This document shows positions 1 to 64,000 of a stretch of 64,000 nucleotides of DNA, piece by piece. The translations under genes were made by a program, and so were the position numbers. The DNA is from a gamma proteobacterium HTCC2207. GTDB lineage: Bacteria; Pseudomonadota; Gammaproteobacteria; Pseudomonadales; Porticoccaceae. The DNA lies in NCBI GenBank assembly GCA_000153445.1, contig CH672396.1, forward strand, positions 467,668 to 531,667, given 5' to 3'. The notes below the pieces were generated by a model. It saw only the letters and a program-made list of their open reading frames with translations. It was not told the DNA's origin and made no database searches. Numbering within the stretch: the first letter of the stretch is position 1; each line of letters begins with the position of its first letter.

Positions 1-172
1 TACCCAGCGTTCCTATTAGCGCGCTCACAGCAACGGCACCCAGGGCTATACCTATAGCATCGTTAATCGGCAGGCCGAGTAGCAGCATCAGCAGCGGCAC
101 AGCAAAGATTGATCCGCCAGCGCCGGTAAGCCCCAGCACAAGACCAATAACCAGACCGATCACAACTGACAT
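1..172 (-). CDS. TauE/SafE-family sulfite/sulfur-anion exporter, N-terminal fragment
   Basis: The first 57 codons of a membrane protein whose remainder lies beyond the left edge of the window. Translation from the ATG at 172 gives a very hydrophobic start with the glycine-rich segment GLVLGLTGAGGSIFAVPLL, typical of the first helix of the TauE/SafE (DUF81) family, which exports sulfite, sulfoacetate or related sulfur anions across the inner membrane. It starts one base after the stop codon of the rhodanese gene and is therefore the third gene of one operon with the ArsR regulator. In BigR-regulated sulfide operons of other Proteobacteria, a TauE/SafE protein exports the sulfite made from persulfide, which supports the same job here. 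Substrate is inferred. Confidence 0.8.
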   Translation of the reverse strand, partial: MSVVIGLVIGLVLGLTGAGGSIFAVPLLMLLLGLPINDAIGIALGAVAVSALIGTLG

Positions 173-173
173 T

Positions 174-734
174 TTAGTTATTCCAAGGCATGCGCGCGAG
201 GATCATCCCCATGCCGCAACTGTCAGTGACTCCCGCAAATACGAGTCCTGCGCCAACAAAAGCAGACAGGCCATAAAAGCCTGGATTAATAGCAGTGCCA
301 AGGACTATGCCCAACACTACTAATGATCCAGCGGCGATACGCACCTGACGCTCAAGAGAGATCATAGTGCCGCTGCCTTTGGTTACCTCAATACCCAGCT
401 GTTTTAGGGCGTTCAAACCACCCTCTACAATCACCAGTTGATTATCTAAATCTCCCTGAACTTGCTCCGCCGCTCGGGCTGCGCGCTGGCCGCTGGCGCA
501 GAGCAAATACACTGGCTGGCTTGAGTCATGGCTGTGCTGCTGTAGGTAACTTTGCAGAGCTGCACTGTTTAAATCTTGTAGTGGAAAATGGGCGCAGCCC
601 GCCAGTGATTCACTCTCTATTTCGGCATGGGTGCGTACATCAATCACCCGCAACTGGCTGTCGGGAGACTGTTTTTGCTGTTTGAATTCGCTGGCAGAAA
701 TACTGCTTACTGCTCTGATATCTGGGCTGTTCAT
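174..734 (-). CDS. Rhodanese domain fused to a DUF2892 membrane domain
   Basis: A 186-residue sulfurtransferase. Residues about 15-115 form a rhodanese domain: VIDVRTHAEIE is the CH2-A-like motif, and the active-site loop CASGQRA keeps the cysteine that carries the persulfide. Residues about 122-180 are a DUF2892 segment with two hydrophobic helices, placing the enzyme at the inner membrane, as in E. coli YgaP. It is flanked by a BigR-like repressor upstream and a TauE/SafE exporter downstream with almost no spacing, so it probably handles sulfane sulfur from sulfide or persulfide. The dioxygenase partner (ETHE1/Blh type) seen in many such operons is not visible between these genes; it may lie further left. 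Family assignment is firm; physiological substrate is inferred. Confidence 0.88.
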   Translation of the reverse strand: MNSPDIRAVSSISASEFKQQKQSPDSQLRVIDVRTHAEIESESLAGCAHFPLQDLNSAALQSYLQQHSHDSSQPVYLLCASGQRAARAAEQVQGDLDNQLVIVEGGLNALKQLGIEVTKGSGTMISLERQVRIAAGSLVVLGIVLGTAINPGFYGLSAFVGAGLVFAGVTDSCGMGMILARMPWNN

Positions 735-785
735 GGCCTAGCTCCGTTTATTTAGCTAACGTTTTTTAGTTAAAGTGCGCTCTCA

Positions 786-1145
786 CTAAAGTGTTGGGCA
801 GTAAATAGACTTTAGTACAGTGATGACCTGTATCGCTTCGTCACCGCGCAGGCGGTAAAAAATGGTTTGCGCTTCCCGTCGAGTTTGGACTAATTCGGCT
901 TTCCGTAAAGAGGCTAAATGTTGTGACAATGCAGATTGGCTGAGACTGGTTATCTGATTGAGCTCGGTTACCGAGAGTTCACCATTGATCAGAGAGCAGA
1001 GAATCATTAGACGATTTTGATTGCCTAGCTGTTTTAGTAAGCCTGCTGCTTCTGCGCTGTGTTTTTGTAGCTCTTGTAATCCCTGCAACCCTTGTAACTC
1101 TGGGGCTTGGGCTGGAGAGTCCAACTGATGAGTTCTTTCAATCAT
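786..1145 (-). CDS. ArsR-family repressor of BigR/SqrR (persulfide-sensing) type
   Basis: A 119-residue winged-helix repressor. The recognition helix region reads SQSALSQHLASLRKAELV and the wing REAQTIFYRL, both standard for ArsR proteins. There is no CxC metal site. Two cysteines, C50 and C116, are 66 residues apart, the same separation as the redox pair C42/C108 of BigR that forms a disulfide or tetrasulfide with reactive sulfur species. The first 28 residues are an extension containing the short repeat LQGLQGLQEL. It is the first gene of an operon with a rhodanese and a TauE/SafE exporter, which matches known BigR targets. An inverted repeat lies just upstream and is a plausible operator. 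The redox role is inferred from cysteine spacing and context. Confidence 0.85.
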   Translation of the reverse strand: MIERTHQLDSPAQAPELQGLQGLQELQKHSAEAAGLLKQLGNQNRLMILCSLINGELSVTELNQITSLSQSALSQHLASLRKAELVQTRREAQTIFYRLRGDEAIQVITVLKSIYCPTL

Positions 1146-1166
1146 TCTCTTGATGCTCTCAAATAT

Positions 1167-1205
1167 TTATATTAGTTAATTCTACATTAGAAATAACTAA
1201 TATAA
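1167..1205. promoter_or_regulatory. Inverted repeat upstream of the ArsR gene, candidate operator
   Basis: The arm TTATATTAGTTA at 1167-1178 is repeated as its exact reverse complement TAACTAATATAA at 1194-1205, separated by 15 bases. It sits 22 bases upstream of the ArsR start codon in an AT-rich stretch, where autoregulated ArsR/BigR proteins usually bind. The 15-base spacer is longer than in many ArsR operators, so two half-sites or a second protein are possible. No T-run follows, so it is not a terminator. Confidence 0.45.
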
Positions 1206-1374
1206 AAGGCCCTCGGATAAAATCTTTTTAATAGATTAAAGGCTTAATAAGGGTTACTTCTGGCTGCCAAATTTTTATTCATTAGTGAACTATTTGAGAA
1301 AAGCCACCGTAGGGACTTATACCGACCCAAAATATACACCTTAGGCGGTAGGGAAATTCTCAAAAATAATAATT

Positions 1375-1473
1375 ATGTCTGAACTTAGTTTTATCGAGTC
1401 CATAGACCCAAGTGTTACTGGGTTAAAAACTAAGCGGCTTAAACAGGCAATGAAAAGAGGAACATTACTATGA
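1375..1473 (+). CDS. Possible 32-residue upstream ORF coupled to the next gene
   Basis: An ATG-started ORF of 32 codons (beginning MSELSFIESIDPSV, basic C-terminal half) whose TGA overlaps the ATG of the following membrane-protein gene by four bases (ATGA). This overlap is a common sign of translational coupling. No good ribosome-binding site precedes it, whereas the downstream gene has AGAGGA inside the end of this ORF. It may be a leader peptide, a genuine small protein or chance. The rest of 1206-1374 shows no feature I can support beyond AT-rich promoter-like sequence. Confidence 0.3.
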   Translation: MSELSFIESIDPSVTGLKTKRLKQAMKRGTLL

Positions 1474-1853
1474 ACAAACCCACTCTATTTAGACGATCCG
1501 CAATGTTTTTGGTTTACGTATGGCGACGAATCATGGACGTAAGGGTCAACCCTTTGAAGTACATTCCAGATGCCAGGCTTCAGGCCTACTTTATGCTAGT
1601 ACTGTTTAGCATTTGGAGCGTTTCCTTTGGTTTTATCGCTTCCTATCACCTCGGATGGTTAGGCTACAGCACTGTAACTAGCCTGGTCGTGCATTTATCC
1701 GTGATTATCCCGATGATGGTGACCAACGCCGTATTTGTCGATGCAGAACGCACCGGTGCGCAGTGGTTGGAAGAATGGAAGGAAGAGCAGAGCCGCTACG
1801 GCCTGTTTATGAACAGAATGAAAACACAGAACCTATCCCGCTGGAATATCTAA
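1470..1853 (+). CDS. Hypothetical inner-membrane protein with two transmembrane helices
   Basis: A 127-residue protein that I do not recognise. A basic N-terminus (RRSAMFLVYVWRRIMDVRV) precedes two predicted helices at about 39-60 and 68-88, separated by a short loop containing HLGWLGYST, then a charged cytoplasmic tail (QWLEEWKEEQSRYG). The start is supported by AGAGGA upstream of the ATG, and a strong terminator follows within 40 bases, so it is a monocistronic unit or the second gene after the 32-codon ORF. It stands between a sulfur operon and a glucan locus with no obvious link to either. Confidence 0.7.
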   Translation: MNKPTLFRRSAMFLVYVWRRIMDVRVNPLKYIPDARLQAYFMLVLFSIWSVSFGFIASYHLGWLGYSTVTSLVVHLSVIIPMMVTNAVFVDAERTGAQWLEEWKEEQSRYGLFMNRMKTQNLSRWNI

Positions 1854-1888
1854 ACGCAACCTTTTTAAATCCGATTGAGTATTTGGAT

Positions 1889-1916
1889 AAGGCCACCTGA
1901 AAGGGTGGCCTTTTTT
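1889..1916 (+). terminator. Rho-independent terminator after the two-helix membrane protein
   Basis: Stem GGCCACC/GGGTGGCC with a short loop, followed by six T residues. It isolates the 1470-1853 gene from the GH30 gene downstream. Confidence 0.9.
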
Positions 1917-2154
1917 AGTTGTATCTAATACCCAGCTTTTAAAACCCTACCTTGTTCCCCGGCTGACTATCCCGCCAAATCCTTGCGCAAAACGCAGTTT
2001 TTAAGTTCGGATCGACGCTTTTTAGTTAACTCGAACACTCTCCATCGCATAATCATTAATATCCAACGAGCGCCGCACTGAGTTGATCCCCAGTCTGTGT
2101 TCTGGATGCTAATAACTAAAAAATGACATAATCTAACATCGGGTATTTTTATCA

Positions 2155-3627
2155 ATGAAAAACTTTATTCCAATAGTCCTTGTTTTGCCGGCGCTGCTTG
2201 CCTGTGGGCCACAGACATCGGCTCCCACTGATCAGGCTCCAGGAGTGGATTCTATGGTTAACAGTGCAACTGAAGTGATGGTCTACACAACTGCCAAGGA
2301 TACGGATAAGCGTCTAAGTCTTACCGACAAGCTGACCTTTGAGCCTGGCGTTCAGCCCTTTGAAAATGAAGTCTCAGTATTTGTAAACCCGAACAAGCGC
2401 TATCAGAAAGTGCTTGGCTTTGGCGGTGCGATTACCGATGCCAGTTCTGAGGTGTTTGCCAAGTTGCCAGCCGATAAGCAAGAAGAGCTGCTCAAGGCGT
2501 ATTTTGATAAGGAAGAGGGTATTGGTTATACGCTGGTGCGCACCTCTATTCACAGTTCAGATTTTGGCAGTGGTAGCCATACCTATATTAAAGAGGGTGA
2601 CAAATCACTGTCGACCTTCAATATCGACCATGATCGAGAGTTTCGTATTCCTTTGATTAAACGCGCAACTGAGGCTGCGGGCGGTGAGATAACCTTCTAT
2701 GCGAGTCCTTGGAGCGCCCCTGCCTTTATGAAGAGCAATAACAATATGCTCCGTGGTGGCAAGTTGTTACCTGAGTACCACGAGACTTGGGCGATGTATT
2801 TTGCCAAATTTATCAAAGCCTATGAAGCTGAAGGTATGCCAGTCTGGGGGGTGACCATCCAAAACGAGCCGATGGCCGTGCAGCGTTGGGAGTCGATGAT
2901 CTACACCGCGGAAGAAGAGCGCGATTTTCTTAAAAATCACCTGGGCCCAGTTCTTGAGCGAGAAGGCCTTGGGGACAAGAAGATCGTTGTCTGGGATCAC
3001 AATCGTGACCTGATTACCCGTCGCGCCAATGTTATTTTTGAGGATCCAGAAGCGGCTAAATACGCTTGGGGCATAGGTTTTCACTGGTACGAAACCTGGG
3101 CCGGTGGTGAGACCATGCACGACAATCTTGCGTTGGTTCACGAGTCTTACCCGACCAAGAACTTGCTCTTTACCGAGGGTACCAACGAAAACTTCAGAGA
3201 AGATCGCTACCAGCATTGGCCCAATGCCGAGCGCTATGGTCACTCCATGATTAATGACTTTAATCGTGGCACTGTGGGTTGGACGGACTGGAATATATTG
3301 CTTGATCACACTGGTGGTCCCAACCATGTTGAGAACTTTTGCTTCGCACCTATCCATGGCGACACGCGCACGGGCGAGCTGATCTATACGCCAACCTACT
3401 ACTATATTGGCCACTTCTCTAAGTTTGTGCGCCCAGAGGCTCAACGCGTCAGTACCAGCAGTAGCCGCAGCTTTTTATTGGCCACCTCTTTTGTCAACAC
3501 AGACAACCAGATGGCAACCATCGTGATGAACCATACCGACAAGCCGGTTAATTACAATTTCTTCGTTGGTGAAGGGCAGACTAAGTTAACTATTCCCCCC
3601 CGAGCTATGCAGACCCTAGTTTATTAG
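2155..3627 (+). CDS. GH30-family glycoside hydrolase, outer-membrane or periplasmic lipoprotein
   Basis: A 490-residue retaining glycosidase. It begins with a lipoprotein signal ending LPALLAC, giving a lipidated Cys17. The catalytic (beta/alpha)8 domain starts near residue 75. The acid/base is E238 in WGVTIQNEP and the nucleophile E341 in LLFTEG, both standard for GH30. A C-terminal beta domain (about 425-490, ending VNYNFFVGEGQ) is also typical. Marine GH30 enzymes of this kind often remove beta-1,6-linked glucose from laminarin or cut beta-1,6-glucan; glucosylceramidase-like activity cannot be excluded. The GH3 and GH16 lipoproteins in this window support a laminarin-type substrate. The start lacks a clear ribosome-binding site but is fixed by the signal peptide. 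A strong terminator follows. Confidence 0.9.
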   Translation: MKNFIPIVLVLPALLACGPQTSAPTDQAPGVDSMVNSATEVMVYTTAKDTDKRLSLTDKLTFEPGVQPFENEVSVFVNPNKRYQKVLGFGGAITDASSEVFAKLPADKQEELLKAYFDKEEGIGYTLVRTSIHSSDFGSGSHTYIKEGDKSLSTFNIDHDREFRIPLIKRATEAAGGEITFYASPWSAPAFMKSNNNMLRGGKLLPEYHETWAMYFAKFIKAYEAEGMPVWGVTIQNEPMAVQRWESMIYTAEEERDFLKNHLGPVLEREGLGDKKIVVWDHNRDLITRRANVIFEDPEAAKYAWGIGFHWYETWAGGETMHDNLALVHESYPTKNLLFTEGTNENFREDRYQHWPNAERYGHSMINDFNRGTVGWTDWNILLDHTGGPNHVENFCFAPIHGDTRTGELIYTPTYYYIGHFSKFVRPEAQRVSTSSSRSFLLATSFVNTDNQMATIVMNHTDKPVNYNFFVGEGQTKLTIPPRAMQTLVY

Positions 3628-3723
3628 AAAGCTTTACTAGAAAGTTCTAGAACGAAGGTTTGTTGTGTCGTCTGCGATTTGGCTTAAGTACTTTTAAGTC
3701 AAATTAAGCTCTTTACTAACGCT

Positions 3724-3754
3724 AGCCCAGGCCGTTTGGCCTGGGCTTTTTTTT
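3724..3754 (+). terminator. Rho-independent terminator of the GH30 gene
   Basis: A perfect 10-bp stem AGCCCAGGCC/GGCCTGGGCT with a four-base loop, followed by eight or more T residues. It lies between the convergent GH30 and AraC genes and faces the GH30 gene. Confidence 0.93.
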
Positions 3755-3756
3755 GC

Positions 3757-4938
3757 CTATAAAGCGGCCTTTTGTGAGACGCGGTATGCTGTGGGCGTCA
3801 TACCCTCGAGCTTTTTAAAGAATGTGTAGAACACCGATTTGCTGTTGAAGCCCACAGCGAGATAGATATCGGTAATACTAGCTCCTTTGGATTCAGCCAG
3901 CATACGCTTGGCCTCCTCTATGCGATAACGATTAATGAATTCATAGTAGTTAATGCCAAAGTGGCGATTAATCAGCATGGATAGATCTCTGGGCATTATA
4001 TTAAGCGCCTCAGCCAGGCGGTCCAATGTGATGTCGGGCTCCATATAGATCTTGGTCTCGCTTATCGCGCGATCCACTCTAGCGGCCATTTCCGGCTGCA
4101 TAAATGTCTCTTCAGCAGGCTTCTTTGGCGCAGTTGTTTCGTTGACCTGCTCAAAAACACCAAAATAGCGAACGGCAGTGAAGACCAGCAGATTGACCAA
4201 AATAAAAGTGAGGTAGTAGCCGGTTAATCCGATAGTGGCGAACTGGTTCGGTGCCAGCACAAGGCCGGTAACGTTATTGGCTATTTTGACCGCCAATAGC
4301 ACAGCCTCTGATAGCATAACCACTAAAAAGCCGATCACCAGTGCTCTTAGCCAAGAGACATGGATTTTCTCCATATTCGAGTTGGTATTGCGCAATAGGC
4401 TGCTGTAGCGGCTTATCAAGACAAAGCATGCGATGACATAACACACCCTTATAAGTTTGCTAAAGAACTCCATATAGACATAGTTGGCGCTGTAAACAAA
4501 GGTTTCCGATGCGATCATATCCAGGCGCACTTCAGTGGGGCGGGCATAAAATGCTGTGCCAATAAACACTGCGTAAGCGACTAGGGGGGACAGATGCAAT
4601 AGGTCAACTTTGGCTAGTTTGAAGTCTCGAAATACCAATGATTTAAAGCAGAGAAATAACAGCGCACCATCCAGATAATAGGCAATTGCGGGGAAAAAAT
4701 GCAGACTTGGAAGTTTCTCTCTGGCGATGACTTTAAAATCCGCCCCCCACATCATTAGTTCATTGATCGGTATCAGCGCATGAGCCAGTAAAAATAGGGC
4801 TAAGAACCAAATGCTTGCGGTGTTTCTATGGTTAGTGAGGCACAGTAGTAAAAAGCAAAACAGGCATTGCATCGCCGTCATTAGCAAAATAACGTCGTGA
4901 AAATTGAATAATACTGTGTTGAACCCTAACGCTTCCAT
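3757..4938 (-). CDS. AraC-family regulator with an N-terminal multi-helix membrane domain
   Basis: A 393-residue protein. Residues about 10-260 hold roughly seven hydrophobic helices; residues about 285-390 form the AraC DNA-binding domain with two helix-turn-helix motifs (ITLDRLAEALNIMPRDLSML and ITDIYLAVGFNSKSVFYTFF) and the classic GFNSKSVFY signature. Membrane-integrated AraC proteins are common next to carbohydrate TonB receptors in marine Gammaproteobacteria and are thought to read a sugar or receptor state at the inner membrane. It converges with GH30 and diverges from the TonB receptor at 5256, so both are candidate targets. The ligand is unknown. Confidence 0.88.
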   Translation of the reverse strand: MEALGFNTVLFNFHDVILLMTAMQCLFCFLLLCLTNHRNTASIWFLALFLLAHALIPINELMMWGADFKVIAREKLPSLHFFPAIAYYLDGALLFLCFKSLVFRDFKLAKVDLLHLSPLVAYAVFIGTAFYARPTEVRLDMIASETFVYSANYVYMEFFSKLIRVCYVIACFVLISRYSSLLRNTNSNMEKIHVSWLRALVIGFLVVMLSEAVLLAVKIANNVTGLVLAPNQFATIGLTGYYLTFILVNLLVFTAVRYFGVFEQVNETTAPKKPAEETFMQPEMAARVDRAISETKIYMEPDITLDRLAEALNIMPRDLSMLINRHFGINYYEFINRYRIEEAKRMLAESKGASITDIYLAVGFNSKSVFYTFFKKLEGMTPTAYRVSQKAAL

Positions 4939-5255
4939 TTACAGCCTTTTAGATAACAGATTTGGCATTGCTGATCCAGTGCTTTTGTCTTGCTTTAGCG
5001 ACAGGTTGTTTTAAAAGCCCCCTTATATATCAGCATGCTTTTCACCTTAGTACTATTTTGAGCGAATCAAAAGAGTCTGCGCCGCATTTTGGACTTCCAT
5101 TCTAACTGCGATTCTACCGCATCTTACCGGCGACCTGATTAAGTCAAAAATTATTTGTTTTAGGGGGAGCGGATGCAACTCATTGTCCCGTCTTATACCA
5201 GCGCCTTAAATTCGCGCTTAATAAATTAAATAATTTTTACTAATGGGGAACAAAT
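4939..5255. promoter_or_regulatory. Divergent control region between the AraC gene and the TonB receptor
   Basis: A 317-base stretch without a gene. It must hold the promoters of both flanking genes and is AT-rich near the receptor start, where GGGGAACAAAT precedes the ATG at 5256. I could not identify a convincing -35/-10 pair, operator repeat or structured RNA in it. Confidence 0.5.
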
Positions 5256-8200
5256 ATGTTTAGAAAGTCAAAACTTTCTGTAGCCATACTTGCCGCCGCG
5301 GGAACGCTGGTAGCAGGACAGGTTATAGCTGAAGGAAGCTCGATCGATGAGGTTGTTGTTACCGGCATTCGCGGTAGTCTTGAGAGAGCCATGGACACCA
5401 AGCGCGATGCGTCTGGCGTTGTCGACGCAATTTCTGCGGAAGATATGGGTAAATTTCCAGATACCAACTTGGCAGAGTCACTGCAGCGTATCTCAGGTGT
5501 ATCTATCAACCGTGTAAACGGTGAAGGTTCTGAAGTAACAGTCCGTGGTTTTGGCGGCGGCTTCAACCTGGTAACGCTCAATGGTCGTCAAATGCCCTCA
5601 GCGAACGTTGGCACTATTACGGGTAACCCATTGGATCAGGGTGCTTCCGGAAGCAGCCGTTCTTTTGACTTCTCTAACCTAGCATCCGAAGGCGTTCGTG
5701 GCCTTCAGGTCTATAAAACCGGCCGTGCATCTGTTGCAACCGGTGGCGTAGGCGCAACCATTAACGTTGAAACTATCAGACCTTTAGAGTCTGGCGGAAC
5801 TCAAGCCAGTGTTGGTGTTAAGGCAGTTAAAGACACTAGCGGCGACGACGTGACTCCAGAAGTAAGCGGCTTGTACAGCTGGTCTAATGACGACTCTACC
5901 TTTGGTGTTTCTGTATTCGGTAGCTTCCAAGAGCGTGACTCTGGCAGCCGCCATGCAAGTGTTGAAGAATTCGGCCTGCGTACATGGGACAGCACTGATC
6001 CATCAAACCTGTCGAACCTGGGTATTGTTGAAGGCGCTACTATCATCAACACACCTAACGATGGTCAGCTGGTTTATCGTCCTACTAACCTAGGTTTGGG
6101 TTTCAACGAAGACAAGCGTGAGCGTACTAATGGTTTGTTAACTGTTCAGTTTGCTCCCAATGACTCAATGACCTTTACCGCTGATGCTGCCTATGCCGAG
6201 AATATTCAGGATTCTACTTCTCTGGTCGACGGCGTTTGGTTTAACGGTACGGTTGATTATGTTGAATATGACGGCGATCCAGTTGTAGCCGCTCCCGTTA
6301 TTTTTGCCGAAGATGTATCCGGTGGTAAGGATTTCTTCTTCCAGAATCTCGATATGGGCACTAAAGATACTTTAGAGTCTATTGGTTTGAACTTGGATTG
6401 GAATGTCAGCGACAAGCTTAACTTGCGCTTTGATGCTGCGTCTTCAGAAGCTAAGAGTGGCGGCAATGGTCCTCAGGGCAACAACGTACTGCGTATGAAC
6501 GTTGCAGGCGGTAATGCCGGTTGGCAGGCTGTTGATTTCGGTCAAGAAATTCCACAGGGTATCGTCTCTGTTGATGATTCTGTTAAGGGCAACAACAACG
6601 GCATCTTTGATCTGGCCGACGTTGGTTCTCAGGTGACTCAGTTTGCAAAGTCTGACCAAGTAGCTGAACTCGAGCAGTTCAATTTTGACGGTAGCTTTGT
6701 TGCTTCTGACAACATCGAAGTTGATTTTGGTGTTGGCTTTATGAGTTCAGAGATGCGTCAAACTCGTCAATCTGGCTCTAATGCGCTAGGTGGTTGGGGT
6801 GTTGATGCTCCTGGTGATATCCCAGAAGGTCTTATCGAGCAGGTTAGCTCTCTTGGTGAGTTCGATTATCAGGGTTCTGGCGTTGCTGGTGTTTCTCAGC
6901 CTGCTGGCGAGACTGCACCGATTGCTCTGGGCTCAGTTTCATGGACAGGTGACCCACTGACATTGCTCAACGCTATGGCACCTATCTACGGTCTAGATCC
7001 CAACAACATGCCGATCAATAGCACTGCTGATAACCGTGTTGAAGAAGACACTATCTCTATCTACAGTCAGATCAAAATGGACGGCGAAGTTGGCGGCATG
7101 CCAATCAACGTAGTCTCAGGTCTGCGTTGGGAAGAAACTGATGTGACGTCTACTTCACAGCAGGCAGTTCCCAGTGCCTTTATCTGGGAGTCTAACAATG
7201 ACTTTACATTCACTCTGGGCGATTCTGTCGACAGCCTAAGCGAAGACTACAGCTACAGCGTGTTGTTACCGAGCTTAGATATCTCTATCGATGTTACCGA
7301 CAATTTGAAAGCTCGTGCGTCGTTTAGCAAGACGCTTGCTCGTCCTGGATACAGTGATATGTACACTGCTACCTCGGTAGAAGCACCTAGCCGTATCACT
7401 CACTTAGGTGATCAGCCTTCAGCTAGTCAGGGCAATGCGCGTCTGGATCCACTGGAGTCGAACAACTTCGATTTCTCTGTTGAATACTACTATGGCGAAG
7501 CGAATTACTTCTCTGTTGGCTTCTTCCAGAAGAACGTATCCAACTTTGTGGGTGTTCAGCAGGCTGATGAGTCTCTGTTCGGTTTGAGAGATGCAACAGC
7601 TTCAAACAGCACTTTCTTGGCTCAAGCAATCAGTGAGTTGTCTTCTATCGGTGTTGCCGAAAGCGAAGATGCACTTTTCTCTATGACTGCAATTTTGCAA
7701 AATATGTCTGACTTCACCGAAACATCTGGTGCTGCAGCATATCAGGCAGCCGAGGGAGCAGCGTCTTCTACTCAGGCATTCCATGAAGCTATCTTCAGCG
7801 AATACGACGTAACCCCTGTTGGCACAGACCCACTGATAGCATTTGCTGTTAAGAGTCCAACCAACTCAAAGACTGCTGAAATCTATGGTTTCGAGCTAGC
7901 ATCTCAGCACTTCTTTGGTGAGACAGGCTTTGGTTATCAGTTTAACTACACGACTGTAGAAGGCGATATTGGTTACGAAAATGGATCTGATCCAAGTGAA
8001 GACCAATTTGCTCTGCCTGGCTTAAGCGACACGTTGAACCTTGTGGGTATTTACGAGAAAGACGGTCTGTCTGCTCGTTTGGCCTACAACTGGCGTGATA
8101 GCTTCCTGAGCCAAGTTAACCGTTCAGTAGGTAGTACTCGTAACCCTGAGTACACTGACTCTGTTGAGCAGTTGGATCTGAATGTAAGCTATGAGTTCGA

Positions 8201-8339
8201 CTCTGGCGTTACTGTGGCACTAGATGCGATCAACCTAACTGGCGAAGGCCAGCGCAAGTACGGTCGCAACAAGAACGCTACATTCTTTGTTCAAGAGCTT
8301 GATCCACGCTACGTATTCTCTGCAAGATACACGTTCTAA
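5256..8339 (+). CDS. TonB-dependent outer-membrane receptor, carbohydrate type
   Basis: A 1027-residue outer-membrane active transporter. A signal peptide covers residues 1 to about 25 (cleavage after QVIA). A TonB-box-like segment IDEVVVTG (30-37) leads into the plug domain, with ISAEDMGKFPDTNLAESLQR and TVRGFGGGFNLVTLNGRQM, the hallmarks of the large receptors that import oligosaccharides in Caulobacter, Xanthomonas and marine Gammaproteobacteria. The barrel ends in aromatic YVFSARYTF, the outer-membrane insertion signal. The next four genes (SapC, cupin, two halogenase-like proteins) are the usual companions of this receptor class. A terminator lies after it, so the companions may be transcribed partly from their own promoter. 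The substrate, probably a beta-glucan oligosaccharide, is inferred from the GH30 and GH3 neighbours. Confidence 0.93.
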   Translation: MFRKSKLSVAILAAAGTLVAGQVIAEGSSIDEVVVTGIRGSLERAMDTKRDASGVVDAISAEDMGKFPDTNLAESLQRISGVSINRVNGEGSEVTVRGFGGGFNLVTLNGRQMPSANVGTITGNPLDQGASGSSRSFDFSNLASEGVRGLQVYKTGRASVATGGVGATINVETIRPLESGGTQASVGVKAVKDTSGDDVTPEVSGLYSWSNDDSTFGVSVFGSFQERDSGSRHASVEEFGLRTWDSTDPSNLSNLGIVEGATIINTPNDGQLVYRPTNLGLGFNEDKRERTNGLLTVQFAPNDSMTFTADAAYAENIQDSTSLVDGVWFNGTVDYVEYDGDPVVAAPVIFAEDVSGGKDFFFQNLDMGTKDTLESIGLNLDWNVSDKLNLRFDAASSEAKSGGNGPQGNNVLRMNVAGGNAGWQAVDFGQEIPQGIVSVDDSVKGNNNGIFDLADVGSQVTQFAKSDQVAELEQFNFDGSFVASDNIEVDFGVGFMSSEMRQTRQSGSNALGGWGVDAPGDIPEGLIEQVSSLGEFDYQGSGVAGVSQPAGETAPIALGSVSWTGDPLTLLNAMAPIYGLDPNNMPINSTADNRVEEDTISIYSQIKMDGEVGGMPINVVSGLRWEETDVTSTSQQAVPSAFIWESNNDFTFTLGDSVDSLSEDYSYSVLLPSLDISIDVTDNLKARASFSKTLARPGYSDMYTATSVEAPSRITHLGDQPSASQGNARLDPLESNNFDFSVEYYYGEANYFSVGFFQKNVSNFVGVQQADESLFGLRDATASNSTFLAQAISELSSIGVAESEDALFSMTAILQNMSDFTETSGAAAYQAAEGAASSTQAFHEAIFSEYDVTPVGTDPLIAFAVKSPTNSKTAEIYGFELASQHFFGETGFGYQFNYTTVEGDIGYENGSDPSEDQFALPGLSDTLNLVGIYEKDGLSARLAYNWRDSFLSQVNRSVGSTRNPEYTDSVEQLDLNVSYEFDSGVTVALDAINLTGEGQRKYGRNKNATFFVQELDPRYVFSARYTF

Positions 8340-8463
8340 GATGACTAAAATGTTCTCTCTGGTAGCTCTTGTTACCAGGGAGGGCAGATTAGTTTGAACA
8401 CTTTTGCGAAGAGTAGTAATGGGAAAAAGTAGTACTAAGCAAATATTTATACAGTAGTTCCGA

Positions 8464-8504
8464 TAAGGCCTCCGCGTAGTTACTAGCGGAGGCCTTATTT
8501 TATT
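8464..8504 (+). terminator. Rho-independent terminator after the TonB receptor
   Basis: A perfect 12-bp stem TAAGGCCTCCGC/GCGGAGGCCTTA with a ten-base loop, followed by TTTTATT. A weaker hairpin (CTCTCTGGTA...TACCAGGGAG near 8356-8383) precedes it without a T-run. It would reduce read-through into sapC. Confidence 0.88.
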
Positions 8505-8576
8505 ATTACACTGGTAGCCTAGGCTTAAATGCCAGTAGCGATAAATCTCAAAAGCAATAAATGACTGGATGATTAC

Positions 8577-9308
8577 ATGAGTAAAACAGTACTTTTAAAC
8601 AACGTCGAACATAAAGACTTGAAAGTTGACTCCAGCCACAGAGCTGAATATGGCGATAATGTGAATCGCATTTTAGCCTTTTCCACAGAATTTGGTGACC
8701 TGCAAAAGGAATACCCAATACTATTTTATAAAGACCCTAAAACAGAAGCCTTTCAGGCTCACGCTATTTTAGGTCTCGCCAAGGACGAAAATCTGTTTTT
8801 AGGCGATGATGGTTGGACAGGTAATTATGTCCCAGCTGTATTGGGCCGCGGCCCATTTCTTATCGGCTTTCAAGACCGTGAAGTTGATGGCAAAGCGGTT
8901 AAGGAACCCGTTATTCATATAGATATGGATAGCCCAAGAGTTGGCACCGACAGCGGACAGCCTTTATTTCTTGCCTACGGAGGCGATACGCCTTACTTAG
9001 AAAAAATCATGCAAACCCTTCAGGTAATTCATCAGGGCGCTGATCTCGACAAGAGATTCTTTTCAACACTCGATGCCATGGAGTTGTTTGAACCGGTCAA
9101 TATAGAAATCTCCCTGAGCAGTATTGCCAATGTAAACTTGCCTGATTATTACACTATTAACAAAGATAAATTGGCGCAGTTGGACGGTGAAAGTTTAGAA
9201 AAGCTAAACCGTATGGGCGTATTGAGCCTGGCGTACTTTGCGTTGGTATCCCTGGGTAACTTTAATAAGCTGATCGAGTTGAAAAACCAGAGCTCGGCGA
9301 TTGTTTAG
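8577..9308 (+). CDS. SapC-family protein
   Basis: A 243-residue soluble protein of the SapC family (PF07277). Recognisable segments are HAILGLAKDENLFL, VPAVLGRGPFLIG, and the C-terminal NRMGVLSLAYFALVSLGN. The family is named after a Campylobacter surface-array export gene, but its biochemical role is unknown. In marine and plant-associated Proteobacteria it occurs almost always beside TonB receptors, cupin/JmjC proteins and tryptophan-halogenase-like proteins, as here. It has no signal peptide, so it should act in the cytoplasm. Only 27 bases separate it from the cupin gene, suggesting one transcript for 8577-13500. Function is not assigned beyond this association. Confidence 0.88.
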   Translation: MSKTVLLNNVEHKDLKVDSSHRAEYGDNVNRILAFSTEFGDLQKEYPILFYKDPKTEAFQAHAILGLAKDENLFLGDDGWTGNYVPAVLGRGPFLIGFQDREVDGKAVKEPVIHIDMDSPRVGTDSGQPLFLAYGGDTPYLEKIMQTLQVIHQGADLDKRFFSTLDAMELFEPVNIEISLSSIANVNLPDYYTINKDKLAQLDGESLEKLNRMGVLSLAYFALVSLGNFNKLIELKNQSSAIV

Positions 9309-9335
9309 CAACCCCGCAGAAAAACTACTTTAATT

Positions 9336-10367
9336 ATGCGTTCTCCAGATAATAAAGTTCGGGTTATTGAGGGTGTAAGGCCCGACCAGATTCCTTTTGA
9401 TGAGCTGTTCCAGTCCAATCAGCCGATTATATTGCGCGGCTTGGTGTCTGACTGGGGGCTGGTTAAGGCAGGGAATGTGTCGCCAGAAACGGCAATGGAC
9501 GTTTTGCAGAGTCACAACAGTGGCAATCCCGTTGGTGTGTATGTTGCGCCGCCTGAAAGCAAGGCGCGGTTTTTTTATAACGACGATTGTAGCGGCTTTA
9601 ACTACGCCAGCCAGCACCGCGAACTGAGTGATATATTCAGCCAAATTCGCGACAACCAAAACAACCCTAATCACCCTTATCTGTATATGAATTCTCTGAC
9701 CCTGGATAATTGCTTTCCCGGGTTGCGCGACCACAATGACCTCGCCTTTGATCATCCACTTTTTACTCATAACAAGCCTTTATCCAAGGTCTGGGTAGGC
9801 ACAGAGTCGATTGCTGCCGCGCACTATGACGTACCCAGTAATTTAGCTTGCTGTGTACTGGGTAAGCGCCGCTTCACGCTATTTCCCCCAGAGCAGATCC
9901 ATAATCTGTACCCTGGTCCCCTGGAGCCGACTCCCGGCGGACAGGTTATCACCATGGTGGATCTGAAAAATCCTGACTTTGAGCGTTTCCCGCGAGTTCG
10001 TCAGGCGTTGGATGCGGCAGTGGTAGTGGATTTGGAACCTGGCGATGCCGTTTACTACCCAAGTATGTGGTGGCATCAGGTAGAGGCCTTGTCGCCGTTT
10101 AATATTATGATTAATTTTTGGTGGCTGACTGCCCCAGCCTATATGGGCAACCCTATGGACATAGTAATGCACGCCATGCTGGGTTTGAGAGATCGCCCCG
10201 AAGCCGAAAAGCAGGCTTGGCGGGAAGTGTTTGAATACTACGTGTTTGGCTCGCCGGAAACACCGAGAGAGTATCTGCCGCCATCTGCGCAGGGTGCATT
10301 GGCGGATCTTGATGACAATATGGTTCGACGCCTTCGAGCCTTAGTAAAAAATAAGCTAAATCGCTAG
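9336..10367 (+). CDS. Cupin_8/JmjC-like Fe(II)/2-oxoglutarate-type hydroxylase
   Basis: A 343-residue protein with the double-stranded beta-helix of the Cupin_8 (JmjC-like) family. The iron triad is visible: AHYDVPSN supplies His and Asp of the HxD pair near residues 167-169, and YYPSMWWHQVEAL supplies the distal His. The lysine in VLGKRRFTLFPPEQ is where JmjC-like enzymes bind 2-oxoglutarate. Related enzymes hydroxylate side chains of proteins or peptides. It is cytoplasmic (no signal peptide) and sits between SapC and two flavin halogenase-like genes. The substrate is unknown; a peptide or protein target is inferred from the family. No clear Shine-Dalgarno precedes the ATG, so translation may depend on coupling from sapC. 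Confidence 0.85.
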   Translation: MRSPDNKVRVIEGVRPDQIPFDELFQSNQPIILRGLVSDWGLVKAGNVSPETAMDVLQSHNSGNPVGVYVAPPESKARFFYNDDCSGFNYASQHRELSDIFSQIRDNQNNPNHPYLYMNSLTLDNCFPGLRDHNDLAFDHPLFTHNKPLSKVWVGTESIAAAHYDVPSNLACCVLGKRRFTLFPPEQIHNLYPGPLEPTPGGQVITMVDLKNPDFERFPRVRQALDAAVVVDLEPGDAVYYPSMWWHQVEALSPFNIMINFWWLTAPAYMGNPMDIVMHAMLGLRDRPEAEKQAWREVFEYYVFGSPETPREYLPPSAQGALADLDDNMVRRLRALVKNKLNR

Positions 10368-10449
10368 CCGCCCTAAGTTGCCTTGGATTGGATTGGATTG
10401 TTAGGTTGGGCTGCGCGAAAAATAAAATAATGTTGGGGGAGATAAAAGA

Positions 10450-11931
10450 ATGATGAAAGTGGTTATTGCTGGAGGTGGAACAGCCGGCTGGATGGCAGCT
10501 TGCGGTCTTTCATCCCGGTTGGCGAGTTTGCTGGATATTACCCTGATCGAGTCTGATGAAATTGGCACCGTAGGGGTAGGCGAAGCGACGATTCCACCTA
10601 TGCGTAATTTCCATCGACTGATGGGCATAGATGAGCAGGAATTTATGCGTGAAACCCAGGCTACGTTTAAGTTGGGTATTGAGTTTGATAACTGGGGCAA
10701 TATTGGCGACAGCTATATTCACTCCTTTGGTGAAATCGGTCAGCGCTCTTGGATGGCAGAGTTTCACGAATTCTGGATGGAAGCACAGGCCCAAGGTTTC
10801 GGCGGCAGTCTCGAGGATTACTGTCTCGAACTAAAAGCGGCTAAAGCAGGTAAGTTCGCCACCGCAATCGGCGACACAAGATTAAATTTTGCCTTTCATC
10901 TCGACGCCACGCGCTACGCAAAATACCTGCGCAAAAAAAGTGAAAAAGCGGGTGTGCGTCGTGTTGAGGGATTGATTGAGGACGTTCAGAAAGATCCCCA
11001 GTCCGGCGAGATAAAAGCCCTGCTATTGAAGAGTGGCGAGCTTATCGAAGGCGATCTATTTATCGACTGCACCGGGTTCCGTTCTCTGCTGCTGGGTGAA
11101 TCACTCGGCGTAGAATTCGACGATTGGAGTCACTGGTTATTCTCAGACCGAGCTATTGCGGTGCAGACGGAATCGATTGATGAACCAGTGCCCTATACCC
11201 GTGCAACAGCGCATCCCTCTGGCTGGCAGTGGCGCATCCCGCTGCAAAGTAGGGTCGGAAATGGCATTGTTTACAGCAGCCGTTTTATGTCTGACGACGA
11301 AGCCAAGCAAACCTTGCTAAATAATATTTCAGGGAAGATGATTACCGAGCCTCGACATATTAAGTATCGCACCGGGCGGCGTCAGAAATCCTGGCATAAA
11401 AACTGTGTTGCATTGGGATTGGCCAGTGGGTTTATTGAGCCATTGGAGTCCACCAGTATCCATCTGGTGATGACCGCCATTATTCGTTTAATTCGTCTCT
11501 TTCCCTTCGGCGATTCCAGCACAGCATTGGCCGATCGATTTAATCAGGAATCGACTACCGAGATAGAAACCGTAAGAGACTTTGTGATTCTGCACTACAA
11601 GCAAACCAATCGCACCGACACTGACTTTTGGAATGCGTATCGCACAATGGATATACCGGATACCCTTGCTCACCGCCTCGATATCTTTAAGAACAACGGC
11701 TATGTTTGGCCCGATGATGTCGCCTTGTTCCGCGTTGATTCCTGGGTTCAGGTGATGATGGGGCAGGGCTTAACGCCCAGCGGTTTCCACAGCGCAGGCA
11801 AGCTCACAGGTAGTGAAGGTCTTCAGCAATCACTGGCCAAATTAAAGACCTCGATTGATGAGAAGGTGGCCAAGCTTCCAACCCATCAGCAATTTATTGA
11901 CCATTACTGTGCTGCGCCCAAGGCAGACTGA
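10450..11931 (+). CDS. Flavin-dependent tryptophan-halogenase-family protein, canonical motifs
   Basis: A 493-residue member of PF04820. The FADH2-binding motif GGGTAGWM starts at residue 8. GVGEATIPP follows at 42-50. The lysine equivalent to PrnA K79 is K74 in FKLGIEFDNW; the diagnostic WxWxIP reads WQWRIP (259-264); the catalytic glutamate is E333 in PLESTS. All residues needed to make and guide hypohalous acid therefore appear present. These locus-associated proteins usually lie next to sugar TonB receptors rather than in antibiotic clusters, and their true substrates are unknown. GGGGGAG upstream of the ATG is a strong ribosome-binding site. A flavin reductase partner is not encoded nearby. 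Confidence 0.9.
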   Translation: MMKVVIAGGGTAGWMAACGLSSRLASLLDITLIESDEIGTVGVGEATIPPMRNFHRLMGIDEQEFMRETQATFKLGIEFDNWGNIGDSYIHSFGEIGQRSWMAEFHEFWMEAQAQGFGGSLEDYCLELKAAKAGKFATAIGDTRLNFAFHLDATRYAKYLRKKSEKAGVRRVEGLIEDVQKDPQSGEIKALLLKSGELIEGDLFIDCTGFRSLLLGESLGVEFDDWSHWLFSDRAIAVQTESIDEPVPYTRATAHPSGWQWRIPLQSRVGNGIVYSSRFMSDDEAKQTLLNNISGKMITEPRHIKYRTGRRQKSWHKNCVALGLASGFIEPLESTSIHLVMTAIIRLIRLFPFGDSSTALADRFNQESTTEIETVRDFVILHYKQTNRTDTDFWNAYRTMDIPDTLAHRLDIFKNNGYVWPDDVALFRVDSWVQVMMGQGLTPSGFHSAGKLTGSEGLQQSLAKLKTSIDEKVAKLPTHQQFIDHYCAAPKAD

Positions 11932-11955
11932 TCCGCTAAAAATATTGAGGCAATA

Positions 11956-13500
11956 ATGACTAAAACGGTAGTGATCGTAGGTGGTGGCAGTGCTGGTTGG
12001 TTGACAGCCGGCATTATTGCCGCCCGCCATAATCCTCTTGGTGAGGCAGGGCAAGGTACTAAAGTGATACTCCTTGAATCGCCGGATGTTGCCAATCTGG
12101 GTGTGGGCGAAGGAACCTGGCCAACCATGCGCGACACTCTGCGTCGCATAGGGATATCGGAAGGGGATTTCTTGCGCGCCTGCGATGTGGGCTTCAAACA
12201 GGGTTCTCAGTTTATCAACTGGCAGCGGGGTGAAGGGGAATCTTACTACCATCCTTTTGTTCCCCCGGCAGGTTACGGTTCTGTCAATTTGGCTGCCCAC
12301 TGGTTGGATAAAGCTGTGGATAGCACCTTTGCCGATGCCGTGTCTCCTCAGGGTAAGGTCTGTGATTTAGGGCTTGCGCCGAAAACAGCGCGCACGCCCG
12401 AATATGCTTTTGGGCTTAACTATGGCTACCATCTCAACGCCGGAAAATTTGTTGAATTATTAAAGCGCCACTGTGTAGACAAGCTCGGAGTGGACTATCA
12501 ATTGGGCCATGTTGACCAGATATTGTCGGATGAAAATGGTGATATCTCAGCGCTGTTATTAACTGCAGGCGACAAAATATCTGGCGATCTATTTGTTGAC
12601 TGCACGGGCTTTTCCGCTCTATTAATTGGCCAGCACTATCAGGTGCCCTTTGTCTCTCAGCGCGACTGTTTATTTAATGACACCGCTCTTGCGGTGCAGG
12701 CTGACCATGCTGACGAAGATACCCCTATCGCTTCCTGCACCAAGTCCACCGCCCAATCCAGTGGCTGGGTTTGGGACATTGCACTGCCAACGCGGCGCGG
12801 TATCGGCCACGTATTCTCCAGTCAACATATCTCCGTGGAAAAAGCGGAAGACGAGTTGCAGCGCTACCTTGCCGCAGACCCCGCTCTGGCGAAAAAGCAG
12901 CACAGCCCTCGAAAGATCACCTTTCAGCCGGGCCATAGAGAGCATTTCTGGCACAAGAATTGTGTTGCAGTGGGCGTCTCAGCGGGATTTGTTGAGCCCC
13001 TAGAGGCCAGTGCACTGGTATTAATTGAAAAGTCCGCGGAGTTTGTCAGCAATAACCTACCCCAAGACCGCGGGGCAATGACGGTTGTCGCTAAGCGTTT
13101 TAATGAGATTATCAGCAAATACTGGGTCGATATAATTGATTTTTTGAAGCTGCATTATGTGCTGACTGAACGCACGGATTCAGATTATTGGCGCGATCAT
13201 GTTCGGCCCCAGTCGATACCAGACAGTCTTCAAGACTCCTTGGAATTGTGGCGTTCTCAGGTTCCCTGGGTCTCGGACGGCAATAATCGCGCGGAGCTAT
13301 TTTCCGCTGCTAGTGTCCAGTACATACTTTATGGAATGGGCTTCGCTACCCAGATCAACAGTAGTCGCTATCGGGATTGGGATAAGGATGCGCTATTGGC
13401 GGACAGATTGATGCGTGATAATCGCGGCAAGACTGAGGCGCTAATGGCGAGCCAGCCGACCAACCGTGATCTGCTTAATCTGGTGCGCAGAACTTCCTAG
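11956..13500 (+). CDS. Second tryptophan-halogenase-family flavoprotein, divergent active-site motifs
   Basis: A 514-residue paralogue of the preceding gene, 24 bases downstream. The FAD motif GGGSAGW and GVGEGTWPT are kept, and K81 in FKQGSQFINW matches the halogenase lysine. Two signatures differ: the WxWxIP motif reads WVWDIA (alanine for proline), and the catalytic PLEST reads PLEAS (E350 kept, next residue Ala instead of Ser). It may halogenate a different substrate, act as a plain flavin hydroxylase, or form a heteromer with its neighbour. The gene ends in an 11-bp duplication (ctagagaattt/ctagggaattt at 13497-13518) that begins at the stop codon. Confidence 0.88.
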   Translation: MTKTVVIVGGGSAGWLTAGIIAARHNPLGEAGQGTKVILLESPDVANLGVGEGTWPTMRDTLRRIGISEGDFLRACDVGFKQGSQFINWQRGEGESYYHPFVPPAGYGSVNLAAHWLDKAVDSTFADAVSPQGKVCDLGLAPKTARTPEYAFGLNYGYHLNAGKFVELLKRHCVDKLGVDYQLGHVDQILSDENGDISALLLTAGDKISGDLFVDCTGFSALLIGQHYQVPFVSQRDCLFNDTALAVQADHADEDTPIASCTKSTAQSSGWVWDIALPTRRGIGHVFSSQHISVEKAEDELQRYLAADPALAKKQHSPRKITFQPGHREHFWHKNCVAVGVSAGFVEPLEASALVLIEKSAEFVSNNLPQDRGAMTVVAKRFNEIISKYWVDIIDFLKLHYVLTERTDSDYWRDHVRPQSIPDSLQDSLELWRSQVPWVSDGNNRAELFSAASVQYILYGMGFATQINSSRYRDWDKDALLADRLMRDNRGKTEALMASQPTNRDLLNLVRRTS

Positions 13501-13546
13501 AGAATTTCTAGGGAATTTACTCAGCGGTTAAGGCCTAGTCCAAGCG

Positions 13547-14263
13547 TCAGGAGAATTCGATAAAACTGGTAACCGTTAGGCGTCCGGTCTCAGGGCTGGG
13601 GTCAAAGTTATAATTCGGCCCAATAATTCCCGAGTGCAGGCTTGATCCGCGGTACATCAGCAATCGGTTATAAGCTGCTCCATAGGATGTAATCTGTGAA
13701 TAGTCCTTAGTAGAACCGCAGATATAGCCTGAAGGTTGACGTGCAGGGTCTTGAAGCCGGTTTACAATGCTAGCCTCATAATTTCCAAGCCGACTTCTGT
13801 CTATATAGTCATAACCGGTTTCACCGTGATGATAAAACGCAGTGCCGGAATCTGCTGCATCGCAGAGATAATGTATCACCGCCAAACTGTCTCTTGAAGG
13901 CGCATCAAAATGAGGCATGCGCTGCATGAGCTTAAGATCTTCAGGTTTGGAAGTAACTATCGAATATTTTGATGCGGCTGATTTTATCTTGCGCAGATCA
14001 AGATTAAAAAAATCGCGGATAAGGCCCTGAAAATTTCGTACTAGCCCGACAATATACGCATCAGATATGGCCATTCTGACGCCGGGATAAAAACTGTCTG
14101 CAACGGCGAAAGAATTTCGTCTAATGGCGTCCTGCTTAAGTGCGTCAGCGCCTTGAATATAGGAATCGACCCGTACTAGTTCCTGTTGGTCGGCGCCAAA
14201 TTTCACGCATTCGTATTGCATAGTATCGCAGGGTGCATAAAGTGATTTTTCATCAACAGACAT
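13547..14263 (-). CDS. DUF6445 protein, putative Fe(II)/2-oxoglutarate oxygenase
   Basis: A 238-residue protein convergent with the halogenase genes. The middle shows MPHFDAPSRDSLAVIHYLC with an HxD pair and GTAFYHH, and the C-terminal part shows RGSSLHSGI, with the distal His, followed by GRLTVTSFIEF, with an arginine where prolyl-hydroxylase-like enzymes bind 2-oxoglutarate. This fits the DUF6445 family, which also accompanies TonB-receptor/halogenase loci. It would be the second oxygenase of the cassette. Substrate unknown; the enzyme class is inferred from the spacing of the His, Asp and Arg residues. Confidence 0.75.
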   Translation of the reverse strand: MSVDEKSLYAPCDTMQYECVKFGADQQELVRVDSYIQGADALKQDAIRRNSFAVADSFYPGVRMAISDAYIVGLVRNFQGLIRDFFNLDLRKIKSAASKYSIVTSKPEDLKLMQRMPHFDAPSRDSLAVIHYLCDAADSGTAFYHHGETGYDYIDRSRLGNYEASIVNRLQDPARQPSGYICGSTKDYSQITSYGAAYNRLLMYRGSSLHSGIIGPNYNFDPSPETGRLTVTSFIEFS

Positions 14264-14590
14264 TTTTTTGATTCCTTGGCGCCACTTCTTCGCTAAAACA
14301 GGGCCATGTTTTTGGAGGCAGCAGCAGGCTAACTTAAAGGCTTAGCTTGCTGTTCACTTTGGACTAATAGTGCAGCATAAATGAATTTTCGATAGATGCA
14401 CATAGGTTATTATTTTGCCAAAAACGTAGCCGCAAAATGGTAAGATTCGGCCGCGGATTTACTGGATCTAGAAAGATTAAAAATGTCTTTTAGGCATTCT
14501 GCAAATGCAGCAAATGGCGATTATCTTATCGACCTGTAAATGCTAAACAAAAATAGTTAATACTTTAAAATTTATAATCGGAGTTTCTTG
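14264..14590. promoter_or_regulatory. Divergent control region between the DUF6445 and GH3 genes
   Basis: A 327-base stretch without a gene that I can support. It must contain the outward promoters of the DUF6445 gene (minus) and the GH3 gene (plus). It is AT-rich toward the GH3 start and contains the short direct repeat GCAAATGCAGCAAATGGCG, but no operator or terminator that I can name. Confidence 0.5.
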
Positions 14591-17113
14591 ATGAGTGGCA
14601 CACCTTATTTCATGGCGGGCTTAGTATTGTCTGTATTAGTTGGATGTGATTCTGGCCCTGCTGTGGACAAAACGGCTTCTGCCGTGGCAAAAATTCATCC
14701 AGAGATCTGGCCCAAACAGGCCTCACCCTTTGCCCAAGATGAAAATTTAGAGCAGCGAGTTAACGCTCTAGTCAACAATATGAGTCTAGAGGAAAAGGTC
14801 GGTCAGACTATTCAGGCGGATATTGCATCGGTCACGCCAGATCAAGTGCGTGAATACCATTTGGGATCCATACTCAATGGTGGTAACTCCGCACCAGGGG
14901 ATGACAATCGAACAACCCCAGCGGCTTGGGTAGCCCTCGCCGATGAATTTTGGTTGGCCTCCACCGACAAGCGAGATGGTCGAATCGGTATTCCCGCACT
15001 CTGGGGAACAGATGCTGTGCACGGGCACAATAATATAGTCGGCGCGACACTCTTTCCCCACAATATCGGTCTAGGTGCAGCCAATAATCCAGAGTTGATG
15101 CATCAAATCGGTACTGTTACTGCCAAAGAGATTCTTGTTACCGGTTTAGATTGGACCTTTGCGCCAACTATTGCTGTTGTCCGTGACGATCGCTGGGGGC
15201 GAACCTATGAAAGTTTCTCCGAGGATCCGGCCATCGTTAGAGAATACGCAGGTCATTTGGTAGAGGGCCTTCAGGGCAAACTCAGCGACAACACTTTCCT
15301 CGATGACGATCATCTGATCGCAACAGCCAAACACTTTATTGGTGACGGCGGCACTGTCGATGGCCGCGATCAGGGCGACAATATCTCCAGTGAAGAAGAC
15401 TTGCGAGATATTCAGGGCGCCGGTTATCCGGTGGCGATAAATCGTGGTGTGCAATCGGTGATGGCCTCTTTTAATAGCTGGCATGGCCGAAAACTGCATG
15501 GTTATAAAGAACTGTTGAGCGATGTACTTGTAGATCAAATGGGATTTTCTGGATTTGTCGTTGGCGACTGGAACGGCCACGGACAGGTCGAGGGCTGTAC
15601 CAATGAGTCCTGCGCGGCGTCTTTTAATAATGGCGTAGACATGTTTATGGCGCCTGATAGCTGGCAAGAGCTCTATGCCAATACCTTGGCTCAAGTAAAA
15701 ACGGGCGAGATTAAGATGGCGCGTTTAGATCAAGCGGTAAGTCGTATTCTGAGGGTAAAAATACGTGCCGGATTGTTCGAGGCGGGATTGCCTTCAAAGC
15801 GCAAATATGCGGGTCGCTATGAGTTACTCGCCGCCCCAGAGCATCGAAAAATCGCCCGACAAGCGGTACGTCAGTCGCTGGTTCTACTGAAAAATGCAAA
15901 TCAATTACTGCCGCTTTCGCCAGCCGCGAATATCTTGGTTGCCGGTGATGGTGCCCACAATATTGGCAAACAGACCGGCGGTTGGACGCTATCTTGGCAG
16001 GGTAATGGCAACACTAGAGAACATTTCCCCAACGCAATGTCGATTTTTGAGGGTATTGAAGAGCAAGTTAAAGCGGCTGGTGGTCAAGCAACTTTAAGCA
16101 TAGAGGGTGAGTACAACACCAAACCTGACGTGGCTGTGGTGGTGTTTGGCGAAGATCCCTATGCAGAGTTTCAGGGCGATCGCCCACATGTAGACTTTCA
16201 ATCTGAAGCGGCTTTGGAATTGCTCAATAAATTTAATTCTCAGGGTATTCCCACTGTAGCGGTTTTCCTCTCTGGGCGAGCAATGTGGGTTAATCCTGAA
16301 ATAAATGCTGCAGATGCTTTTGTTGCCGCTTGGTTACCTGGCAGTGAGGGTGCTGGTATTGCTGACGTTTTGTTGCGCAGCGTCGGCAATGAAATTCAAT
16401 ATGATTTTCATGGCCGGCTGTCTTTTTCCTGGCCTAGAACGGGTATCCAAACCGCGGTTAATGTTGGTGACCAAGACTATAACCCTCTCTTTGCCTATGG
16501 TTTCGGTTTGAAATATTCGGATACTGGTGAGCTTGAAACGCTTTCAGAAGATGCGCAGCTGGGCGACAGTGCTAAGAACCAAAGTCTGAATTTTTTAAAT
16601 GCAGGCGAAGCTGTTTCACCTTGGCGTTTGGTCATGCGTGACTCTGCCGGTACCCTGCAGGTAACTCAGTCAAAGGCCGTCAGTGCTTCAGGTGTGCTAA
16701 CAATGGCAGCGGTTGATTATATGGCTCAAGAAGATTCCCGTTTATTCGCCTTTTCGGATGCGGCCACGCTGTCTATTGAAGGTGAGGCTATTGATATTTC
16801 ACGTGAATCTAATGGTGATATGGCGATAGAAATTCACTATAAAGTGCTCGGGGAGTCAGTCGCTAAAACGACTCTTGGTGTTGGCTGCGGTAATGACTGT
16901 TCTGGTGCTATGGATATTACAGAAGCGCTAGCGAGCAAGCTTAATCAGGGATGGCAGACCTCCCGTCTAAAGCTAAATTGCTTTGCCGAAAAAGGGGCCG
17001 ATATGGAAAATATGAGCTCACCTATCATTTTGAAAGTCTCTGGACCACTGCAAGTGCAGTTGAGCTCGATTAATATCGTTAGTAATCAAGGGGACGCTAG
17101 CTGTTCCCTGTAA
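14591..17113 (+). CDS. GH3-family beta-glucosidase/exo-glucanase lipoprotein
   Basis: An 840-residue exo-acting glycosidase. The ATG at 14591 is chosen over the in-frame TTG just before it because CGGAG lies seven bases upstream. The lipobox LSVLVGC predicts a lipidated Cys19. The N-terminal GH3 barrel carries KHFIGDGGT and the nucleophile aspartate (about residue 326) in GFVVGDWNG; the second domain contains VFGEDPYAEFQGDR, where the acid/base glutamate of exo-1,3/1,4-beta-glucanases lies. Residues after about 660 form an extra beta domain seen in ExoP-type enzymes. It probably releases glucose from beta-glucan oligosaccharides in the periplasm, downstream of GH30 and GH16, feeding the MFS sugar porter. 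Confidence 0.92.
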   Translation: MSGTPYFMAGLVLSVLVGCDSGPAVDKTASAVAKIHPEIWPKQASPFAQDENLEQRVNALVNNMSLEEKVGQTIQADIASVTPDQVREYHLGSILNGGNSAPGDDNRTTPAAWVALADEFWLASTDKRDGRIGIPALWGTDAVHGHNNIVGATLFPHNIGLGAANNPELMHQIGTVTAKEILVTGLDWTFAPTIAVVRDDRWGRTYESFSEDPAIVREYAGHLVEGLQGKLSDNTFLDDDHLIATAKHFIGDGGTVDGRDQGDNISSEEDLRDIQGAGYPVAINRGVQSVMASFNSWHGRKLHGYKELLSDVLVDQMGFSGFVVGDWNGHGQVEGCTNESCAASFNNGVDMFMAPDSWQELYANTLAQVKTGEIKMARLDQAVSRILRVKIRAGLFEAGLPSKRKYAGRYELLAAPEHRKIARQAVRQSLVLLKNANQLLPLSPAANILVAGDGAHNIGKQTGGWTLSWQGNGNTREHFPNAMSIFEGIEEQVKAAGGQATLSIEGEYNTKPDVAVVVFGEDPYAEFQGDRPHVDFQSEAALELLNKFNSQGIPTVAVFLSGRAMWVNPEINAADAFVAAWLPGSEGAGIADVLLRSVGNEIQYDFHGRLSFSWPRTGIQTAVNVGDQDYNPLFAYGFGLKYSDTGELETLSEDAQLGDSAKNQSLNFLNAGEAVSPWRLVMRDSAGTLQVTQSKAVSASGVLTMAAVDYMAQEDSRLFAFSDAATLSIEGEAIDISRESNGDMAIEIHYKVLGESVAKTTLGVGCGNDCSGAMDITEALASKLNQGWQTSRLKLNCFAEKGADMENMSSPIILKVSGPLQVQLSSINIVSNQGDASCSL

Positions 17114-17156
17114 GGCTGTGTAGATTGTTTGGGCCTTGTGAGCGAGATTATAAAGC

Positions 17157-17184
17157 AAGGCTCTTAACAAAAGGCTCTTAACAA
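17157..17184. repeat. Two perfect copies of a 14-bp direct repeat
   Basis: AAGGCTCTTAACAA occurs twice head to tail, with a degenerate third start (AAGCTCTGGAA). It lies 43 bases after the GH3 stop codon, in the gap before the sigma-factor gene. Confidence 0.85.
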
Positions 17185-17340
17185 AAGCTCTGGAAAAAAG
17201 CCTTGAAACAATATGGTCGTTTAGAGAGCGGATTTGCTAGGCTAGAACGTCTTAGTAAAGTAGCTATTATTCATCGTATATAGAAGCTCATGGATTATCC
17301 TATTTTATGCGTAAATATTTTTTGTTAATTGAAATAGTCT

Positions 17341-17871
17341 ATGACGCCGAATAATCAAAAAAGCGAGATTCATGAGGTCTATAGTCGCCATCGTGCTGAA
17401 CTGTGTCGTTATGTCATCAATAAAGTTAATGTTACTAATGATGAGGCTCAGGATATAGTTCAGGCGGCCTTTGCGCGGGTAATTGAAATGGATTTTGAGC
17501 AGATCAAAAATCCAAGGGCCCTGCTATATAAAACCAGTTATAACATCGCCATTGACCAAGTAAGGCACAGTGGCGTGCGCCAGAGACATGTTCAGGCGGT
17601 TGTTGATGCCGATGCGAAAATGGTTGAGGAGTTAAGTCCAGACCGTATTCATGATGGCAAGCGGCAGCTGAGAATTGTCGTTAAAGCGCTTTGGGGTATG
17701 CCCAAAAAACGCCGGAGGTTGATGGTGATGAGTCGTTTTGATGGGCTGAGTTATGCTGAAATTTCTCGAACAGTGGGTCTGTCAGAAACAGTTGTACGTA
17801 AGCATGTAACAAAAGCACTTTTGGAGTGTCAAAAAGCGCTACAAGCCCAAGCGGGTAAGAATACACAATGA
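17341..17871 (+). CDS. ECF sigma factor, FecI-like
   Basis: A 176-residue sigma-70 family protein of ECF size. Region 2 shows RYVINKVN...DEAQDIVQAAFARVIE and NPRALLYKTSYNIAIDQVR, which recognise the -10 element; region 4 shows LSYAEISRTVGLSETVVRKH, the -35 helix-turn-helix. It overlaps the downstream FecR gene by four bases (ATGA), typical of translationally coupled sigma/anti-sigma pairs. A TonB receptor with an STN domain is encoded 2.8 kb downstream, so a FecI/FecR/FecA-type surface signalling chain is plausible. The neighbours are sugar genes, so the signal is more likely a glycan than an iron chelate. Confidence 0.9.
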   Translation: MTPNNQKSEIHEVYSRHRAELCRYVINKVNVTNDEAQDIVQAAFARVIEMDFEQIKNPRALLYKTSYNIAIDQVRHSGVRQRHVQAVVDADAKMVEELSPDRIHDGKRQLRIVVKALWGMPKKRRRLMVMSRFDGLSYAEISRTVGLSETVVRKHVTKALLECQKALQAQAGKNTQ

Positions 17872-18899
17872 GTGAAATATATATGCAGTTTTCAGATCAG
17901 GTTAATCAGCAGGCGGCGGAGTGGTTTACTCTTATGCAGTCTGGTGATGTGTCCGCCAGTGACCGCGAGGCTCTGCAAGCCTGGTTGGCCGAGCATTCTG
18001 ATCATGACAAAGCCTTTAAGCAAATGGAGCTTTTGTGGCAGGACCTGGGTGATGTGGCCGACACTGCTGAGGGTCGAGCGCTTCGCCAATCGGTGGAATC
18101 TGAATCCATAGCTGCGCGGCTGCAACAGCTACTTATGGCGCCGCTGATAAATCTCAAAAATATTTTTTCTGTGCCAACCTATGCCATGGCGCTTGCTGTT
18201 GTTTGCATAGCGGTCGGAGCGCTTATGTTGCCAATCGCCAAAGAGCCGGTGACGGTTTATTACAGTACTCAGCACGGCGAAATAAAAACCATTGTATTGG
18301 CGGATAATTCAGAGATCACTCTGGGTGCCAAGTCGGCGATTAGAACCCATATCTCGGAGTCTGATCGAACGGTGGAGTTGCTCAATGGCGAAGCTTTTTT
18401 TGATATAGCCAAAGATCGACAAAAGCCATTTTCTGTTGCAGTGAATGATGTGTTGATCGAAGTGGTGGGCACTCAATTCAATGTTCAAAAAATACGCGAT
18501 GCGGTCAATGTGGCTGTTTTAGAAGGCATAGTGAAAGTTTTCGAACAGGCTGCTAGCCAGACTGTATCGCTTCCTGATGTAGTCCTGACTGCGGGGCAGA
18601 AAGTGGTTAAATCAAATGACCGAGCTTTTGAGTCAGTGACAGCAGTATCCAGTTCCGACCTCGGCGCTTGGCGTTTGGGCCGCTTAATCTACAGAGATAT
18701 CTCATTGGCGGATATAGTTGCCGACGCCGGCCGCTACTTTGACGGCAAAATAATATTGCAGTCGGACGATCTTGACGAGGTAAAGGTCACTATGACATTG
18801 CGTACAGATCAAGTGGGCCAGCTGCCGGAAATGTTGGCGCAAACGCTGCCGCTGAAAGTGCAGGTTATCTCCGAAAAACTCATCTTGCTCAAGAAATAG
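17868..18899 (+). CDS. FecR-family membrane anti-sigma factor/signal transducer
   Basis: A 343-residue single-pass inner-membrane protein. Residues about 10-60 form the cytoplasmic DUF4880 sigma-binding domain (AAEWFTLMQSGDVSASDREA). One transmembrane helix lies at about 103-124 (YAMALAVVCIAVGALMLP). The periplasmic FecR domain follows (about 130-225: LADNSEITLGAKSAIRTH, GEAFFDIAKD, VVGTQFNV), then a C-terminal STN-like/DUF4974 segment (WRLGRLIYRDISLADIVADA). In the Fec paradigm the periplasmic part contacts the STN domain of the outer-membrane receptor and then releases or activates the sigma factor. The likely partners are the sigma factor at 17341 and the receptor at 20735. Confidence 0.92.
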   Translation: MSEIYMQFSDQVNQQAAEWFTLMQSGDVSASDREALQAWLAEHSDHDKAFKQMELLWQDLGDVADTAEGRALRQSVESESIAARLQQLLMAPLINLKNIFSVPTYAMALAVVCIAVGALMLPIAKEPVTVYYSTQHGEIKTIVLADNSEITLGAKSAIRTHISESDRTVELLNGEAFFDIAKDRQKPFSVAVNDVLIEVVGTQFNVQKIRDAVNVAVLEGIVKVFEQAASQTVSLPDVVLTAGQKVVKSNDRAFESVTAVSSSDLGAWRLGRLIYRDISLADIVADAGRYFDGKIILQSDDLDEVKVTMTLRTDQVGQLPEMLAQTLPLKVQVISEKLILLKK

Positions 18900-18974
18900 G
18901 CGATCGCGGTAGCCTGCGAATTCCGGTCGCCTGTCAATTTACACTGTGATGTCGACCGAATTGGACAGGTCTTG

Positions 18975-19049
18975 TACCGCTTTCGACTTTACCGCCTTCG
19001 AGCTTACCGCTTTCAAACTTGCCACTTTCGAATTTATCACTTTCGAACT
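18975..19049. repeat. Five tandem copies of a degenerate 15-bp unit
   Basis: Units begin at 18975, 18990, 19005, 19020 and 19035 and follow the consensus TACCGCTTTCGAACT with one to four changes each. The array occupies the gap between the FecR gene and the sugar porter, ending 82 bases before the porter start. No conserved spacer exists, so it is not CRISPR. Its role, if any, is unknown. Confidence 0.92.
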
Positions 19050-19131
19050 TACTATTAAAAAACGACAAAGAAGTAACTGCCATCAGGCACTAAAATAATA
19101 ATCAGCAATAATAAAAAACGTAGAGGGAATC

Positions 19132-20565
19132 ATGTCTATCGCCGCAAGCTCCAGTACTAAAAAACTCAGTATTTTACAAATCACCATTGTCGCTGCATTA
19201 GGCGGTTTATTGTTCGGATATGACACCGGTGTGATAGCGGGCAGTCAGCTTTATTTCACCAAATATTTTAACCTTTCTGCCGCCGAGCAGGGTTGGGCAG
19301 TCAGCAGTGCGCTCTATGGTTGTCTAGTGGGTGCACTGGCAGGTGGGTATCTCACTAAGCGCATCAGCAGAAAGTACACGTTGATCCTTGCGGCTTCTCT
19401 CTTTGCTGTTTCGGCCTGGGGTTCTGGTATGGCAGCAACCCTCAATGAGCTGGCGATTTACCGAATTATTGGTGGTCTTGCCGTGGGCATGGCCTCACTG
19501 GCGGCACCTATGTACATTGCTGAAATGGCGCCACCTAAATACCGTGGTCGTATGGTTTCCTACTATCAGTTGGCCGTGGTTATTGGTTTTTTTGTAGTGT
19601 TTTTGGCGACCTATTTTATCGGCGGTGGCGACACGCAGAATATGACCCCAGAAGTGCTTGCGCAGCTTCATGAGCACAATGTCAATCAGGGCTGGCGCAT
19701 TATGCTCTGGTCTGAGCTATTGCCGGCACTGGCTTTCTTGGGGCTGTTATTTACTGTGCCGCACAGCCCCCGCTGGTTGATCTCACAGGGCCGCACTGAA
19801 GAGGCTAAAACTGTGCTGGCTCAGATAACCTCAAGCGAGCAAGAGGCGGCGTCTGAGTTTGCTGATATAGAGGCGTCTCTGACCCATAGTCCAGCCCCAA
19901 ACCTGGCCATGTTGTTTGGTAAAGGTATTGGTTTTGCTCTATTTCTCGGTGTTATGTTGTCGATATTCCAGCAGGTCACTGGTATCAATGCGATTCTCTA
20001 TTACGGTGCGGAAATATTTAGTAACGCCCTAGGTTATGGCCCAGAAGATGCGCTTAAGCAGCAGCTATGGCTGGGGGCGGTCAATCTGATCTTTACCTTT
20101 GTCGCTATTTACAAAGTCGATAGCTGGGGCCGCAAGCCACTGTTTATTGCCGGTAGTATAGGTATGTGTGCCGGTTTAACTGTGCTCGGTCTGACAATTT
20201 ACACTCAGCAGATGGGTGTTGTTTCCCTGATCGCGGTACTGGTCTTTATCGCCTCATTTGCCATGTCTATGGGCCCAGTTGTGTGGGTAATGTTGTCGGA
20301 AATGTTTCCGAATAATGTACGCAGTGTCGCTATGTCGATCGCTGTTGCGGCGCAGTGGCTATTCAATGCTCTGGTAGCCAATAGCTTCCCTCTGGTAAAC
20401 CAAAGTACCTTGAATCAGGAAGGCTTTAACGGCGCGCTGCCATACTTTATCTTTGCCTCGTTCTGTGTAGTTGCGATGATATTTGTCTGGAAGCTGGTTC
20501 CCGAGACCAAGGGTAAGACACTTGAGGAAATGGAAGCACTTTGGTCCGCCAAGGACGCAGGCTAA
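19132..20565 (+). CDS. MFS sugar porter (sugar/H+ symporter family)
   Basis: A 477-residue inner-membrane transporter with twelve predicted helices. Sugar-porter signatures are complete: GYDTGVIAGSQ in helix 1, LTKRISRKYTL in loop 2-3, VPHSPRWLISQGR (PESPR motif) after helix 6, QQVTGINAILYYG in helix 7, and VPETKGKTLEEME at the C-terminus. Glucose, galactose or xylose import is typical. With the GH3 exo-glucosidase upstream, glucose is the best guess. GAGGGAAT before the ATG is a good ribosome-binding site. Confidence 0.93.
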   Translation: MSIAASSSTKKLSILQITIVAALGGLLFGYDTGVIAGSQLYFTKYFNLSAAEQGWAVSSALYGCLVGALAGGYLTKRISRKYTLILAASLFAVSAWGSGMAATLNELAIYRIIGGLAVGMASLAAPMYIAEMAPPKYRGRMVSYYQLAVVIGFFVVFLATYFIGGGDTQNMTPEVLAQLHEHNVNQGWRIMLWSELLPALAFLGLLFTVPHSPRWLISQGRTEEAKTVLAQITSSEQEAASEFADIEASLTHSPAPNLAMLFGKGIGFALFLGVMLSIFQQVTGINAILYYGAEIFSNALGYGPEDALKQQLWLGAVNLIFTFVAIYKVDSWGRKPLFIAGSIGMCAGLTVLGLTIYTQQMGVVSLIAVLVFIASFAMSMGPVVWVMLSEMFPNNVRSVAMSIAVAAQWLFNALVANSFPLVNQSTLNQEGFNGALPYFIFASFCVVAMIFVWKLVPETKGKTLEEMEALWSAKDAG

Positions 20566-20734
20566 GGTGCTGCTGACAATTGCAGTGGGCTCTAGATGAG
20601 GAGGACTATATATTGCTAAATATGCGCATTCGTATAAGCTTTGTTTGTTAGAGTGATCGACGAGTTGCGCAGGAAGAACCCTGTACAAAAATTCCAAAAA
20701 ATAGAGCGTGGGCTACCGCGCCATTGATTTGATA

Positions 20735-23578
20735 ATGAAAAAATCGAATAAGATGAGGGGGAGGGGTTTGCCAACGGCTGTAGTACTAGCCGCGACCTCT
20801 TTCGCTCTCGATTTTGGATTTATACCTCAGGCTTTAGCTGAAACCAGCGACCTGAGCCTAACTGCTCAGTCGGTCCAGAATTCCCAGACTAAAGCGCCTA
20901 CCCTAGCCTTCAATATCTCGCCACAGCCCCTAGAGTCCGGGCTAGTCGCGTTTTCTAAGCAGGCAGATATCAATATTATTGGTGTCACTGCAATCTTGCG
21001 TGACCACCGAGTAGCGGTACTCAAAGGTGATTTCACCAAGGCAGAGGCCTTGGATAGGTTGCTCGAGGGTACTGGATTAAGCTATGAGATGATCAATGAT
21101 ACCGCGGTATCAATCTTTGTTAAGCCCCAGGTCCCCGAGACGCTTGATGAAGAGCCCTTTCTGCAAGAAATTTTTATCACTGCCACGGGCCGTGCCACGG
21201 ACTTGCAGAAAACGCCCATAGCGGTGTCCGCATTTGATCAAGTCAGGTTGGACTTTGCTGGTGCCACGGATCTGCGAGCCCTGTCCTATATGGTGCCTGG
21301 TTTAGAGATGACTAATACGGCACCTCAGGCAGCGACACTGGTGCAACTGCGTGGCGTGGGCAGCACCAATATTACTGAAATCGCCGATGGGCCAGTCTCC
21401 ATTCATGTGGACGGTATCTATTCTCCCAGGTCTCAGGCAGCGGTGGCGCTGCTCTATGATGTTGATCGCATTGAGGTTCTGCGTGGTCCTCAGGGTACCT
21501 TGCGGGGTCGCAATTCACCCTCTGGGAGTATTAATGTCTATAACCAGCAACCGCTGCTGGATGTGCTGGAGGGCAACATATCCCTTGGCTACGGTAACTA
21601 CGATCGTCGCGAATATCACGGTGCATTAAATCTGCCGGTCAGCGATACTCTTAGTGTGCGTTTTGCCGGTGCCTCACTGCGCCATGATGCCTACACTGAG
21701 CTAGTGGATAATTATCTCGGACTTGGCTCTGGGTATCCGACAAACAGCACTGAGCTAAGTGCTTTTGATCAGGCTGTTGACTATGGTCAGGATGGGCCAG
21801 AAATGGCCGATAAGCACAGCTGGAGAGTTTCTGCTCTGTGGCAGCCAACCGAGGAATTTAGAGCCGTAACTAGCCTTGAACGATACCGAGATCAGGGCAC
21901 GGGCCTTGCCCAGCTCGCCCCAGATCTGGTGGCCAAGGGTATTCGAGCGGTGGTGTCCGACAGTCCGTCTTTTCTCGACTTAACCAATACTGCGCTGCGT
22001 ACAGAGCTCGACTATAAAACCGACAACTATTCTCTGCGCTATCTCTACGGGCAGTCGCAAATGCGTCGCCAGCAAATTGTCGATGCGGATAATGGCAGAA
22101 GCAGCAGTTTTGAACAGCAGCGCACCCACAGTTCCGACTTTACGTTTTCGTCCCATGAATTGCAGTTAATGAATGATGACACTGAGCGCCTGAGATGGTT
22201 GCTGGGTGCCTTCTTTTCCCGTGAGAAGAACGAGATTGTATTTGCCGTAGATCAGCAGAACGCCGGTGGCGGACGCTTTGCCAATGGCGCCACAAGCTGG
22301 ATTAATGACTTTGATGGCGCCGCCGTGTCCTTCGCCATCCAGCCGGATCGCCAGGTCGAGTCAATGGGCTTGTTCTCTCAGGTCACCTATGACCTCGATG
22401 AACTCAGCAGTCTAACAGTGGGTGCAAGATACACTAAAGACAGCAAGTCAGATCGTGATGGCCGGGCGATAAATTGCCGGGTAACCTCTGCGCTAGGTTC
22501 CTATGTGGGGGCAGATTCTATTGGCCCCGGCGCGCCGTCTCCAGAGGATATCTATGCAGATACAGCGACCCAGCAGGCAATTAATGCAGGCACTTTCCAT
22601 GACAATGGCACCAGTGAGGGTATTGGTGATCAGCCCTGCTGGATTCGTCAGGTCAATGACTTAAATATATCCTGGGAAAATGTCAGTGGACTGATTCGTT
22701 ATGACTACCGGCCCTCCGATGATCTGATGTATTTTGCCAGTCTTTCCAACGGCTTTAAATCTGGGCATATTCAGGATGCCGGCAACCATGTTGCACCGGA
22801 GACCGTGACCAATTTTGAGTTGGGCTTTAAAGCGCAATATTTGGATGACAGTTTGCGGCTTAACGGGGCATTGTTTCATGCCGATTACAGAGATCTTCAG
22901 TTTTCCAATGAAGACCGCCTAGATATCAATTTTGATGGCATCGCCGACACCGGTGGCAGCACCGTGGTGCGCAATGCCTCTGCGGCAACTATTCAAGGTT
23001 TGGAACTAGAGCTGGATTGGGTGATGACAGATGTTGACCAGCTGCAATTAACTGCGGCCTTCACCCATGCACATTTTGATCAATTTGAAATCCCTGACAC
23101 TCTGTTTGGTGATCTCTTTAATCCCTATGTCTCTGATCAATCCCTGTCGCCAGAGGATCCTGTTGTTCTGTCTGGCAATAGTCCCCCGAGAGTGCCGGAC
23201 TGGAAACTAACGCTTTCCTACAGCCACAATTTTATTTTTGATCGAGGCGTGCTAACTCCTCGTGTAGTGTTAAAGGCATCAGATAGTTATTTCCTCGATA
23301 TTTATAATCGCGATAAATTGGCGCCGGGCATTTTTGATAGCCTACCCAATGGCGGTGAGAGTCTTGGGGTTCAGCAGTCCTATAAACTGTTCGACTTAAG
23401 TTTAGCCTATCAACCCAACTCAAAAAATTGGACAGTTGCCGCCTATATTCACAATCTGGCAGACAAAAATATCAAGGTGGATTCAGGTAATGTGCTCACC
23501 TCGGCAGGCCTGATTGCAACTTATATGGAGCCGCGAACTTTCCAGATAAAGTTTAACTACTCATTTTCTGGCAGTTAA
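20735..23578 (+). CDS. TonB-dependent receptor with N-terminal STN signalling domain (transducer)
   Basis: An outer-membrane receptor of 947 residues from the ATG at 20735; an in-frame GTG at 20708 would add nine residues ahead of the signal peptide and seems less likely. After the signal peptide (to about QALAE) comes an STN domain (FNISPQPLESGLVAFSKQAD ... LLEGTGLSYEM) used by FecA-like receptors to signal to FecR. A TonB-box region (LQEIFITATGR), the plug (LRGVGSTNITEIADGPVSIH, VDRIEVLRGPQGTLRGRNSP) and a barrel ending FNYSFSGS follow. It is probably both transporter and sensor for the sigma/anti-sigma pair at 17341-18899. The ligand is unknown; sugar neighbours suggest a glycan. Confidence 0.9.
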   Translation: MKKSNKMRGRGLPTAVVLAATSFALDFGFIPQALAETSDLSLTAQSVQNSQTKAPTLAFNISPQPLESGLVAFSKQADINIIGVTAILRDHRVAVLKGDFTKAEALDRLLEGTGLSYEMINDTAVSIFVKPQVPETLDEEPFLQEIFITATGRATDLQKTPIAVSAFDQVRLDFAGATDLRALSYMVPGLEMTNTAPQAATLVQLRGVGSTNITEIADGPVSIHVDGIYSPRSQAAVALLYDVDRIEVLRGPQGTLRGRNSPSGSINVYNQQPLLDVLEGNISLGYGNYDRREYHGALNLPVSDTLSVRFAGASLRHDAYTELVDNYLGLGSGYPTNSTELSAFDQAVDYGQDGPEMADKHSWRVSALWQPTEEFRAVTSLERYRDQGTGLAQLAPDLVAKGIRAVVSDSPSFLDLTNTALRTELDYKTDNYSLRYLYGQSQMRRQQIVDADNGRSSSFEQQRTHSSDFTFSSHELQLMNDDTERLRWLLGAFFSREKNEIVFAVDQQNAGGGRFANGATSWINDFDGAAVSFAIQPDRQVESMGLFSQVTYDLDELSSLTVGARYTKDSKSDRDGRAINCRVTSALGSYVGADSIGPGAPSPEDIYADTATQQAINAGTFHDNGTSEGIGDQPCWIRQVNDLNISWENVSGLIRYDYRPSDDLMYFASLSNGFKSGHIQDAGNHVAPETVTNFELGFKAQYLDDSLRLNGALFHADYRDLQFSNEDRLDINFDGIADTGGSTVVRNASAATIQGLELELDWVMTDVDQLQLTAAFTHAHFDQFEIPDTLFGDLFNPYVSDQSLSPEDPVVLSGNSPPRVPDWKLTLSYSHNFIFDRGVLTPRVVLKASDSYFLDIYNRDKLAPGIFDSLPNGGESLGVQQSYKLFDLSLAYQPNSKNWTVAAYIHNLADKNIKVDSGNVLTSAGLIATYMEPRTFQIKFNYSFSGS

Positions 23579-23664
23579 TGTTGGCGGCTAACCCTTTATT
23601 TTTCTCTTCCAATGACTCAATAAAGTCTAGACTATCAACTCTATCTAAGTCTTGCCGGGTAGGC

Positions 23665-23720
23665 AGGTGAGTAGGTGAGTGAGTGAGTGGGTGAATAGGT
23701 GAATAGGTGAATAGGTGAAT
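23665..23720. repeat. Seven tandem copies of an 8-bp unit in a gene leader
   Basis: Units of AGGTGAGT then AGGTGAAT run from 23665 to 23720; the last three AGGTGAAT copies are identical. The array ends 12 bases before the ATG at 23733 and merges into its ribosome-binding site AGGGAGA. Each unit contains AGGTG, itself Shine-Dalgarno-like, and TGA stop triplets. Perfect adjacent copies make this a candidate slippage site. Confidence 0.92.
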
Positions 23721-23732
23721 AGGGAGAAGAGC

Positions 23733-24197
23733 ATGATAATTAAACAGATACCGGCGTTTTTGATATCTTTGGTAATCGCCACATTTTTATTGGTAACCCA
23801 CACCACGGCAACCAACCTGATTTGGTTGCACAGTATCAATATGCCTGTGGATTTTAACCTTGTTCTATCGACTATGGCGACCGACTTAATTGGCATGAAT
23901 TCTAAGGGAGCATTCCCCGCCGTCGCGTTAATCTCTATAGTTCTATTACTCGCCTTTATCACGGCGCGGTTTATTTCCACCCGAACGGCGATCAAAAAAA
24001 CCACCCTCTATGCAATGGCGGGGGGCACCGCCCTTTTTGCCATCGTCGCACTGATGCCATTGGCCTTTTACAATTTAGACTTGATTGCTGGCGCTCGCAC
24101 AATAACTGGCAGGGTTTATCTTGTTCTTGCCGGCGCGCTTGCTGGGTACTATTTTGGGAACCACCTGCAGAAAGGAGATTCTAATGCGCTTAATTAA
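23733..24197 (+). CDS. Hypothetical membrane protein with four predicted helices
   Basis: A 154-residue, strongly hydrophobic protein. The ATG at 23733 is preferred to the in-frame GTG at 23715 because AGGGAGA lies just upstream. Predicted helices are at about 5-25, 60-82, 88-110 and 125-145, with the last ending in LVLAGALAGYYFGNHL. I do not recognise the family. The gene overlaps the PQQ-type dehydrogenase by 14 bases, so the two are translated together and may act together at the inner membrane, for example as an electron-transfer or anchoring partner; that role is inference. Confidence 0.75.
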   Translation: MIIKQIPAFLISLVIATFLLVTHTTATNLIWLHSINMPVDFNLVLSTMATDLIGMNSKGAFPAVALISIVLLLAFITARFISTRTAIKKTTLYAMAGGTALFAIVALMPLAFYNLDLIAGARTITGRVYLVLAGALAGYYFGNHLQKGDSNALN

Positions 24198-25293
24198 TCT
24201 GAGAGGGGTCTGTCTAAGTCTATTGGTTTGCAGTGGGATGGCCCTTGGTAACAACGATGATTTTGAAATCGAAACCCTTGCAGAGGGCCTGGATCACCCC
24301 TGGGGCATTACCTTTATTTCCCCGAGTGAAATGCTGGTCACTGAGCTGTCGGGAAATTTACGTCGGGTGTCCAACGGTCGCCTAAACCCCGAACCCGTCG
24401 CCGGCGTGCCGACGGTTTTATTTGCTGGGCAGGCCGGATTATCTGAAGTAATTCTAGATCCCAGTTTTGCCGATAATAATCGTATTTATCTGTCATTTTC
24501 AGCACCAGATAAAGATCAGCCAAAGCTCAATCAGCTCTATGTTATTCAGGCGCGGCTTGAGGGCAATGAGCTTGTTGATCAGAAAACCATTTTTAGGTCA
24601 GACCCACCGCGCAAAACCGCGGCCCACTACGGTGCTCGACTGGCATTTTTAGCTGATGGGACACTTTTGATTACCTCTGGGGATGGCTTTAATTATCGTG
24701 AGCAGGCCCAGGCATTAGATAACCATTTCGGCAAGATATTGCGCATTAACAGCGATGGCAGTATCCCGAAGGACAACCCCTTTATCGGCAGGCCCAACGC
24801 GCTGCCAGAAATATGGTCTTACGGGCACAGAAATCCGCAGGGACTGGTGATAGCCGATGACGGCACTGTCTATGCACACGAACACGGTCCACAGGGTGGC
24901 GACGAACTCAATCTGGTGTTGCCGGGTAAAAATTATGGTTGGCCGGCGATTACCTATGGTGTCGACTACAGCGGTGCGGTTATCTCCCCCTTCACTGAAC
25001 AGCCGGGAATGGAACAACCATTGAAGTATTGGGACCCGTCCATTGCACCCTCTGGGATGTCGCTTTACCGCGGTGAAATGTTTCCCCAGTGGCAGGGCAA
25101 TCTGTTTATCTCCGCCCTAGTGCCAGGGGATATTCGGCGCATTGAGATGCAGGATAAACGGGCTATTAATGAGCAGATTTTGTTTACTGAGTTTGGCCGA
25201 ATCCGCGATATTGCCGCTGCTCCAGACGGCAGTCTAATACTGGCGACCGATGGTGCAAAGGGTAAGTTAATCAGAGTGAGCGCTAAAAAATAG
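24184..25293 (+). CDS. PQQ-dependent aldose/sorbosone-type sugar dehydrogenase
   Basis: A 369-residue periplasmic enzyme of the GSDH/Asd family (E. coli YliI type). The ATG at 24184 follows AAGGAG and starts a signal peptide (to about GMALG); an upstream ATG at 24121 in the same frame has neither. Family motifs include EGLDHPWGITFISP, GHRNPQGLVI, HEHGPQGGDELNLVLPG and KNYGWPAITYG. These six-bladed beta-propeller enzymes oxidise free aldoses to lactones using PQQ, passing electrons to the respiratory chain. It overlaps the membrane protein at 23733. It could oxidise glucose released by GH3 in the periplasm. PQQ synthesis genes are not in this window. Confidence 0.9.
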   Translation: MRLINLRGVCLSLLVCSGMALGNNDDFEIETLAEGLDHPWGITFISPSEMLVTELSGNLRRVSNGRLNPEPVAGVPTVLFAGQAGLSEVILDPSFADNNRIYLSFSAPDKDQPKLNQLYVIQARLEGNELVDQKTIFRSDPPRKTAAHYGARLAFLADGTLLITSGDGFNYREQAQALDNHFGKILRINSDGSIPKDNPFIGRPNALPEIWSYGHRNPQGLVIADDGTVYAHEHGPQGGDELNLVLPGKNYGWPAITYGVDYSGAVISPFTEQPGMEQPLKYWDPSIAPSGMSLYRGEMFPQWQGNLFISALVPGDIRRIEMQDKRAINEQILFTEFGRIRDIAAAPDGSLILATDGAKGKLIRVSAKK

Positions 25294-25337
25294 TGCTGGC
25301 AGGGCAGAGGCCCGGTTAAAAGTAGGCTAGTGGCAAT

Positions 25338-26243
25338 ATGACAAAAATAAAAAAAATAATGATTACTGCTGCTGCCAGTTTTATCGGTCTAGGGATCGCC
25401 GGGCTTTTTACATTTGCCTGGACGCTCTCAACCAACGTTATGCACCCCAAATACACCTGTAGTGAAGAGCACTTTATATACTGTGGTGATCCCTCCCAGC
25501 TTGACCTTGCCTTTGATGATATTGCGTTTAAGTCGGCGGATGGCACCGACCTAAGTGGCTGGTATATACCGGCGCAAGCTTCGGATAAAACCGTTATTTT
25601 TGTCCATGGTCACGGCGCCGATCGGCACGAGGGAATGCGTTGGTTTAAAGCAGTACATGGGGCGGGTTTTAATATACTGGTTTTTGATCTGCGCAACAGT
25701 GGTGCCAATGCCCAGACCTTTTCCACTATGGGTTATTTTGAACGCGAGGATGTGGTGGCTGCTGTGGACTATCTGTACCGGCAAAAAGCTATTTACAGTA
25801 TCGGTATCTTCGGCACCTCTATGGGAGCCGCAACCTCGATTATGGCAATGCAGGCCGACCCTCGCATCGATGCAGGCGTCTTTGAGGCGGGTTGGGCCAA
25901 CTTGGAAGATCTCTACGCTGAGATTATCCAGCAGTATGTGGGGCTGCCAAGTTTTCCTCTGCTGCCTCTGACCACTTGGATTTTAGAACAGCGTACGGGC
26001 ATGGATATGGCCGTGCTAAATCCAGAGGATATGCTGGCAGATATAGCCCCGAGACCGGTATTTATTATTCATTGCTCGGGGGATAAGCTAGTTGGCCTCT
26101 CTCATGGTGAGAGAAATTACGCCGCCGCAAAACAACCTAAAGAATATTGGCAGTCGCCCTGTGAAACCCATGCCCGAGCCTGGCAGTCAGATCCGCAGTA
26201 TATTGAGCAGCGTGTGACCCACTATTTCTCAGAATACTTATAG
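25338..26243 (+). CDS. Alpha/beta-hydrolase, membrane-anchored
   Basis: A 301-residue serine hydrolase with an N-terminal helix (about 8-30) that anchors or exports it. Catalytic residues are visible: S161 in GTSMGA, D249 in HCSGDK and H278 in CETHARAW; the oxyanion region is VHGHGADRHEG. The cysteines at 41, 49, 246 and 275 could form periplasmic disulfides. It resembles BAAT/FrsA-like or YfhR-type esterases of unknown substrate. It follows the sugar dehydrogenase by 44 bases and converges with scoB, 11 bases away. Confidence 0.85.
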   Translation: MTKIKKIMITAAASFIGLGIAGLFTFAWTLSTNVMHPKYTCSEEHFIYCGDPSQLDLAFDDIAFKSADGTDLSGWYIPAQASDKTVIFVHGHGADRHEGMRWFKAVHGAGFNILVFDLRNSGANAQTFSTMGYFEREDVVAAVDYLYRQKAIYSIGIFGTSMGAATSIMAMQADPRIDAGVFEAGWANLEDLYAEIIQQYVGLPSFPLLPLTTWILEQRTGMDMAVLNPEDMLADIAPRPVFIIHCSGDKLVGLSHGERNYAAAKQPKEYWQSPCETHARAWQSDPQYIEQRVTHYFSEYL

Positions 26244-26254
26244 GCAGCTGATCG

Positions 26255-26911
26255 CTAAAAGCGCATCTCAGGAACATTATCCGGAATAACCAGTTCGCCA
26301 GCAGTCAGCTTGGCGATCTCTTCGACGCTCACTCCGCGGGCGCGCTCTCGCAAAACAAACTTACCCTCGACTATATCCATTAAAGCCAGATCCGTCAGTA
26401 CGCGTTTAATACAGCCTTTTCCGGTGAGGGGTAGGGTGCATTCGGCCAGCAGTTTCGACGCCCCAGATTTGGATGCATGGGTCATGGTGACAATAATATT
26501 ATCTGCGCCAGCCACCAAATCCATAGCACCGCCCATCCCTTTAATCAGTTTTCCCGGAATCATATAAGAGGCAATATTGCCCTGACAGTCCACTTCAAAA
26601 GCGCCGAGTACTGTGAGATCCACATGGCCGCCACGAATCATGGCAAAGGATTCTGCCGAGGAAAATAACGAGGCTCCAGTGACCATAGTCACCGTCTGTT
26701 TGCCCGCATTAATCAGATCTGCATCCACCTCTTCTTCGAGGGGGAAGGGCCCCATGCCCAACAGTCCGTTTTCCGATTGCAGCATCACCTGCATATCCTC
26801 GGGAATATAGTTGGCCGCCAATGTGGGAATACCTATACCCAGATTAACGTAGAAGCCGTCATGAAATTCTTGAGCTACCCGTTGAGCTAGCTGTTCGCGA
26901 CTTAAAGCCAT
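26255..26911 (-). CDS. scoB: 3-oxoacid CoA-transferase subunit B
   Basis: The 218-residue beta subunit of succinyl-CoA:3-ketoacid (or acetoacetate) CoA-transferase. The active-site glutamate is E47 in QSENGLLGMGP, which forms the glutamyl-CoA thioester. GKLIKGMGGAMDLV and MTHASKSGASK are family motifs. It follows scoA with a 12-base gap. The enzyme activates acetoacetate or related acids to CoA thioesters for degradation by thiolase; a thiolase is encoded at 56557 in this window but is not linked to this operon. Confidence 0.95.
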   Translation of the reverse strand: MALSREQLAQRVAQEFHDGFYVNLGIGIPTLAANYIPEDMQVMLQSENGLLGMGPFPLEEEVDADLINAGKQTVTMVTGASLFSSAESFAMIRGGHVDLTVLGAFEVDCQGNIASYMIPGKLIKGMGGAMDLVAGADNIIVTMTHASKSGASKLLAECTLPLTGKGCIKRVLTDLALMDIVEGKFVLRERARGVSVEEIAKLTAGELVIPDNVPEMRF

Positions 26912-26923
26912 AGCAAATTTTCC

Positions 26924-27625
26924 TTATGCGCTGCGCACAGTGAGCTGTTCAATGGTTTTCTCAAAAGTCCCCTGGATCAGGCGGTTGACATATATGCCCG
27001 GCAGATGAATTTCATCTGGGTCCAGCTGGCCCACTTCGACAATTTCTTCCACCTCTACCACCGCAATTTTCCCCGCGGTAATCGCCATAGGATTAAAGTT
27101 GCGCGCGGTCTTGCGGAACATCAGATTACCGTAGCGATCGGCTTTCCAAGCCTTGGCAATGGAGAAGTCACCGAACAGTGCCTCCTCGAGAATATACTCG
27201 CGGCCGTTAAATACCCGCACCTCTTTGCCCTCGCCCACTGGCGTGCCATAACCTGTAGCGGTAAAGAAGGCTGGGATGCCGGCGCCACCGGCGCGCATTT
27301 TTTCCGCCAAGGTGCCTTGAGGTGTCAGCTCAACTTCTAGCTCACCACTCATCATCTGGGCTTCGAAGAGGGCGTTTTCACCCACATAGGAGGCGATCAT
27401 TTTTTTAATCTGCCGGTCCTCCAGCAGTATGCCAAGACCCTTGCCGTCGACGCCGGCATTATTAGAGGCAATGGTCAGACCCTTGGTCCCTCGGCGCTTG
27501 ATCTCTTTGATCAGGTTTTCTGGAATACCGCAGAGGCCAAAGCCTCCCGCGATAATGGTCATATTATCTTCTAAGCCCTCGAGGGCCTCTGCATAACTGG
27601 TTACCACTTTGTCAAAACCGGCCAC
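26924..27625 (-). CDS. scoA: 3-oxoacid CoA-transferase subunit A
   Basis: The 233-residue alpha subunit. It shows the glycine-rich CoA-binding segment [16 protein letters not shown] and the family signature [14 protein letters not shown], and it lies just before scoB in one operon. The gene diverges from a LysR regulator with 111 bases between them, the classic arrangement for LysR control of the adjacent operon. The substrate (acetoacetate versus another 3-oxoacid) cannot be decided from sequence. Confidence 0.95.
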
Positions 27626-27690
27626 GGTAAACTCCTGCTGATTGCCTAACCAATGTATAAGATTTGCTAAGAATGCAAGATGCCCTTATA

Positions 27691-27706
27691 TTTAACAAAT
27701 TGTAAA
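27691..27706. promoter_or_regulatory. Candidate LysR-binding site in the scoA/LysR divergent region
   Basis: TTTAACAAATTGTAAA is an imperfect inverted repeat of T-N11-A form in the short divergent gap, where LysR regulators normally bind. It lies 30 bases before the LysR start. The evidence is position and symmetry only. Confidence 0.3.
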
Positions 27707-27736
27707 TTTTAACTAATTAATAATCTTAGGCTATTA

Positions 27737-28630
27737 ATGTCTATACCCATAAATCAAATCGTAGTGTTCACAACGGTTGCGCGCACCGGCAGTTTTGCTG
27801 AGGCGGCGATTCAGCTGTATCTGTCTCAGCCGGCGCTCAGTGTGGCAATGAAAAATCTTGAGCAATCTCTCGGCGGCAAGCTGTTGGCGCGCACAACACG
27901 CTCGGTGACCTTGACCCCTGAAGGCAAAGCCTTTTATCCCGTGGCCCGGCGTCTGTTATCGGAATGGGAGCAGTCGATGCAGGATGTACGCAATCACTTT
28001 GCTCTGGGGCGCGGCAAGCTTGATATAGCGGCGATGCCCACTTACACGACCAATTTCCTGCCCAAGATTCTGGCGGAATTCCATAGCCAATATCCGAATA
28101 TTCATATTACGGTGCACGATGTAATTGCTGAGAATGTGGTCCAGATGGTCAGAGAAGAACGCTCTGAGTTGGGTATCACTTTTGCACCTGAAGATGCGCC
28201 AGATCTTCATTTTCAACCCTTATATCAAGATCGCTTTGTGGCTATTTTACCGTTCAAGCATCCACTTCTAGAGAAACAGACATTGAAGTGGATCGACCTT
28301 TTAGCCTATCCCCATTTGAGCCTCCAGCGACCCGCGGGCACGCGCAAGCTGATCGATCAGGCATTGCAGGAAAAAGGTTTACTGCTAACTCCGGCCTTTG
28401 AATCGCATCAGCTGGTCAGTATTGGGCGCATGGTCAATGAAGGCCTGGGTTTGAGTGTGGTACCCAGTACTAGTCGGGCACAGATGGAAGAGATGGGCTT
28501 ACAATGTCGCGCTATTAGCGCCCCTGTGATAACCCACCAGGTGGGTATAGTTACCCGTCCTCAGCAAGCACTCTCGGCGGCGGCTCTGGCGATGCAGCAG
28601 TTGATCAGGGCAGCGGTGGGCAAGCCCTGA
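27737..28630 (+). CDS. LysR-family transcriptional regulator
   Basis: A 297-residue regulator. The N-terminal helix-turn-helix reads SFAEAAIQLYLSQPALSVAM followed by the LysR signature LEQSLGGKLLARTTRSVTLT. Residues about 90-290 form the two-lobed effector domain (VREERSELGITFAP, VNEGLGLSVVPS). It diverges from scoAB and most likely controls it in response to a CoA-transferase substrate or product. No terminator is visible after it. Confidence 0.93.
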   Translation: MSIPINQIVVFTTVARTGSFAEAAIQLYLSQPALSVAMKNLEQSLGGKLLARTTRSVTLTPEGKAFYPVARRLLSEWEQSMQDVRNHFALGRGKLDIAAMPTYTTNFLPKILAEFHSQYPNIHITVHDVIAENVVQMVREERSELGITFAPEDAPDLHFQPLYQDRFVAILPFKHPLLEKQTLKWIDLLAYPHLSLQRPAGTRKLIDQALQEKGLLLTPAFESHQLVSIGRMVNEGLGLSVVPSTSRAQMEEMGLQCRAISAPVITHQVGIVTRPQQALSAAALAMQQLIRAAVGKP

Positions 28631-28659
28631 GCAACTGAATAAAAAAGCACTGAGCAGTT

Positions 28660-28788
28660 TTAGAATATAGCCATAGGATTAAGCGGTGAGCCTGTGGCAC
28701 CTTCAACGAGACTGTTCGCTAAAAGTACATTAGAGGTCAGTAGTGCTGCTAGTGCTGCTAGTCTAGAAGGTACGGCAAAACGTTTCAT
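28660..28788 (-). CDS. Possible 42-residue exported peptide
   Basis: A short ORF from ATG 28788 to TAA 28660. It has AGGGGTC eight bases upstream of the start and encodes a basic N-terminus (MKRFAVPSR), an Ala/Leu-rich core (LAALAALLTSNVLLA) and a short tail (NSLVEGATGSPLNPMAIF), the pattern of a signal peptide with a 15-18 residue mature part. It lies about 95 bases downstream of the BASS transporter on the same strand. It could be a small secreted peptide or the 5' remnant of a lost exported-protein gene. I recognise no homologue. Confidence 0.35.
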   Translation of the reverse strand: MKRFAVPSRLAALAALLTSNVLLANSLVEGATGSPLNPMAIF

Positions 28789-28884
28789 ATTAAGACCCCT
28801 ATAAGAATTATTATTTTTGCATTGAGCTCTTTGTCTCTCTCTCTTTTTATCTCTCTCTTTATTCCTTTCCTTTTTCTTTTCCTC

Positions 28885-29811
28885 CTAAGCTGATGTCACG
28901 GTTTGAGACGTTCCCCTAGTACTGTTTCGGCGCCAAAAAATAAGCGCAAACCCCATAATTAGCTGCCACGCGCCATAGAGTAAAAGTGACAGTAACACCA
29001 TATCAGCCAAAGCATTAACCTCGCCTACGACCAGTGGGAAAAGTGACACCTTGAGTAACAGGCCAAGATTGATATTGCGCACCACCACTTCCATTTCGAT
29101 AGCGGTGTTGTCTTGTTGTGCTAACCCAAAGGCTTTGGTTAACCCGACGCCAATAACCGTCAGGCCGATGATAAACCCTAGCAGTGTGACTAGATCAGCG
29201 GTTGGCGTATCGCCTATATTGAGCCGCCCAGCGCCGATTGAGCCGGCTGCAATCAGGGCAATTCCCAACAGTGAGCCGCGTACGCAAATCGTTGAAAATC
29301 GCCCTGCATAGTCGGGAAAGCGCCGCAGAACAACCATCCCCAAAAGCAGTGGCAGCAGCAGGCATAGGCCAATTTCGATAGCGATCCTCAGGGTTGGCAT
29401 GGTAAAACTGTCGGGCATATATTCTGCGATCAGAAAATCTAGGATCAAAGGTGTGGTCACCAGGCAGGCCACCGAGGTCAACGCTGTGATGCTAATTGAT
29501 AGAGGCACATTGCCACGCGCCATAAAGGTGAAAATATTGGAGGAAGTACCGCCGGGTATGGCCGCAATAATCGCGATACCAATAATCATTCCCGCGGGTA
29601 AGTGGGTAAAGACAATAAAACCAAAGGCAACCAATGGCACGATCACAAGCTGCATGAGCAAGCCAATATTCACTGCTTTTGGCTGTAGCACCACTTTCTG
29701 AAAGTCAGCCACGCGCAGTCCGGCGCCCATCCCCAGCATTGCCAGTACTAGCTGCACTACGGTAACCCAATACTCGTATTCCAGGTACCACTGAACCATC
29801 TCTGCCCCCAT
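28885..29811 (-). CDS. BASS-family (bile acid:sodium symporter-like) transporter
   Basis: A 308-residue membrane protein with about nine or ten helices. The motifs AAIPGGTSSNIFTFMARGNVPL and VVRNINLGLLLKVSL match the two crossed, Na+-binding helix regions of the BASS/SBF family. Members transport organic acids, including pyruvate, pantothenate and bile salts, in symport with sodium. The substrate is unknown. An internal Met four residues in could also be the start. The 29812-30002 stretch upstream shows no gene. Confidence 0.88.
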   Translation of the reverse strand: MGAEMVQWYLEYEYWVTVVQLVLAMLGMGAGLRVADFQKVVLQPKAVNIGLLMQLVIVPLVAFGFIVFTHLPAGMIIGIAIIAAIPGGTSSNIFTFMARGNVPLSISITALTSVACLVTTPLILDFLIAEYMPDSFTMPTLRIAIEIGLCLLLPLLLGMVVLRRFPDYAGRFSTICVRGSLLGIALIAAGSIGAGRLNIGDTPTADLVTLLGFIIGLTVIGVGLTKAFGLAQQDNTAIEMEVVVRNINLGLLLKVSLFPLVVGEVNALADMVLLSLLLYGAWQLIMGFALIFWRRNSTRGTSQTVTSA

Positions 29812-30002
29812 ATTTTGCTGGCCGGTAACTATCTAGGCCTATTATTGTTATCTGGTTTTTGTTTTTTTAATATCAATGACCTCCATAGTACCTACTTTTG
29901 AAGGGTTGAGTAACAGTGCGGGTAAAGTCCAGATCTGTGGACGGTAAAGCGGCAGAAGGATAAGACGAGCTTGAGCAGTTATCGGGTTTATTAGCAGGCA
30001 AT

Positions 30003-30045
30003 AAAAAAGCCCTTCAAACTGCACTATAAAAACAGTTGAAAGGGC
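30003..30045 (-). terminator. Rho-independent terminator reading leftward, end of the TorF porin transcript
   Basis: On the minus strand, GCCCTTTCAACTG pairs with CAGTTTGAAGGGC (one mismatch, one G-U) across an 11-base loop and is followed by TTTTTT. It lies about 190 bases beyond the stop codon of the porin gene, so the transcript should carry a long 3' untranslated region containing the twin hairpins. Confidence 0.8.
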
Positions 30046-30066
30046 CTTTCCATATTCTTGGCGACG

Positions 30067-30211
30067 CCAACGGTCTCTGAACTTGGGAGGACACAGAGAC
30101 TGTTGGTGACACCGCTACCATGAGTTGCAATGGCAGATAAAACAAAGCATCAAAAGTGGGCTCTCTTTAAGGCAGTTCTTTGGTCTCAGAACTTGGGAGG
30201 ACACTGAGACC
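30067..30211. ncRNA. Twin hairpins with an identical 14-base loop, candidate structured RNA
   Basis: Two hairpins lie at 30067-30106 and 30182-30211. Both have the same loop, AACTTGGGAGGACA on the plus strand. The stems are GGTCTCTG against CAGAGAC(T) in the first and GGTCTCAG against CTGAGACC in the second. The pair next to the loop end swaps T-A for A-T, a compensatory change. The first extends to 13 pairs with outer CCAAC/GTTGG. They fall in the 3' region of the porin transcript (minus), before its terminator. On the minus strand the loop shows UCCUCCC, complementary to Shine-Dalgarno sequences; on the plus strand it shows GGGAGGA. A G-U pair favours the plus strand, the terminator the minus strand. 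Confidence 0.5.
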
Positions 30212-30234
30212 GCTAAACTAACCAGAACCATTTA

Positions 30235-30858
30235 CTAAAATGGCAAAGAGTAGGAAGCAACAAACGTTGGCTCTGCTTCTTCAACATCAGACCCAAATGG
30301 GGTGCTGTAGGTGAAAGACAGAGAGTCGTTGTAGCTGTAAGTCACGTCGAAGTTTTCTTGGTTGTTAGCGCCGTTATCGTGAGCACCATACATTAGAGAG
30401 AAGGCACCAACATCATAGCCGAGGGTGGTGTAGGAATAGTTACTGTCGATGTCGTCATAGACAGTCAGCGCTACTGGGCCATAGCCAACAGAGTAAACGT
30501 ATTCTTGTAATTCACCGGCTTCATTGTTGGTATCTGCCGATGGGTACATATAAGTAAAGTAGCTGAAGCTGTAGTTAAACTCGCCAACTGATCCGCCGTA
30601 ACCGGCAAAGAAATCATACTCAGTACCCATGTTCACGTCGCCAGAAGAAACCCACATGCCAGCGGTGAAACCATTTGCGCTGTAAACGATGTCGGCAGCC
30701 AGTGCTGCGTCGCCTTGACCTAAGTCATATCCACGCCACAGGTAAGAAGACGAAATCGATGCAGAAGCAGATACTTCAGCAACAGCTGCAGGTGCAACAG
30801 CAAAAGATAGAGTTGATGCCGCTGCTGCAGCAATCAGGGTTTTTTTGAACATTTTCAT
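30235..30858 (-). CDS. TorF-family putative porin
   Basis: A 207-residue outer-membrane protein of the TorF/Gcw_chp family. The ATG at 30858 is chosen because it begins a standard signal peptide (MKMFKKTLIAAAAASTLS, cleavage after AVAEV) and GAGG precedes it; an in-frame start at 30903 would add an implausible 15 residues. The mature part opens with the family-typical SASISSSYLWRGYDLGQGDAA and continues as alternating aromatic beta strands to a terminal Phe (SYSLPF). It is likely a highly expressed small barrel of unknown permeant. It ends in an unusually long 3' region that carries two matched hairpins. Confidence 0.9.
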   Translation of the reverse strand: MKMFKKTLIAAAAASTLSFAVAPAAVAEVSASASISSSYLWRGYDLGQGDAALAADIVYSANGFTAGMWVSSGDVNMGTEYDFFAGYGGSVGEFNYSFSYFTYMYPSADTNNEAGELQEYVYSVGYGPVALTVYDDIDSNYSYTTLGYDVGAFSLMYGAHDNGANNQENFDVTYSYNDSLSFTYSTPFGSDVEEAEPTFVASYSLPF

Positions 30859-31055
30859 ATGGTTATAAACCTCAAAGTTAAATTTAGACCTTAAACAAGG
30901 CATGCCCCCAAATTCGGCAAGCTCACTTGATACAACACTCTCAGAGCAAAAATTTGCGCAACAAAGTGATAGGTTTATATTAAAGACAATGGGGTTTTTT
31001 GATATGCGTGTTAAACACTAGGGGACTACGCACAATGACTTATAAAGCAGTTCCC

Positions 31056-31964
31056 TTATTTTATTTGACTCAGGTATCTGAGAGAAACCGCTGCAGCAGT
31101 AGTACGGTTTTCAACATTCAATTTGCGAAATATTTGTTCCAAATGTTTATTCGCAGTACGCGGACTGAAATCCAAAATAATCGCAATTTCATGATTGGTT
31201 TTACCTTTGGAAATCCAAGTTAGTACTTCGGCTTCTCGAGCGGTGAGCCCAAACTTCTCTCTAAGCAGCTCCTCATCGTTGGGTTTATTGGCCAGTTCGA
31301 GTACCAATAATCTCTCATCAGCATCCTCAGATTCCTGCGCCGTAACTAACAGCGGTTGAGCTAAATCCTCTAGACGAAGTGGTTGTTTGGCCCCTTCAGC
31401 CAGCCAGGGTTGCAGCTGTCCTGGCAGTGTGTCGGCAATCCAATCTGGTGTGGCACCACTGCTATTCATAAGGTTGTGAGTGTTGGGAGTCGACCAGAGA
31501 ATCTTGCCATTTAGATCAACCGACAAAGAGTATTGTCCCAATGTGTCGAGAGCCTGGCGAGCGCCATTGGCAATGCGCGAGTTGGTAAGTTGAGCGCCGA
31601 TGCGTGCCACTAACCCCTGAACATCTATGGGTTTGGTAACATAGTCGATACCGCCGGCATCGAAACCTCGGACTATATCTTCACTGGCATGGAGTCCGGT
31701 CATAAAGATAACGGGAATATGTGCGATCAGAGCATCGCTCTTGATGCGGCGACAGGCTTCAAAGCCATCCATTTCTGGCATCATCGCATCCATCAAAATA
31801 ATTTCCGGTTTGATACGCTTGGCAATAGTCAGTGCCTGCTGTCCAGACAGTGCGACCAGCACCGTCAGTCCAACCTCGGAGAGAGTGGTATTGAGCATGC
31901 TGATGGTTTCTGGGTTGTCGTCTACGATCAGTACGACGCCACTACATTTAGAATTAACTTTCAT
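31056..31964 (-). CDS. Response regulator with receiver and LuxR-type DNA-binding domain
   Basis: A 302-residue regulator. The N-terminal receiver (about 10-125) has VDDNPE, the phospho-acceptor D59 in IILMDAMMPEMDG and IPVIFMTG. A middle segment (about 130-225) could be a degenerate PAS-like sensor (LSVDLNGKILWSTPN). The C-terminal LuxR helix-turn-helix (about 235-300) reads LTAREAEVLTWISKGKTNHE. It overlaps the upstream permease-kinase gene by 11 bases, so the two form a two-component pair. Genes divergent from them encode urea transport and formamidase, the most likely targets. Confidence 0.92.
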   Translation of the reverse strand: MKVNSKCSGVVLIVDDNPETISMLNTTLSEVGLTVLVALSGQQALTIAKRIKPEIILMDAMMPEMDGFEACRRIKSDALIAHIPVIFMTGLHASEDIVRGFDAGGIDYVTKPIDVQGLVARIGAQLTNSRIANGARQALDTLGQYSLSVDLNGKILWSTPNTHNLMNSSGATPDWIADTLPGQLQPWLAEGAKQPLRLEDLAQPLLVTAQESEDADERLLVLELANKPNDEELLREKFGLTAREAEVLTWISKGKTNHEIAIILDFSPRTANKHLEQIFRKLNVENRTTAAAVSLRYLSQIK

Positions 31965-34900
31965 TATTAATCGTCATCAGTTGAGAGTGGATTTTTGTCA
32001 GGTCTAGTTGGGCTAGGTTGCGATGTAAATCGGCACATAGCTGAGGATTTAGACGGTCCCCTTTTTCAGCTTTTAGCAGGGCATTTTTAAACCCATCGAC
32101 ATAGCCAATATCAATAAAATAGAGTAGTTCTTTAATAATTAAAGGATCATTTTTTAAACCGCTTTTTAATTCGCTAGTCGCGTCCTCGGGCGTGCTGTCA
32201 CCGGCCAGTTGCAGAGTAATATTAAGCTGGTCAGCCAATGTGGTTAGCAGCGAAGGCATATTGATGGGCTTCACCAGATAGTCACTGTGCAGCGGCGCAT
32301 CCTCCTCATGACGGCCGCCACCTAATCCAAGACCTTCGTCAGCCTCCGCCGAAATCATCACTATAGGCACATTCAGTCCACGCTGGCGCAGTTCTGCAGC
32401 GAGCTCCCAACCGGTCATATTGGGCATCGAGATATCCAGCATAAATAGCTTGGGTGTGCATTGCTCCAACATCTGCAAACAGGAGGCTCCGTCGGCGGCG
32501 GCAATCACGTTAAAGCCCAGGGGCGTTAGCGTATCGATCAATAGACGGCGTTGTACGGCATCGTCATCAACCACCATAAGGCTGAGCGTCTCGCCGTGAT
32601 AGCCGATCACCCGGTCGGCGACAATAGGCTGATGGGTAACCTCGCGGCTGCTCGGCAGCATCAGTGACACGGTAAAGGTCGACCCCTCGCCAAAGCGACT
32701 TTCAATACTTAAATCACCACCCATGCGATGTACCAGTGCCTGAGTAATAGCCAGTCCCAAACCACTGCCAGCGACCTGATGCATAGGGTTGGCAATGCGC
32801 ACAAAGGCCTCAGAGATGCGCGAGATATCCTCATCCTCAATGCCCACACCCGTATCAGTGACGCTAAAATAGGCCACCTGATTGCGATATTTAAGGTCCA
32901 CGGAAACACTGCCTTCGGGGGTAAATTTTATGGCGTTAGAAATCAGATTAATCATCACCTGACGCAGTCGTTTACCGTCGGCAAAAACCGTTTCAGGAAG
33001 TCTCTCTTGATGGCTAAAGTTAAGGCTTATATTTTTGCTCTGAGCCTGTATTTGAAACATATACATCAGCTGTTCAATCATCGCCAGCATATCGACTTTG
33101 TTACGGTGCAGGTCGAGTCGCCCCGCCTCAATTTTTGAGATATCCACCAGCCCTTCGATCAGATCAGTTAGATGTTCACTGCTGCTGCGCATCACTTTGA
33201 TCGACTCCCGTCGCGGTAGGGGAATATCATCGGCACCCTCTAACAGCTGGGCATAGCCCATAACGGAATTTAACGGTGTGCGCAGCTCGTGGCTAATTCT
33301 CTCTAGATAACGGCTCTTGGCGATATTCGCGGCATCGGCTTTTTCTTTCGATTGCTGCAGCTCCAGATCAGTTCTTTCGTGCGCCTTTATTTCATTGATC
33401 AGCAATTGGGTCTGTCGCTGTGACTCATCTTGCGCCAGTTGGCGTCCTTCCATGCTCAATAAATAGGACCAGGTAGCGATCATCAAGACGATTATCGAAA
33501 TTGCTGACATAGTCCAAGAAAACGTTTCAATAATGGCCGCTTGGTCTGGATAAAGACTCATAGTTTTTACCGAAGCCACCATAATCAGTGATAGAAAAAT
33601 CCCCATATTAGCGCTAAATAGCAGCGTGAATTTAAACGCTCTGGATTGAATATGCCGCAGCCTGACGGATTTAAAAAATAGCTGCACAAAGGTTAAAAAT
33701 TGATTCGAAATTAATCCCTTGGTTCGACAGGCGTCTTTGCAGTGAGCATCCAGTGAACAGCACAGGGAGCAGATCGGCAGCTGGTAGAGCGGGCAGTAGG
33801 TCATATCCGGCTTTTCAAAGGTATTTTCACAGACACCACATTGAGCACTAGATAGAGGGCTAAATAGCGAGCTAGATTGAGAACTAGATTGAGAGCTAGA
33901 TTGCTCCGTATCCACAGGGGCAGGTCGAACAATGTAATAGCGCCCCCTGGTTGCCCAGGCAATTAGCGGTGAGATTAAGAACGTCAGGCCCAGAGTAATA
34001 AACGACGAGAAGGCTTGAGCGCCAGCACCGAATACACCGTTGTAAGCAACAATGCCCAAAGTCATGGATATGAGCATGGCACCCACGCCAACCGGATTGA
34101 TATCGTAGAGATGGGCACGTTTAAATTCTATATGCGGTGGGCTCAGCCCCAGTGGTTTATTGATCACCAGATCCGCGACCATGGAACCAATCCAGGAGAG
34201 AGCGATAATGCCGAATATACCCAGCGTTTTTTCGAGGGCGCTATAAATACCTATTTCCATCAGGATAATCGCCACTACTACATTAAATACGACCCAGACC
34301 ACGCGCCCCGGATGAGCATGGGTAAGACGGGCGAAAAAGTTTGACCAGGCGATCGAGCCAGCATAGACATTGGTGACATTAATTTTTAACTGAGAGAGCA
34401 CAACAAAGGCGGCTGTCAGGGCGAGTATCGTTGAGGGCGACTGGCTGACATAACTGAAAGCCACCAGATACATCTGGGTCGGCTCGGCAGCCTGTTCCGG
34501 ACTAATACCGTAGTTGATCGCCAGCACCAATAAAAACGAACCGAGCAATAGCTTAAAGGCGCCAATAATAATCCAGCCGGGCCCCGCTAAAATGGTTGCC
34601 AGCCACCAGGATTTTTTACCGGCTACCTGTTGCGGTGGAATAAAGCGCGCGTAATCCGCCTGTTCACCTATCTGTGCCACCAGTGAAAACAGCAGTGTTG
34701 AGGCCGCGCCAATCATCAGCCAGTCCAGCTCTGGAGCACTTTGCGCTTGCCCTTGAAACTGCACCCAGTTGTCTAGGCTGCCAATATTGTTGATGAGGAT
34801 ATAGGCGATCGGCAGCAGTTGCAGCAGCACCCAAAATGGCTGTGTCCAGGCTTGGAATCGGGTGATCATGCGAATGCCGTAGGTGACTACGGGAATCACC

Positions 34901-35382
34901 ACCAGGGTGCTGACCAGATAACCCCAGTGCAGAGGCAGGCCAAAGATAAGCTCTAAAGCCAGGGCCATAATACTGGCTTCAAGGGCTAGAAAGATAAAGG
35001 TAAACGAGGCGTAGATCAGCGAGGTGATGGTTGAGCCTAAGTAGCCGAATCCTGCACCGCGAGTCAGCAGGTCTATATCGAGACCGTATTTACTGCTGTA
35101 ATAACTAATCGGCATTGAGAGTAGTAATAGAACCGCACTTACCAGCAAGATCGAGACCACGGCGTTGTGAAAACCATAGCTCAGGGTGATCGAGCCACCA
35201 ATCGCTTCGAGAGCCAAAAAGGTAATCGCACCCAAAGCGGTGCTTGCGACTTTTAAAGCGCTCCATTTTCGTGCACTGACGCTGGTGAATCTCAGCGCGT
35301 AATCTTCCAGGGTTTGATCGCCAACCCACTGGTTGTACTTGCGGCGCGCGCCATAGACGCCTTGCTTTGATCTAGCAGTCAT
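31954..35382 (-). CDS. NCS1-type permease fused to a hybrid histidine kinase
   Basis: A protein of 1142 residues from the ATG at 35382 (a less likely in-frame ATG at 35433 adds 17). Order: an NCS1 (purine-cytosine/allantoin permease-like) membrane domain at about 20-480 (12 helices; SGYG-equivalent regions include GAGFGYLGSTITSLIYASF); a Ser/Gln repeat; a cysteine-rich zinc-ribbon-like stretch with eight cysteines; two more helices; a coiled coil; the HisKA box SHELRTPLNSVMG (His at about 698); the ATPase domain with GSGLGLAITQALV; and a receiver with aspartate in LFMLDISMP (about 983). It diverges from urtABCDE. It probably senses or co-transports a nitrogen compound and signals to the response regulator at 31056. 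Ligand identity is inferred from context only. Confidence 0.9.
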   Translation of the reverse strand: MTARSKQGVYGARRKYNQWVGDQTLEDYALRFTSVSARKWSALKVASTALGAITFLALEAIGGSITLSYGFHNAVVSILLVSAVLLLLSMPISYYSSKYGLDIDLLTRGAGFGYLGSTITSLIYASFTFIFLALEASIMALALELIFGLPLHWGYLVSTLVVIPVVTYGIRMITRFQAWTQPFWVLLQLLPIAYILINNIGSLDNWVQFQGQAQSAPELDWLMIGAASTLLFSLVAQIGEQADYARFIPPQQVAGKKSWWLATILAGPGWIIIGAFKLLLGSFLLVLAINYGISPEQAAEPTQMYLVAFSYVSQSPSTILALTAAFVVLSQLKINVTNVYAGSIAWSNFFARLTHAHPGRVVWVVFNVVVAIILMEIGIYSALEKTLGIFGIIALSWIGSMVADLVINKPLGLSPPHIEFKRAHLYDINPVGVGAMLISMTLGIVAYNGVFGAGAQAFSSFITLGLTFLISPLIAWATRGRYYIVRPAPVDTEQSSSQSSSQSSSLFSPLSSAQCGVCENTFEKPDMTYCPLYQLPICSLCCSLDAHCKDACRTKGLISNQFLTFVQLFFKSVRLRHIQSRAFKFTLLFSANMGIFLSLIMVASVKTMSLYPDQAAIIETFSWTMSAISIIVLMIATWSYLLSMEGRQLAQDESQRQTQLLINEIKAHERTDLELQQSKEKADAANIAKSRYLERISHELRTPLNSVMGYAQLLEGADDIPLPRRESIKVMRSSSEHLTDLIEGLVDISKIEAGRLDLHRNKVDMLAMIEQLMYMFQIQAQSKNISLNFSHQERLPETVFADGKRLRQVMINLISNAIKFTPEGSVSVDLKYRNQVAYFSVTDTGVGIEDEDISRISEAFVRIANPMHQVAGSGLGLAITQALVHRMGGDLSIESRFGEGSTFTVSLMLPSSREVTHQPIVADRVIGYHGETLSLMVVDDDAVQRRLLIDTLTPLGFNVIAAADGASCLQMLEQCTPKLFMLDISMPNMTGWELAAELRQRGLNVPIVMISAEADEGLGLGGGRHEEDAPLHSDYLVKPINMPSLLTTLADQLNITLQLAGDSTPEDATSELKSGLKNDPLIIKELLYFIDIGYVDGFKNALLKAEKGDRLNPQLCADLHRNLAQLDLTKIHSQLMTINNES
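33859..33906. repeat. Four 12-bp tandem units inside the permease-kinase gene
   Basis: Units gctaaatagcga, gctagattgaga, actagattgaga and gctagattgctc run in frame and encode the Ser-Ser-Ser-Gln linker between the permease and the cysteine-rich segment. Being in a flexible linker, changes in copy number would alter only linker length. Confidence 0.85.
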
Positions 35383-35649
35383 TGGAGCACCTGTGACGAA
35401 GAGAAAAAAGAAATGATGTTCTAAACAATGCAATTAGTCTGCCAATAGGGCACTCCGCGCTAGTTCATCAGCTTGTAGAGCTCCTTACCCGGACCAAAAT
35501 AGTTTCTTTTTAAGCAGCCTTTTATCCTCCCAGACAATCCTCCAAAGTCATATGCGCTAAATAACGTATACCTTGGGCTATAAGGCGAATTGTGCGATTT
35601 ACCGCCGCGCCCAATAATCTCAGCGAGTTTAACTTACTGAGGTCTCCCC

Positions 35650-36909
35650 ATGAAAAGCTCCACTACTAGTAACATCCCAACTTGGCGTCGTGCCCTGCTG
35701 GTATCCGCTGCAGCCTTTGCAGTGGCCCAAGCAGGCCTCACCCAAGCAGCACCTGAAGAATTTGCAACATCCGTAGTAAACACCACCGGTCTCGCGGTTA
35801 CCGATGACACAGTCACTGTAGGTATCCTTCACTCGATCACCGGCACCATGGCGATCAGTGAGACGGGTTCTACTCAGGCTGAGAAGCTGGCCATCAAGCA
35901 GATCAATGAATCTGGTGGTGTGTTGGGTCGTCAAATCGAATATATCCAGGAAGATGGCGCCAGTGATTGGCCCACCTTTGCTGAGAAATCACGCAAGCTT
36001 TTGGTAAAAGATAAAGTTGCCGCGGTAATGGGCTGCTGGACATCAGCTAGCCGTAAAGCAGCACTGCCTGTTTTCGAACAATACAACGGTATGCTGTTCT
36101 ACCCGACTTTCTATGAAGGACTTGAGCAGTCTCCAAACGTTGTTTACACCGGTCAAGAAGCCACTCAGCAGATTATTGCGAGTATCGATTGGGTTGTAAA
36201 AACTAAAGGCGTGAAGACTTTCTACCTTCTGGGCTCTGACTATATCTGGCCTCGTACCTCGATGAAAATCGCCCGTAAGCATATCGCTAAATTGGGTCTT
36301 AAGGTTGTTGGTGAAGAGTACTACCCACTGGGTCACACCCAGTTCAACTCGGTGATCAACAAAGTAAAACTAAAGAAGCCTGATATTATTTTCGCCGCTG
36401 TTGTAGGTGGATCTAACGTTGCTTTCTACAAGCAGGTTAAAGCTGCTGGTATCGATTGGAGAAAAGAGAAGCCGCTTATGCTGACTATCTCTGTTACTGA
36501 AGACGAAGTCTTGGGTATCGGTGGTGAGAACTTGGTCGGTGCTTACTCTTCTATGAAGTACTTCCAGAGCCTGACTAACGGCAACAACGAATCCTTCGTT
36601 AAAGCCTTTAAAGAAATGTGGGGCGAAGACAGTGTTATCGGTGACGTTACTCAAGCAGCTTACTTAGGTCCTTGGATCTGGAAGTATGCGGTTGAGAAAG
36701 CCGGTTCTTTCGATATCGACAAGCTTAAAGAAGTTCTGCCAGGTATCGAAGTGACTACAGCCCCAGAAGGCTATGTAAAAGTTCACGAAAACCAGCACCT
36801 GTGGTCCAAGGCGCGTATCGGTCTAGCACGTGAAGATGGTCAGTTTGATGTGGTCTTTGAGTCAGAAGAACTTATCGAGCCAAACCCATTCCCTAAAGGT
36901 TATCAATAA
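35650..36909 (+). CDS. urtA: Urea (or short-chain amide) ABC transporter, substrate-binding protein
   Basis: A 419-residue periplasmic binding protein of the Leu/Ile/Val class. An Arg-containing signal peptide (WRRALLVSAAAFAVAQAGLTQA) precedes the mature part. The family start VTVGILHSITGTMAISETG and the binding-pocket region AVMGCWTSASRKAALPVFE match UrtA and FmdD proteins. It is the first gene of urtABCDE and is separated from urtB by a strong hairpin, which would keep binding-protein mRNA in excess. Urea is the usual ligand; because formamidase is the next enzyme in the operon, formamide or acetamide are alternatives. Confidence 0.93.
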   Translation: MKSSTTSNIPTWRRALLVSAAAFAVAQAGLTQAAPEEFATSVVNTTGLAVTDDTVTVGILHSITGTMAISETGSTQAEKLAIKQINESGGVLGRQIEYIQEDGASDWPTFAEKSRKLLVKDKVAAVMGCWTSASRKAALPVFEQYNGMLFYPTFYEGLEQSPNVVYTGQEATQQIIASIDWVVKTKGVKTFYLLGSDYIWPRTSMKIARKHIAKLGLKVVGEEYYPLGHTQFNSVINKVKLKKPDIIFAAVVGGSNVAFYKQVKAAGIDWRKEKPLMLTISVTEDEVLGIGGENLVGAYSSMKYFQSLTNGNNESFVKAFKEMWGEDSVIGDVTQAAYLGPWIWKYAVEKAGSFDIDKLKEVLPGIEVTTAPEGYVKVHENQHLWSKARIGLAREDGQFDVVFESEELIEPNPFPKGYQ

Positions 36910-36920
36910 GCGTTAAACCA

Positions 36921-36950
36921 CTGGCGCCCTCGGGCGCCAGTATCCTTTTT
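36921..36950 (+). terminator. Intra-operon hairpin between urtA and urtB
   Basis: A perfect 8-bp GC-rich stem CTGGCGCC/GGCGCCAG with a four-base loop, followed after four bases by a short T-run. It is probably a partial terminator or an RNA-stabilising structure that raises the urtA level over the permease genes. Confidence 0.75.
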
Positions 36951-36980
36951 GTATAAATTTTTTTAACCAAGGAATTGATC

Positions 36981-37907
36981 ATGTTTGACGGATATACAGG
37001 TTCTGAACTAATGGCAATTTTTGCCATGCAGGGATTCGCAGGACTTATCTTGTTCTCGGTACTAGTGCTTATGGCACTGGGTTTGGCGATTATATTCGGC
37101 CAAATGGGCGTTATTAATATGGCCCACGGCGAATTTATGATCCTTGGTGCGTATGTCACCTATCTCACCTCATTATTTTTTGAAACCTATCTGCCTGGAC
37201 TCTCGAGCATCTATTTCTTTGTTGCCATTGTTCTCGCGTTTATAGCGGCGGCCAGTCTCGGCGCCTTTGTGGAATGGGCCTTAATCCGCCGGCTTTATAA
37301 ACGACCTCTGGATACGCTGTTAGCGACCTGGGGCCTAAGCTTAATTCTGCAGCAAACCTATCGCTCTGTATTTGGCGCCCGTGAAAAAGGTGTCTCACTT
37401 CCAGACTGGATGATGGGTTCGATCCCGGTAACCGACATGGTAGAGATTCCCATCAATGGCATTATTGTGATGGTCTTGACCCTCCTGATTACCCTGTCTG
37501 TTTACTTTATTATGCAGCGCTCCCAGTGGGGTGCCAAAGTGCGCGCGGTTGTTCAAAACCGCCCCATGGCAGCTGCGGTAGGTATTAACACCTCGATAGT
37601 AGATCGTATGACCTTTGCTCTGGGTTGCGGTATTGCCGGCATCGCTGGCAGCGCCTTCACCATGATTGGTTCCACAGGTCCCACCTCCGGTCAGCTCTAT
37701 ATAGTCGACACCTTTATGGTTGTGGTATTTGGTGGTGCGGCGAACCTTATGGGTACTATCGCCTCTGCCTTCACTATCTCGCAGGCACAGACAATTCTTG
37801 AATTCTTTATGAGTGGCTCGATCGCCAAGGTGCTTACCCTGGGCATGATCGTGGTCATCTTAATGCTCCGCCCTCAGGGTCTATTCACTCTCAAGATTCG
37901 TCGCTAG
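36981..37907 (+). CDS. urtB: Urea ABC transporter permease UrtB
   Basis: A 308-residue inner-membrane permease of the LivH type with about eight helices. Motifs include GLAIIFGQMGVINMAHGEF and GVGINTS-like AAVGINTSIVDRMTFALGCG. The ATG at 36981 follows AAGGAA and is preferred to a TTG two codons earlier. The protein lacks the long N-terminal periplasmic extension of many proteobacterial UrtB proteins and resembles the shorter form. Confidence 0.93.
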   Translation: MFDGYTGSELMAIFAMQGFAGLILFSVLVLMALGLAIIFGQMGVINMAHGEFMILGAYVTYLTSLFFETYLPGLSSIYFFVAIVLAFIAAASLGAFVEWALIRRLYKRPLDTLLATWGLSLILQQTYRSVFGAREKGVSLPDWMMGSIPVTDMVEIPINGIIVMVLTLLITLSVYFIMQRSQWGAKVRAVVQNRPMAAAVGINTSIVDRMTFALGCGIAGIAGSAFTMIGSTGPTSGQLYIVDTFMVVVFGGAANLMGTIASAFTISQAQTILEFFMSGSIAKVLTLGMIVVILMLRPQGLFTLKIRR

Positions 37908-37919
37908 GAGATATAAGAA

Positions 37920-39101
37920 ATGTCTAATTATTCAAAGCAGAAATTTTTATCCCCAGCCGAACTGGGTGGCTTTATTGTTCTGGCGATACTGTTATTTGTT
38001 GTCTTGCCGCTGTCGGTAGATGACTTCCGACTCAACTTGATTGGCAAGTATCTGAGCTACTCTTTCGTTGCTATGGGTCTGGTGCTCTGCTGGGGTTACG
38101 GCGGTATTTTAAGTCTCGGTCAGGGCGTGTTCTTTGGTATTGGCGGCTACTGTATGGCTATGTTCCTCAAGCTTGAAGCCTCCAGCGTTGAGAACACCGC
38201 GATCCAGTCCACCCCAGGCATTCCAGACTTTATGGATTGGAACCAGCTCACTGAGCTGCCCTGGTTCTGGGAACCGTTCAACAGCTTAGGCCTATCCCTT
38301 ATCGCTGTGATACTAGTGCCCGGCCTGTTTGCTTTCTTGATTGGTCTGGCAATGTTTAAGCGTCGCGTCGGTGGTGTTTACTTCGCCATTATTACTCAGG
38401 CAGTTGCCGCGATTCTCACTATCTTAATTGTGGGTAGTCAGGGCATGACCGGTGGTATTAACGGTATTACCGATCTGCGTACTCTGCTGGGCTGGGATAT
38501 TCGCACCGATGAAGCCAAAGTGATTCTCTACTTTGTCTGTGTCACCTTTGTCTTTATCTGCTTGTTTCTCTGTCAGTTTGTCCTGCGCTCAAAGCTCGGA
38601 CGACTGCTGGTGGCGGTGCGCGATACCGAAGAGCGGGTGCGTTTCTCCGGCTACAACGTCGACAACTTTAAGATCTTTATCTTCACCTTTGCCGCCATGC
38701 TCTCTGCCATCGGGGGTGCGCTATTTACCCTACAGGTTGGCTTTATGTCACCGAGCTTTGTGGGAATTGTACCCTCCATCGAAATGGTGATCTTCTGTGC
38801 TGTGGGCGGCCGACTGTCATTACTTGGCGCTGTCTACGGTGCTCTGGCGGTTAACTTTGCCAAGACGACCTTGTCGGAAGCCATACCGGAACTCTGGCTG
38901 TTCGCGCTGGGCGGTATGTTTATCGCTGTAGTGTCGATCTTCCCCAATGGTTTGATGGGACTCTACAACACTTATATATCAGCACCGGTTAATCGTTTCT
39001 ATCACGCGGCAGTCAGGTTTATTAACAAAGACAAGCCGGTGGAGACATTATCCGAACCGCTTTCCGAACCGGAATCCGAATCAACCCTAGGAGCTAAATA
39101 A
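37920..39101 (+). CDS. urtC: Urea ABC transporter permease UrtC
   Basis: A 393-residue LivM-type permease. It shows GYGGILSLGQGVFFGIGGYCMAMFL, the family signature, and VAVRDTEERVRFSGYNV, the cytoplasmic coupling loop contacting the ATPases. The tail after the last helix is a Ser/Glu/Pro-rich stretch (ETLSEPLSEPESES), a short repeat. It starts 12 bases after urtB and ends 3 bases before urtD. Confidence 0.95.
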   Translation: MSNYSKQKFLSPAELGGFIVLAILLFVVLPLSVDDFRLNLIGKYLSYSFVAMGLVLCWGYGGILSLGQGVFFGIGGYCMAMFLKLEASSVENTAIQSTPGIPDFMDWNQLTELPWFWEPFNSLGLSLIAVILVPGLFAFLIGLAMFKRRVGGVYFAIITQAVAAILTILIVGSQGMTGGINGITDLRTLLGWDIRTDEAKVILYFVCVTFVFICLFLCQFVLRSKLGRLLVAVRDTEERVRFSGYNVDNFKIFIFTFAAMLSAIGGALFTLQVGFMSPSFVGIVPSIEMVIFCAVGGRLSLLGAVYGALAVNFAKTTLSEAIPELWLFALGGMFIAVVSIFPNGLMGLYNTYISAPVNRFYHAAVRFINKDKPVETLSEPLSEPESESTLGAK

Positions 39102-39104
39102 GCC

Positions 39105-39848
39105 ATGTCTAATAAAGACTTTGTTTTATCGGTTGAAGGATTAACAGTGTCCTTTGATGGTTTTAAGGCGGTTGATGACCTGTCCTTTTATGTCGAAGAA
39201 GGCGAGATCCGCGTGATTATTGGCCCCAACGGCGCCGGCAAAACCACGGTATTGGATTTGATCTGTGGGCGCACCAAGTCCACAGAGGGTTCGATCAAGT
39301 TCCGCGGTAAAGATCTGAGCAAAATGACCGAGCATGAAATTGTTCATGCTGGTGTCGGCCGTAAATTCCAAAACCCTTCAGTCTACGAAGATCTCACCGT
39401 GTTTGAAAATTTCGAACTGTCCTTCCCCCGCGGTCGTTCAGTATTTGGTGCCCTGGGCTTTCAGCGTGACGCTGAAGTGCTAAAGGCCATTGAAGAGACG
39501 GCCGAAATGGTTTTCCTTCAGGAGCACTTGGGCATGCAGGCGGATCTTCTCAGTCATGGTCAGAAGCAATGGTTGGAGATTGGCATGTTGCTGATTCAGC
39601 AGCCAAGTCTATTGATGCTGGATGAACCGGTCGCCGGTATGTCGGTTGCGGAACGCAAAAAGACTGCGGAACTTTTATTGAAAATTACCAAAGATCGCTC
39701 GGTGATTGTGATTGAGCACGATATGAATTTTGTCGCCGATATCGCCGACCGGGTAACCGTATTGCATCAGGGCAAAGTGTTGTCTGAGGGCAGTATGGAC
39801 CATGTTCAAAAAGATCCCAAAGTCATCGAAGTCTATCTCGGCCATTAA
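39105..39848 (+). CDS. urtD: Urea ABC transporter ATP-binding protein UrtD
   Basis: A 247-residue ATPase of the LivG type. Walker A is GPNGAGKTTVLD, the signature region LLSHGQKQWLEIGMLL, and Walker B LLMLDEPVAGMS followed by the switch His in VIEHDMNFV. The NPSVYEDLTVFENFELS segment is characteristic of UrtD. It pairs with UrtE to energise urea or amide uptake. Confidence 0.96.
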   Translation: MSNKDFVLSVEGLTVSFDGFKAVDDLSFYVEEGEIRVIIGPNGAGKTTVLDLICGRTKSTEGSIKFRGKDLSKMTEHEIVHAGVGRKFQNPSVYEDLTVFENFELSFPRGRSVFGALGFQRDAEVLKAIEETAEMVFLQEHLGMQADLLSHGQKQWLEIGMLLIQQPSLLMLDEPVAGMSVAERKKTAELLLKITKDRSVIVIEHDMNFVADIADRVTVLHQGKVLSEGSMDHVQKDPKVIEVYLGH

Positions 39849-39860
39849 GGAATTTATAGC

Positions 39861-40550
39861 ATGTTGAAATTACAGGACTACAACGTTGCTTACGGCCAGA
39901 GCCGTGTGATCAACGATATGAATTTAGAGATTGGCGAAGGTGAGATTGTCGCCTTGGTAGGACGCAATGGTATGGGTAAAACCACCTTGCTCAAGTCCCT
40001 AATCGGTATGGTGCCACACCAGTCTGGCTCAATCACGCTGGGTGGCGAAGAGATTGGTCCCATGGAAAGTCATCAGCGGGTTGCCAGTGGTATTGGCTTT
40101 GTGCCCCAGGGGCGAATGATTTTTTCAACCATGACGGTTACCGAAAATATTATTACCGGACTGACTACCACCGGTGAGAAAAAAATCCCTGAAGATTTGT
40201 ACGATCTATTTCCGGTTCTCAAGGAAATGGGTAAGCGTCGAGGCGGTAATCTGTCCGGCGGTCAGCAGCAACAGCTAGCTATTGCCCGCGCTCTGGCCAG
40301 TCGCCCAAAACTGCTGATTTTAGATGAGCCTACCGAGGGCATTCAGCCTTCGATTATTCGCGAGATGGTGCACACATTAAGACGTATTCGAGATGAGCGT
40401 GGACTATCAATTTTAGTGTCAGAGCAGGTTTTGAGTTTTGCTCTGGATGTATCGGACCGCGTTATGGTGATCGAAAAGGGCAATATAGTTCACCAGGAAC
40501 CCAGTGCCACTGCGGATCAGAAAAAGATCGCAGCCTATTTATCTGTTTAA
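39861..40550 (+). CDS. urtE: Urea ABC transporter ATP-binding protein UrtE
   Basis: A 229-residue ATPase of the LivF type. Walker A is GRNGMGKTTLLKS, the signature LSGGQQQQLAIARAL and Walker B LLILDEPTEGIQPS; the switch region is LVSEQVLSFAL. It follows urtD by 12 bases. A 70-base gap precedes the formamidase gene. Confidence 0.96.
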   Translation: MLKLQDYNVAYGQSRVINDMNLEIGEGEIVALVGRNGMGKTTLLKSLIGMVPHQSGSITLGGEEIGPMESHQRVASGIGFVPQGRMIFSTMTVTENIITGLTTTGEKKIPEDLYDLFPVLKEMGKRRGGNLSGGQQQQLAIARALASRPKLLILDEPTEGIQPSIIREMVHTLRRIRDERGLSILVSEQVLSFALDVSDRVMVIEKGNIVHQEPSATADQKKIAAYLSV

Positions 40551-40620
40551 TATTTTTTAACCATTACTTTTAAAAACTTATTGTTATAAAAGCAAACAAA
40601 ATCAAAAAAGGAATAAAATT

Positions 40621-41856
40621 ATGGCCGAAACCATTATTAAAATTAATCTAAACGAAAGCCCCTACACCAACGACAAGGTCCACAACCGCTGGCATCCCGA
40701 TATTCCAATGGTTGCCAAAGTAAAGCCCGGTGACGATTTTAAAGTCGAGTGCTATGACTGGACCGGTGGTCAAATTAAAAACAATGATTCCGCAGAAGAT
40801 GTGCGCGATGTAGATTTGGGTCAGGTGCACTTTCTCTCCGGCCCCATTGAAGTGGAGGGCGCTGAGCCAGGTGATTTGCTTCAGGTAGAAATTCTTGATA
40901 TCGGCACCTTTGAAGAATCCCAGTGGGGTTTTAACGGTTTCTTTAGCAAGCAAAACGGCGGCGGATTTTTAACCGAACACTTTCCTGAAGCACAGAAATC
41001 AATCTGGGATTTCAATGGCATGTTCACTAAATCTCGCCATATACCCGGCGTTGAATTTGCCGGCTGTCTGCACCCGGGACTCATTGGTTGTCTGCCTAAC
41101 AGAGAATTGCTCGATACCTGGAATGAGCGTGAGCAGGGCCTGGTTGATACAGATCCTGAGCGCATTCCAGAGCTGGCCTGTCTGCCCGAAGCCCGAGTAG
41201 CTCATATGGGTCAGATGCAAGGTGCCGAGCGCGATGCCGCTGCTGCAGAGGGTGCACGTACAGTGCCGCCCCGTGAGCACGGTGGTAACTGTGATATTAA
41301 AGATTTGACCCGTGGATCAACGGTTTACTTTCCGGTGTATCAAGACGGTGCTGGCCTCTCTGTAGGTGATTTGCACTTTAGTCAGGGTGACGGCGAAATT
41401 ACCTTCTGTGGCGCTATCGAAATGGCCGGTTGGATTCATATGCGTGTCAATCTGATCAAAGACGGCATGGTTCAGTACGGCGTTAAGAACCCAATCTTTA
41501 AGCCCAGCCCAATGGTTCCAAAATATGATGACTACCTAATCTTTGAAGGTATCTCGGTTGATGAGAGCGGTGGTCAGCACTATTTGGATGTGCATGTTGC
41601 TTACCGTCAGGCCTGCTTAAATGCGATTAACTATATGACCAAGTTTGGTTATACCAAAGCCCAGGCCTATGCGATTCTTGGTTGTGCGCCGGTGCAGGGT
41701 CATATCAGTGGCGTGGTAGATATTCCCAATGCCTGTGCGACCCTCTGGTTGCCAACGGATATCTTTGACTTCGATATGCACCCCAATGCCAATGGCCCGA
41801 CCATTGCGGTTGACGGCGCCGCCAATGATATTCCGAAAGCGGCGGATTTGGATTAA
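40621..41856 (+). CDS. fmdA: Formamidase (acetamidase/formamidase family)
   Basis: A 411-residue cytoplasmic amidase that hydrolyses formamide (or acetamide) to ammonia and the acid. It matches the FmdA type over its full length: GDDFKVECYDWTGGQIKNND, VHFLSGPIEVEGAEPGDLL, VPPREHGGNCDIKDLTRGS and the C-terminal FGYTKAQAYAILGCAPVQGH. It follows urtE on the same strand and precedes an FmdB-like gene, the order of amide-utilisation operons in methylotrophs and marine bacteria. It suggests that the adjacent ABC system can bring in short amides. Confidence 0.95.
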   Translation: MAETIIKINLNESPYTNDKVHNRWHPDIPMVAKVKPGDDFKVECYDWTGGQIKNNDSAEDVRDVDLGQVHFLSGPIEVEGAEPGDLLQVEILDIGTFEESQWGFNGFFSKQNGGGFLTEHFPEAQKSIWDFNGMFTKSRHIPGVEFAGCLHPGLIGCLPNRELLDTWNEREQGLVDTDPERIPELACLPEARVAHMGQMQGAERDAAAAEGARTVPPREHGGNCDIKDLTRGSTVYFPVYQDGAGLSVGDLHFSQGDGEITFCGAIEMAGWIHMRVNLIKDGMVQYGVKNPIFKPSPMVPKYDDYLIFEGISVDESGGQHYLDVHVAYRQACLNAINYMTKFGYTKAQAYAILGCAPVQGHISGVVDIPNACATLWLPTDIFDFDMHPNANGPTIAVDGAANDIPKAADLD

Positions 41857-41897
41857 ATCGCTTTTTATCAAGCCGCTTTATTAAGGAGCTTTAAACA

Positions 41898-42245
41898 ATG
41901 CCTTTATATGATTACAAGTGCCAACAGCACGGTGTGTTCTCCGAACTCAGCACCATTGCCAATATGGAAGCGCCAGTTGACTGCCCCCAATGTGGGGTGG
42001 TCTCGCCGCGAATATTAGCCCTGCCGCCCCATATAGTGTCGATGATGAAAGAGACTAAGCAGGCTATGGAGCGCAATGAAAAGGCGCAGCATGAGCCGAT
42101 TATTTCGACACTGGATCGGCGCACCCATGACAAGAAACATGCATCGGATTGCGGTTGCAGTTCAGGAAAGAAATCGAATCTTTTCTATACCGCAGACGGC
42201 AATAAAATGTTTCCCTCCATGCGACCTTGGATGATTAGCCACTAG
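41898..42245 (+). CDS. FmdB-like zinc-ribbon protein
   Basis: A 115-residue protein. The N-terminal zinc ribbon of the FmdB family is clear: MPLYDYKCQQHGVFSEL, then VDCPQCGVVSPRI, giving Cys, His, Cys and Cys ligands. The rest is charged (HDKKHASDCGCSSGK). The family is called a regulator of formamide genes from early work, but many members accompany metal-free enzymes without proven regulation. AAGGAG precedes the ATG. A 16-bp tandem repeat begins at its last codons. Confidence 0.88.
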   Translation: MPLYDYKCQQHGVFSELSTIANMEAPVDCPQCGVVSPRILALPPHIVSMMKETKQAMERNEKAQHEPIISTLDRRTHDKKHASDCGCSSGKKSNLFYTADGNKMFPSMRPWMISH

Positions 42246-42299
42246 ATAGAATAGCCACTGGATAGAGTAGCCACTAGATAAAGTAGCCACTAGGTGAAG
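42236..42299. repeat. Four tandem copies of a 16-bp unit starting at a stop codon
   Basis: Units start at 42236, 42252, 42268 and 42284 with consensus TAGCCACTAGATAGAG. The first copy contains the last two sense codons and the stop of the FmdB-like gene, so the array looks like copies of the gene end spread into the 3' gap before the terminator. Confidence 0.93.
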
Positions 42300-42312
42300 C
42301 GTTGCTAGAAAC

Positions 42313-42353
42313 AAAAAAATGAGTTGTCCTTAACACAGGGCAACTCATTTTTT
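42313..42353. terminator. Bidirectional terminator between the fmd and ure operons
   Basis: Stem ATGAGTTGTCC/GGGCAACTCAT with a short loop, flanked by seven A on the left and six T on the right. It can end the urt-fmd transcript from the left and the urease transcript from the right. Confidence 0.9.
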
Positions 42354-42407
42354 GTAACGCAGATATCCTGCGCTGACAGACCACTCAGTTAAATTTCAAC
42401 AGGTTAA

Positions 42408-43040
42408 CTAAGCCGCTAACATGCCGCGATCGACAATAAAGTCGATAATCACATCAAGACCGGTATGCTTGTGCAAGTTGGTAAAGACATAGGGGCTGGT
42501 TGGACGCATACGCTTGGTATCGCTATCCATAATCTCCAGATTGGCTCCCACATAGGGCGCCAGATCAATTTTATTAATCACCAGCAAATCCGCTTTGGTA
42601 ATTCCGGGGCCGCCTTTGCGAGGAATTTTTTCGCCCGCGGCAACATCGATCACATAGATGGTTAGATCTGCCAACTCAGGACTAAAGGTGGCGCTCAAAT
42701 TATCGCCGCCACTTTCAATAAAGATTAAATCCAAACCTGCATGACGCTGGCTCATCTCTTCCACCGCCGCAAGGTTCATGGACGCATCTTCACGAATAGC
42801 CGTGTGAGGGCAGCCGCCGGTCTCAACGCCAATAATCCGGTCCGCAGCCAAGGCTTCGGCTCGAGTCAAAATAATTGCATCTTCCTGGGTGTAGATATCA
42901 TTGGTTACCACTGCCAGATTGTAAGTATCACGCATGGTTTTACACAGCGCTTCAAGCAGCGCGGTTTTGCCTGAACCTACGGGGCCGCCGACGCCAATAC
43001 GCAGGGGAGCTGTCGAGGAAATTTTAGATAAGTCAGTCAT
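42408..43040 (-). CDS. ureG: Urease accessory GTPase UreG
   Basis: A 210-residue GTPase that drives nickel insertion into urease. The P-loop [17 protein letters not shown] is at the N-terminus, followed by [11 protein letters not shown], the nickel-binding motif [13 protein letters not shown] (CPH), [17 protein letters not shown] and the base-recognition [10 protein letters not shown]. It is the last gene of the operon, 13 bases after ureF. Confidence 0.97.
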
Positions 43041-43053
43041 GGATAAGTCCTAT

Positions 43054-43767
43054 TTAAGATCGAAATAGTCGAGTGTATTGAGTTTCATGGCGGCTGCTGG
43101 CAATCGCCATCGCCGGTGTTGAACTGCGAATATCGTTGTCCTCGGTGGTCATAGCCTGAGTCACTGCAGCGGGAATGGTTTTCGCCATATTGAGCATAAT
43201 CTGCTGGCCATGAGTTTGGCCCAGAGGGATCAGCTTCACCCCAGCCACCACATTATTTTCCAGCCAGCTCCAGCAGTACCCGCGGCATAGTTGCTGACAA
43301 TCTATACCCCACTGGCTGGCAGCCAAGGCAATACCGGTGAGTTGACAGCTGGCCACTGTGGTCGCCAGATGAGCTGGAATTTGAACCTCGAGGCTGGGTA
43401 GCAGACGTGCTAGTGCAGCACCGCGCTGGCGCTCTTCTTTGCGCAGCTCCATGGTTTCGCGGCAGGCCACTAACCACTGGCTCCAGTGCATAACACTGGC
43501 ATCGTCAGCATGATTGAAGGCCTCTAATAGGCGGATCAAAACCGGTAACTCAAGGGTCGCAACACTGGCTTCGAGAATGCTTTGCAGCCAGTTTTCTAAG
43601 CTCGGTTTATCAGTCACCCACTGAGCTTCGATAGCCCACTCTAAACCCTGGGAATAGGTGAACCCTCCCACCGGCAGTGAGGGGCTAATCAGCTGAAAAA
43701 GGCGCAGTTCAGAGAGTGAGTTATTGAGTGCTGTATTTGGCACTTTAACTGGAACGGTATTAGCCAC
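43054..43767 (-). CDS. ureF: Urease accessory protein UreF
   Basis: A 237-residue helical protein that bridges UreD and UreG in the activation complex. LFQLISPSLPVGGFTYSQGLEWAIE near the N-terminus and IPLGQTHGQQIMLN near the C-terminus are family signatures. The gene is 11 bases after the small membrane protein and 13 bases before ureG. Confidence 0.95.
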   Translation of the reverse strand: MANTVPVKVPNTALNNSLSELRLFQLISPSLPVGGFTYSQGLEWAIEAQWVTDKPSLENWLQSILEASVATLELPVLIRLLEAFNHADDASVMHWSQWLVACRETMELRKEERQRGAALARLLPSLEVQIPAHLATTVASCQLTGIALAASQWGIDCQQLCRGYCWSWLENNVVAGVKLIPLGQTHGQQIMLNMAKTIPAAVTQAMTTEDNDIRSSTPAMAIASSRHETQYTRLFRS

Positions 43768-43778
43768 CTTAAGCAGTA

Positions 43779-44006
43779 CTAGTCTTCAGTATTAATTTTA
43801 ACTGCGCGAGCTCGCTTGCGTTCCAGCAAGCGCGACCCGAGGCTGCACACCAACAGCACGGCAAAGACCACTACACCCAGATGATCCGGCGCTGAAATCA
43901 GGTGAAAAACTGAAGCCACAGTGCCATCAGGATTGTGCGCTTGAGCCGCAGACTGTCCGAATACCAATGCAGTGCCAAGGGTTAGGCGGTTAAATAATCG
44001 GGTCAT
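43779..44006 (-). CDS. Small exported/membrane protein inside the urease operon
   Basis: A 75-residue protein that I cannot name with certainty. A signal-like segment (LTLGTALVFGQSAAQA, cleavage before HNPDG) is followed by a second helix at about 42-58 (HLGVVVFAVLLVCSLGS) and a basic tail (RLLERKRARA). The mature N-terminus has a histidine and the motif SAPDHLG, faintly like the start of HupE/UreJ nickel permeases (HP..GLDHLL), but at only two helices it cannot be a whole one. Its place between ureE and ureF suggests a role in nickel supply or urease maturation, or a helper of another process. The start follows GGAAACTC. Confidence 0.7.
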   Translation of the reverse strand: MTRLFNRLTLGTALVFGQSAAQAHNPDGTVASVFHLISAPDHLGVVVFAVLLVCSLGSRLLERKRARAVKINTED

Positions 44007-44042
44007 TTGAGTTTCCTTAAAATAATAAATGGGGGTTTCTTA

Positions 44043-44112
44043 GCTCGTAATAATGAGCTTGTAATAATTAACTTTTAGTAACTAGCTTGTAATGATAAGC
44101 AGGTAAAAATTA
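44043..44112. repeat. Five degenerate 14-bp tandem units between ureE and the small gene
   Basis: Units begin at 44043, 44057, 44071, 44085 and 44099 with consensus GCTTGTAATAATTA; the third and fifth are the most diverged. The array touches the ureE stop codon (44110-44112), so, as at the FmdB-like gene, it starts at a gene end. It fills the only long gap in the urease operon. Confidence 0.85.
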
Positions 44113-44586
44113 GTGATCATGGCCATGGCTATGACCGTTACTGGCTGAAGCATTTTTATAGGCACCGGCCTCGGGTTCAAAAGGGGCTTCTTCCACTGCC
44201 ACAGAGAGACCTAGACCAACAACCATTTCATCCAGCACATGGTCGTGTTGGTAGCGCAGAAAATCTGGTTCAATCTGCAGTGGTACATGGCGATTGCCCA
44301 GATGATAGCTCGCTCGCGCCAGGGCGTGAGAGCAGTCGCTGGTGACAGTCGAGACGGTTTCGGGCGCGGCATTAATCTCTACCACTAGACCCTCTTCACT
44401 CTGAACCAAATCACCGCCGCGAAGAATTTCACCGCGAGGTAAAAATAGCCCGGCCTCGCGACCATCATCCAGAGTCACTTTGATACGACTCTTGGTGCGT
44501 TCTCTAATTGGCAGGCTCAGTGTGGTGTCGTGAGCGGCTGATATTTTCAAACTGCTTTTTTGTAAAATTTGAGTAATACGAATCAT
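44110..44586 (-). CDS. ureE: Urease accessory nickel metallochaperone UreE
   Basis: A 158-residue nickel-binding protein. The N-terminal domain (RERTKSRIKVTLDDGREAGL, LPRGEILRGGD) and the C-terminal metal-binding domain (ALARASYHLGNRHVPLQIE, YQHDHVLDEMVVGLGL) are typical. The histidine-rich tail NGHSHGHDH stores or delivers Ni(II). It lies 14 bases after ureC. Confidence 0.96.
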   Translation of the reverse strand: MIRITQILQKSSLKISAAHDTTLSLPIRERTKSRIKVTLDDGREAGLFLPRGEILRGGDLVQSEEGLVVEINAAPETVSTVTSDCSHALARASYHLGNRHVPLQIEPDFLRYQHDHVLDEMVVGLGLSVAVEEAPFEPEAGAYKNASASNGHSHGHDH

Positions 44587-44600
44587 TAAAATGCCTGCCG

Positions 44601-46307
44601 TTAAAATAGAAAATAACGCTGCGCCATAGGCAGCTCTGTGGCCGGTTCGCAGACCAGTAACTGGCCGTCGGCACGCACCTCATAGGTCTGTGAGTCCACT
44701 TCTATTTTTGGCTGATAGCTATTCAGCAGCATGTCAGCTTTGGTGACATTGCGACAGTTTTTGACTGTGCCAATTAAACTGCGTAAACCCAGTTGCTCCG
44801 GGATACCAGCACTCACGGCGGCATTGGGAAGAAATAGCATGGAGGTGTTATTACTGGCTCGACCCAGAGCGCCAAACATGGATCTGTAATGCACTGGTTG
44901 GGGAGTTGGAATCGAGGCATTGGGGTCACCCATAGGTGCTGCCGCGATCATGCCGCCTTTAATAATAATGGCTGGTTTGGTGCCAAAAAAAGCTGGTTTC
45001 CAAAGTACCAAATCTGCCAATTTTCCGGTTTCTATAGAGCCCACTTCATGGCCAATACCATGGGCAATGGCCGGGTTAATGGTGTATTTGGCGATATAGC
45101 GTTTAATACGATTATTGTCATTGGCGCTGCTGTCTTGGGCCAATGGACCGCGCTGGACTTTCATCTTGTGCGCAGTCTGCCAGGTTCTAATAATCACCTC
45201 ACCCACACGTCCCATAGCTTGGGAATCCGACGCAATCATCGAGAAAGCGCCCAGATCATGGAGTATATCTTCCGCGGCAATGGTCTCTCGGCGAATGCGC
45301 GATTCGGCAAAGGCCACATCTTCGGCGATATTGGGATCCAAATGGTGGCAGACCATCAGCATATCCAAATGCTCATCTACCGTATTGATGGTGTAGGGTC
45401 TGGTTGGATTGGTCGAGGAGGGCAGAATATTCAGCTCACCACAGGCTTTAATAATATCTGGGGCATGACCGCCGCCGGCACCTTCGGTATGATAGGTGTG
45501 GATAGTGCGACCATTAATGGCGGCCAGAGTGGCTTCGACAAAACCGGATTCATTGAGGGTGTCGGTGTGAATCGCCACCTGCACATCGGTTTCTTCGGCA
45601 ACGTTTAAACATTCATTAATTGAGGCCGGTGTAGTGCCCCAATCTTCATGGAGTTTTAAGCCCATCACTCCAGCGGCAACCTGCTCTCGAATAGGCTCCG
45701 GCTGGCTGGCATTACCTTTGCCCATGAGGCCAATATTCATTGGCGCAGTATCTGCAGCTTCGAGCATCCGGTGAATATTCCACGGCCCCGGAGTACAGGT
45801 TGTGGCATTGGTGCCCGTTGCTGGGCCAGTGCCGCCGCCAAGCATTGTGGTGACACCGGACATCAGTGCCTCGTCAATTTGCTGGGGACAAATAAAATGG
45901 ATATGAGAGTCGACACCACCGGCGGTGAGAATATGACCCTCACCGGCGAGCACTTCGGTGCCTGCGCCAATAATAATATCGACGCCACTCTGGGTGTCGG
46001 GATTGCCGGCTTTACCGATGGTCGCAATGCGCCCATTCTTGATCCCGACATCGGCTTTGACTATGCCCCAGTGGTCGATAATCAAGGCATTGGTAATCAC
46101 TAGATCAACGGTCTCTGCGCTGGGTCGCTGGCTCTGGCCCATGCCATCGCGAATCACTTTGCCGCCGCCAAACTTCACTTCATCGCCATAGAGAGTGAAG
46201 TCTTTTTCCACCTCTAGCCAGAGTTCGGTATCCGCCAGACGAACCTTGTCGCCGGTGGTAGGGCCGAACATTTCGGCATAGGCCTGTCTTGAAATAGATC
46301 TTGGCAT
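44601..46307 (-). CDS. ureC: Urease alpha (catalytic) subunit
   Basis: A 568-residue amidohydrolase that splits urea into ammonia and carbamate. All catalytic features are present: H135 and H137 in SHIHFIC, the carbamylated lysine K218 in GLKLHEDWG, nickel or substrate histidines in IHTDTLN and [14 protein letters not shown], the flap cysteine C320 in MVCHHLD, and the aspartate in [13 protein letters not shown]. The length is normal for the family. The gene follows ureB with a 3-base gap. The enzyme should be functional given the complete accessory set. Confidence 0.98.
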
Positions 46308-46310
46308 GGT

Positions 46311-46682
46311 TTACTCCTGCCTCGTACTTTTGTTTTGTGCCGCAAGACGATCAGTCGTGCTCGCTTGCACGCCATCCTCTAGCTGACCCATGACCTTGCC
46401 CTGGAATCCATAGATATGCCCAGAGCCGCCGTACTCGACTAATTCAATGGTGCGCTCCTGCCCCGGCTCAAAGCGCACTGCAGTGCCAGAGGCAATATTG
46501 AGTCGGTATCCGAGGGTGGTTTCACGCTCAAAAATCAACGCATCATTGACCTCATAGAAATGATAATGAGAGCCGATTTGAATCGGTCGATCGCCAATAT
46601 TGGCTACTGAGATAGTGACCAGATTGCGCCCGGTATTGAGCTCGATATCGCCAGGGGCTGTTTTAAATTCTCCGGGGATCAT
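46311..46682 (-). CDS. ureB: Urease beta subunit
   Basis: A 123-residue structural subunit. [19 protein letters not shown] at the N-terminus and [13 protein letters not shown] in the middle are family hallmarks. The C-terminal 20 residues ([11 protein letters not shown]-like, ending NKSTRQE) form an extension common in proteobacterial UreB. Separate ureA, ureB and ureC genes are the usual bacterial arrangement, unlike the fused ureAB of Helicobacter. Confidence 0.97.
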
Positions 46683-46691
46683 AGTTGGCTC

Positions 46692-46994
46692 CTAGACAAT
46701 CGGGTTGTGAACGGTGACAAGTTTGGTGCCGTCGGGGAAGGTGGCTTCCACCTGCACGTCATGAATCATGTCGGGTACGCCGTCCATCACTTCGTCAGCG
46801 CAGAGTAAGGTGCGGCCAAAGTCCATCAATTCCGCCACAGTGCGGCCATCGCGAGCGCCTTCGAGAATAGCGCCACTGATAAAGGCGATGGCTTCCGGGT
46901 AGTTGAGTTTTAAACCGCGTGCCTTGCGCCGTTCGGCCAGCAGTGCGGCGGTAAACAACATTAATTTATCTTTTTCTCGAGGGGTCAATTCCAT
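46692..46994 (-). CDS. ureA: Urease gamma subunit
   Basis: A 100-residue structural subunit with the highly conserved [40 protein letters not shown] and [20 protein letters not shown]. It lies 14 bases after ureD and 9 before ureB. Confidence 0.98.
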
Positions 46995-47008
46995 GGTCAG
47001 TTCTTAAT

Positions 47009-47869
47009 TTAGGTGGCCCAGATACGTGGCGAGCAGGATGATTTGTCTAACCATTGGCTGCGCAGCTGGGTCCATATCTGAGTGAAAATATCCAGTATCG
47101 GCTCGATTTGAGTGCCCAATACCCTGAGTACCAGAATGTCGTCAACCAGAGTGAGGCCGATCGAATCCAAGTGTTGATAGCGATGCAATATATGTTCCAA
47201 ATGATCCCGTTCTGCCTGGCTGCAGGGGGCGGCAATTAAGCTGCCCTGCATGGGCATTCCGCGCAGGCCACTGGGTGACATGATCAGTGCGCTGTCCTGA
47301 GTACAGAGCTGTTCCACTAAACGCAGCTCGCCGTCTAATCGAATCTCAGTGCTGCTGGTGACAGAGCCTCGATCGAAGACTTCACTATTGGCCGGGCGTC
47401 CAAAACAGTGCACTTCCCAACCGATAAAACGCCCTCTTGGTGCAATATCAATTTCGGTTTTTAAAACTGACTGGGCACCGGAAAAGAAAATATTTTGTTG
47501 CGGCAGCCACTCCACCACCGCATCTGCAGCGACGCGGATTTTTTGTGTCTGCTGACTGACCAAATCGCTCTTGGATTTGTAGAATTTGGTGGCGCCGGGA
47601 GTAGTGATCAAGCAGTGAGAATGTTCTGCCGCTTGGAGTTTTATCTCAAGGGTGTCGCCACCTACCACGCCTCCGGGAGGGTGCAGAATATAGCTGTGAC
47701 AGATATCGCCCTCGGGATAAAAAGGGCGTTGGAGAGTGAGAGGGCCACGCTGTTTTTTGCGCACCAGACAGGTTTTATCTCGGCGAACGGCATAGTCTAG
47801 TTCGAGTTCGGCCAGCCAGCCGCTACGAGGCTTTTGTTCAGGAATAGCTTCCCCACAGATATTGCTCAT
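47009..47869 (-). CDS. ureD: Urease accessory protein UreD
   Basis: A 286-residue accessory protein that holds the apo-urease open for nickel loading with UreF and UreG. GPLTLQRPFYPEGDICHSYILHPPGG-type sequence (LQRPFYPEGD, LHPPGGVVGGD), TPGATKFYKS and EWLPQQNIFFSGA are diagnostic. It is the first gene of the urease operon; 106 bases separate it from the phosphoribosyltransferase gene upstream on the same strand, so a shared transcript is possible. Confidence 0.95.
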   Translation of the reverse strand: MSNICGEAIPEQKPRSGWLAELELDYAVRRDKTCLVRKKQRGPLTLQRPFYPEGDICHSYILHPPGGVVGGDTLEIKLQAAEHSHCLITTPGATKFYKSKSDLVSQQTQKIRVAADAVVEWLPQQNIFFSGAQSVLKTEIDIAPRGRFIGWEVHCFGRPANSEVFDRGSVTSSTEIRLDGELRLVEQLCTQDSALIMSPSGLRGMPMQGSLIAAPCSQAERDHLEHILHRYQHLDSIGLTLVDDILVLRVLGTQIEPILDIFTQIWTQLRSQWLDKSSCSPRIWAT

Positions 47870-47975
47870 TGTCTAACTGACCCAAGTTATTACACAGATC
47901 TAAGACGTTGCAATAACGGTGCCACTCATGGAGTGTGGTCAATCAGAGGTTGGAGAGAGGGCTATATCTTTAGGA

Positions 47976-48560
47976 TTAACCTTTGATTAAAGGCGCCATC
48001 TTATCGATCAAGGCTGACAGCTCAGGCTTGTGCTGACGAATTTCATCGGCACTTAAACCATGTAGCTCATGGGGGAACACCAACCATTCTTCAGTTTCAT
48101 GAATATAGTAATCCGGTGGGCCGTCGGTCTTGTTGTTCTTGGGTTTGTAGTAGGGCGTGGCTATACGAATCTGTGGCGTGTTCTTTTTACAGGCGCGTTT
48201 TAGATCGGCGATTGCCTGCTGAATCGATAGTCCGGTGTCATGGACATCATCAACTATTAGCAGTGAGTCCTCAGCTTCAAGCTGGCGAATAATATAACTC
48301 AGTCCATGAACATGAACAGTTTTGCTGCGCTCGCCCTCACGGCTGTATGAGGAGGTGCGAATGGCAATATGGTCCGACTCTATTCCAAGCACATCGAGAA
48401 ATTCCTGCACTGCTATACCCACTGGTGCGCCACCGCGCCAAACGCCCACTATATAGTTGGGTCTATAGCCGCTCTCAAAAACTTGCCAGGCCAGTTGGTA
48501 GGAATCTTCCAGAAGTTGTTGGGCTTGAATATAGCGTTTTGACATTAGAGGTGGATCCAA
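47976..48560 (-). CDS. Phosphoribosyltransferase, purine-salvage type
   Basis: A 194-residue enzyme (189 if the Met at 48545 is used). The PRPP-binding loop LLIVDDVHDTGLS and the flexible-loop region IAIRTSSYSREGE are those of hypoxanthine/xanthine-guanine phosphoribosyltransferases; VGVWRGGAPVG is the PPi-loop. The segment YKPKNNKTDGPPDYYIHETEEWLVFPHE resembles Gpt-like xanthine-guanine enzymes. It would turn imported nucleobases into nucleotides. Neighbours are a TonB receptor, an NCS2 purine permease and urease, all consistent with purine use. Confidence 0.85.
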   Translation of the reverse strand: MDPPLMSKRYIQAQQLLEDSYQLAWQVFESGYRPNYIVGVWRGGAPVGIAVQEFLDVLGIESDHIAIRTSSYSREGERSKTVHVHGLSYIIRQLEAEDSLLIVDDVHDTGLSIQQAIADLKRACKKNTPQIRIATPYYKPKNNKTDGPPDYYIHETEEWLVFPHELHGLSADEIRQHKPELSALIDKMAPLIKG

Positions 48561-48624
48561 ATTTGATTTATCAGTTAGCCTGCAATATTAGCATAATCAG
48601 CTGTTGGCTCATTATCCCGCGGAT

Positions 48625-48659
48625 AAAAAAACCCAGACTAATAAATAGTCTGGGTTTTT
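48625..48659. terminator. Bidirectional rho-independent terminator below the TonB receptor
   Basis: A perfect 11-bp stem ACCCAGACTA/TAGTCTGGGT with a five-base loop, flanked by A-run and T-run. It ends the receptor transcript on the minus strand and separates it from the phosphoribosyltransferase gene. Confidence 0.93.
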
Positions 48660-48688
48660 CTTACCGCCTGTAACCGGTTTACTTGGAC

Positions 48689-50989
48689 TTAGAAGTCCAT
48701 AGAGAAACGCGCCATAACCTGACGTGGGCCAATCAGCTCGTCGCCCGTTGCGCCAACGCCAAAGACATCAGTAAAGCGAGCATTGATACCCGCCTCGTCA
48801 GTCAGGTTTTTACCAATCAGCTCAACCTTCCAGTCTTTGCCTTCTGGACGCAGACCAACAACTAGATCAATCACCTTGTAGCTAGGCACTACATCGGTAG
48901 CATCGTTATTGAAGATACGGTGCTTAAAGTCACCTCTGTAGGTGTACTGCAGGCTGCTGTTCAGTTCACCCCAAGAGGCGATTTCGGTGTTCCAGTTAAG
49001 GGCCACATTGCCGGTAAATTTCGGCGTTTTGGCGAGTTCATTACCGTTAACATTTTGCACTGCAGCGGAGCGGGCTATCTGAATTTCATCACTGAAAAGG
49101 TTAAAGCCTTGACCGATTAAAGCGTTGCCCGCAGCTTCCGATTGAACGTTATCCAGAGCCAGGTGATCACCAGTGATTTCAGTCTCCAGCCATGCTAGGC
49201 GCACATCGAGAATCAGTGACTCAGACAAGAGAGCTGAGAGCTCAAGCTCGGCACCAAAGATTTCTGATTTTGGAATATTGCCAACGCCGCCCTGGAAGAC
49301 TTCAGGATCAGTTGCCTGATACTGCAGCCCTTCGTAGTTATAGTAGAAGGCTGCAGTGTTCATGCGAACACGGCCATCCGCCAGATCAGTTTTCAGGCCA
49401 ATCTCATAGGCATCTACAATCTCTTCGTCAAAGGTTGGCAGCACTACAACTGGCGCAACGTCTGATTCAAGGCCGTAAGTCAGGTTTGAACCGCCGGGCT
49501 TAAAGCCCCGAGTGTATGAACCATAGGCCATAGTGCTTTCATTAAAATCATGCTCGACAACCAAGCGTCCAGTGACTTTCTCACTGCTCATCTCAATAAT
49601 ATCTGTGCCTGAGCGGCCATAGAAGTTAGTCACTTCACTGTAGACTTCATCTTCGGTGTAGCGCATGCCAAACACAGCGCGCCACTCTTCAGTAAAGTGC
49701 CAGGTACCCTGACCATAAACAGATGTTGAGTCGCGCTCGGGCTTGGAGTCAGAGATAAAACCGATCTCAGCGCTGTCGTCATAGGAAAAGACTTGGTCGA
49801 GAGTGAAGGGGTCAAAAGTGCCGTTAAAGTTAAAATCGAGCAGCTCAAGAATACTGATCTCTACTTCTGTATCCAGATAGAACAGACCTGCTACCCAATC
49901 CAATTTGCCAAACAGTGGGTCCACTGAGACTAGGTTGATTTCCTGAGTGATGGTGGTTTGTTTGTTCGTTTCTGGAGTATAGACGCTTGGCAGCTGAGCG
50001 AATGGGGCTAGAACTGCAAGGTCATTGCGATCGTTGTCGCGATTGATCAGCACGTCGTCGTTCTGGTAGCTAGTCAATGACTTCAGGGTAAAGGCGTCAA
50101 AATCCCATTCCAGCACTGCGCTGTAGAGCTCAGAGGAGAGCTCGTAGTCGGCGCGAGAATCCTGACGCAGCTCACGCGCGTCTGGCGTTGGATCGAGCAG
50201 GCCTTTCTGTGCAGCACCGTTGCGATCTTCATCAAAGTATTGCGCAGTAAAGTTAGCGCGGAAGTCATCGCTGGGCTCATAGAGCACACGAACACGAGCA
50301 GACATACTGTTAGCATCATCGAGATCCTGACCCAGAGTCAGGTTGTCAGTAAAGCCATCGCGCTTATTGGAGATAACCGATGCACGCACAGCCAGTGTGT
50401 CGCTTAGTGGCAGGTTGTAAGCTGCACGCGCTTTGACCAGGCCATAATCACCCAGAGTCAGATCGGCTTTGCCGAAGCTGCTATCTATAGAGGGTGCAGT
50501 AGTAATAATATTGATTGCACCGCCAGTGGAGTTTTGGCCGAACAATGTGCCCTGGGGGCCGCGCAGAACTTCAATGCGCTCTAGGTCGAGAAAATCCGTT
50601 TGCAGGGCAAAGGGCGATGCCACATAGATGCCATCTAAGTGATATGAGACAGACGGGTTGGCAATCGCATTTTGGTTGGCTTCGTTGCCGACACCACGAA
50701 TAGTGATAACGGTTTTAAACCCTTCGTTTTTAGCAATATTAACGCCTGGCGCAATAGCGCTAAGGTCGACGAAAGAAGCGATTTGACGGTTATCTAAATC
50801 CGCGCCACCTAAAACAGTGATTGCTTGGGACAGATCCTGGAGGCTCTCGCTACGTTTTTCAGCGGTGACCAGCACCTCTTCAAACATTAGGTTTGAATCT
50901 TGGGCCATAGCATTGCCACAGAATGCTACTGAGAGTGCTGCTGAGACGGCCAAAGACAGTGTTTTAAGTGGGATACGCGGATATTTCAT
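48689..50989 (-). CDS. TonB-dependent receptor, possible nucleobase or small-molecule importer
   Basis: A 766-residue outer-membrane receptor. The ATG at 50989 follows AGGAGTCAGA and starts a good signal peptide (LSLAVSAALSVAFCGNAMA); an in-frame ATG at 51079 would add 30 residues without one. TonB box FEEVLVTAEKR, plug motifs IRGVGNEANQNAIANPSVSY and LERIEVLRGPQGTLFGQNST, and a terminal Phe (MARFSMDF) are all present. No STN domain. It diverges from an NCS2 permease gene and lies above a phosphoribosyltransferase gene, suggesting purine or nucleoside import; iron or other ligands remain possible. A palindrome lies in its promoter region. Confidence 0.9.
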   Translation of the reverse strand: MKYPRIPLKTLSLAVSAALSVAFCGNAMAQDSNLMFEEVLVTAEKRSESLQDLSQAITVLGGADLDNRQIASFVDLSAIAPGVNIAKNEGFKTVITIRGVGNEANQNAIANPSVSYHLDGIYVASPFALQTDFLDLERIEVLRGPQGTLFGQNSTGGAINIITTAPSIDSSFGKADLTLGDYGLVKARAAYNLPLSDTLAVRASVISNKRDGFTDNLTLGQDLDDANSMSARVRVLYEPSDDFRANFTAQYFDEDRNGAAQKGLLDPTPDARELRQDSRADYELSSELYSAVLEWDFDAFTLKSLTSYQNDDVLINRDNDRNDLAVLAPFAQLPSVYTPETNKQTTITQEINLVSVDPLFGKLDWVAGLFYLDTEVEISILELLDFNFNGTFDPFTLDQVFSYDDSAEIGFISDSKPERDSTSVYGQGTWHFTEEWRAVFGMRYTEDEVYSEVTNFYGRSGTDIIEMSSEKVTGRLVVEHDFNESTMAYGSYTRGFKPGGSNLTYGLESDVAPVVVLPTFDEEIVDAYEIGLKTDLADGRVRMNTAAFYYNYEGLQYQATDPEVFQGGVGNIPKSEIFGAELELSALLSESLILDVRLAWLETEITGDHLALDNVQSEAAGNALIGQGFNLFSDEIQIARSAAVQNVNGNELAKTPKFTGNVALNWNTEIASWGELNSSLQYTYRGDFKHRIFNNDATDVVPSYKVIDLVVGLRPEGKDWKVELIGKNLTDEAGINARFTDVFGVGATGDELIGPRQVMARFSMDF

Positions 50990-51073
50990 TCTGACTCCTG
51001 GGATTAAATCATTGGAAAAATTAAGGTCGATGCTGCACTGTGGTGCACAGAAAAAATTTGAGCACGCATTTTG

Positions 51074-51096
51074 CACCATTTTCGATCAAAATGGTG
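51074..51096. promoter_or_regulatory. 23-bp perfect palindromic operator candidate between TonB receptor and NCS2 genes
   Basis: Arms CACCATTTT (51074-51082) and AAAATGGTG (51088-51096) are exact inverted repeats around CGATC. On the minus strand the right arm is preceded by and overlaps TTGACA (51095-51100), a consensus -35 hexamer facing the receptor gene. Binding there would block transcription. It matches no operator that I can name; it is not the E. coli PurR box. Confidence 0.6.
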
Positions 51097-51280
51097 TCAA
51101 TTAATTATTTTCTGGGTATTTCTAATAGATCTATATATACAGTGCAATTAGCTTGCCAGACTGTCTAAAAATAGCGCTGGCATGACGGTTATTTGCGATG
51201 CTGGCTATGCCGCTATGGGTTGCTTTATGATTGCGCCAGATTTCATCCAAGCACCTCGACAATAAGATGGGAAAAAACCA

Positions 51281-52579
51281 ATGAACGAATTGCTAGATCG
51301 ACTATTTCAACTTCGCGCTAAAGGCACCACAGCAGGCACGGAATTGATTGCCGGTGTCACCACCTTTATCACCATGGTCTACATCATTTTTGTTAATCCC
51401 CAGATGATGGCAATGACAGGTATGGATCATGGTGCCGCCTTTGTCGGAACCTGCTTGGCTGCGGCACTGGCCTGCTACATTATGGGGCTCTATGCCAACT
51501 GGCCTGTGGGTCTGGCGCCGGGCATGGGCCTCAATGCATTTTTCACCTACACCGTGGTAGGCGAGATGGGTTACAGCTGGCAGGTCGCACTGGGTGCGGT
51601 ATTTATTGCCGGTGTACTCTTTGTGATTATGAGTGTCACTCGCCTGCGTCGCTGGATGATGGACAGTATTCCTCTGAATATGCGTATCGCCATGGGCGCA
51701 GGTGTGGGCCTTTTTGTTGGTTTTATCGGTCTTAAAAGCGGCGGTATTATTGTTGCTAATGGTGCCACCTACCTTTCCCTGGGTGACCTGACAAAAATAG
51801 AAACCCTACTGGCTGCCATGAGCTTTCTAGTGATTGCGATTCTCTCTATTCGCAAAATTCCGGGTGCGATTATTATCGGCATTCTGGGTATCACCACCAT
51901 TGCCGCCTTTATGGGGCTGGTACAAATTGACGGCTTAGTGGCTGCGCCTCCCAGTCTGGCTCCAACCTTTATGCAGCTAGATATAGTGGGTGCATTGGAT
52001 GTGGCCATGATCAGTGTGATTATCGCCTTTTTGTTTGTGAATCTATTTGATACCGCCGGCACATTGCTGGGCGTCGCCAGTCGCAGTGGTTTAATCGATA
52101 GCCAGGGCAATGTGCAGAATATTGATCGCGCCCTTAAAGCGGATAGTAGCGCCAGTGCAGTGGGTGCTTTTTTTGGCTGTGCACCGGTGACAAGCTATGT
52201 AGAGAGCTCCGCTGGTGTTGAAGCCGGTGGTCGCACCGGTCTTACCGCAGTGGTAGTGGGCAGCTTATTTTTGTTGGCGATCTTCTTTTCGCCTCTGGCG
52301 GCCGTAGTGCCGGCCTATGCTACGGCAGGTGCGCTGATCTATGTGGCGATTCTGATGCTCTGCGGTATGGAAGCTCTGGATTGGTCGGATATGAGTGAGG
52401 TGTTGCCGGCACTGGTAACCATCGTCATGATTCCCTTATCATTCTCCATCGCCAATGGTATAGCTCTGGGTTTTATCACCTATGTGGCGGTTAAGTTTTT
52501 TGCCGGTAAGCGTTCGGATATTACCTTGGGTGCTTGGTTTTTAGGGGCGATTTTCTTGGCTAAATTTACCTTTCTGTAA
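51281..52579 (+). CDS. NCS2-family purine permease (AzgA-like)
   Basis: A 432-residue transporter with about 13 helices. AGVTTFITMVYIIFVNPQMM near the N-terminus, WPVGLAPGMGLNAFFTYTVV and NLFDTAGTLLGVASRSGL are characteristic of the AzgA/GhxP branch that imports hypoxanthine, guanine or adenine with protons. GAPVTSYVESSAGVEAGGRTG-type sequence (CAPVTSYVESSAGVE) is the family signature. It diverges from the TonB receptor; together they would carry a purine across both membranes. Confidence 0.93.
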   Translation: MNELLDRLFQLRAKGTTAGTELIAGVTTFITMVYIIFVNPQMMAMTGMDHGAAFVGTCLAAALACYIMGLYANWPVGLAPGMGLNAFFTYTVVGEMGYSWQVALGAVFIAGVLFVIMSVTRLRRWMMDSIPLNMRIAMGAGVGLFVGFIGLKSGGIIVANGATYLSLGDLTKIETLLAAMSFLVIAILSIRKIPGAIIIGILGITTIAAFMGLVQIDGLVAAPPSLAPTFMQLDIVGALDVAMISVIIAFLFVNLFDTAGTLLGVASRSGLIDSQGNVQNIDRALKADSSASAVGAFFGCAPVTSYVESSAGVEAGGRTGLTAVVVGSLFLLAIFFSPLAAVVPAYATAGALIYVAILMLCGMEALDWSDMSEVLPALVTIVMIPLSFSIANGIALGFITYVAVKFFAGKRSDITLGAWFLGAIFLAKFTFL

Positions 52580-52591
52580 TCAGAGACTCGG

Positions 52592-53011
52592 TCAGTTTAT
52601 CCAAATGCCATTGGTCACTTGGCAGTCGATGCTATCCAACAGCATATGGATTGTCAGGCCCAAACCGATTAGTCGGGTCTTGGGAATAAAGCAGAGTAAT
52701 AAATAAAGCCCAATAAACCCTGGCTGATGGAGTGGGTGAAAGCCAATGCTGCAGCGGTTGGGGTCGTAGATCGGGTTGGCCAGCAGGTGGTCAATATCCA
52801 CTACCATGGTAGCAATAAGAATCAAGTAGGCGACTTGCCACCTAGCGCCGAGCACTTTATGGCTGAGCACCTTATGGCTGAGCACTTTATCCCCGAGCAC
52901 TTTATCCCCGAGCACCTTATCGCCGAGCACTTTATCGCCGAGCTGTTGGTTACGAAACAGCACGCCAACAAGCAGTGCGGGAACTAAAAAATGTAGGGCT
53001 AGATGCAGCAA
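52592..53011 (-). CDS. DUF6122-family membrane protein with an internal pentapeptide repeat
   Basis: A 139-residue membrane protein. The conserved part is VVDIDHLLANPIYDPNRC and FHPLHQP with membrane helices at both ends (LHLALHFLVPALLVGVLF and LIGLGLTIHMLLD), as in DUF6122, a metal-dependent-hydrolase-like YdjM fold with Asp/His clusters. Residues 25-54 are six copies of a five-residue unit, four GDKVL then two SHKVL, inserted in the first loop; this part is not expected in the family. The gene converges on the NCS2 gene, 12 bases away. Confidence 0.8.
   Translation of the reverse strand: MLHLALHFLVPALLVGVLFRNQQLGDKVLGDKVLGDKVLGDKVLSHKVLSHKVLGARWQVAYLILIATMVVDIDHLLANPIYDPNRCSIGFHPLHQPGFIGLYLLLCFIPKTRLIGLGLTIHMLLDSIDCQVTNGIWIN
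52850..52939. repeat. Six in-frame 15-bp tandem units inside the DUF6122 gene
   Basis: Units of the form GAGCACTTTATCGCC (plus strand) repeat six times with few changes and encode GDKVL or SHKVL on the minus strand. Adjacent pairs are nearly identical, indicating recent duplication by slippage. Frame is kept because the unit is a multiple of three. Confidence 0.95.
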
Positions 53012-53275
53012 AGGATTTCGACTCTTTTTTGTTAACCTGTTTTGAGAGTTTGTATTATACCGTTGTTTTAAAGCCAGCCCTCAATATCAAATTCAGTGCC
53101 GCCATGGCCGCCATGGGCACGATAGTTATCATCACTCTTCGCAGCTCTGGGCTGCACAGCAAGCCTTATTGATTTCCCTTATTAACGATGCCTGGCCATT
53201 TTTCTTACAAATTAACACTAAGAGCAAACCTGTGCTACGGTGATTATTCATAAATAGATAATACGAGGCATAAAG

Positions 53276-54040
53276 ATGAAAACTATAATAACAACAGTTA
53301 CGGCCGCAGTATTGGGCATGGTTATGACAACAGCAGTACTTGCTGACCATCACGGAGCACCGCGAACCAGCGCGTTAGAATTGTATTTTTGTAGCTTTGC
53401 CGATGGCAAAGATATGGGTGATTTGAAAAAGGTCGCTGCGGGTTGGGACAAGTGGGTAGACAGTAATTTTACTGAATCCTACAACGCCTACATCCTCTCT
53501 CCAGTATTAATCAATGGTGCAGATTTCCCCTATGATTCACTGTGGCTGGGTGTCGCTGAGAACCAACAGGCTATGGGCAAGGTTATGGATGATTGGTCCG
53601 CTAAGGGTGGCGAGTGGCAGCAGAAGTTTGATGCCGCCTCTAAGTGTGACAGCCATGCCCTGCTGACCAGCATGGAAGTTCGACCCTATGACAAGCTCGG
53701 GCAAGCGGGTTACCTGCAGGTTTCAGCCTGTCAGTTTAAGTCGGGTGCAGGTTTTGCTGAGTTGGCCGCTGCGGATAAAAAGTGGAACGCTTGGATGGAT
53801 AAGAACGCCATGCCCGGTGGTATCTACAGATGGATTCCTGGTGTCGGCGCCCAGCGCGCAGATAAGTCCGATTTCTACGGTGTTTACGTTGCTGAAAGCC
53901 TAGCTGATAGAGGCCAGGCTCACGATATGATGATGGCCGGTGGATTCCAGGTTTGGAACTCGCTCTATGATGGTATTTCGGACTGCGACAATCCTCGAGT
54001 TTGGAGCGCACAGCCTGCTGGTGGTGTTACTGCGCAATAA
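53276..54040 (+). CDS. Secreted protein of unknown function made of two homologous repeats
   Basis: A 254-residue protein with a signal peptide (cleavage after AVLA, mature start DHHGAP). The mature part contains two related halves. CSFADGKDMGDLKKVAAGWD (from about residue 39) corresponds to CQFKSGAGFAELAAADKKWN (from about 152). DSLWLGVAENQQAMGKVMDD corresponds to DFYGVYVAESLADRGQAHDM, and KFDAASKCDSHALL to LYDGISDCDNPRVW. Each half thus has the plan helix, strand, Cys pair, likely a ferredoxin-like alpha/beta unit. I do not recognise a named family. It is monocistronic with a strong terminator. Confidence 0.82.
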   Translation: MKTIITTVTAAVLGMVMTTAVLADHHGAPRTSALELYFCSFADGKDMGDLKKVAAGWDKWVDSNFTESYNAYILSPVLINGADFPYDSLWLGVAENQQAMGKVMDDWSAKGGEWQQKFDAASKCDSHALLTSMEVRPYDKLGQAGYLQVSACQFKSGAGFAELAAADKKWNAWMDKNAMPGGIYRWIPGVGAQRADKSDFYGVYVAESLADRGQAHDMMMAGGFQVWNSLYDGISDCDNPRVWSAQPAGGVTAQ

Positions 54041-54070
54041 GGATTGGCAGAACAGTAAGGCGTTAAATCG

Positions 54071-54103
54071 AAAAACCCCGCAACTTGGTTGCGGGGTTTT
54101 TTT
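54071..54103 (+). terminator. Rho-independent terminator after the two-repeat secreted protein
   Basis: A perfect 10-bp stem ACCCCGCAAC/GTTGCGGGGT with a three-base loop followed by seven T; the left A-run also allows use from the minus strand, where it would lie downstream of the hydrolase ending at 54188. Confidence 0.93.
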
Positions 54104-54187
54104 ATAGGGTTAAGTGGTTGCAACAATTTAGGTATTGGTCTTTTAAGTCAATTCTTGGGTTCCTAAATGAGATCTTGGTTTTTTAGG

Positions 54188-55129
54188 TTAGACCTTTGGC
54201 AGGGTCTGTAAAAAATTTTGGTAATGGACCATTACCTCTGCCGGCGCCTCCACCTGGGGGTAGTGGCCTATTTCAGGTAGCTCTGCGAGATAGTCCAGGC
54301 GACAGTTAAGCTCTTGATAGCGCGCCACCATATGTTTGCCTGAGACCGGATCCACCGAGCCATTAATTAATCCCAGGGGAATAGTCGATTGTTGCATGGC
54401 CGAAACCCAGCGCTCTCGATGCTCTAGGCGATCGCGGATATAGGTAATCAGATTATGGAAAATATGTTTGCCGTCATTATGATTAATCAGCCACCAAAAA
54501 TTTTCTAGTTGTTCTTCCGAGGGTTTGCTCTGAGCGCCAAATACTGAACTAAAGTTGCGACAAAATTTTGCATAACCCGTGAATCTATTAAGTAGGCTGC
54601 CTATAGGGCTCAATAGAAGTTTTTGGGTTAACAGCGCGCGGTGGGTTTCGGGAAATAGACCGCCATTTAAAAAACAGCAGGAGAGCCATTCACCGGCACC
54701 GCTGCCCTCAAGCTGACGAGATAAAAGTTCCTGGCCAACCGTATCCCCATAGTCATGGGTTAGCACATGGAACTGTTGCAACTGTTTGGCTTTCACCAAT
54801 GCTTCAATCAGATCAGCCTGACCATGAATAGAATATTTGTGCTTGCTGGGTTTGTCAGAAAAGCCAAAACCGAGCATATCCACCGCGATCAGTCGGAAGT
54901 CTTTTGCCAGGAGGTGCCAAATGGGCTGCCAGTCCCAGCTGGATGTGGGAAAGCCGTGAAGCAATATAATAGTCGGCAGTTCAAGCGCACTATCGATTGC
55001 ATTTTGATCGGGGCTTTCATCAATAACAAATAGCGAGTAACCCAGTAATTCCACAAGTTCGCCACGTTCATGCCACTGCTCTGGCTCGCTATGAGTCGTC
55101 TGAGAAGTATCTTCATTTGTCTGGTTCAT
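54188..55129 (-). CDS. Alpha/beta-hydrolase, epoxide-hydrolase/dehalogenase-like
   Basis: A 313-residue hydrolase with an aspartate nucleophile. The oxyanion motif is LLHGFPTSSWDW, the nucleophile D126 sits in THDYGDTVGQE (serine replaced by Asp, as in epoxide hydrolases and haloalkane dehalogenases), and the likely catalytic His is in PEIGHYPQVEAP near the C-terminus. The HDYGDTVG form is typical of MEST-like proteins. It follows the dehalogenase-like gene at 55169 on the same strand (39-base gap), probably as one operon. Confidence 0.85.
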   Translation of the reverse strand: MNQTNEDTSQTTHSEPEQWHERGELVELLGYSLFVIDESPDQNAIDSALELPTIILLHGFPTSSWDWQPIWHLLAKDFRLIAVDMLGFGFSDKPSKHKYSIHGQADLIEALVKAKQLQQFHVLTHDYGDTVGQELLSRQLEGSGAGEWLSCCFLNGGLFPETHRALLTQKLLLSPIGSLLNRFTGYAKFCRNFSSVFGAQSKPSEEQLENFWWLINHNDGKHIFHNLITYIRDRLEHRERWVSAMQQSTIPLGLINGSVDPVSGKHMVARYQELNCRLDYLAELPEIGHYPQVEAPAEVMVHYQNFLQTLPKV

Positions 55130-55168
55130 ACTGACTGTCTCCTACAAAAAAAATGCTTTAGACCACTG

Positions 55169-56257
55169 TTAGTCTGCACTATTTTTAAAAATAAAATCAG
55201 CCAAAATCCCAGACAGTTTTTCTGCCTTAGCCCACTGAAAGAAATGGCCGCCACCAATAGTTGCATGGGGCTGTCCTTTGGTACCTGGTACTTTTGCCAG
55301 CCAGGGTTTTTCAAAACCATTGGTGATAGGGTCATTGCCGGCGCCGACACATAAAAAGGGTTTTTCAAATTGTTCGAAAAATTCCCAGGCTTTTTTCTGC
55401 GCTTCCAGTGATCGGTCGGGCATTATAGGCACCTGAGTGGGCATGGCGCGCACTGCCATTTTATACTTTGGGCTGGGGAAAGGTGCTTCATAGATGGTCG
55501 ATAGTTGAGTGCGAAATGGTGAGATTTTTCTCAAGCCAATGGCACCGATAAAGAGTTCCAGTGCCACAGCTAATGGAGAGCGCGTCTCCATCTGGGATGA
55601 GGAAATAATGCCTGCGGGAACATCTGGCGTCTGCCAAGTATACTTTTGCCAGTAGGCAAATAGTCTGGCACCATCGTGACGCTTGCCCCCTAGGCCATTC
55701 ATTTTCTTCAGTTCTTTCATCATCGAAAATAGGGTCAATCTTTTTTTCGAATTTCTAAAGGCGATAATCTCCTCGACAACCTCTGGAGGCACATCGGGAT
55801 TATAGGGTAAGCCTGTATTGCCAATCGCCACTCGAGCAAATCGGTCACCGTTGTCCGCAACCATGCGCAGACCGATTAAGCCGCCCCAGTCCTGACCGAA
55901 AAAAGTTAGGTTGGTAAAATCATTTTCTACTAACCATTGATTCATCCAATCCACCTGGCGCTGATAGCTGTAATCTTCTCGCGCCGCTGGCTTATCGGAT
56001 TTGCCATAACCGGGCAGGTCTGGCGCAATCACACGAATCCCGGCTTTGACTAAATGGGGAATCATGCGTGCGTAGAGATAGCTCCACACGGGCTGGCCGT
56101 GCATACATAAAATAACCGGGCCATCTTTTGGTCCTTCATCTATATGGTGGATTCTAAGATCGCTGCCGTCATGGGTCTTGATTGTGGTGTAGTGTGGTTC
56201 GAAGGGATAGTCGGGAATATTATCAAAACAGTGGTCAGGGGTTCTTAGGATTTTCAT
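55169..56257 (-). CDS. Haloalkane dehalogenase-like alpha/beta-hydrolase (DhlA type)
   Basis: A 362-residue hydrolase resembling Xanthobacter DhlA. The nucleophile D123 and the halide-stabilising W124 lie in FGQDWGGLIGLR, one residue from DhlA D124/W125. The oxyanion region is CMHGQPVWSYLYARMIPHL (Gln where DhlA has Glu56). APDLPGYGKSDKP and a C-terminal GGGHFFQW with the catalytic His are also conserved. It would hydrolyse a carbon-halogen bond to alcohol plus halide, though a related lactone or epoxide activity is possible. The protein is about 50 residues longer than DhlA. Halogenase-family genes occur elsewhere in this window. Confidence 0.83.
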   Translation of the reverse strand: MKILRTPDHCFDNIPDYPFEPHYTTIKTHDGSDLRIHHIDEGPKDGPVILCMHGQPVWSYLYARMIPHLVKAGIRVIAPDLPGYGKSDKPAAREDYSYQRQVDWMNQWLVENDFTNLTFFGQDWGGLIGLRMVADNGDRFARVAIGNTGLPYNPDVPPEVVEEIIAFRNSKKRLTLFSMMKELKKMNGLGGKRHDGARLFAYWQKYTWQTPDVPAGIISSSQMETRSPLAVALELFIGAIGLRKISPFRTQLSTIYEAPFPSPKYKMAVRAMPTQVPIMPDRSLEAQKKAWEFFEQFEKPFLCVGAGNDPITNGFEKPWLAKVPGTKGQPHATIGGGHFFQWAKAEKLSGILADFIFKNSAD

Positions 56258-56556
56258 CAGTTTCTCCGCACAGTTTAGTGGTTATTTTTGGTGAGTATAA
56301 CGCAGGAAAAATATTATGACAGTAGTTCTGCCAATAGGGTTTTCGACTGCAACGGTATTGGCGCTAGCGGTTGGTGTTAGTGATTGCTTTTGAGCCGCGG
56401 GCTTTGACTGCTGTCCAGTGGGTCACAACAAAGCTTGCATGCTGTTCAGATGGGGAATAATCTAAAGTCATTACATAATAAAATCGAAGCAAAAACAGCT
56501 GACTTTGATGTTCTCAATAACAGCTTTTATAACAGATTATAAAAAAGGTATATCAG

Positions 56557-57792
56557 ATGACCGAAGCATGGATTATTGACGCCTGTCGCACTCCTCGTGG
56601 TATTGGCAAACCAGGCCGTGGTGCCCTTACTACTATTCATCCTCAGCGACTGGGTTCTACTGTGCTCAAAGCACTGGCCGAGCGCAATAATGTCAACACA
56701 GCCGACGTCGCTGATGTGATTTGGGGCTGCAATGTGCAGCGCGGTCAAAATGGCAATGATATGGGCCGCATGTCGGCTCTGGATGCAGGCTATGACATAA
56801 CGTCCAGCGGTGTGACATTGGACCGTTTTTGCGGTTCCGGTATTACCACGGTAAATATGGCAGCGGCGTCGATTATGTCAGGCATGGAAGATCTGGTGGT
56901 AGCGGGTGGCTGTGAAATGATGTCCGGTTACGGTCTGCTCAGTGGCGATATCTCACCTTTTGTGGATTCTGGGAATGAGCATTTGCGCGATATGTACGGT
57001 CAGTCCCATCAGGGTATCTGTGCTGATACCATTGCGACGATCGAAGGTATTTCCCGAGAGGACTTAGATAGCCTGGCGGCAGTCAGCCAGGAGCGCGCGG
57101 CCCACGCCATCGCCAACGGCTATTTCGATAAGAGCTTGGTGCCTGTGTATCACGACGATGGCACTCTGGCATTGGATAAAGACGAATTCCCACGTCCGAG
57201 CACCACGCGTGAAAGCCTCAGTCAGTTGAATCCTTCATTTGAGAAATTGGCCCAGATGCCTCTCGATGAAGAGGGTGCAACTTACGCGAAATTGATGGCA
57301 GTTAAATATCCAGAGGTAGACATTAAGCATGTGCATCATGCCGGCAATTCCTCCGGTGTAGTAGATGGTGCTGCAGCATTGCTGCTCGCCTCACCAGAAT
57401 ACGCTACCAAGCAGGGCTGGACACCCAGGGCCAGGGTTGTGGCTTTCTGCAATATGGGTGACTGCCCCTCGCTGATGCTCAATGCACCTGTGCCGGCGGC
57501 CAAGCGCGTGTTGGCCAAGGCGGGACTAGAGAAAGCCGATATTGACCTCTGGGAAATCAACGAAGCCTTTGCTGTGGTTGCTGAAAAGTTTATTCGTGAT
57601 CTCGAGCTGGATCGTGACACAGTCAATGTTAACGGCGGAGCCATGGCTCTGGGCCACCCGATTGGCGCAACCGGCGCAATGTTGATCGGCACTATGGTCG
57701 ACGAACTAGAGCGACGCCAACTGAAACGCGGCCTGATCACCATGTGTGCCGGCGGCGGTATGGCGCCAGCAATTATTGTTGAGCGAATTTAG
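56557..57792 (+). CDS. Acetyl-CoA acyltransferase (thiolase)
   Basis: A 411-residue thiolase. The nucleophilic C92 is in LDRFCGSGITTVN, the NEAF motif in WEINEAFAVVAEKF, the catalytic His in GHPIGATGAML and the second cysteine in MCAGGGM. It belongs to the fatty-acid/ketothiolase (degradative) group and cleaves or makes 3-ketoacyl-CoA. It starts a four-gene plus-strand run with the PF10118 protein, the alkyl-sulfatase-like protein and the amidohydrolase, suggesting breakdown of an aliphatic or lipid-like compound. Confidence 0.93.
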   Translation: MTEAWIIDACRTPRGIGKPGRGALTTIHPQRLGSTVLKALAERNNVNTADVADVIWGCNVQRGQNGNDMGRMSALDAGYDITSSGVTLDRFCGSGITTVNMAAASIMSGMEDLVVAGGCEMMSGYGLLSGDISPFVDSGNEHLRDMYGQSHQGICADTIATIEGISREDLDSLAAVSQERAAHAIANGYFDKSLVPVYHDDGTLALDKDEFPRPSTTRESLSQLNPSFEKLAQMPLDEEGATYAKLMAVKYPEVDIKHVHHAGNSSGVVDGAAALLLASPEYATKQGWTPRARVVAFCNMGDCPSLMLNAPVPAAKRVLAKAGLEKADIDLWEINEAFAVVAEKFIRDLELDRDTVNVNGGAMALGHPIGATGAMLIGTMVDELERRQLKRGLITMCAGGGMAPAIIVERI

Positions 57793-57801
57793 GGCTTTGC
57801 C

Positions 57802-58650
57802 ATGACTGAAATACAGTCACATAAACAGTCACATAAACAGTCGCATACACCGGCAGAGGTCGTTATTCAGCCGCGCAACCGGCAGCATGATTTAGCGGCT
57901 GCACTAAAGCGCGACTGGATGCGCAATGATGTCTTTGCCACGGCTTGGTTTAATGCCATGTCGATCACCTTTCCCCTTGGCGAACAGTTCTTTATTAACT
58001 CGGTGCGCCATTACCGTGATCGCATCACTGATCCCAAGCTACAGGAAGAGATGCGCCAATTTTTCAGTCAAGAGGCGGTGCACCTGCGCGAGCACCGGCG
58101 CTACAACGAAAAACTCTGTGAACTGCGCGGCTATGACCTGGAAAAACTCGAAGGTCCGCTGCGTCGGCGTATGGCTTGGGTAAGAAAGAATGTACCGGCG
58201 CGGGAGCAGCTTGCTGGCACTGCGGCGGTGGAGCACTTAACCGCTGTGCTGGCGGAAAAGGCATTGGGTGATGCGGGTATTTTTGCCGATGCCGAGCCCG
58301 CTATGCGAGACCTTTGGCAGTGGCATTCGGTGGAAGAGATGGAGCATAAAGCGGTGGCCTTTGATGTCTATCGGGCCATCGGCGGCACTGAGAAGATGCG
58401 CCGCGCAGCGATGCGTCGCAGCACATTGTTTCTGACCTGGGATATTCTTCACGGCGTGCGCCATATATTGAAATGCGATGGCATGCTGTGGAGCCCAAAA
58501 ATCTGGCTCTCAGGGGTACGTTTTTTGTTTGGCAAGCAGGGCATTTTGCGCGGCACTTGGGCGCCTTATAAGGCGTTCTTTGATCAGGACTTTCATCCTT
58601 GGCAAGAGGATACCAGTGAACTGATTGCTCAGTGGGAATTGCAGCAATAG
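57802..58650 (+). CDS. PF10118 metal-dependent hydrolase-like (diiron, ferritin-like) protein
   Basis: A 282-residue helical protein of the family annotated as predicted metal-dependent hydrolase. Carboxylate/histidine motifs spaced as in diiron proteins are seen: FPLGEQFF, QEAVHLREH, EHLTA and SVEEMEHKAVAFDVY (EExxH). Ferritin-like diiron chemistry (oxidation or hydrolysis) is inferred; the family has no firm activity. The first residues include QSHK QSHK QSHT from a 12-bp repeat. It begins nine bases after the thiolase stop. Confidence 0.82.
   Translation: MTEIQSHKQSHKQSHTPAEVVIQPRNRQHDLAAALKRDWMRNDVFATAWFNAMSITFPLGEQFFINSVRHYRDRITDPKLQEEMRQFFSQEAVHLREHRRYNEKLCELRGYDLEKLEGPLRRRMAWVRKNVPAREQLAGTAAVEHLTAVLAEKALGDAGIFADAEPAMRDLWQWHSVEEMEHKAVAFDVYRAIGGTEKMRRAAMRRSTLFLTWDILHGVRHILKCDGMLWSPKIWLSGVRFLFGKQGILRGTWAPYKAFFDQDFHPWQEDTSELIAQWELQQ
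57814..57849. repeat. Three 12-bp tandem units at the start of the PF10118 gene
   Basis: Units CAGTCACATAAA, CAGTCACATAAA and CAGTCGCATACA are adjacent and in frame from the fifth codon. They add a QSHK repeat to the N-terminus that precedes the conserved domain. Confidence 0.9.
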
Positions 58651-58753
58651 TCGCTAAGTTCTGTGAAAAAGTCTTTAAAAAACGCAAAAAAACACGCAAA
58701 AAGACGCGATTAGACGTCAAAGTTAGAAATTTGGTGTGGGGGGGGTGAGTTTA

Positions 58754-60088
58754 ATGATAGATTCTAATTTGAAAGGCAGAATGACTCTGATATTGCTTGC
58801 GGCTGCAATGTCTATTCCTCTATCCTTGCCATCCTCTGCCGATAGCTATGAACCCGAGGCCCTAAAAAGCGGCCGCGTGGATCCCAGCCTGCATTTGCAG
58901 CAGGGCAGTGATCAGCTTGCCGCACAAAAAATCAATGACGTGATCTACAAGGCTACCGGCTTTGGTAATACCTTTATGGTGGTGACCAACGAAGGCAATG
59001 TCATTATTGATACCTCACTGCCGGCTATGGCGCCAAAGCATAAGCAGCTATTGACCGCGGTAAGTGACGAAGCAGTGCACTCGATTATTATTACCCATGG
59101 TCACGGCGATCACACCGGTGGCGTGGCCCTGTGGCGAGAGCCCAAGACCCAGGTGATTGCCCAGCAGAATATGGTTGAATTTCTCAACTATCAAAAGCGC
59201 TTGGGCAAACTGTTTATGCAGCGCAACAGCGCGCAGTTTGGTTTTGATTTGGTCACATCCCCGGCGTCGACAACCAGTCAGAGCGCTGGCGTCAATATGT
59301 TGCCCAACACCTTATTTGATCGGCGTCTCGACTTTACCCTTGGCGGCGAGCAGTTTGAAATTCTCCACACCCCTGCGGAAACCTATGATGCCCTGACCGT
59401 GTGGATGCCGGAATATAAAGCCGCTTTTGTCGGTGATCTGTTTTACCGCTCATTCCCCAATATTTATACCTTGCGCGGCACTAAGCCGCGCTGGGCGCTG
59501 GACTATATAGAGTCGATTAACCGCGTCTTGGCACTGCAGCCGGAAATTCTGCTGCCCAGTCATGGCGAGCCGATTATGGGCAACGACAATATTCGCAGAG
59601 AGATGATTCGCTACCGCGACGCCATCCAATATGTCCATGATCAAACTGTTCTAGGCATGAATCAGGGCCGCGACGTGTTCAGCCTGATGCGCGAGATTAA
59701 GCTGCCCGCCGAACTGGATGTGGGTGAAGCCTACGGCTGGGTCTCCTGGTCGGTGCGCGGTATCTATGAAGGCTATATGGGATGGTTCGACGGTGACCCG
59801 GTGAATATGTATGCCCAGTCGCCGCAATCTATTTATGCCGACTTAGTCCAACTTGCCGGGGGTGCCGAGAAAGTCGTGGCGCTGGCGGAAGAAACATTAC
59901 ATCGCGGCGATGCGGTGAAAGCACTGCTGTTAATCGAAGCGGCACTGGATGCCGAGCCGAATAATCCTGCGGTGCAGGCGATGCGTCTGCAAATACTCAC
60001 GGCTCTGCGCAAGGCGTCGGGCAACCTCAATGAGTCCGGCTGGCTCAATCACGGTATTAAACACACTAAGCGCCAGATGGCGCCTTGA
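58754..60088 (+). CDS. Metallo-beta-lactamase-fold alkyl-sulfatase-like hydrolase
   Basis: A 444-residue exported enzyme. The ATG at 58754 is chosen because GGGGGGTGAG precedes it and a signal peptide follows (LILLAAAMSIPLSLPSSA). The metal motif THGHGDHTGG gives the HxHxDH zinc ligands. The second half holds the alkyl-sulfatase dimerisation domain (DVGEAYGWVSWSVRGIYEGYMGWFDGD, then helical HRGDAVKALLLIEAALDAEP). The C-terminal SCP2-like substrate-binding domain of SdsA1 is absent. It probably cleaves an alkyl or aryl sulfate ester or similar; the substrate is unknown. Confidence 0.87.
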   Translation: MIDSNLKGRMTLILLAAAMSIPLSLPSSADSYEPEALKSGRVDPSLHLQQGSDQLAAQKINDVIYKATGFGNTFMVVTNEGNVIIDTSLPAMAPKHKQLLTAVSDEAVHSIIITHGHGDHTGGVALWREPKTQVIAQQNMVEFLNYQKRLGKLFMQRNSAQFGFDLVTSPASTTSQSAGVNMLPNTLFDRRLDFTLGGEQFEILHTPAETYDALTVWMPEYKAAFVGDLFYRSFPNIYTLRGTKPRWALDYIESINRVLALQPEILLPSHGEPIMGNDNIRREMIRYRDAIQYVHDQTVLGMNQGRDVFSLMREIKLPAELDVGEAYGWVSWSVRGIYEGYMGWFDGDPVNMYAQSPQSIYADLVQLAGGAEKVVALAEETLHRGDAVKALLLIEAALDAEPNNPAVQAMRLQILTALRKASGNLNESGWLNHGIKHTKRQMAP

Positions 60089-60128
60089 TCGGCCATTAGT
60101 GCCTGAAGATTATTTAAGAGATATCAAT

Positions 60129-62084
60129 ATGAACCAATCAAAAGACTCTCAAGTCGACGCTTTTCAAGTTGACGCTTTTCAAGAAGATGCACCTCAAGTA
60201 AATGCTACTCCTCCGGTTTTCGATACGCTAATCACTAATGCCAAAGTATTTAACAATGGCGAGGCCGCTGTGATTGAAGATGTGGCCATTGCCGGAGGGC
60301 GCATTGTTGCCCGGGGCCAAAGTCTTGATCAGGCTGGCGCTGGGAAAGTGATCGATGGCAAAGGCCTGTGGTTGATGCCGGGTTTATTTGATATTCACAC
60401 CCATTATGATTTGGAACTTGAAGTGGCCCCAGGCCTTCCCGAGTCAACACGCCATGGTACTACCTCGGTAGTGATCGCTAACTGCAGTTTGGGATTGGCC
60501 TTTGGTAATCAGCGTGACGGCACCAACGACCCCATCGTTAGCTGCTATGCCCGGGTCGAGAATATCCCTAAATCCGTTTTACGTAGCTGTGCTGATAACT
60601 GTACTTGGGATAATCCAAAGGACTATTTGGATCATCTGGATACGCTTAAGTTAGGTCCCAATGTGGCGGTGTTATTCCCTCACTCAATGTTGCGTATCGA
60701 TACTATGGGTTTTGATGCCAGTGTTAGCCGCGACCCCACTCATGCTGAAATTGAAACCATGAAAGGCACACTGCGCGACGCTCTGCAGCAGGGCTATGTG
60801 GGTTTTTCTACTGACGCACTGCCGTTTCACTATCTCGCTGCACAGCCTCACTGCGATAAAACCATCCCCACCCAGTTTGCCAAGTATGGTGAGATTAAAC
60901 AGCTGACCCAGGTTGTGCGTGAAGTCGGTGCTGTTTGGCAGGCCACACCACCCAAAGACAGTGTTATTGGCACCTTGAAAACCTTCCTGCTGACCAGTGG
61001 TCGGCTCTATGGCAAGCCGTTAAAAACCACTGTTGTGGCGGCACTGGACATCGCCAATAACTGGCGTATCTCCGGCTTGGCCAAACGCTTGTCCAGCATA
61101 CTTAACTCGCGTCTTATTCGAGGCGACTTTTATATGCAGGCATTGGGTGCGCCGTTTAAGGTTTGGTCTGATGGCGCGGTAACCCCTCTGGCGGAAGAAA
61201 TTCCTGAACTGCGCCGCCTCAATGAAACCGATCTTGAAGACCGTGCTGAGCGATTGGGTATTCTCAATGATCCGGACTATGTCAAAGCGTTTAAAGCGAT
61301 GTGGATGGAGGGCAAGCAGGGCTGGAGTCTGGCGCGCCTAAAACGCAAAGTAAATCTTGAAGACTACGCTTTTAACCGCACCTTGGCGGATATGGATATA
61401 GTTCGTTGCCCCCAGCAAAGCTGGCAGGGCATGACTTTTCAGGCCCTGTTTGAGCGTATCTTGGCGTTTAAATCAGGCCAGTTAAAAGAGACCATCAGTC
61501 AGCAGGAGCGCGATTTGCTCGAAGCCGATTTTCTCTGGATCGCCGATGAAGGCGACTTTATGCTGCAGATGCTGAGAAGCTTTGACAATGATCTGAGCTG
61601 GAGCACGGTCACCGCCAACCGCGATATAAAAACCGTGCGCGAATTGCTTATGCACCCCAACCTATTGCCCGGCTTTAACGACAGTGGCGCGCACCTGACC
61701 AATATGGCTTTCTATGATGTGAATCTGCGCAGTTTGCAATTGGCGGCTCAGGGTGGCGAAGCCGATGTCAGCTATATGGTTAAGCGCCTGACCAAAGATC
61801 CCGCTGACGTCTTTGGTGTCGAGGGCGGCACCATTGATCTGGGTGACGTGGCCGATCTGATTCTGATCGACCCGAAAAAGCTCGCCGAATACGATGGCGA
61901 GAGCAAAGTTGAGCGTATTTATCGCGAAGAGTTTAGCCACGAGCAGTTGGTTAACCGCTCGGATGATGTGGTCAATCTGGTGATGATTGGTGGCCACACT
62001 GCGTGGGAAAATAATGCGCTGGCCGATGATTTGGGTAAAACCACCATGGGTCGACTACTGCGTTCTGTGGCCACAGCGAAATAG
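60129..62084 (+). CDS. Amidohydrolase-family protein, N-acyl-D-amino-acid deacylase type
   Basis: A 651-residue amidohydrolase. The ATG at 60129 is chosen; frame extension upstream to 59949 overlaps the preceding gene and is not coding. Metal ligands H90 and H92 are in LFDIHTHYDLE; HGTTSVVIANCSLGLAFG follows. The C-terminal NDSGAHLTNMAFYDV supplies the catalytic aspartate, and PADVFGVEGGTIDLGDVADL is typical. D-aminoacylase and related enzymes hydrolyse N-acyl bonds; other cyclic amides are possible. The first 27 residues hold a repeat (QVDAF, QVDAF, QEDAP, QVNAT). Start and repeat are outside the fold. Confidence 0.85.
   Translation: MNQSKDSQVDAFQVDAFQEDAPQVNATPPVFDTLITNAKVFNNGEAAVIEDVAIAGGRIVARGQSLDQAGAGKVIDGKGLWLMPGLFDIHTHYDLELEVAPGLPESTRHGTTSVVIANCSLGLAFGNQRDGTNDPIVSCYARVENIPKSVLRSCADNCTWDNPKDYLDHLDTLKLGPNVAVLFPHSMLRIDTMGFDASVSRDPTHAEIETMKGTLRDALQQGYVGFSTDALPFHYLAAQPHCDKTIPTQFAKYGEIKQLTQVVREVGAVWQATPPKDSVIGTLKTFLLTSGRLYGKPLKTTVVAALDIANNWRISGLAKRLSSILNSRLIRGDFYMQALGAPFKVWSDGAVTPLAEEIPELRRLNETDLEDRAERLGILNDPDYVKAFKAMWMEGKQGWSLARLKRKVNLEDYAFNRTLADMDIVRCPQQSWQGMTFQALFERILAFKSGQLKETISQQERDLLEADFLWIADEGDFMLQMLRSFDNDLSWSTVTANRDIKTVRELLMHPNLLPGFNDSGAHLTNMAFYDVNLRSLQLAAQGGEADVSYMVKRLTKDPADVFGVEGGTIDLGDVADLILIDPKKLAEYDGESKVERIYREEFSHEQLVNRSDDVVNLVMIGGHTAWENNALADDLGKTTMGRLLRSVATAK
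60150..60209. repeat. Four 15-bp tandem units at the start of the amidohydrolase gene
   Basis: Units beginning CAAGTCGACGCTTTT run in frame at 60150, 60165, 60180 and 60195 and encode QVDAF, QVDAF, QEDAP and QVNAT. The last two are diverged. Confidence 0.88.
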
Positions 62085-62225
62085 CCGCTAAATGGTGCGA
62101 TAAACCTTATCTGAGTCGATTAGTCCTATTGTTTAGTTACTCTGCAGTATTCTGCTAGCAGCACGTAATTTAAAAGGCGACCATTGATACTAATAAAAAC
62201 AATGAATTTTTTGGGTAACTAACCA

Positions 62226-63974
62226 TTGAACGCTACGATTAACCTGTTGAAGATATTTAAGCAGCCCATTCTTATTGGTCTGACATCAGTCATCCTTGCC
62301 GCCTGTGGCGGTGGAGGCGGGAGTGGTTCCACACCAGCCCCAACGCCAAATCCAACACCAGCGGATACAACTGCGCCGGTGATCTCCATATCAGGTGCTC
62401 AGGCCTTAACGATTGAGCAGGGGACTGCCTACTCCGATGCTGGCGCAACTGCCACCGATGATGTGGATGGTGCTGTCACTGTCTCCACTACGGGATCTGT
62501 GATCAGCAGTAGCGCTGGCGAATATACCCTGACCTATAGCGCAACCGATGCGGCTGGCAACACTGCCACGGAGACTCGAGTTGTAACAGTGACTGCAGTC
62601 GCCACTGTGGATACGCTGGTTGTATTTGATCAGGGTGTTGTAGGTTCGACCTGGGATCTCGGTCTAAATGGCTATGACCAGGAGAAAGATTATGCCGAAT
62701 GTAGTGATGATGGTGGCGCCGCTTGCCCCAATATCAGCTGGGACTTGGTTACCGATCTCGATCGCGGCACTGTGCTGCAAGTCAGCCACTCCTCTGCCGG
62801 AAAAGTTGCTGCGGTCTATGCCAAGACCTCGGTTCCCTACAATGCCGCTGCCTATGCCGGTGGCAATATAATCTTTGACGTAAAAATAGTCAGTGGTGAT
62901 AGCGCTCTTTCAATGAAAGTAGACTGCATCTACCCCTGCTCTTCTGGCAACTATGGTCTTAACTCCATAGATAGTGCTGATTGGCAGACCCTAACTGTGC
63001 CAGTGAATGACTTGGTCGGTCAGGATCTCAACCTAGCAACCATCGACACAGGTATTGTTATCTGGGCCTCCGCTTACACCAATAGCGTCTTCCAGCTCGA
63101 CAATGTGCGCTGGGAAGCTGCGCCAGGTGGCCCCACTACGGATCCCGGCACTGGTCCAATCAATGATAACTGGGTAAATCCCAACTTTACTGGCTACACC
63201 ACGCCGACTAGTTACTCCGGTTATAGTCTGTTGTGGTCCGATGAGTTCTCGGGCAGCACATTGAACACAACGGAATGGAACTATGATATTGGCACTGGTG
63301 ATAACGGCTGGGGCAATGACGAAGAGCAGTACTACCGCAGAGAAAATGCCTCCCTTCAAGAGGGTCTATTAATTATTGAAGCTAAAGAGGAGAACTTCGG
63401 TAATCGCAGTTATACCTCCTCGAGAATTAAGACCCAGGGCAAATTTAACTTTAAATATGGTCGAGTAGATATTCGTGCAGCCATGCCAAAAGGCAAGGGT
63501 ATGTGGCCTGCTCTGTGGATGTTAGGCGAAAACATTACCTCGATTGGCTGGCCCTACAGCGGCGAAATTGACATTATGGAAATGGTCGGTGGCAGCGGTT
63601 TAGAGAATCGCACAGTGGGTACTGCGCACTGGAATAGCGGTGGCACCTATCAGGCTGATGGTGTTACCAAACAGCCTTATGCACCCGCGTCTTTTGGCGA
63701 TACCAAAACATTGAGCGGCGGTGAAACCTTGGCCAATGCGTTTCATGTATTCAGTCTAGTTTGGACATCTAGCCGACTGACTTGGTATATCGATGATGTT
63801 CAGTACCACACAATGGCGATTAATAGCAGTGCCGAGCTGTCCGCCTTTCAGAAAGAATTCTTCCTGATCTTCAATGTTGCAGTGGGTGGCAGATGGCCCG
63901 GTTCGCCCAATTCGAACACTACTTTCCCACAGCGTATGTTGGTTGACTACGTTCGAGTGTTCCAGGAAAACTAA
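62226..63974 (+). CDS. GH16-family laminarinase-type lipoprotein with accessory domains
   Basis: A 582-residue secreted beta-glucanase. A stop codon two codons upstream (62220-62222) leaves TTG at 62226 as the likely start; no ATG precedes the lipobox LAAC, where Cys27 is lipidated. A glycine/proline linker is followed by a DUF5011/HYR-like Ig domain (about 48-123), a beta-sandwich probable carbohydrate-binding module (about 130-297), another linker and the GH16 domain (about 332-582). The catalytic motif is [11 protein letters not shown]447 nucleophile, D449, E452 acid/base, in the EIDIME form of laminarinases. It would cut beta-1,3-glucan at the cell surface, giving oligosaccharides to GH30/GH3 and the TonB receptors. 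Confidence 0.92.
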
Positions 63975-64000
63975 AACCCAACTGCTGTCTGACCCAAAGC

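Follow-up and report, generated by a model that had tools for sequence, protein, structure and literature searches.

Cassettes of halogenase-family flavoproteins, predicted oxygenases and SapC beside TonB-dependent receptors: a candidate system for modifying outer-membrane sugar transporters

Background

For many PF04820 halogenases of marine and soil Proteobacteria no substrate has been assigned, and the pair of enzymes studied most closely among those of the type considered here were crystallised without one. Among halogenase-like flavoproteins, QhpG and LodB modify protein Trp in the maturation of Trp-derived quinone cofactors, each being dedicated to one co-encoded protein. FIH (factor inhibiting HIF, an asparaginyl hydroxylase) is a protein hydroxylase. 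ChlH and MibH are peptide-Trp halogenases from RiPP clusters, which encode a precursor peptide together with maturases, and ChlH halogenates internal Trp of peptides as well as of some proteins (PMC12518702). Xcc4156 and BrvH are real halogenases that show no activity on free tryptophan and whose native substrates are not known (PMC7336383, PMC5945002). Enzymes of this type, called HalA-type below, accept free indole in vitro (PMC5945002, PMC7336383); the specific activity is low, and indole is not regarded as their natural substrate (PMC5945002). The active site of Xcc4156 is open and might take peptides; given this open site and the failure to accept free tryptophan, a peptide substrate has been suggested for this enzyme, which is only 26% identical to MibH (PMC7336383).

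The paper describing carbohydrate utilisation loci with TonB-dependent transporters, known as CUT loci (PMC1790865), mentions neither halogenase, SapC nor cupin. The enzyme families, the receptor family and the locus type that we discuss here are all known already. The association of the genes may, reportedly, have been noted by Iyer et al. in 2010 (NAR). Our literature search returned no paper linking a halogenase to a TonB receptor, SapC or laminarin, and the literature searched holds no description of a receptor-dedicated oxidative or halogenating role.

Results

The window, meaning the whole stretch of 64,000 nucleotides that was analysed, comes from gamma proteobacterium HTCC2207, a member of the SAR92 clade with a genome of 2.6 Mb; near relatives of its cassette come from SAR92 and Porticoccaceae records. 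The original prediction placed five genes between a TonB receptor and a GH3 gene, with GH30 on the other side, and profile matches confirm this layout. A profile search of the window ORFs found the five cassette genes to be intact, each far over the Pfam cut-off of its own family. The features of the locus are:

2155-3627, forward strand: GH30 of the host locus (profile match)
3757-4938, reverse strand: AraC-type regulator of the host locus (profile match)
5256-8339, forward strand: TonB-dependent receptor, TIGR01782 (TonB-Xanth-Caul), the proposed target of the cassette (619 bits, cut-off 310)
8351-8386, forward strand: terminator-like stem-loop of 16 pairs, directly 3' of the receptor stop
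8463-8498, forward strand: perfect 13-bp inverted repeat followed by a T-rich run, read from the sequence and kept in 8 SAR92 relatives
8577-9308, forward strand: SapC (PF07277; E 3.5e-67)
9336-10367, forward strand: Cupin_8 (PF13621), FIH-like Fe(II)/2-oxoglutarate (2OG) oxygenase (E 3e-75)
10450-11931, forward strand: HalA (Trp_halogenase PF04820), Xcc4156/BrvH type (E 8e-187, 622 bits)
11956-13500, forward strand: HalB (Trp_halogenase PF04820), 2PYX type (E 5e-113)
13547-14263, reverse strand: DUF6445 (PF20043), predicted 2OG/Fe(II) dioxygenase (E 2.9e-62)
14588-17113, forward strand: GH3 with Exop_C domain, host locus (profile match)

The gene order is thus receptor, SapC, Cupin_8, HalA and HalB on the forward strand, then DUF6445 on the opposite strand and GH3; DUF6445 is part of the SAR92 version of the cassette. 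Inspection of the five enzymes showed no signal peptide in any of them, in agreement with the prediction. The claim that a biosynthetic backbone is missing also held, with no NRPS or PKS found among the scanned window ORFs by profile search and no conserved small ORF, as a candidate precursor peptide, in the receptor-SapC gap when 8 relatives were compared. This gap is 238 bases long and contains two stem-loops, which suggest partial termination and hence an output of much receptor and little enzyme. As read from the sequence, the 13-bp repeat with its T-rich tail is likely a partial terminator that keeps expression of the enzymes below that of the receptor.

The whole genome has just four halogenase and two SapC genes, and these are arranged as two cassettes. 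The second, on contig C2 (L005 8102-16337), consists of receptor, HalB, SapC, Cupin_8 and HalA, without DUF6445; it too has a TIGR01782-type receptor and a GH3 gene nearby. Counterpart proteins of the two cassettes are 37 to 52% identical, which indicates old paralogues rather than a recent copy. The single flavin reductase of the genome (C2:11234) lies away from the window cassette and could be the FADH2 source for the halogenases. A role in anti-phage defence was rejected, as PADLOC gave no match.

HalA carries the hallmarks GGGTAGW, FKLGIEFDNW (with the catalytic Lys), WQWRIP and PLEST, and combines a full-length PF04820 match with the GxGxxG, catalytic Lys and WxWxIP features of the family. 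WQWRIP or a close variant was present in nearly all of 46 HalA sequences, and the FKLGIxF lysine motif in 43 of them. The nearest solved structures are 6Y1W (Xcc4156, Xanthomonas; E 9e-175), 9LUQ and 6FRL (BrvH, Brevundimonas), and HalA is assigned to the flavin-dependent halogenases of Xcc4156/BrvH type; halogenating activity is known for these two relatives and putative for HalA. HalB retains the lysine and PLEAS motifs, the former in 38 of 41 HalB sequences, but WVWDIALP replaces the WxWxIP hallmark; WxWDI(A/G)LP is found in most of the 41 and is a conserved feature of the subfamily. Its nearest solved structures are 2PYX (Shewanella, unpublished; E 2e-170) and 9LTB. We assign HalB to the PF04820 family on sequence and regard halogenation by it as putative. 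Weak NCBIfam matches were observed for both proteins to QhpG (28-32 bits against a cut-off of 240) and for HalA to LodB (21 bits against a cut-off of 400).

The iron triad of Cupin_8, H163-x-D165...H247, and R178 are more than 90% conserved in 44 sequences, giving it the HxD...H triad and the basic 2OG ligand of a JmjC/FIH-like 2OG oxygenase. The AlphaFold model of DUF6445 (pLDDT 93.5) gave Foldseek matches to 3BVC, GriE, proline 3-hydroxylase and PHD2, with E values from 1e-4 to 9e-4, and H118-x-D120, H210 and R228 are invariant. With a double-stranded beta-helix fold in the model and an HxD...H motif, DUF6445 is predicted to be a 2OG/Fe(II) dioxygenase. The fold of SapC was also predicted with high confidence (pLDDT 93.9), and the fold search returned no similar solved structure (best E 0.67).

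To place the locus among its relatives, loci were sampled by several routes. A TonB receptor stood directly beside the cassette in 47 of 51 sampled loci with SapC and a halogenase or cupin. Two of the four exceptions were short contigs and two were loci with only remote flavoproteins, and complete loci gave 47 of 47. Within the SAR92 family, 53 of 73 SapC genes had a halogenase within 6 kb and 97 of 119 halogenase matches had SapC within 6 kb, while 48 genomes held both families, compared with 4 and 6 holding only one; these counts are uncorrected for shared ancestry. The arrangement is far beyond chance. HalA relatives were also drawn from plasmids, to avoid choosing loci by SapC: all ten (taken from the top twenty relatives, with annotated records preferred) adjoin a TonB receptor, and several consist of receptor and HalA only. 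They belong to Sphingomonas, Sphingobium, Catenovulum, Asticcacaulis, Croceicoccus, Niveispirillum and Croceibacterium. Pairing with one target gene family, as expected of a receptor-dedicated maturase, was thus constant across the 47 complete and 10 plasmid loci. From the receptor side, a cassette enzyme was adjacent to 21 of 60 TIGR01782 receptors in eight genomes, a proportion (35%) that is not a global rate, since the genomes were picked for carrying cassettes.

The enzymes themselves occur in subsets: HalA only, Cupin only, HalB with SapC, HalA+Hal+HalA+DUF6445 (three halogenase-like genes), or the full set. The glycan context also varies, with GH3, GH16 and GH94 neighbours in beta-glucan loci, GH20 in chitin loci, GH13 and pullulanase in starch loci, and GH43 and GH115 in xylan loci; an agarase and fucosidases also occur as neighbours. 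The receptor is the only part that stays constant across these subsets and loci. Strict co-occurrence of the five families with one receptor subfamily, as had been proposed, did not hold, because the families are found in subsets, with several receptor clades, and SapC is also found alone. The idea that SapC always accompanies the cassette was rejected in the same way: about 80 of the best 100 PF07277 matches stand alone, and stand-alone SapC forms a nearly separate branch. Cassette-receptor pairing was found in many marine and soil bacteria.

On a FastTree phylogeny of 94 receptors, cassette presence required 9 changes, compared with 29.8 when shuffled (0/500), indicating that cassettes are inherited with receptor clades. 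Correlations of pairwise distances were then calculated for 30 loci in which the receptor, SapC, Cupin and HalA are all present. The correlation with the receptor was 0.85 for HalA, 0.77 for SapC and 0.55 for Cupin, compared with 0.63 for HalA-SapC and 0.47 for HalA-Cupin; SapC-Cupin (0.65) was the exception, in which the receptor was not the best partner. The partial correlation of receptor and HalA was 0.74, and those of HalA with SapC and Cupin were -0.09 and 0.06. Receptor-HalA still gave 0.81 after the receptor was cut to 240 columns, the pattern persisted after correction for measurement noise (0.91 vs 0.74 and 0.54), and its sign agreed in 500 of 500 subsamples. Simple linkage would predict the opposite pattern, as HalA usually lies farther from the receptor than the other cassette genes. 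In our reading, the receptor is the hub of the module, to which HalA and SapC are fitted. Cupin and HalB seem to fit the receptor less well and to be exchanged more often, with HalB changing 11 times on the receptor tree. GH3 gave values of 0.36 with the receptor and 0.19 with SapC. When the receptor was scanned in sliding windows for a segment that follows HalA, nothing stood out beyond the receptor as a whole. Co-divergence could also arise from shared selection on a ligand instead of contact.

Finally, the receptors were searched for a target residue. In 45 loci of one receptor clade, position 514 (W514) is Trp in 38 of 38 loci with HalA and in 0 of 7 loci lacking it, and P114 matched the presence of Cupin equally well. 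A column-by-enzyme scan of 87 receptors with phylogenetic pairing found no significant column for any enzyme, though with 4 to 11 contrasts each this paired test was weak and could hardly succeed. In phylogenetic pairs the raw associations of W514 and P114 were lost or unable to reach significance, and in the starch clade the receptors linked to HalA carry Tyr or Phe at position 514, so that W514 does not hold as a single HalA target across clades. The modified sites may differ between receptor clades. Five Trp (W328, W382, W514, W644 and W946, in window receptor numbering) are kept by 89 to 98% of the receptors linked to HalA and are candidates, nothing more. Trp content did not differ between linked and unlinked receptors. 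No solved receptor homologue was found by sequence at 1e-5. Most receptors of the TIGR01782 family have no cassette, so modification would not be needed generally.

Discussion

The original prediction named the receptor, or another protein of the locus, as a natural candidate target of the enzymes. The adjacency of receptor and cassette, the enzyme subsets, the five glycans and the receptor-centred co-divergence favour the proposal that the receptor is the target, while no residue tracks an enzyme after phylogenetic control, in a test that was weak; taken together, the comparisons make the proposal look more likely than before. We would put at about an even chance the reading that the cassette is a receptor-dedicated module for side-chain modification acting before export. 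HalA and HalB would act on aromatic side chains, most likely Trp, of the receptor encoded with them, either by oxidation or by halogenation, with bromination favoured in the sea; their FADH2 would come from a flavin reductase whose gene lies elsewhere. Other side chains would be hydroxylated by the two oxygenases, Cupin_8 and DUF6445. The chain would be modified while unfolded in the cytoplasm, ahead of Sec export, and SapC may bind it or present it to the enzymes. At the surface, the modification might tune sugar binding or protect the receptor. Precedents for such action on protein Trp or other side chains, by analogy, are ChlH (PMC12518702), QhpG, LodB and FIH. The broader statement, that Gram-negative bacteria halogenate and hydroxylate outer-membrane sugar transporters through receptor-dedicated enzyme sets with SapC as the receptor-recognition partner, is offered tentatively, at somewhat less than an even chance.

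The alternative that survives best, which we nevertheless consider unlikely, is that the enzymes produce or alter a free small molecule, for example a surface compound or a signal derived from indole or tryptophan. After export, the neighbouring receptor would sense this molecule or import it, with each locus keeping its own copy of the enzymes. The activity of HalA-type enzymes on free indole fits this, modified small molecules are commonly imported by TonB receptors, and co-divergence with the receptor would also be expected if the receptor recognised the product. However, the low activity on indole counts against it, no backbone, scaffold or precursor gene was found in the loci, some cassettes are reduced to the receptor and one enzyme, and the loci that hold the receptors serve five or more different glycans; the varying subsets and glycans form a moderate argument against a free small molecule. 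It is less probable still, and in our view improbable, that the substrate is some other exported protein of the locus (a secreted glucanase or a GH lipoprotein), or several envelope proteins, with the receptor a mere neighbour. GH genes are usually near the cassette and cytoplasmic enzymes could act on any chain before export, but the GH families vary between loci while the receptor is constant, and the co-divergence of GH3 is weak. Action on the imported glycan or its attached aromatic groups, as catabolism, is suggested by the position of the genes in carbohydrate-utilisation loci, where they are probably co-regulated, but is highly improbable, since the same families of enzymes accompany beta-glucan, chitin, starch, xylan and agar receptors, which is a strong argument, laminarin and starch have no aromatic groups, and most comparable loci have no cassette.

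If modification of the receptor is correct, it would be the first case of a large membrane protein halogenated by dedicated enzymes, and the Xcc4156/BrvH/2PYX halogenases would gain the native substrate that they have lacked. Bacterial protein modifications would also gain a new class, located at the surface, where the cell encounters phages, glycans and competitors. As the halogenases are tied to a specific, abundant and purifiable outer-membrane protein, the question is directly testable by mass spectrometry. Cassette-carrying strains exist in named genera such as Sphingobium, Asticcacaulis and Catenovulum.

Compared with known systems, the host locus resembles the CUT loci in its TIGR01782 receptor, GH3/GH30/GH16, sugar MFS and AraC regulator. 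HalA and HalB share GxGxxG, the catalytic Lys and the PLEST/PLEAS motifs with Xcc4156, BrvH and 2PYX, and differ from them in being placed in a conserved receptor-linked cassette. They belong to the same enzyme superfamily as ChlH and MibH, yet no precursor was found in the cassette, and its proposed target is a transporter of 1000 residues. In contrast to the QhpG and LodB systems, the partner here is neither an oxidase nor a dehydrogenase, and the scores lie far under the cut-offs of those families. The nearest solved relatives of Cupin_8 (E 2e-20) are FIH, the best match, and JMJD5, with which it keeps HxD...H and the basic 2OG-binding residue, the similarity lying mostly in the catalytic core.

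Surroundings of the cassette

The following features were found around the cassette (window coordinates):

8351-8498, two stem-loops, between the TonB receptor and SapC
17341-23578, sigma/anti-sigma pair resembling FecI/FecR, MFS transporter for sugars, and second TonB receptor, after GH3 in the same glucan locus
62226-63974, GH16 laminarinase-like gene, at the window end

The second stem-loop was observed to be conserved in SAR92 relatives; the two stem-loops probably set the expression ratio of the receptor to the enzymes. The stretch with the second TonB receptor has no halogenases of its own, and the GH16 gene is consistent with beta-glucan use by the host genome. Elsewhere in the same genome, on contig C2 (locus L005, 8102-16337), we also observed another halogenase/SapC/cupin cassette, with changed gene order and its own TIGR01782 receptor. 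Upstream of it lie a GH3 gene, a histidine kinase, and a LytT-like response regulator.

SapC and halogenase genes beyond the cassette

SapC (PF07277) is common as a lone gene, found as such in ~80 of the loci of the 100 top PF07277 matches (L070-L169). The neighbours of these stand-alone genes are not conserved, and their branch is almost separate from that of cassette SapC.

Two other genomes, G165 and G286, each contain 15-16 full PF04820 halogenase genes, as would be expected if every receptor had its own halogenase. Two further receptor loci, L240 (10.3-15.5 kb) and L242 (2.4-6.9 kb), carry three halogenase-like genes in a row, the middle one strongly divergent (at most 59 bits to HalA); DUF6445 is also present in L240.

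Halogenases ~30% identical to HalA were found in marine phages (Synechococcus, Prochlorococcus, and Pelagibacter phages), where one possible idea is that a phage halogenase might alter surface receptors of the host.
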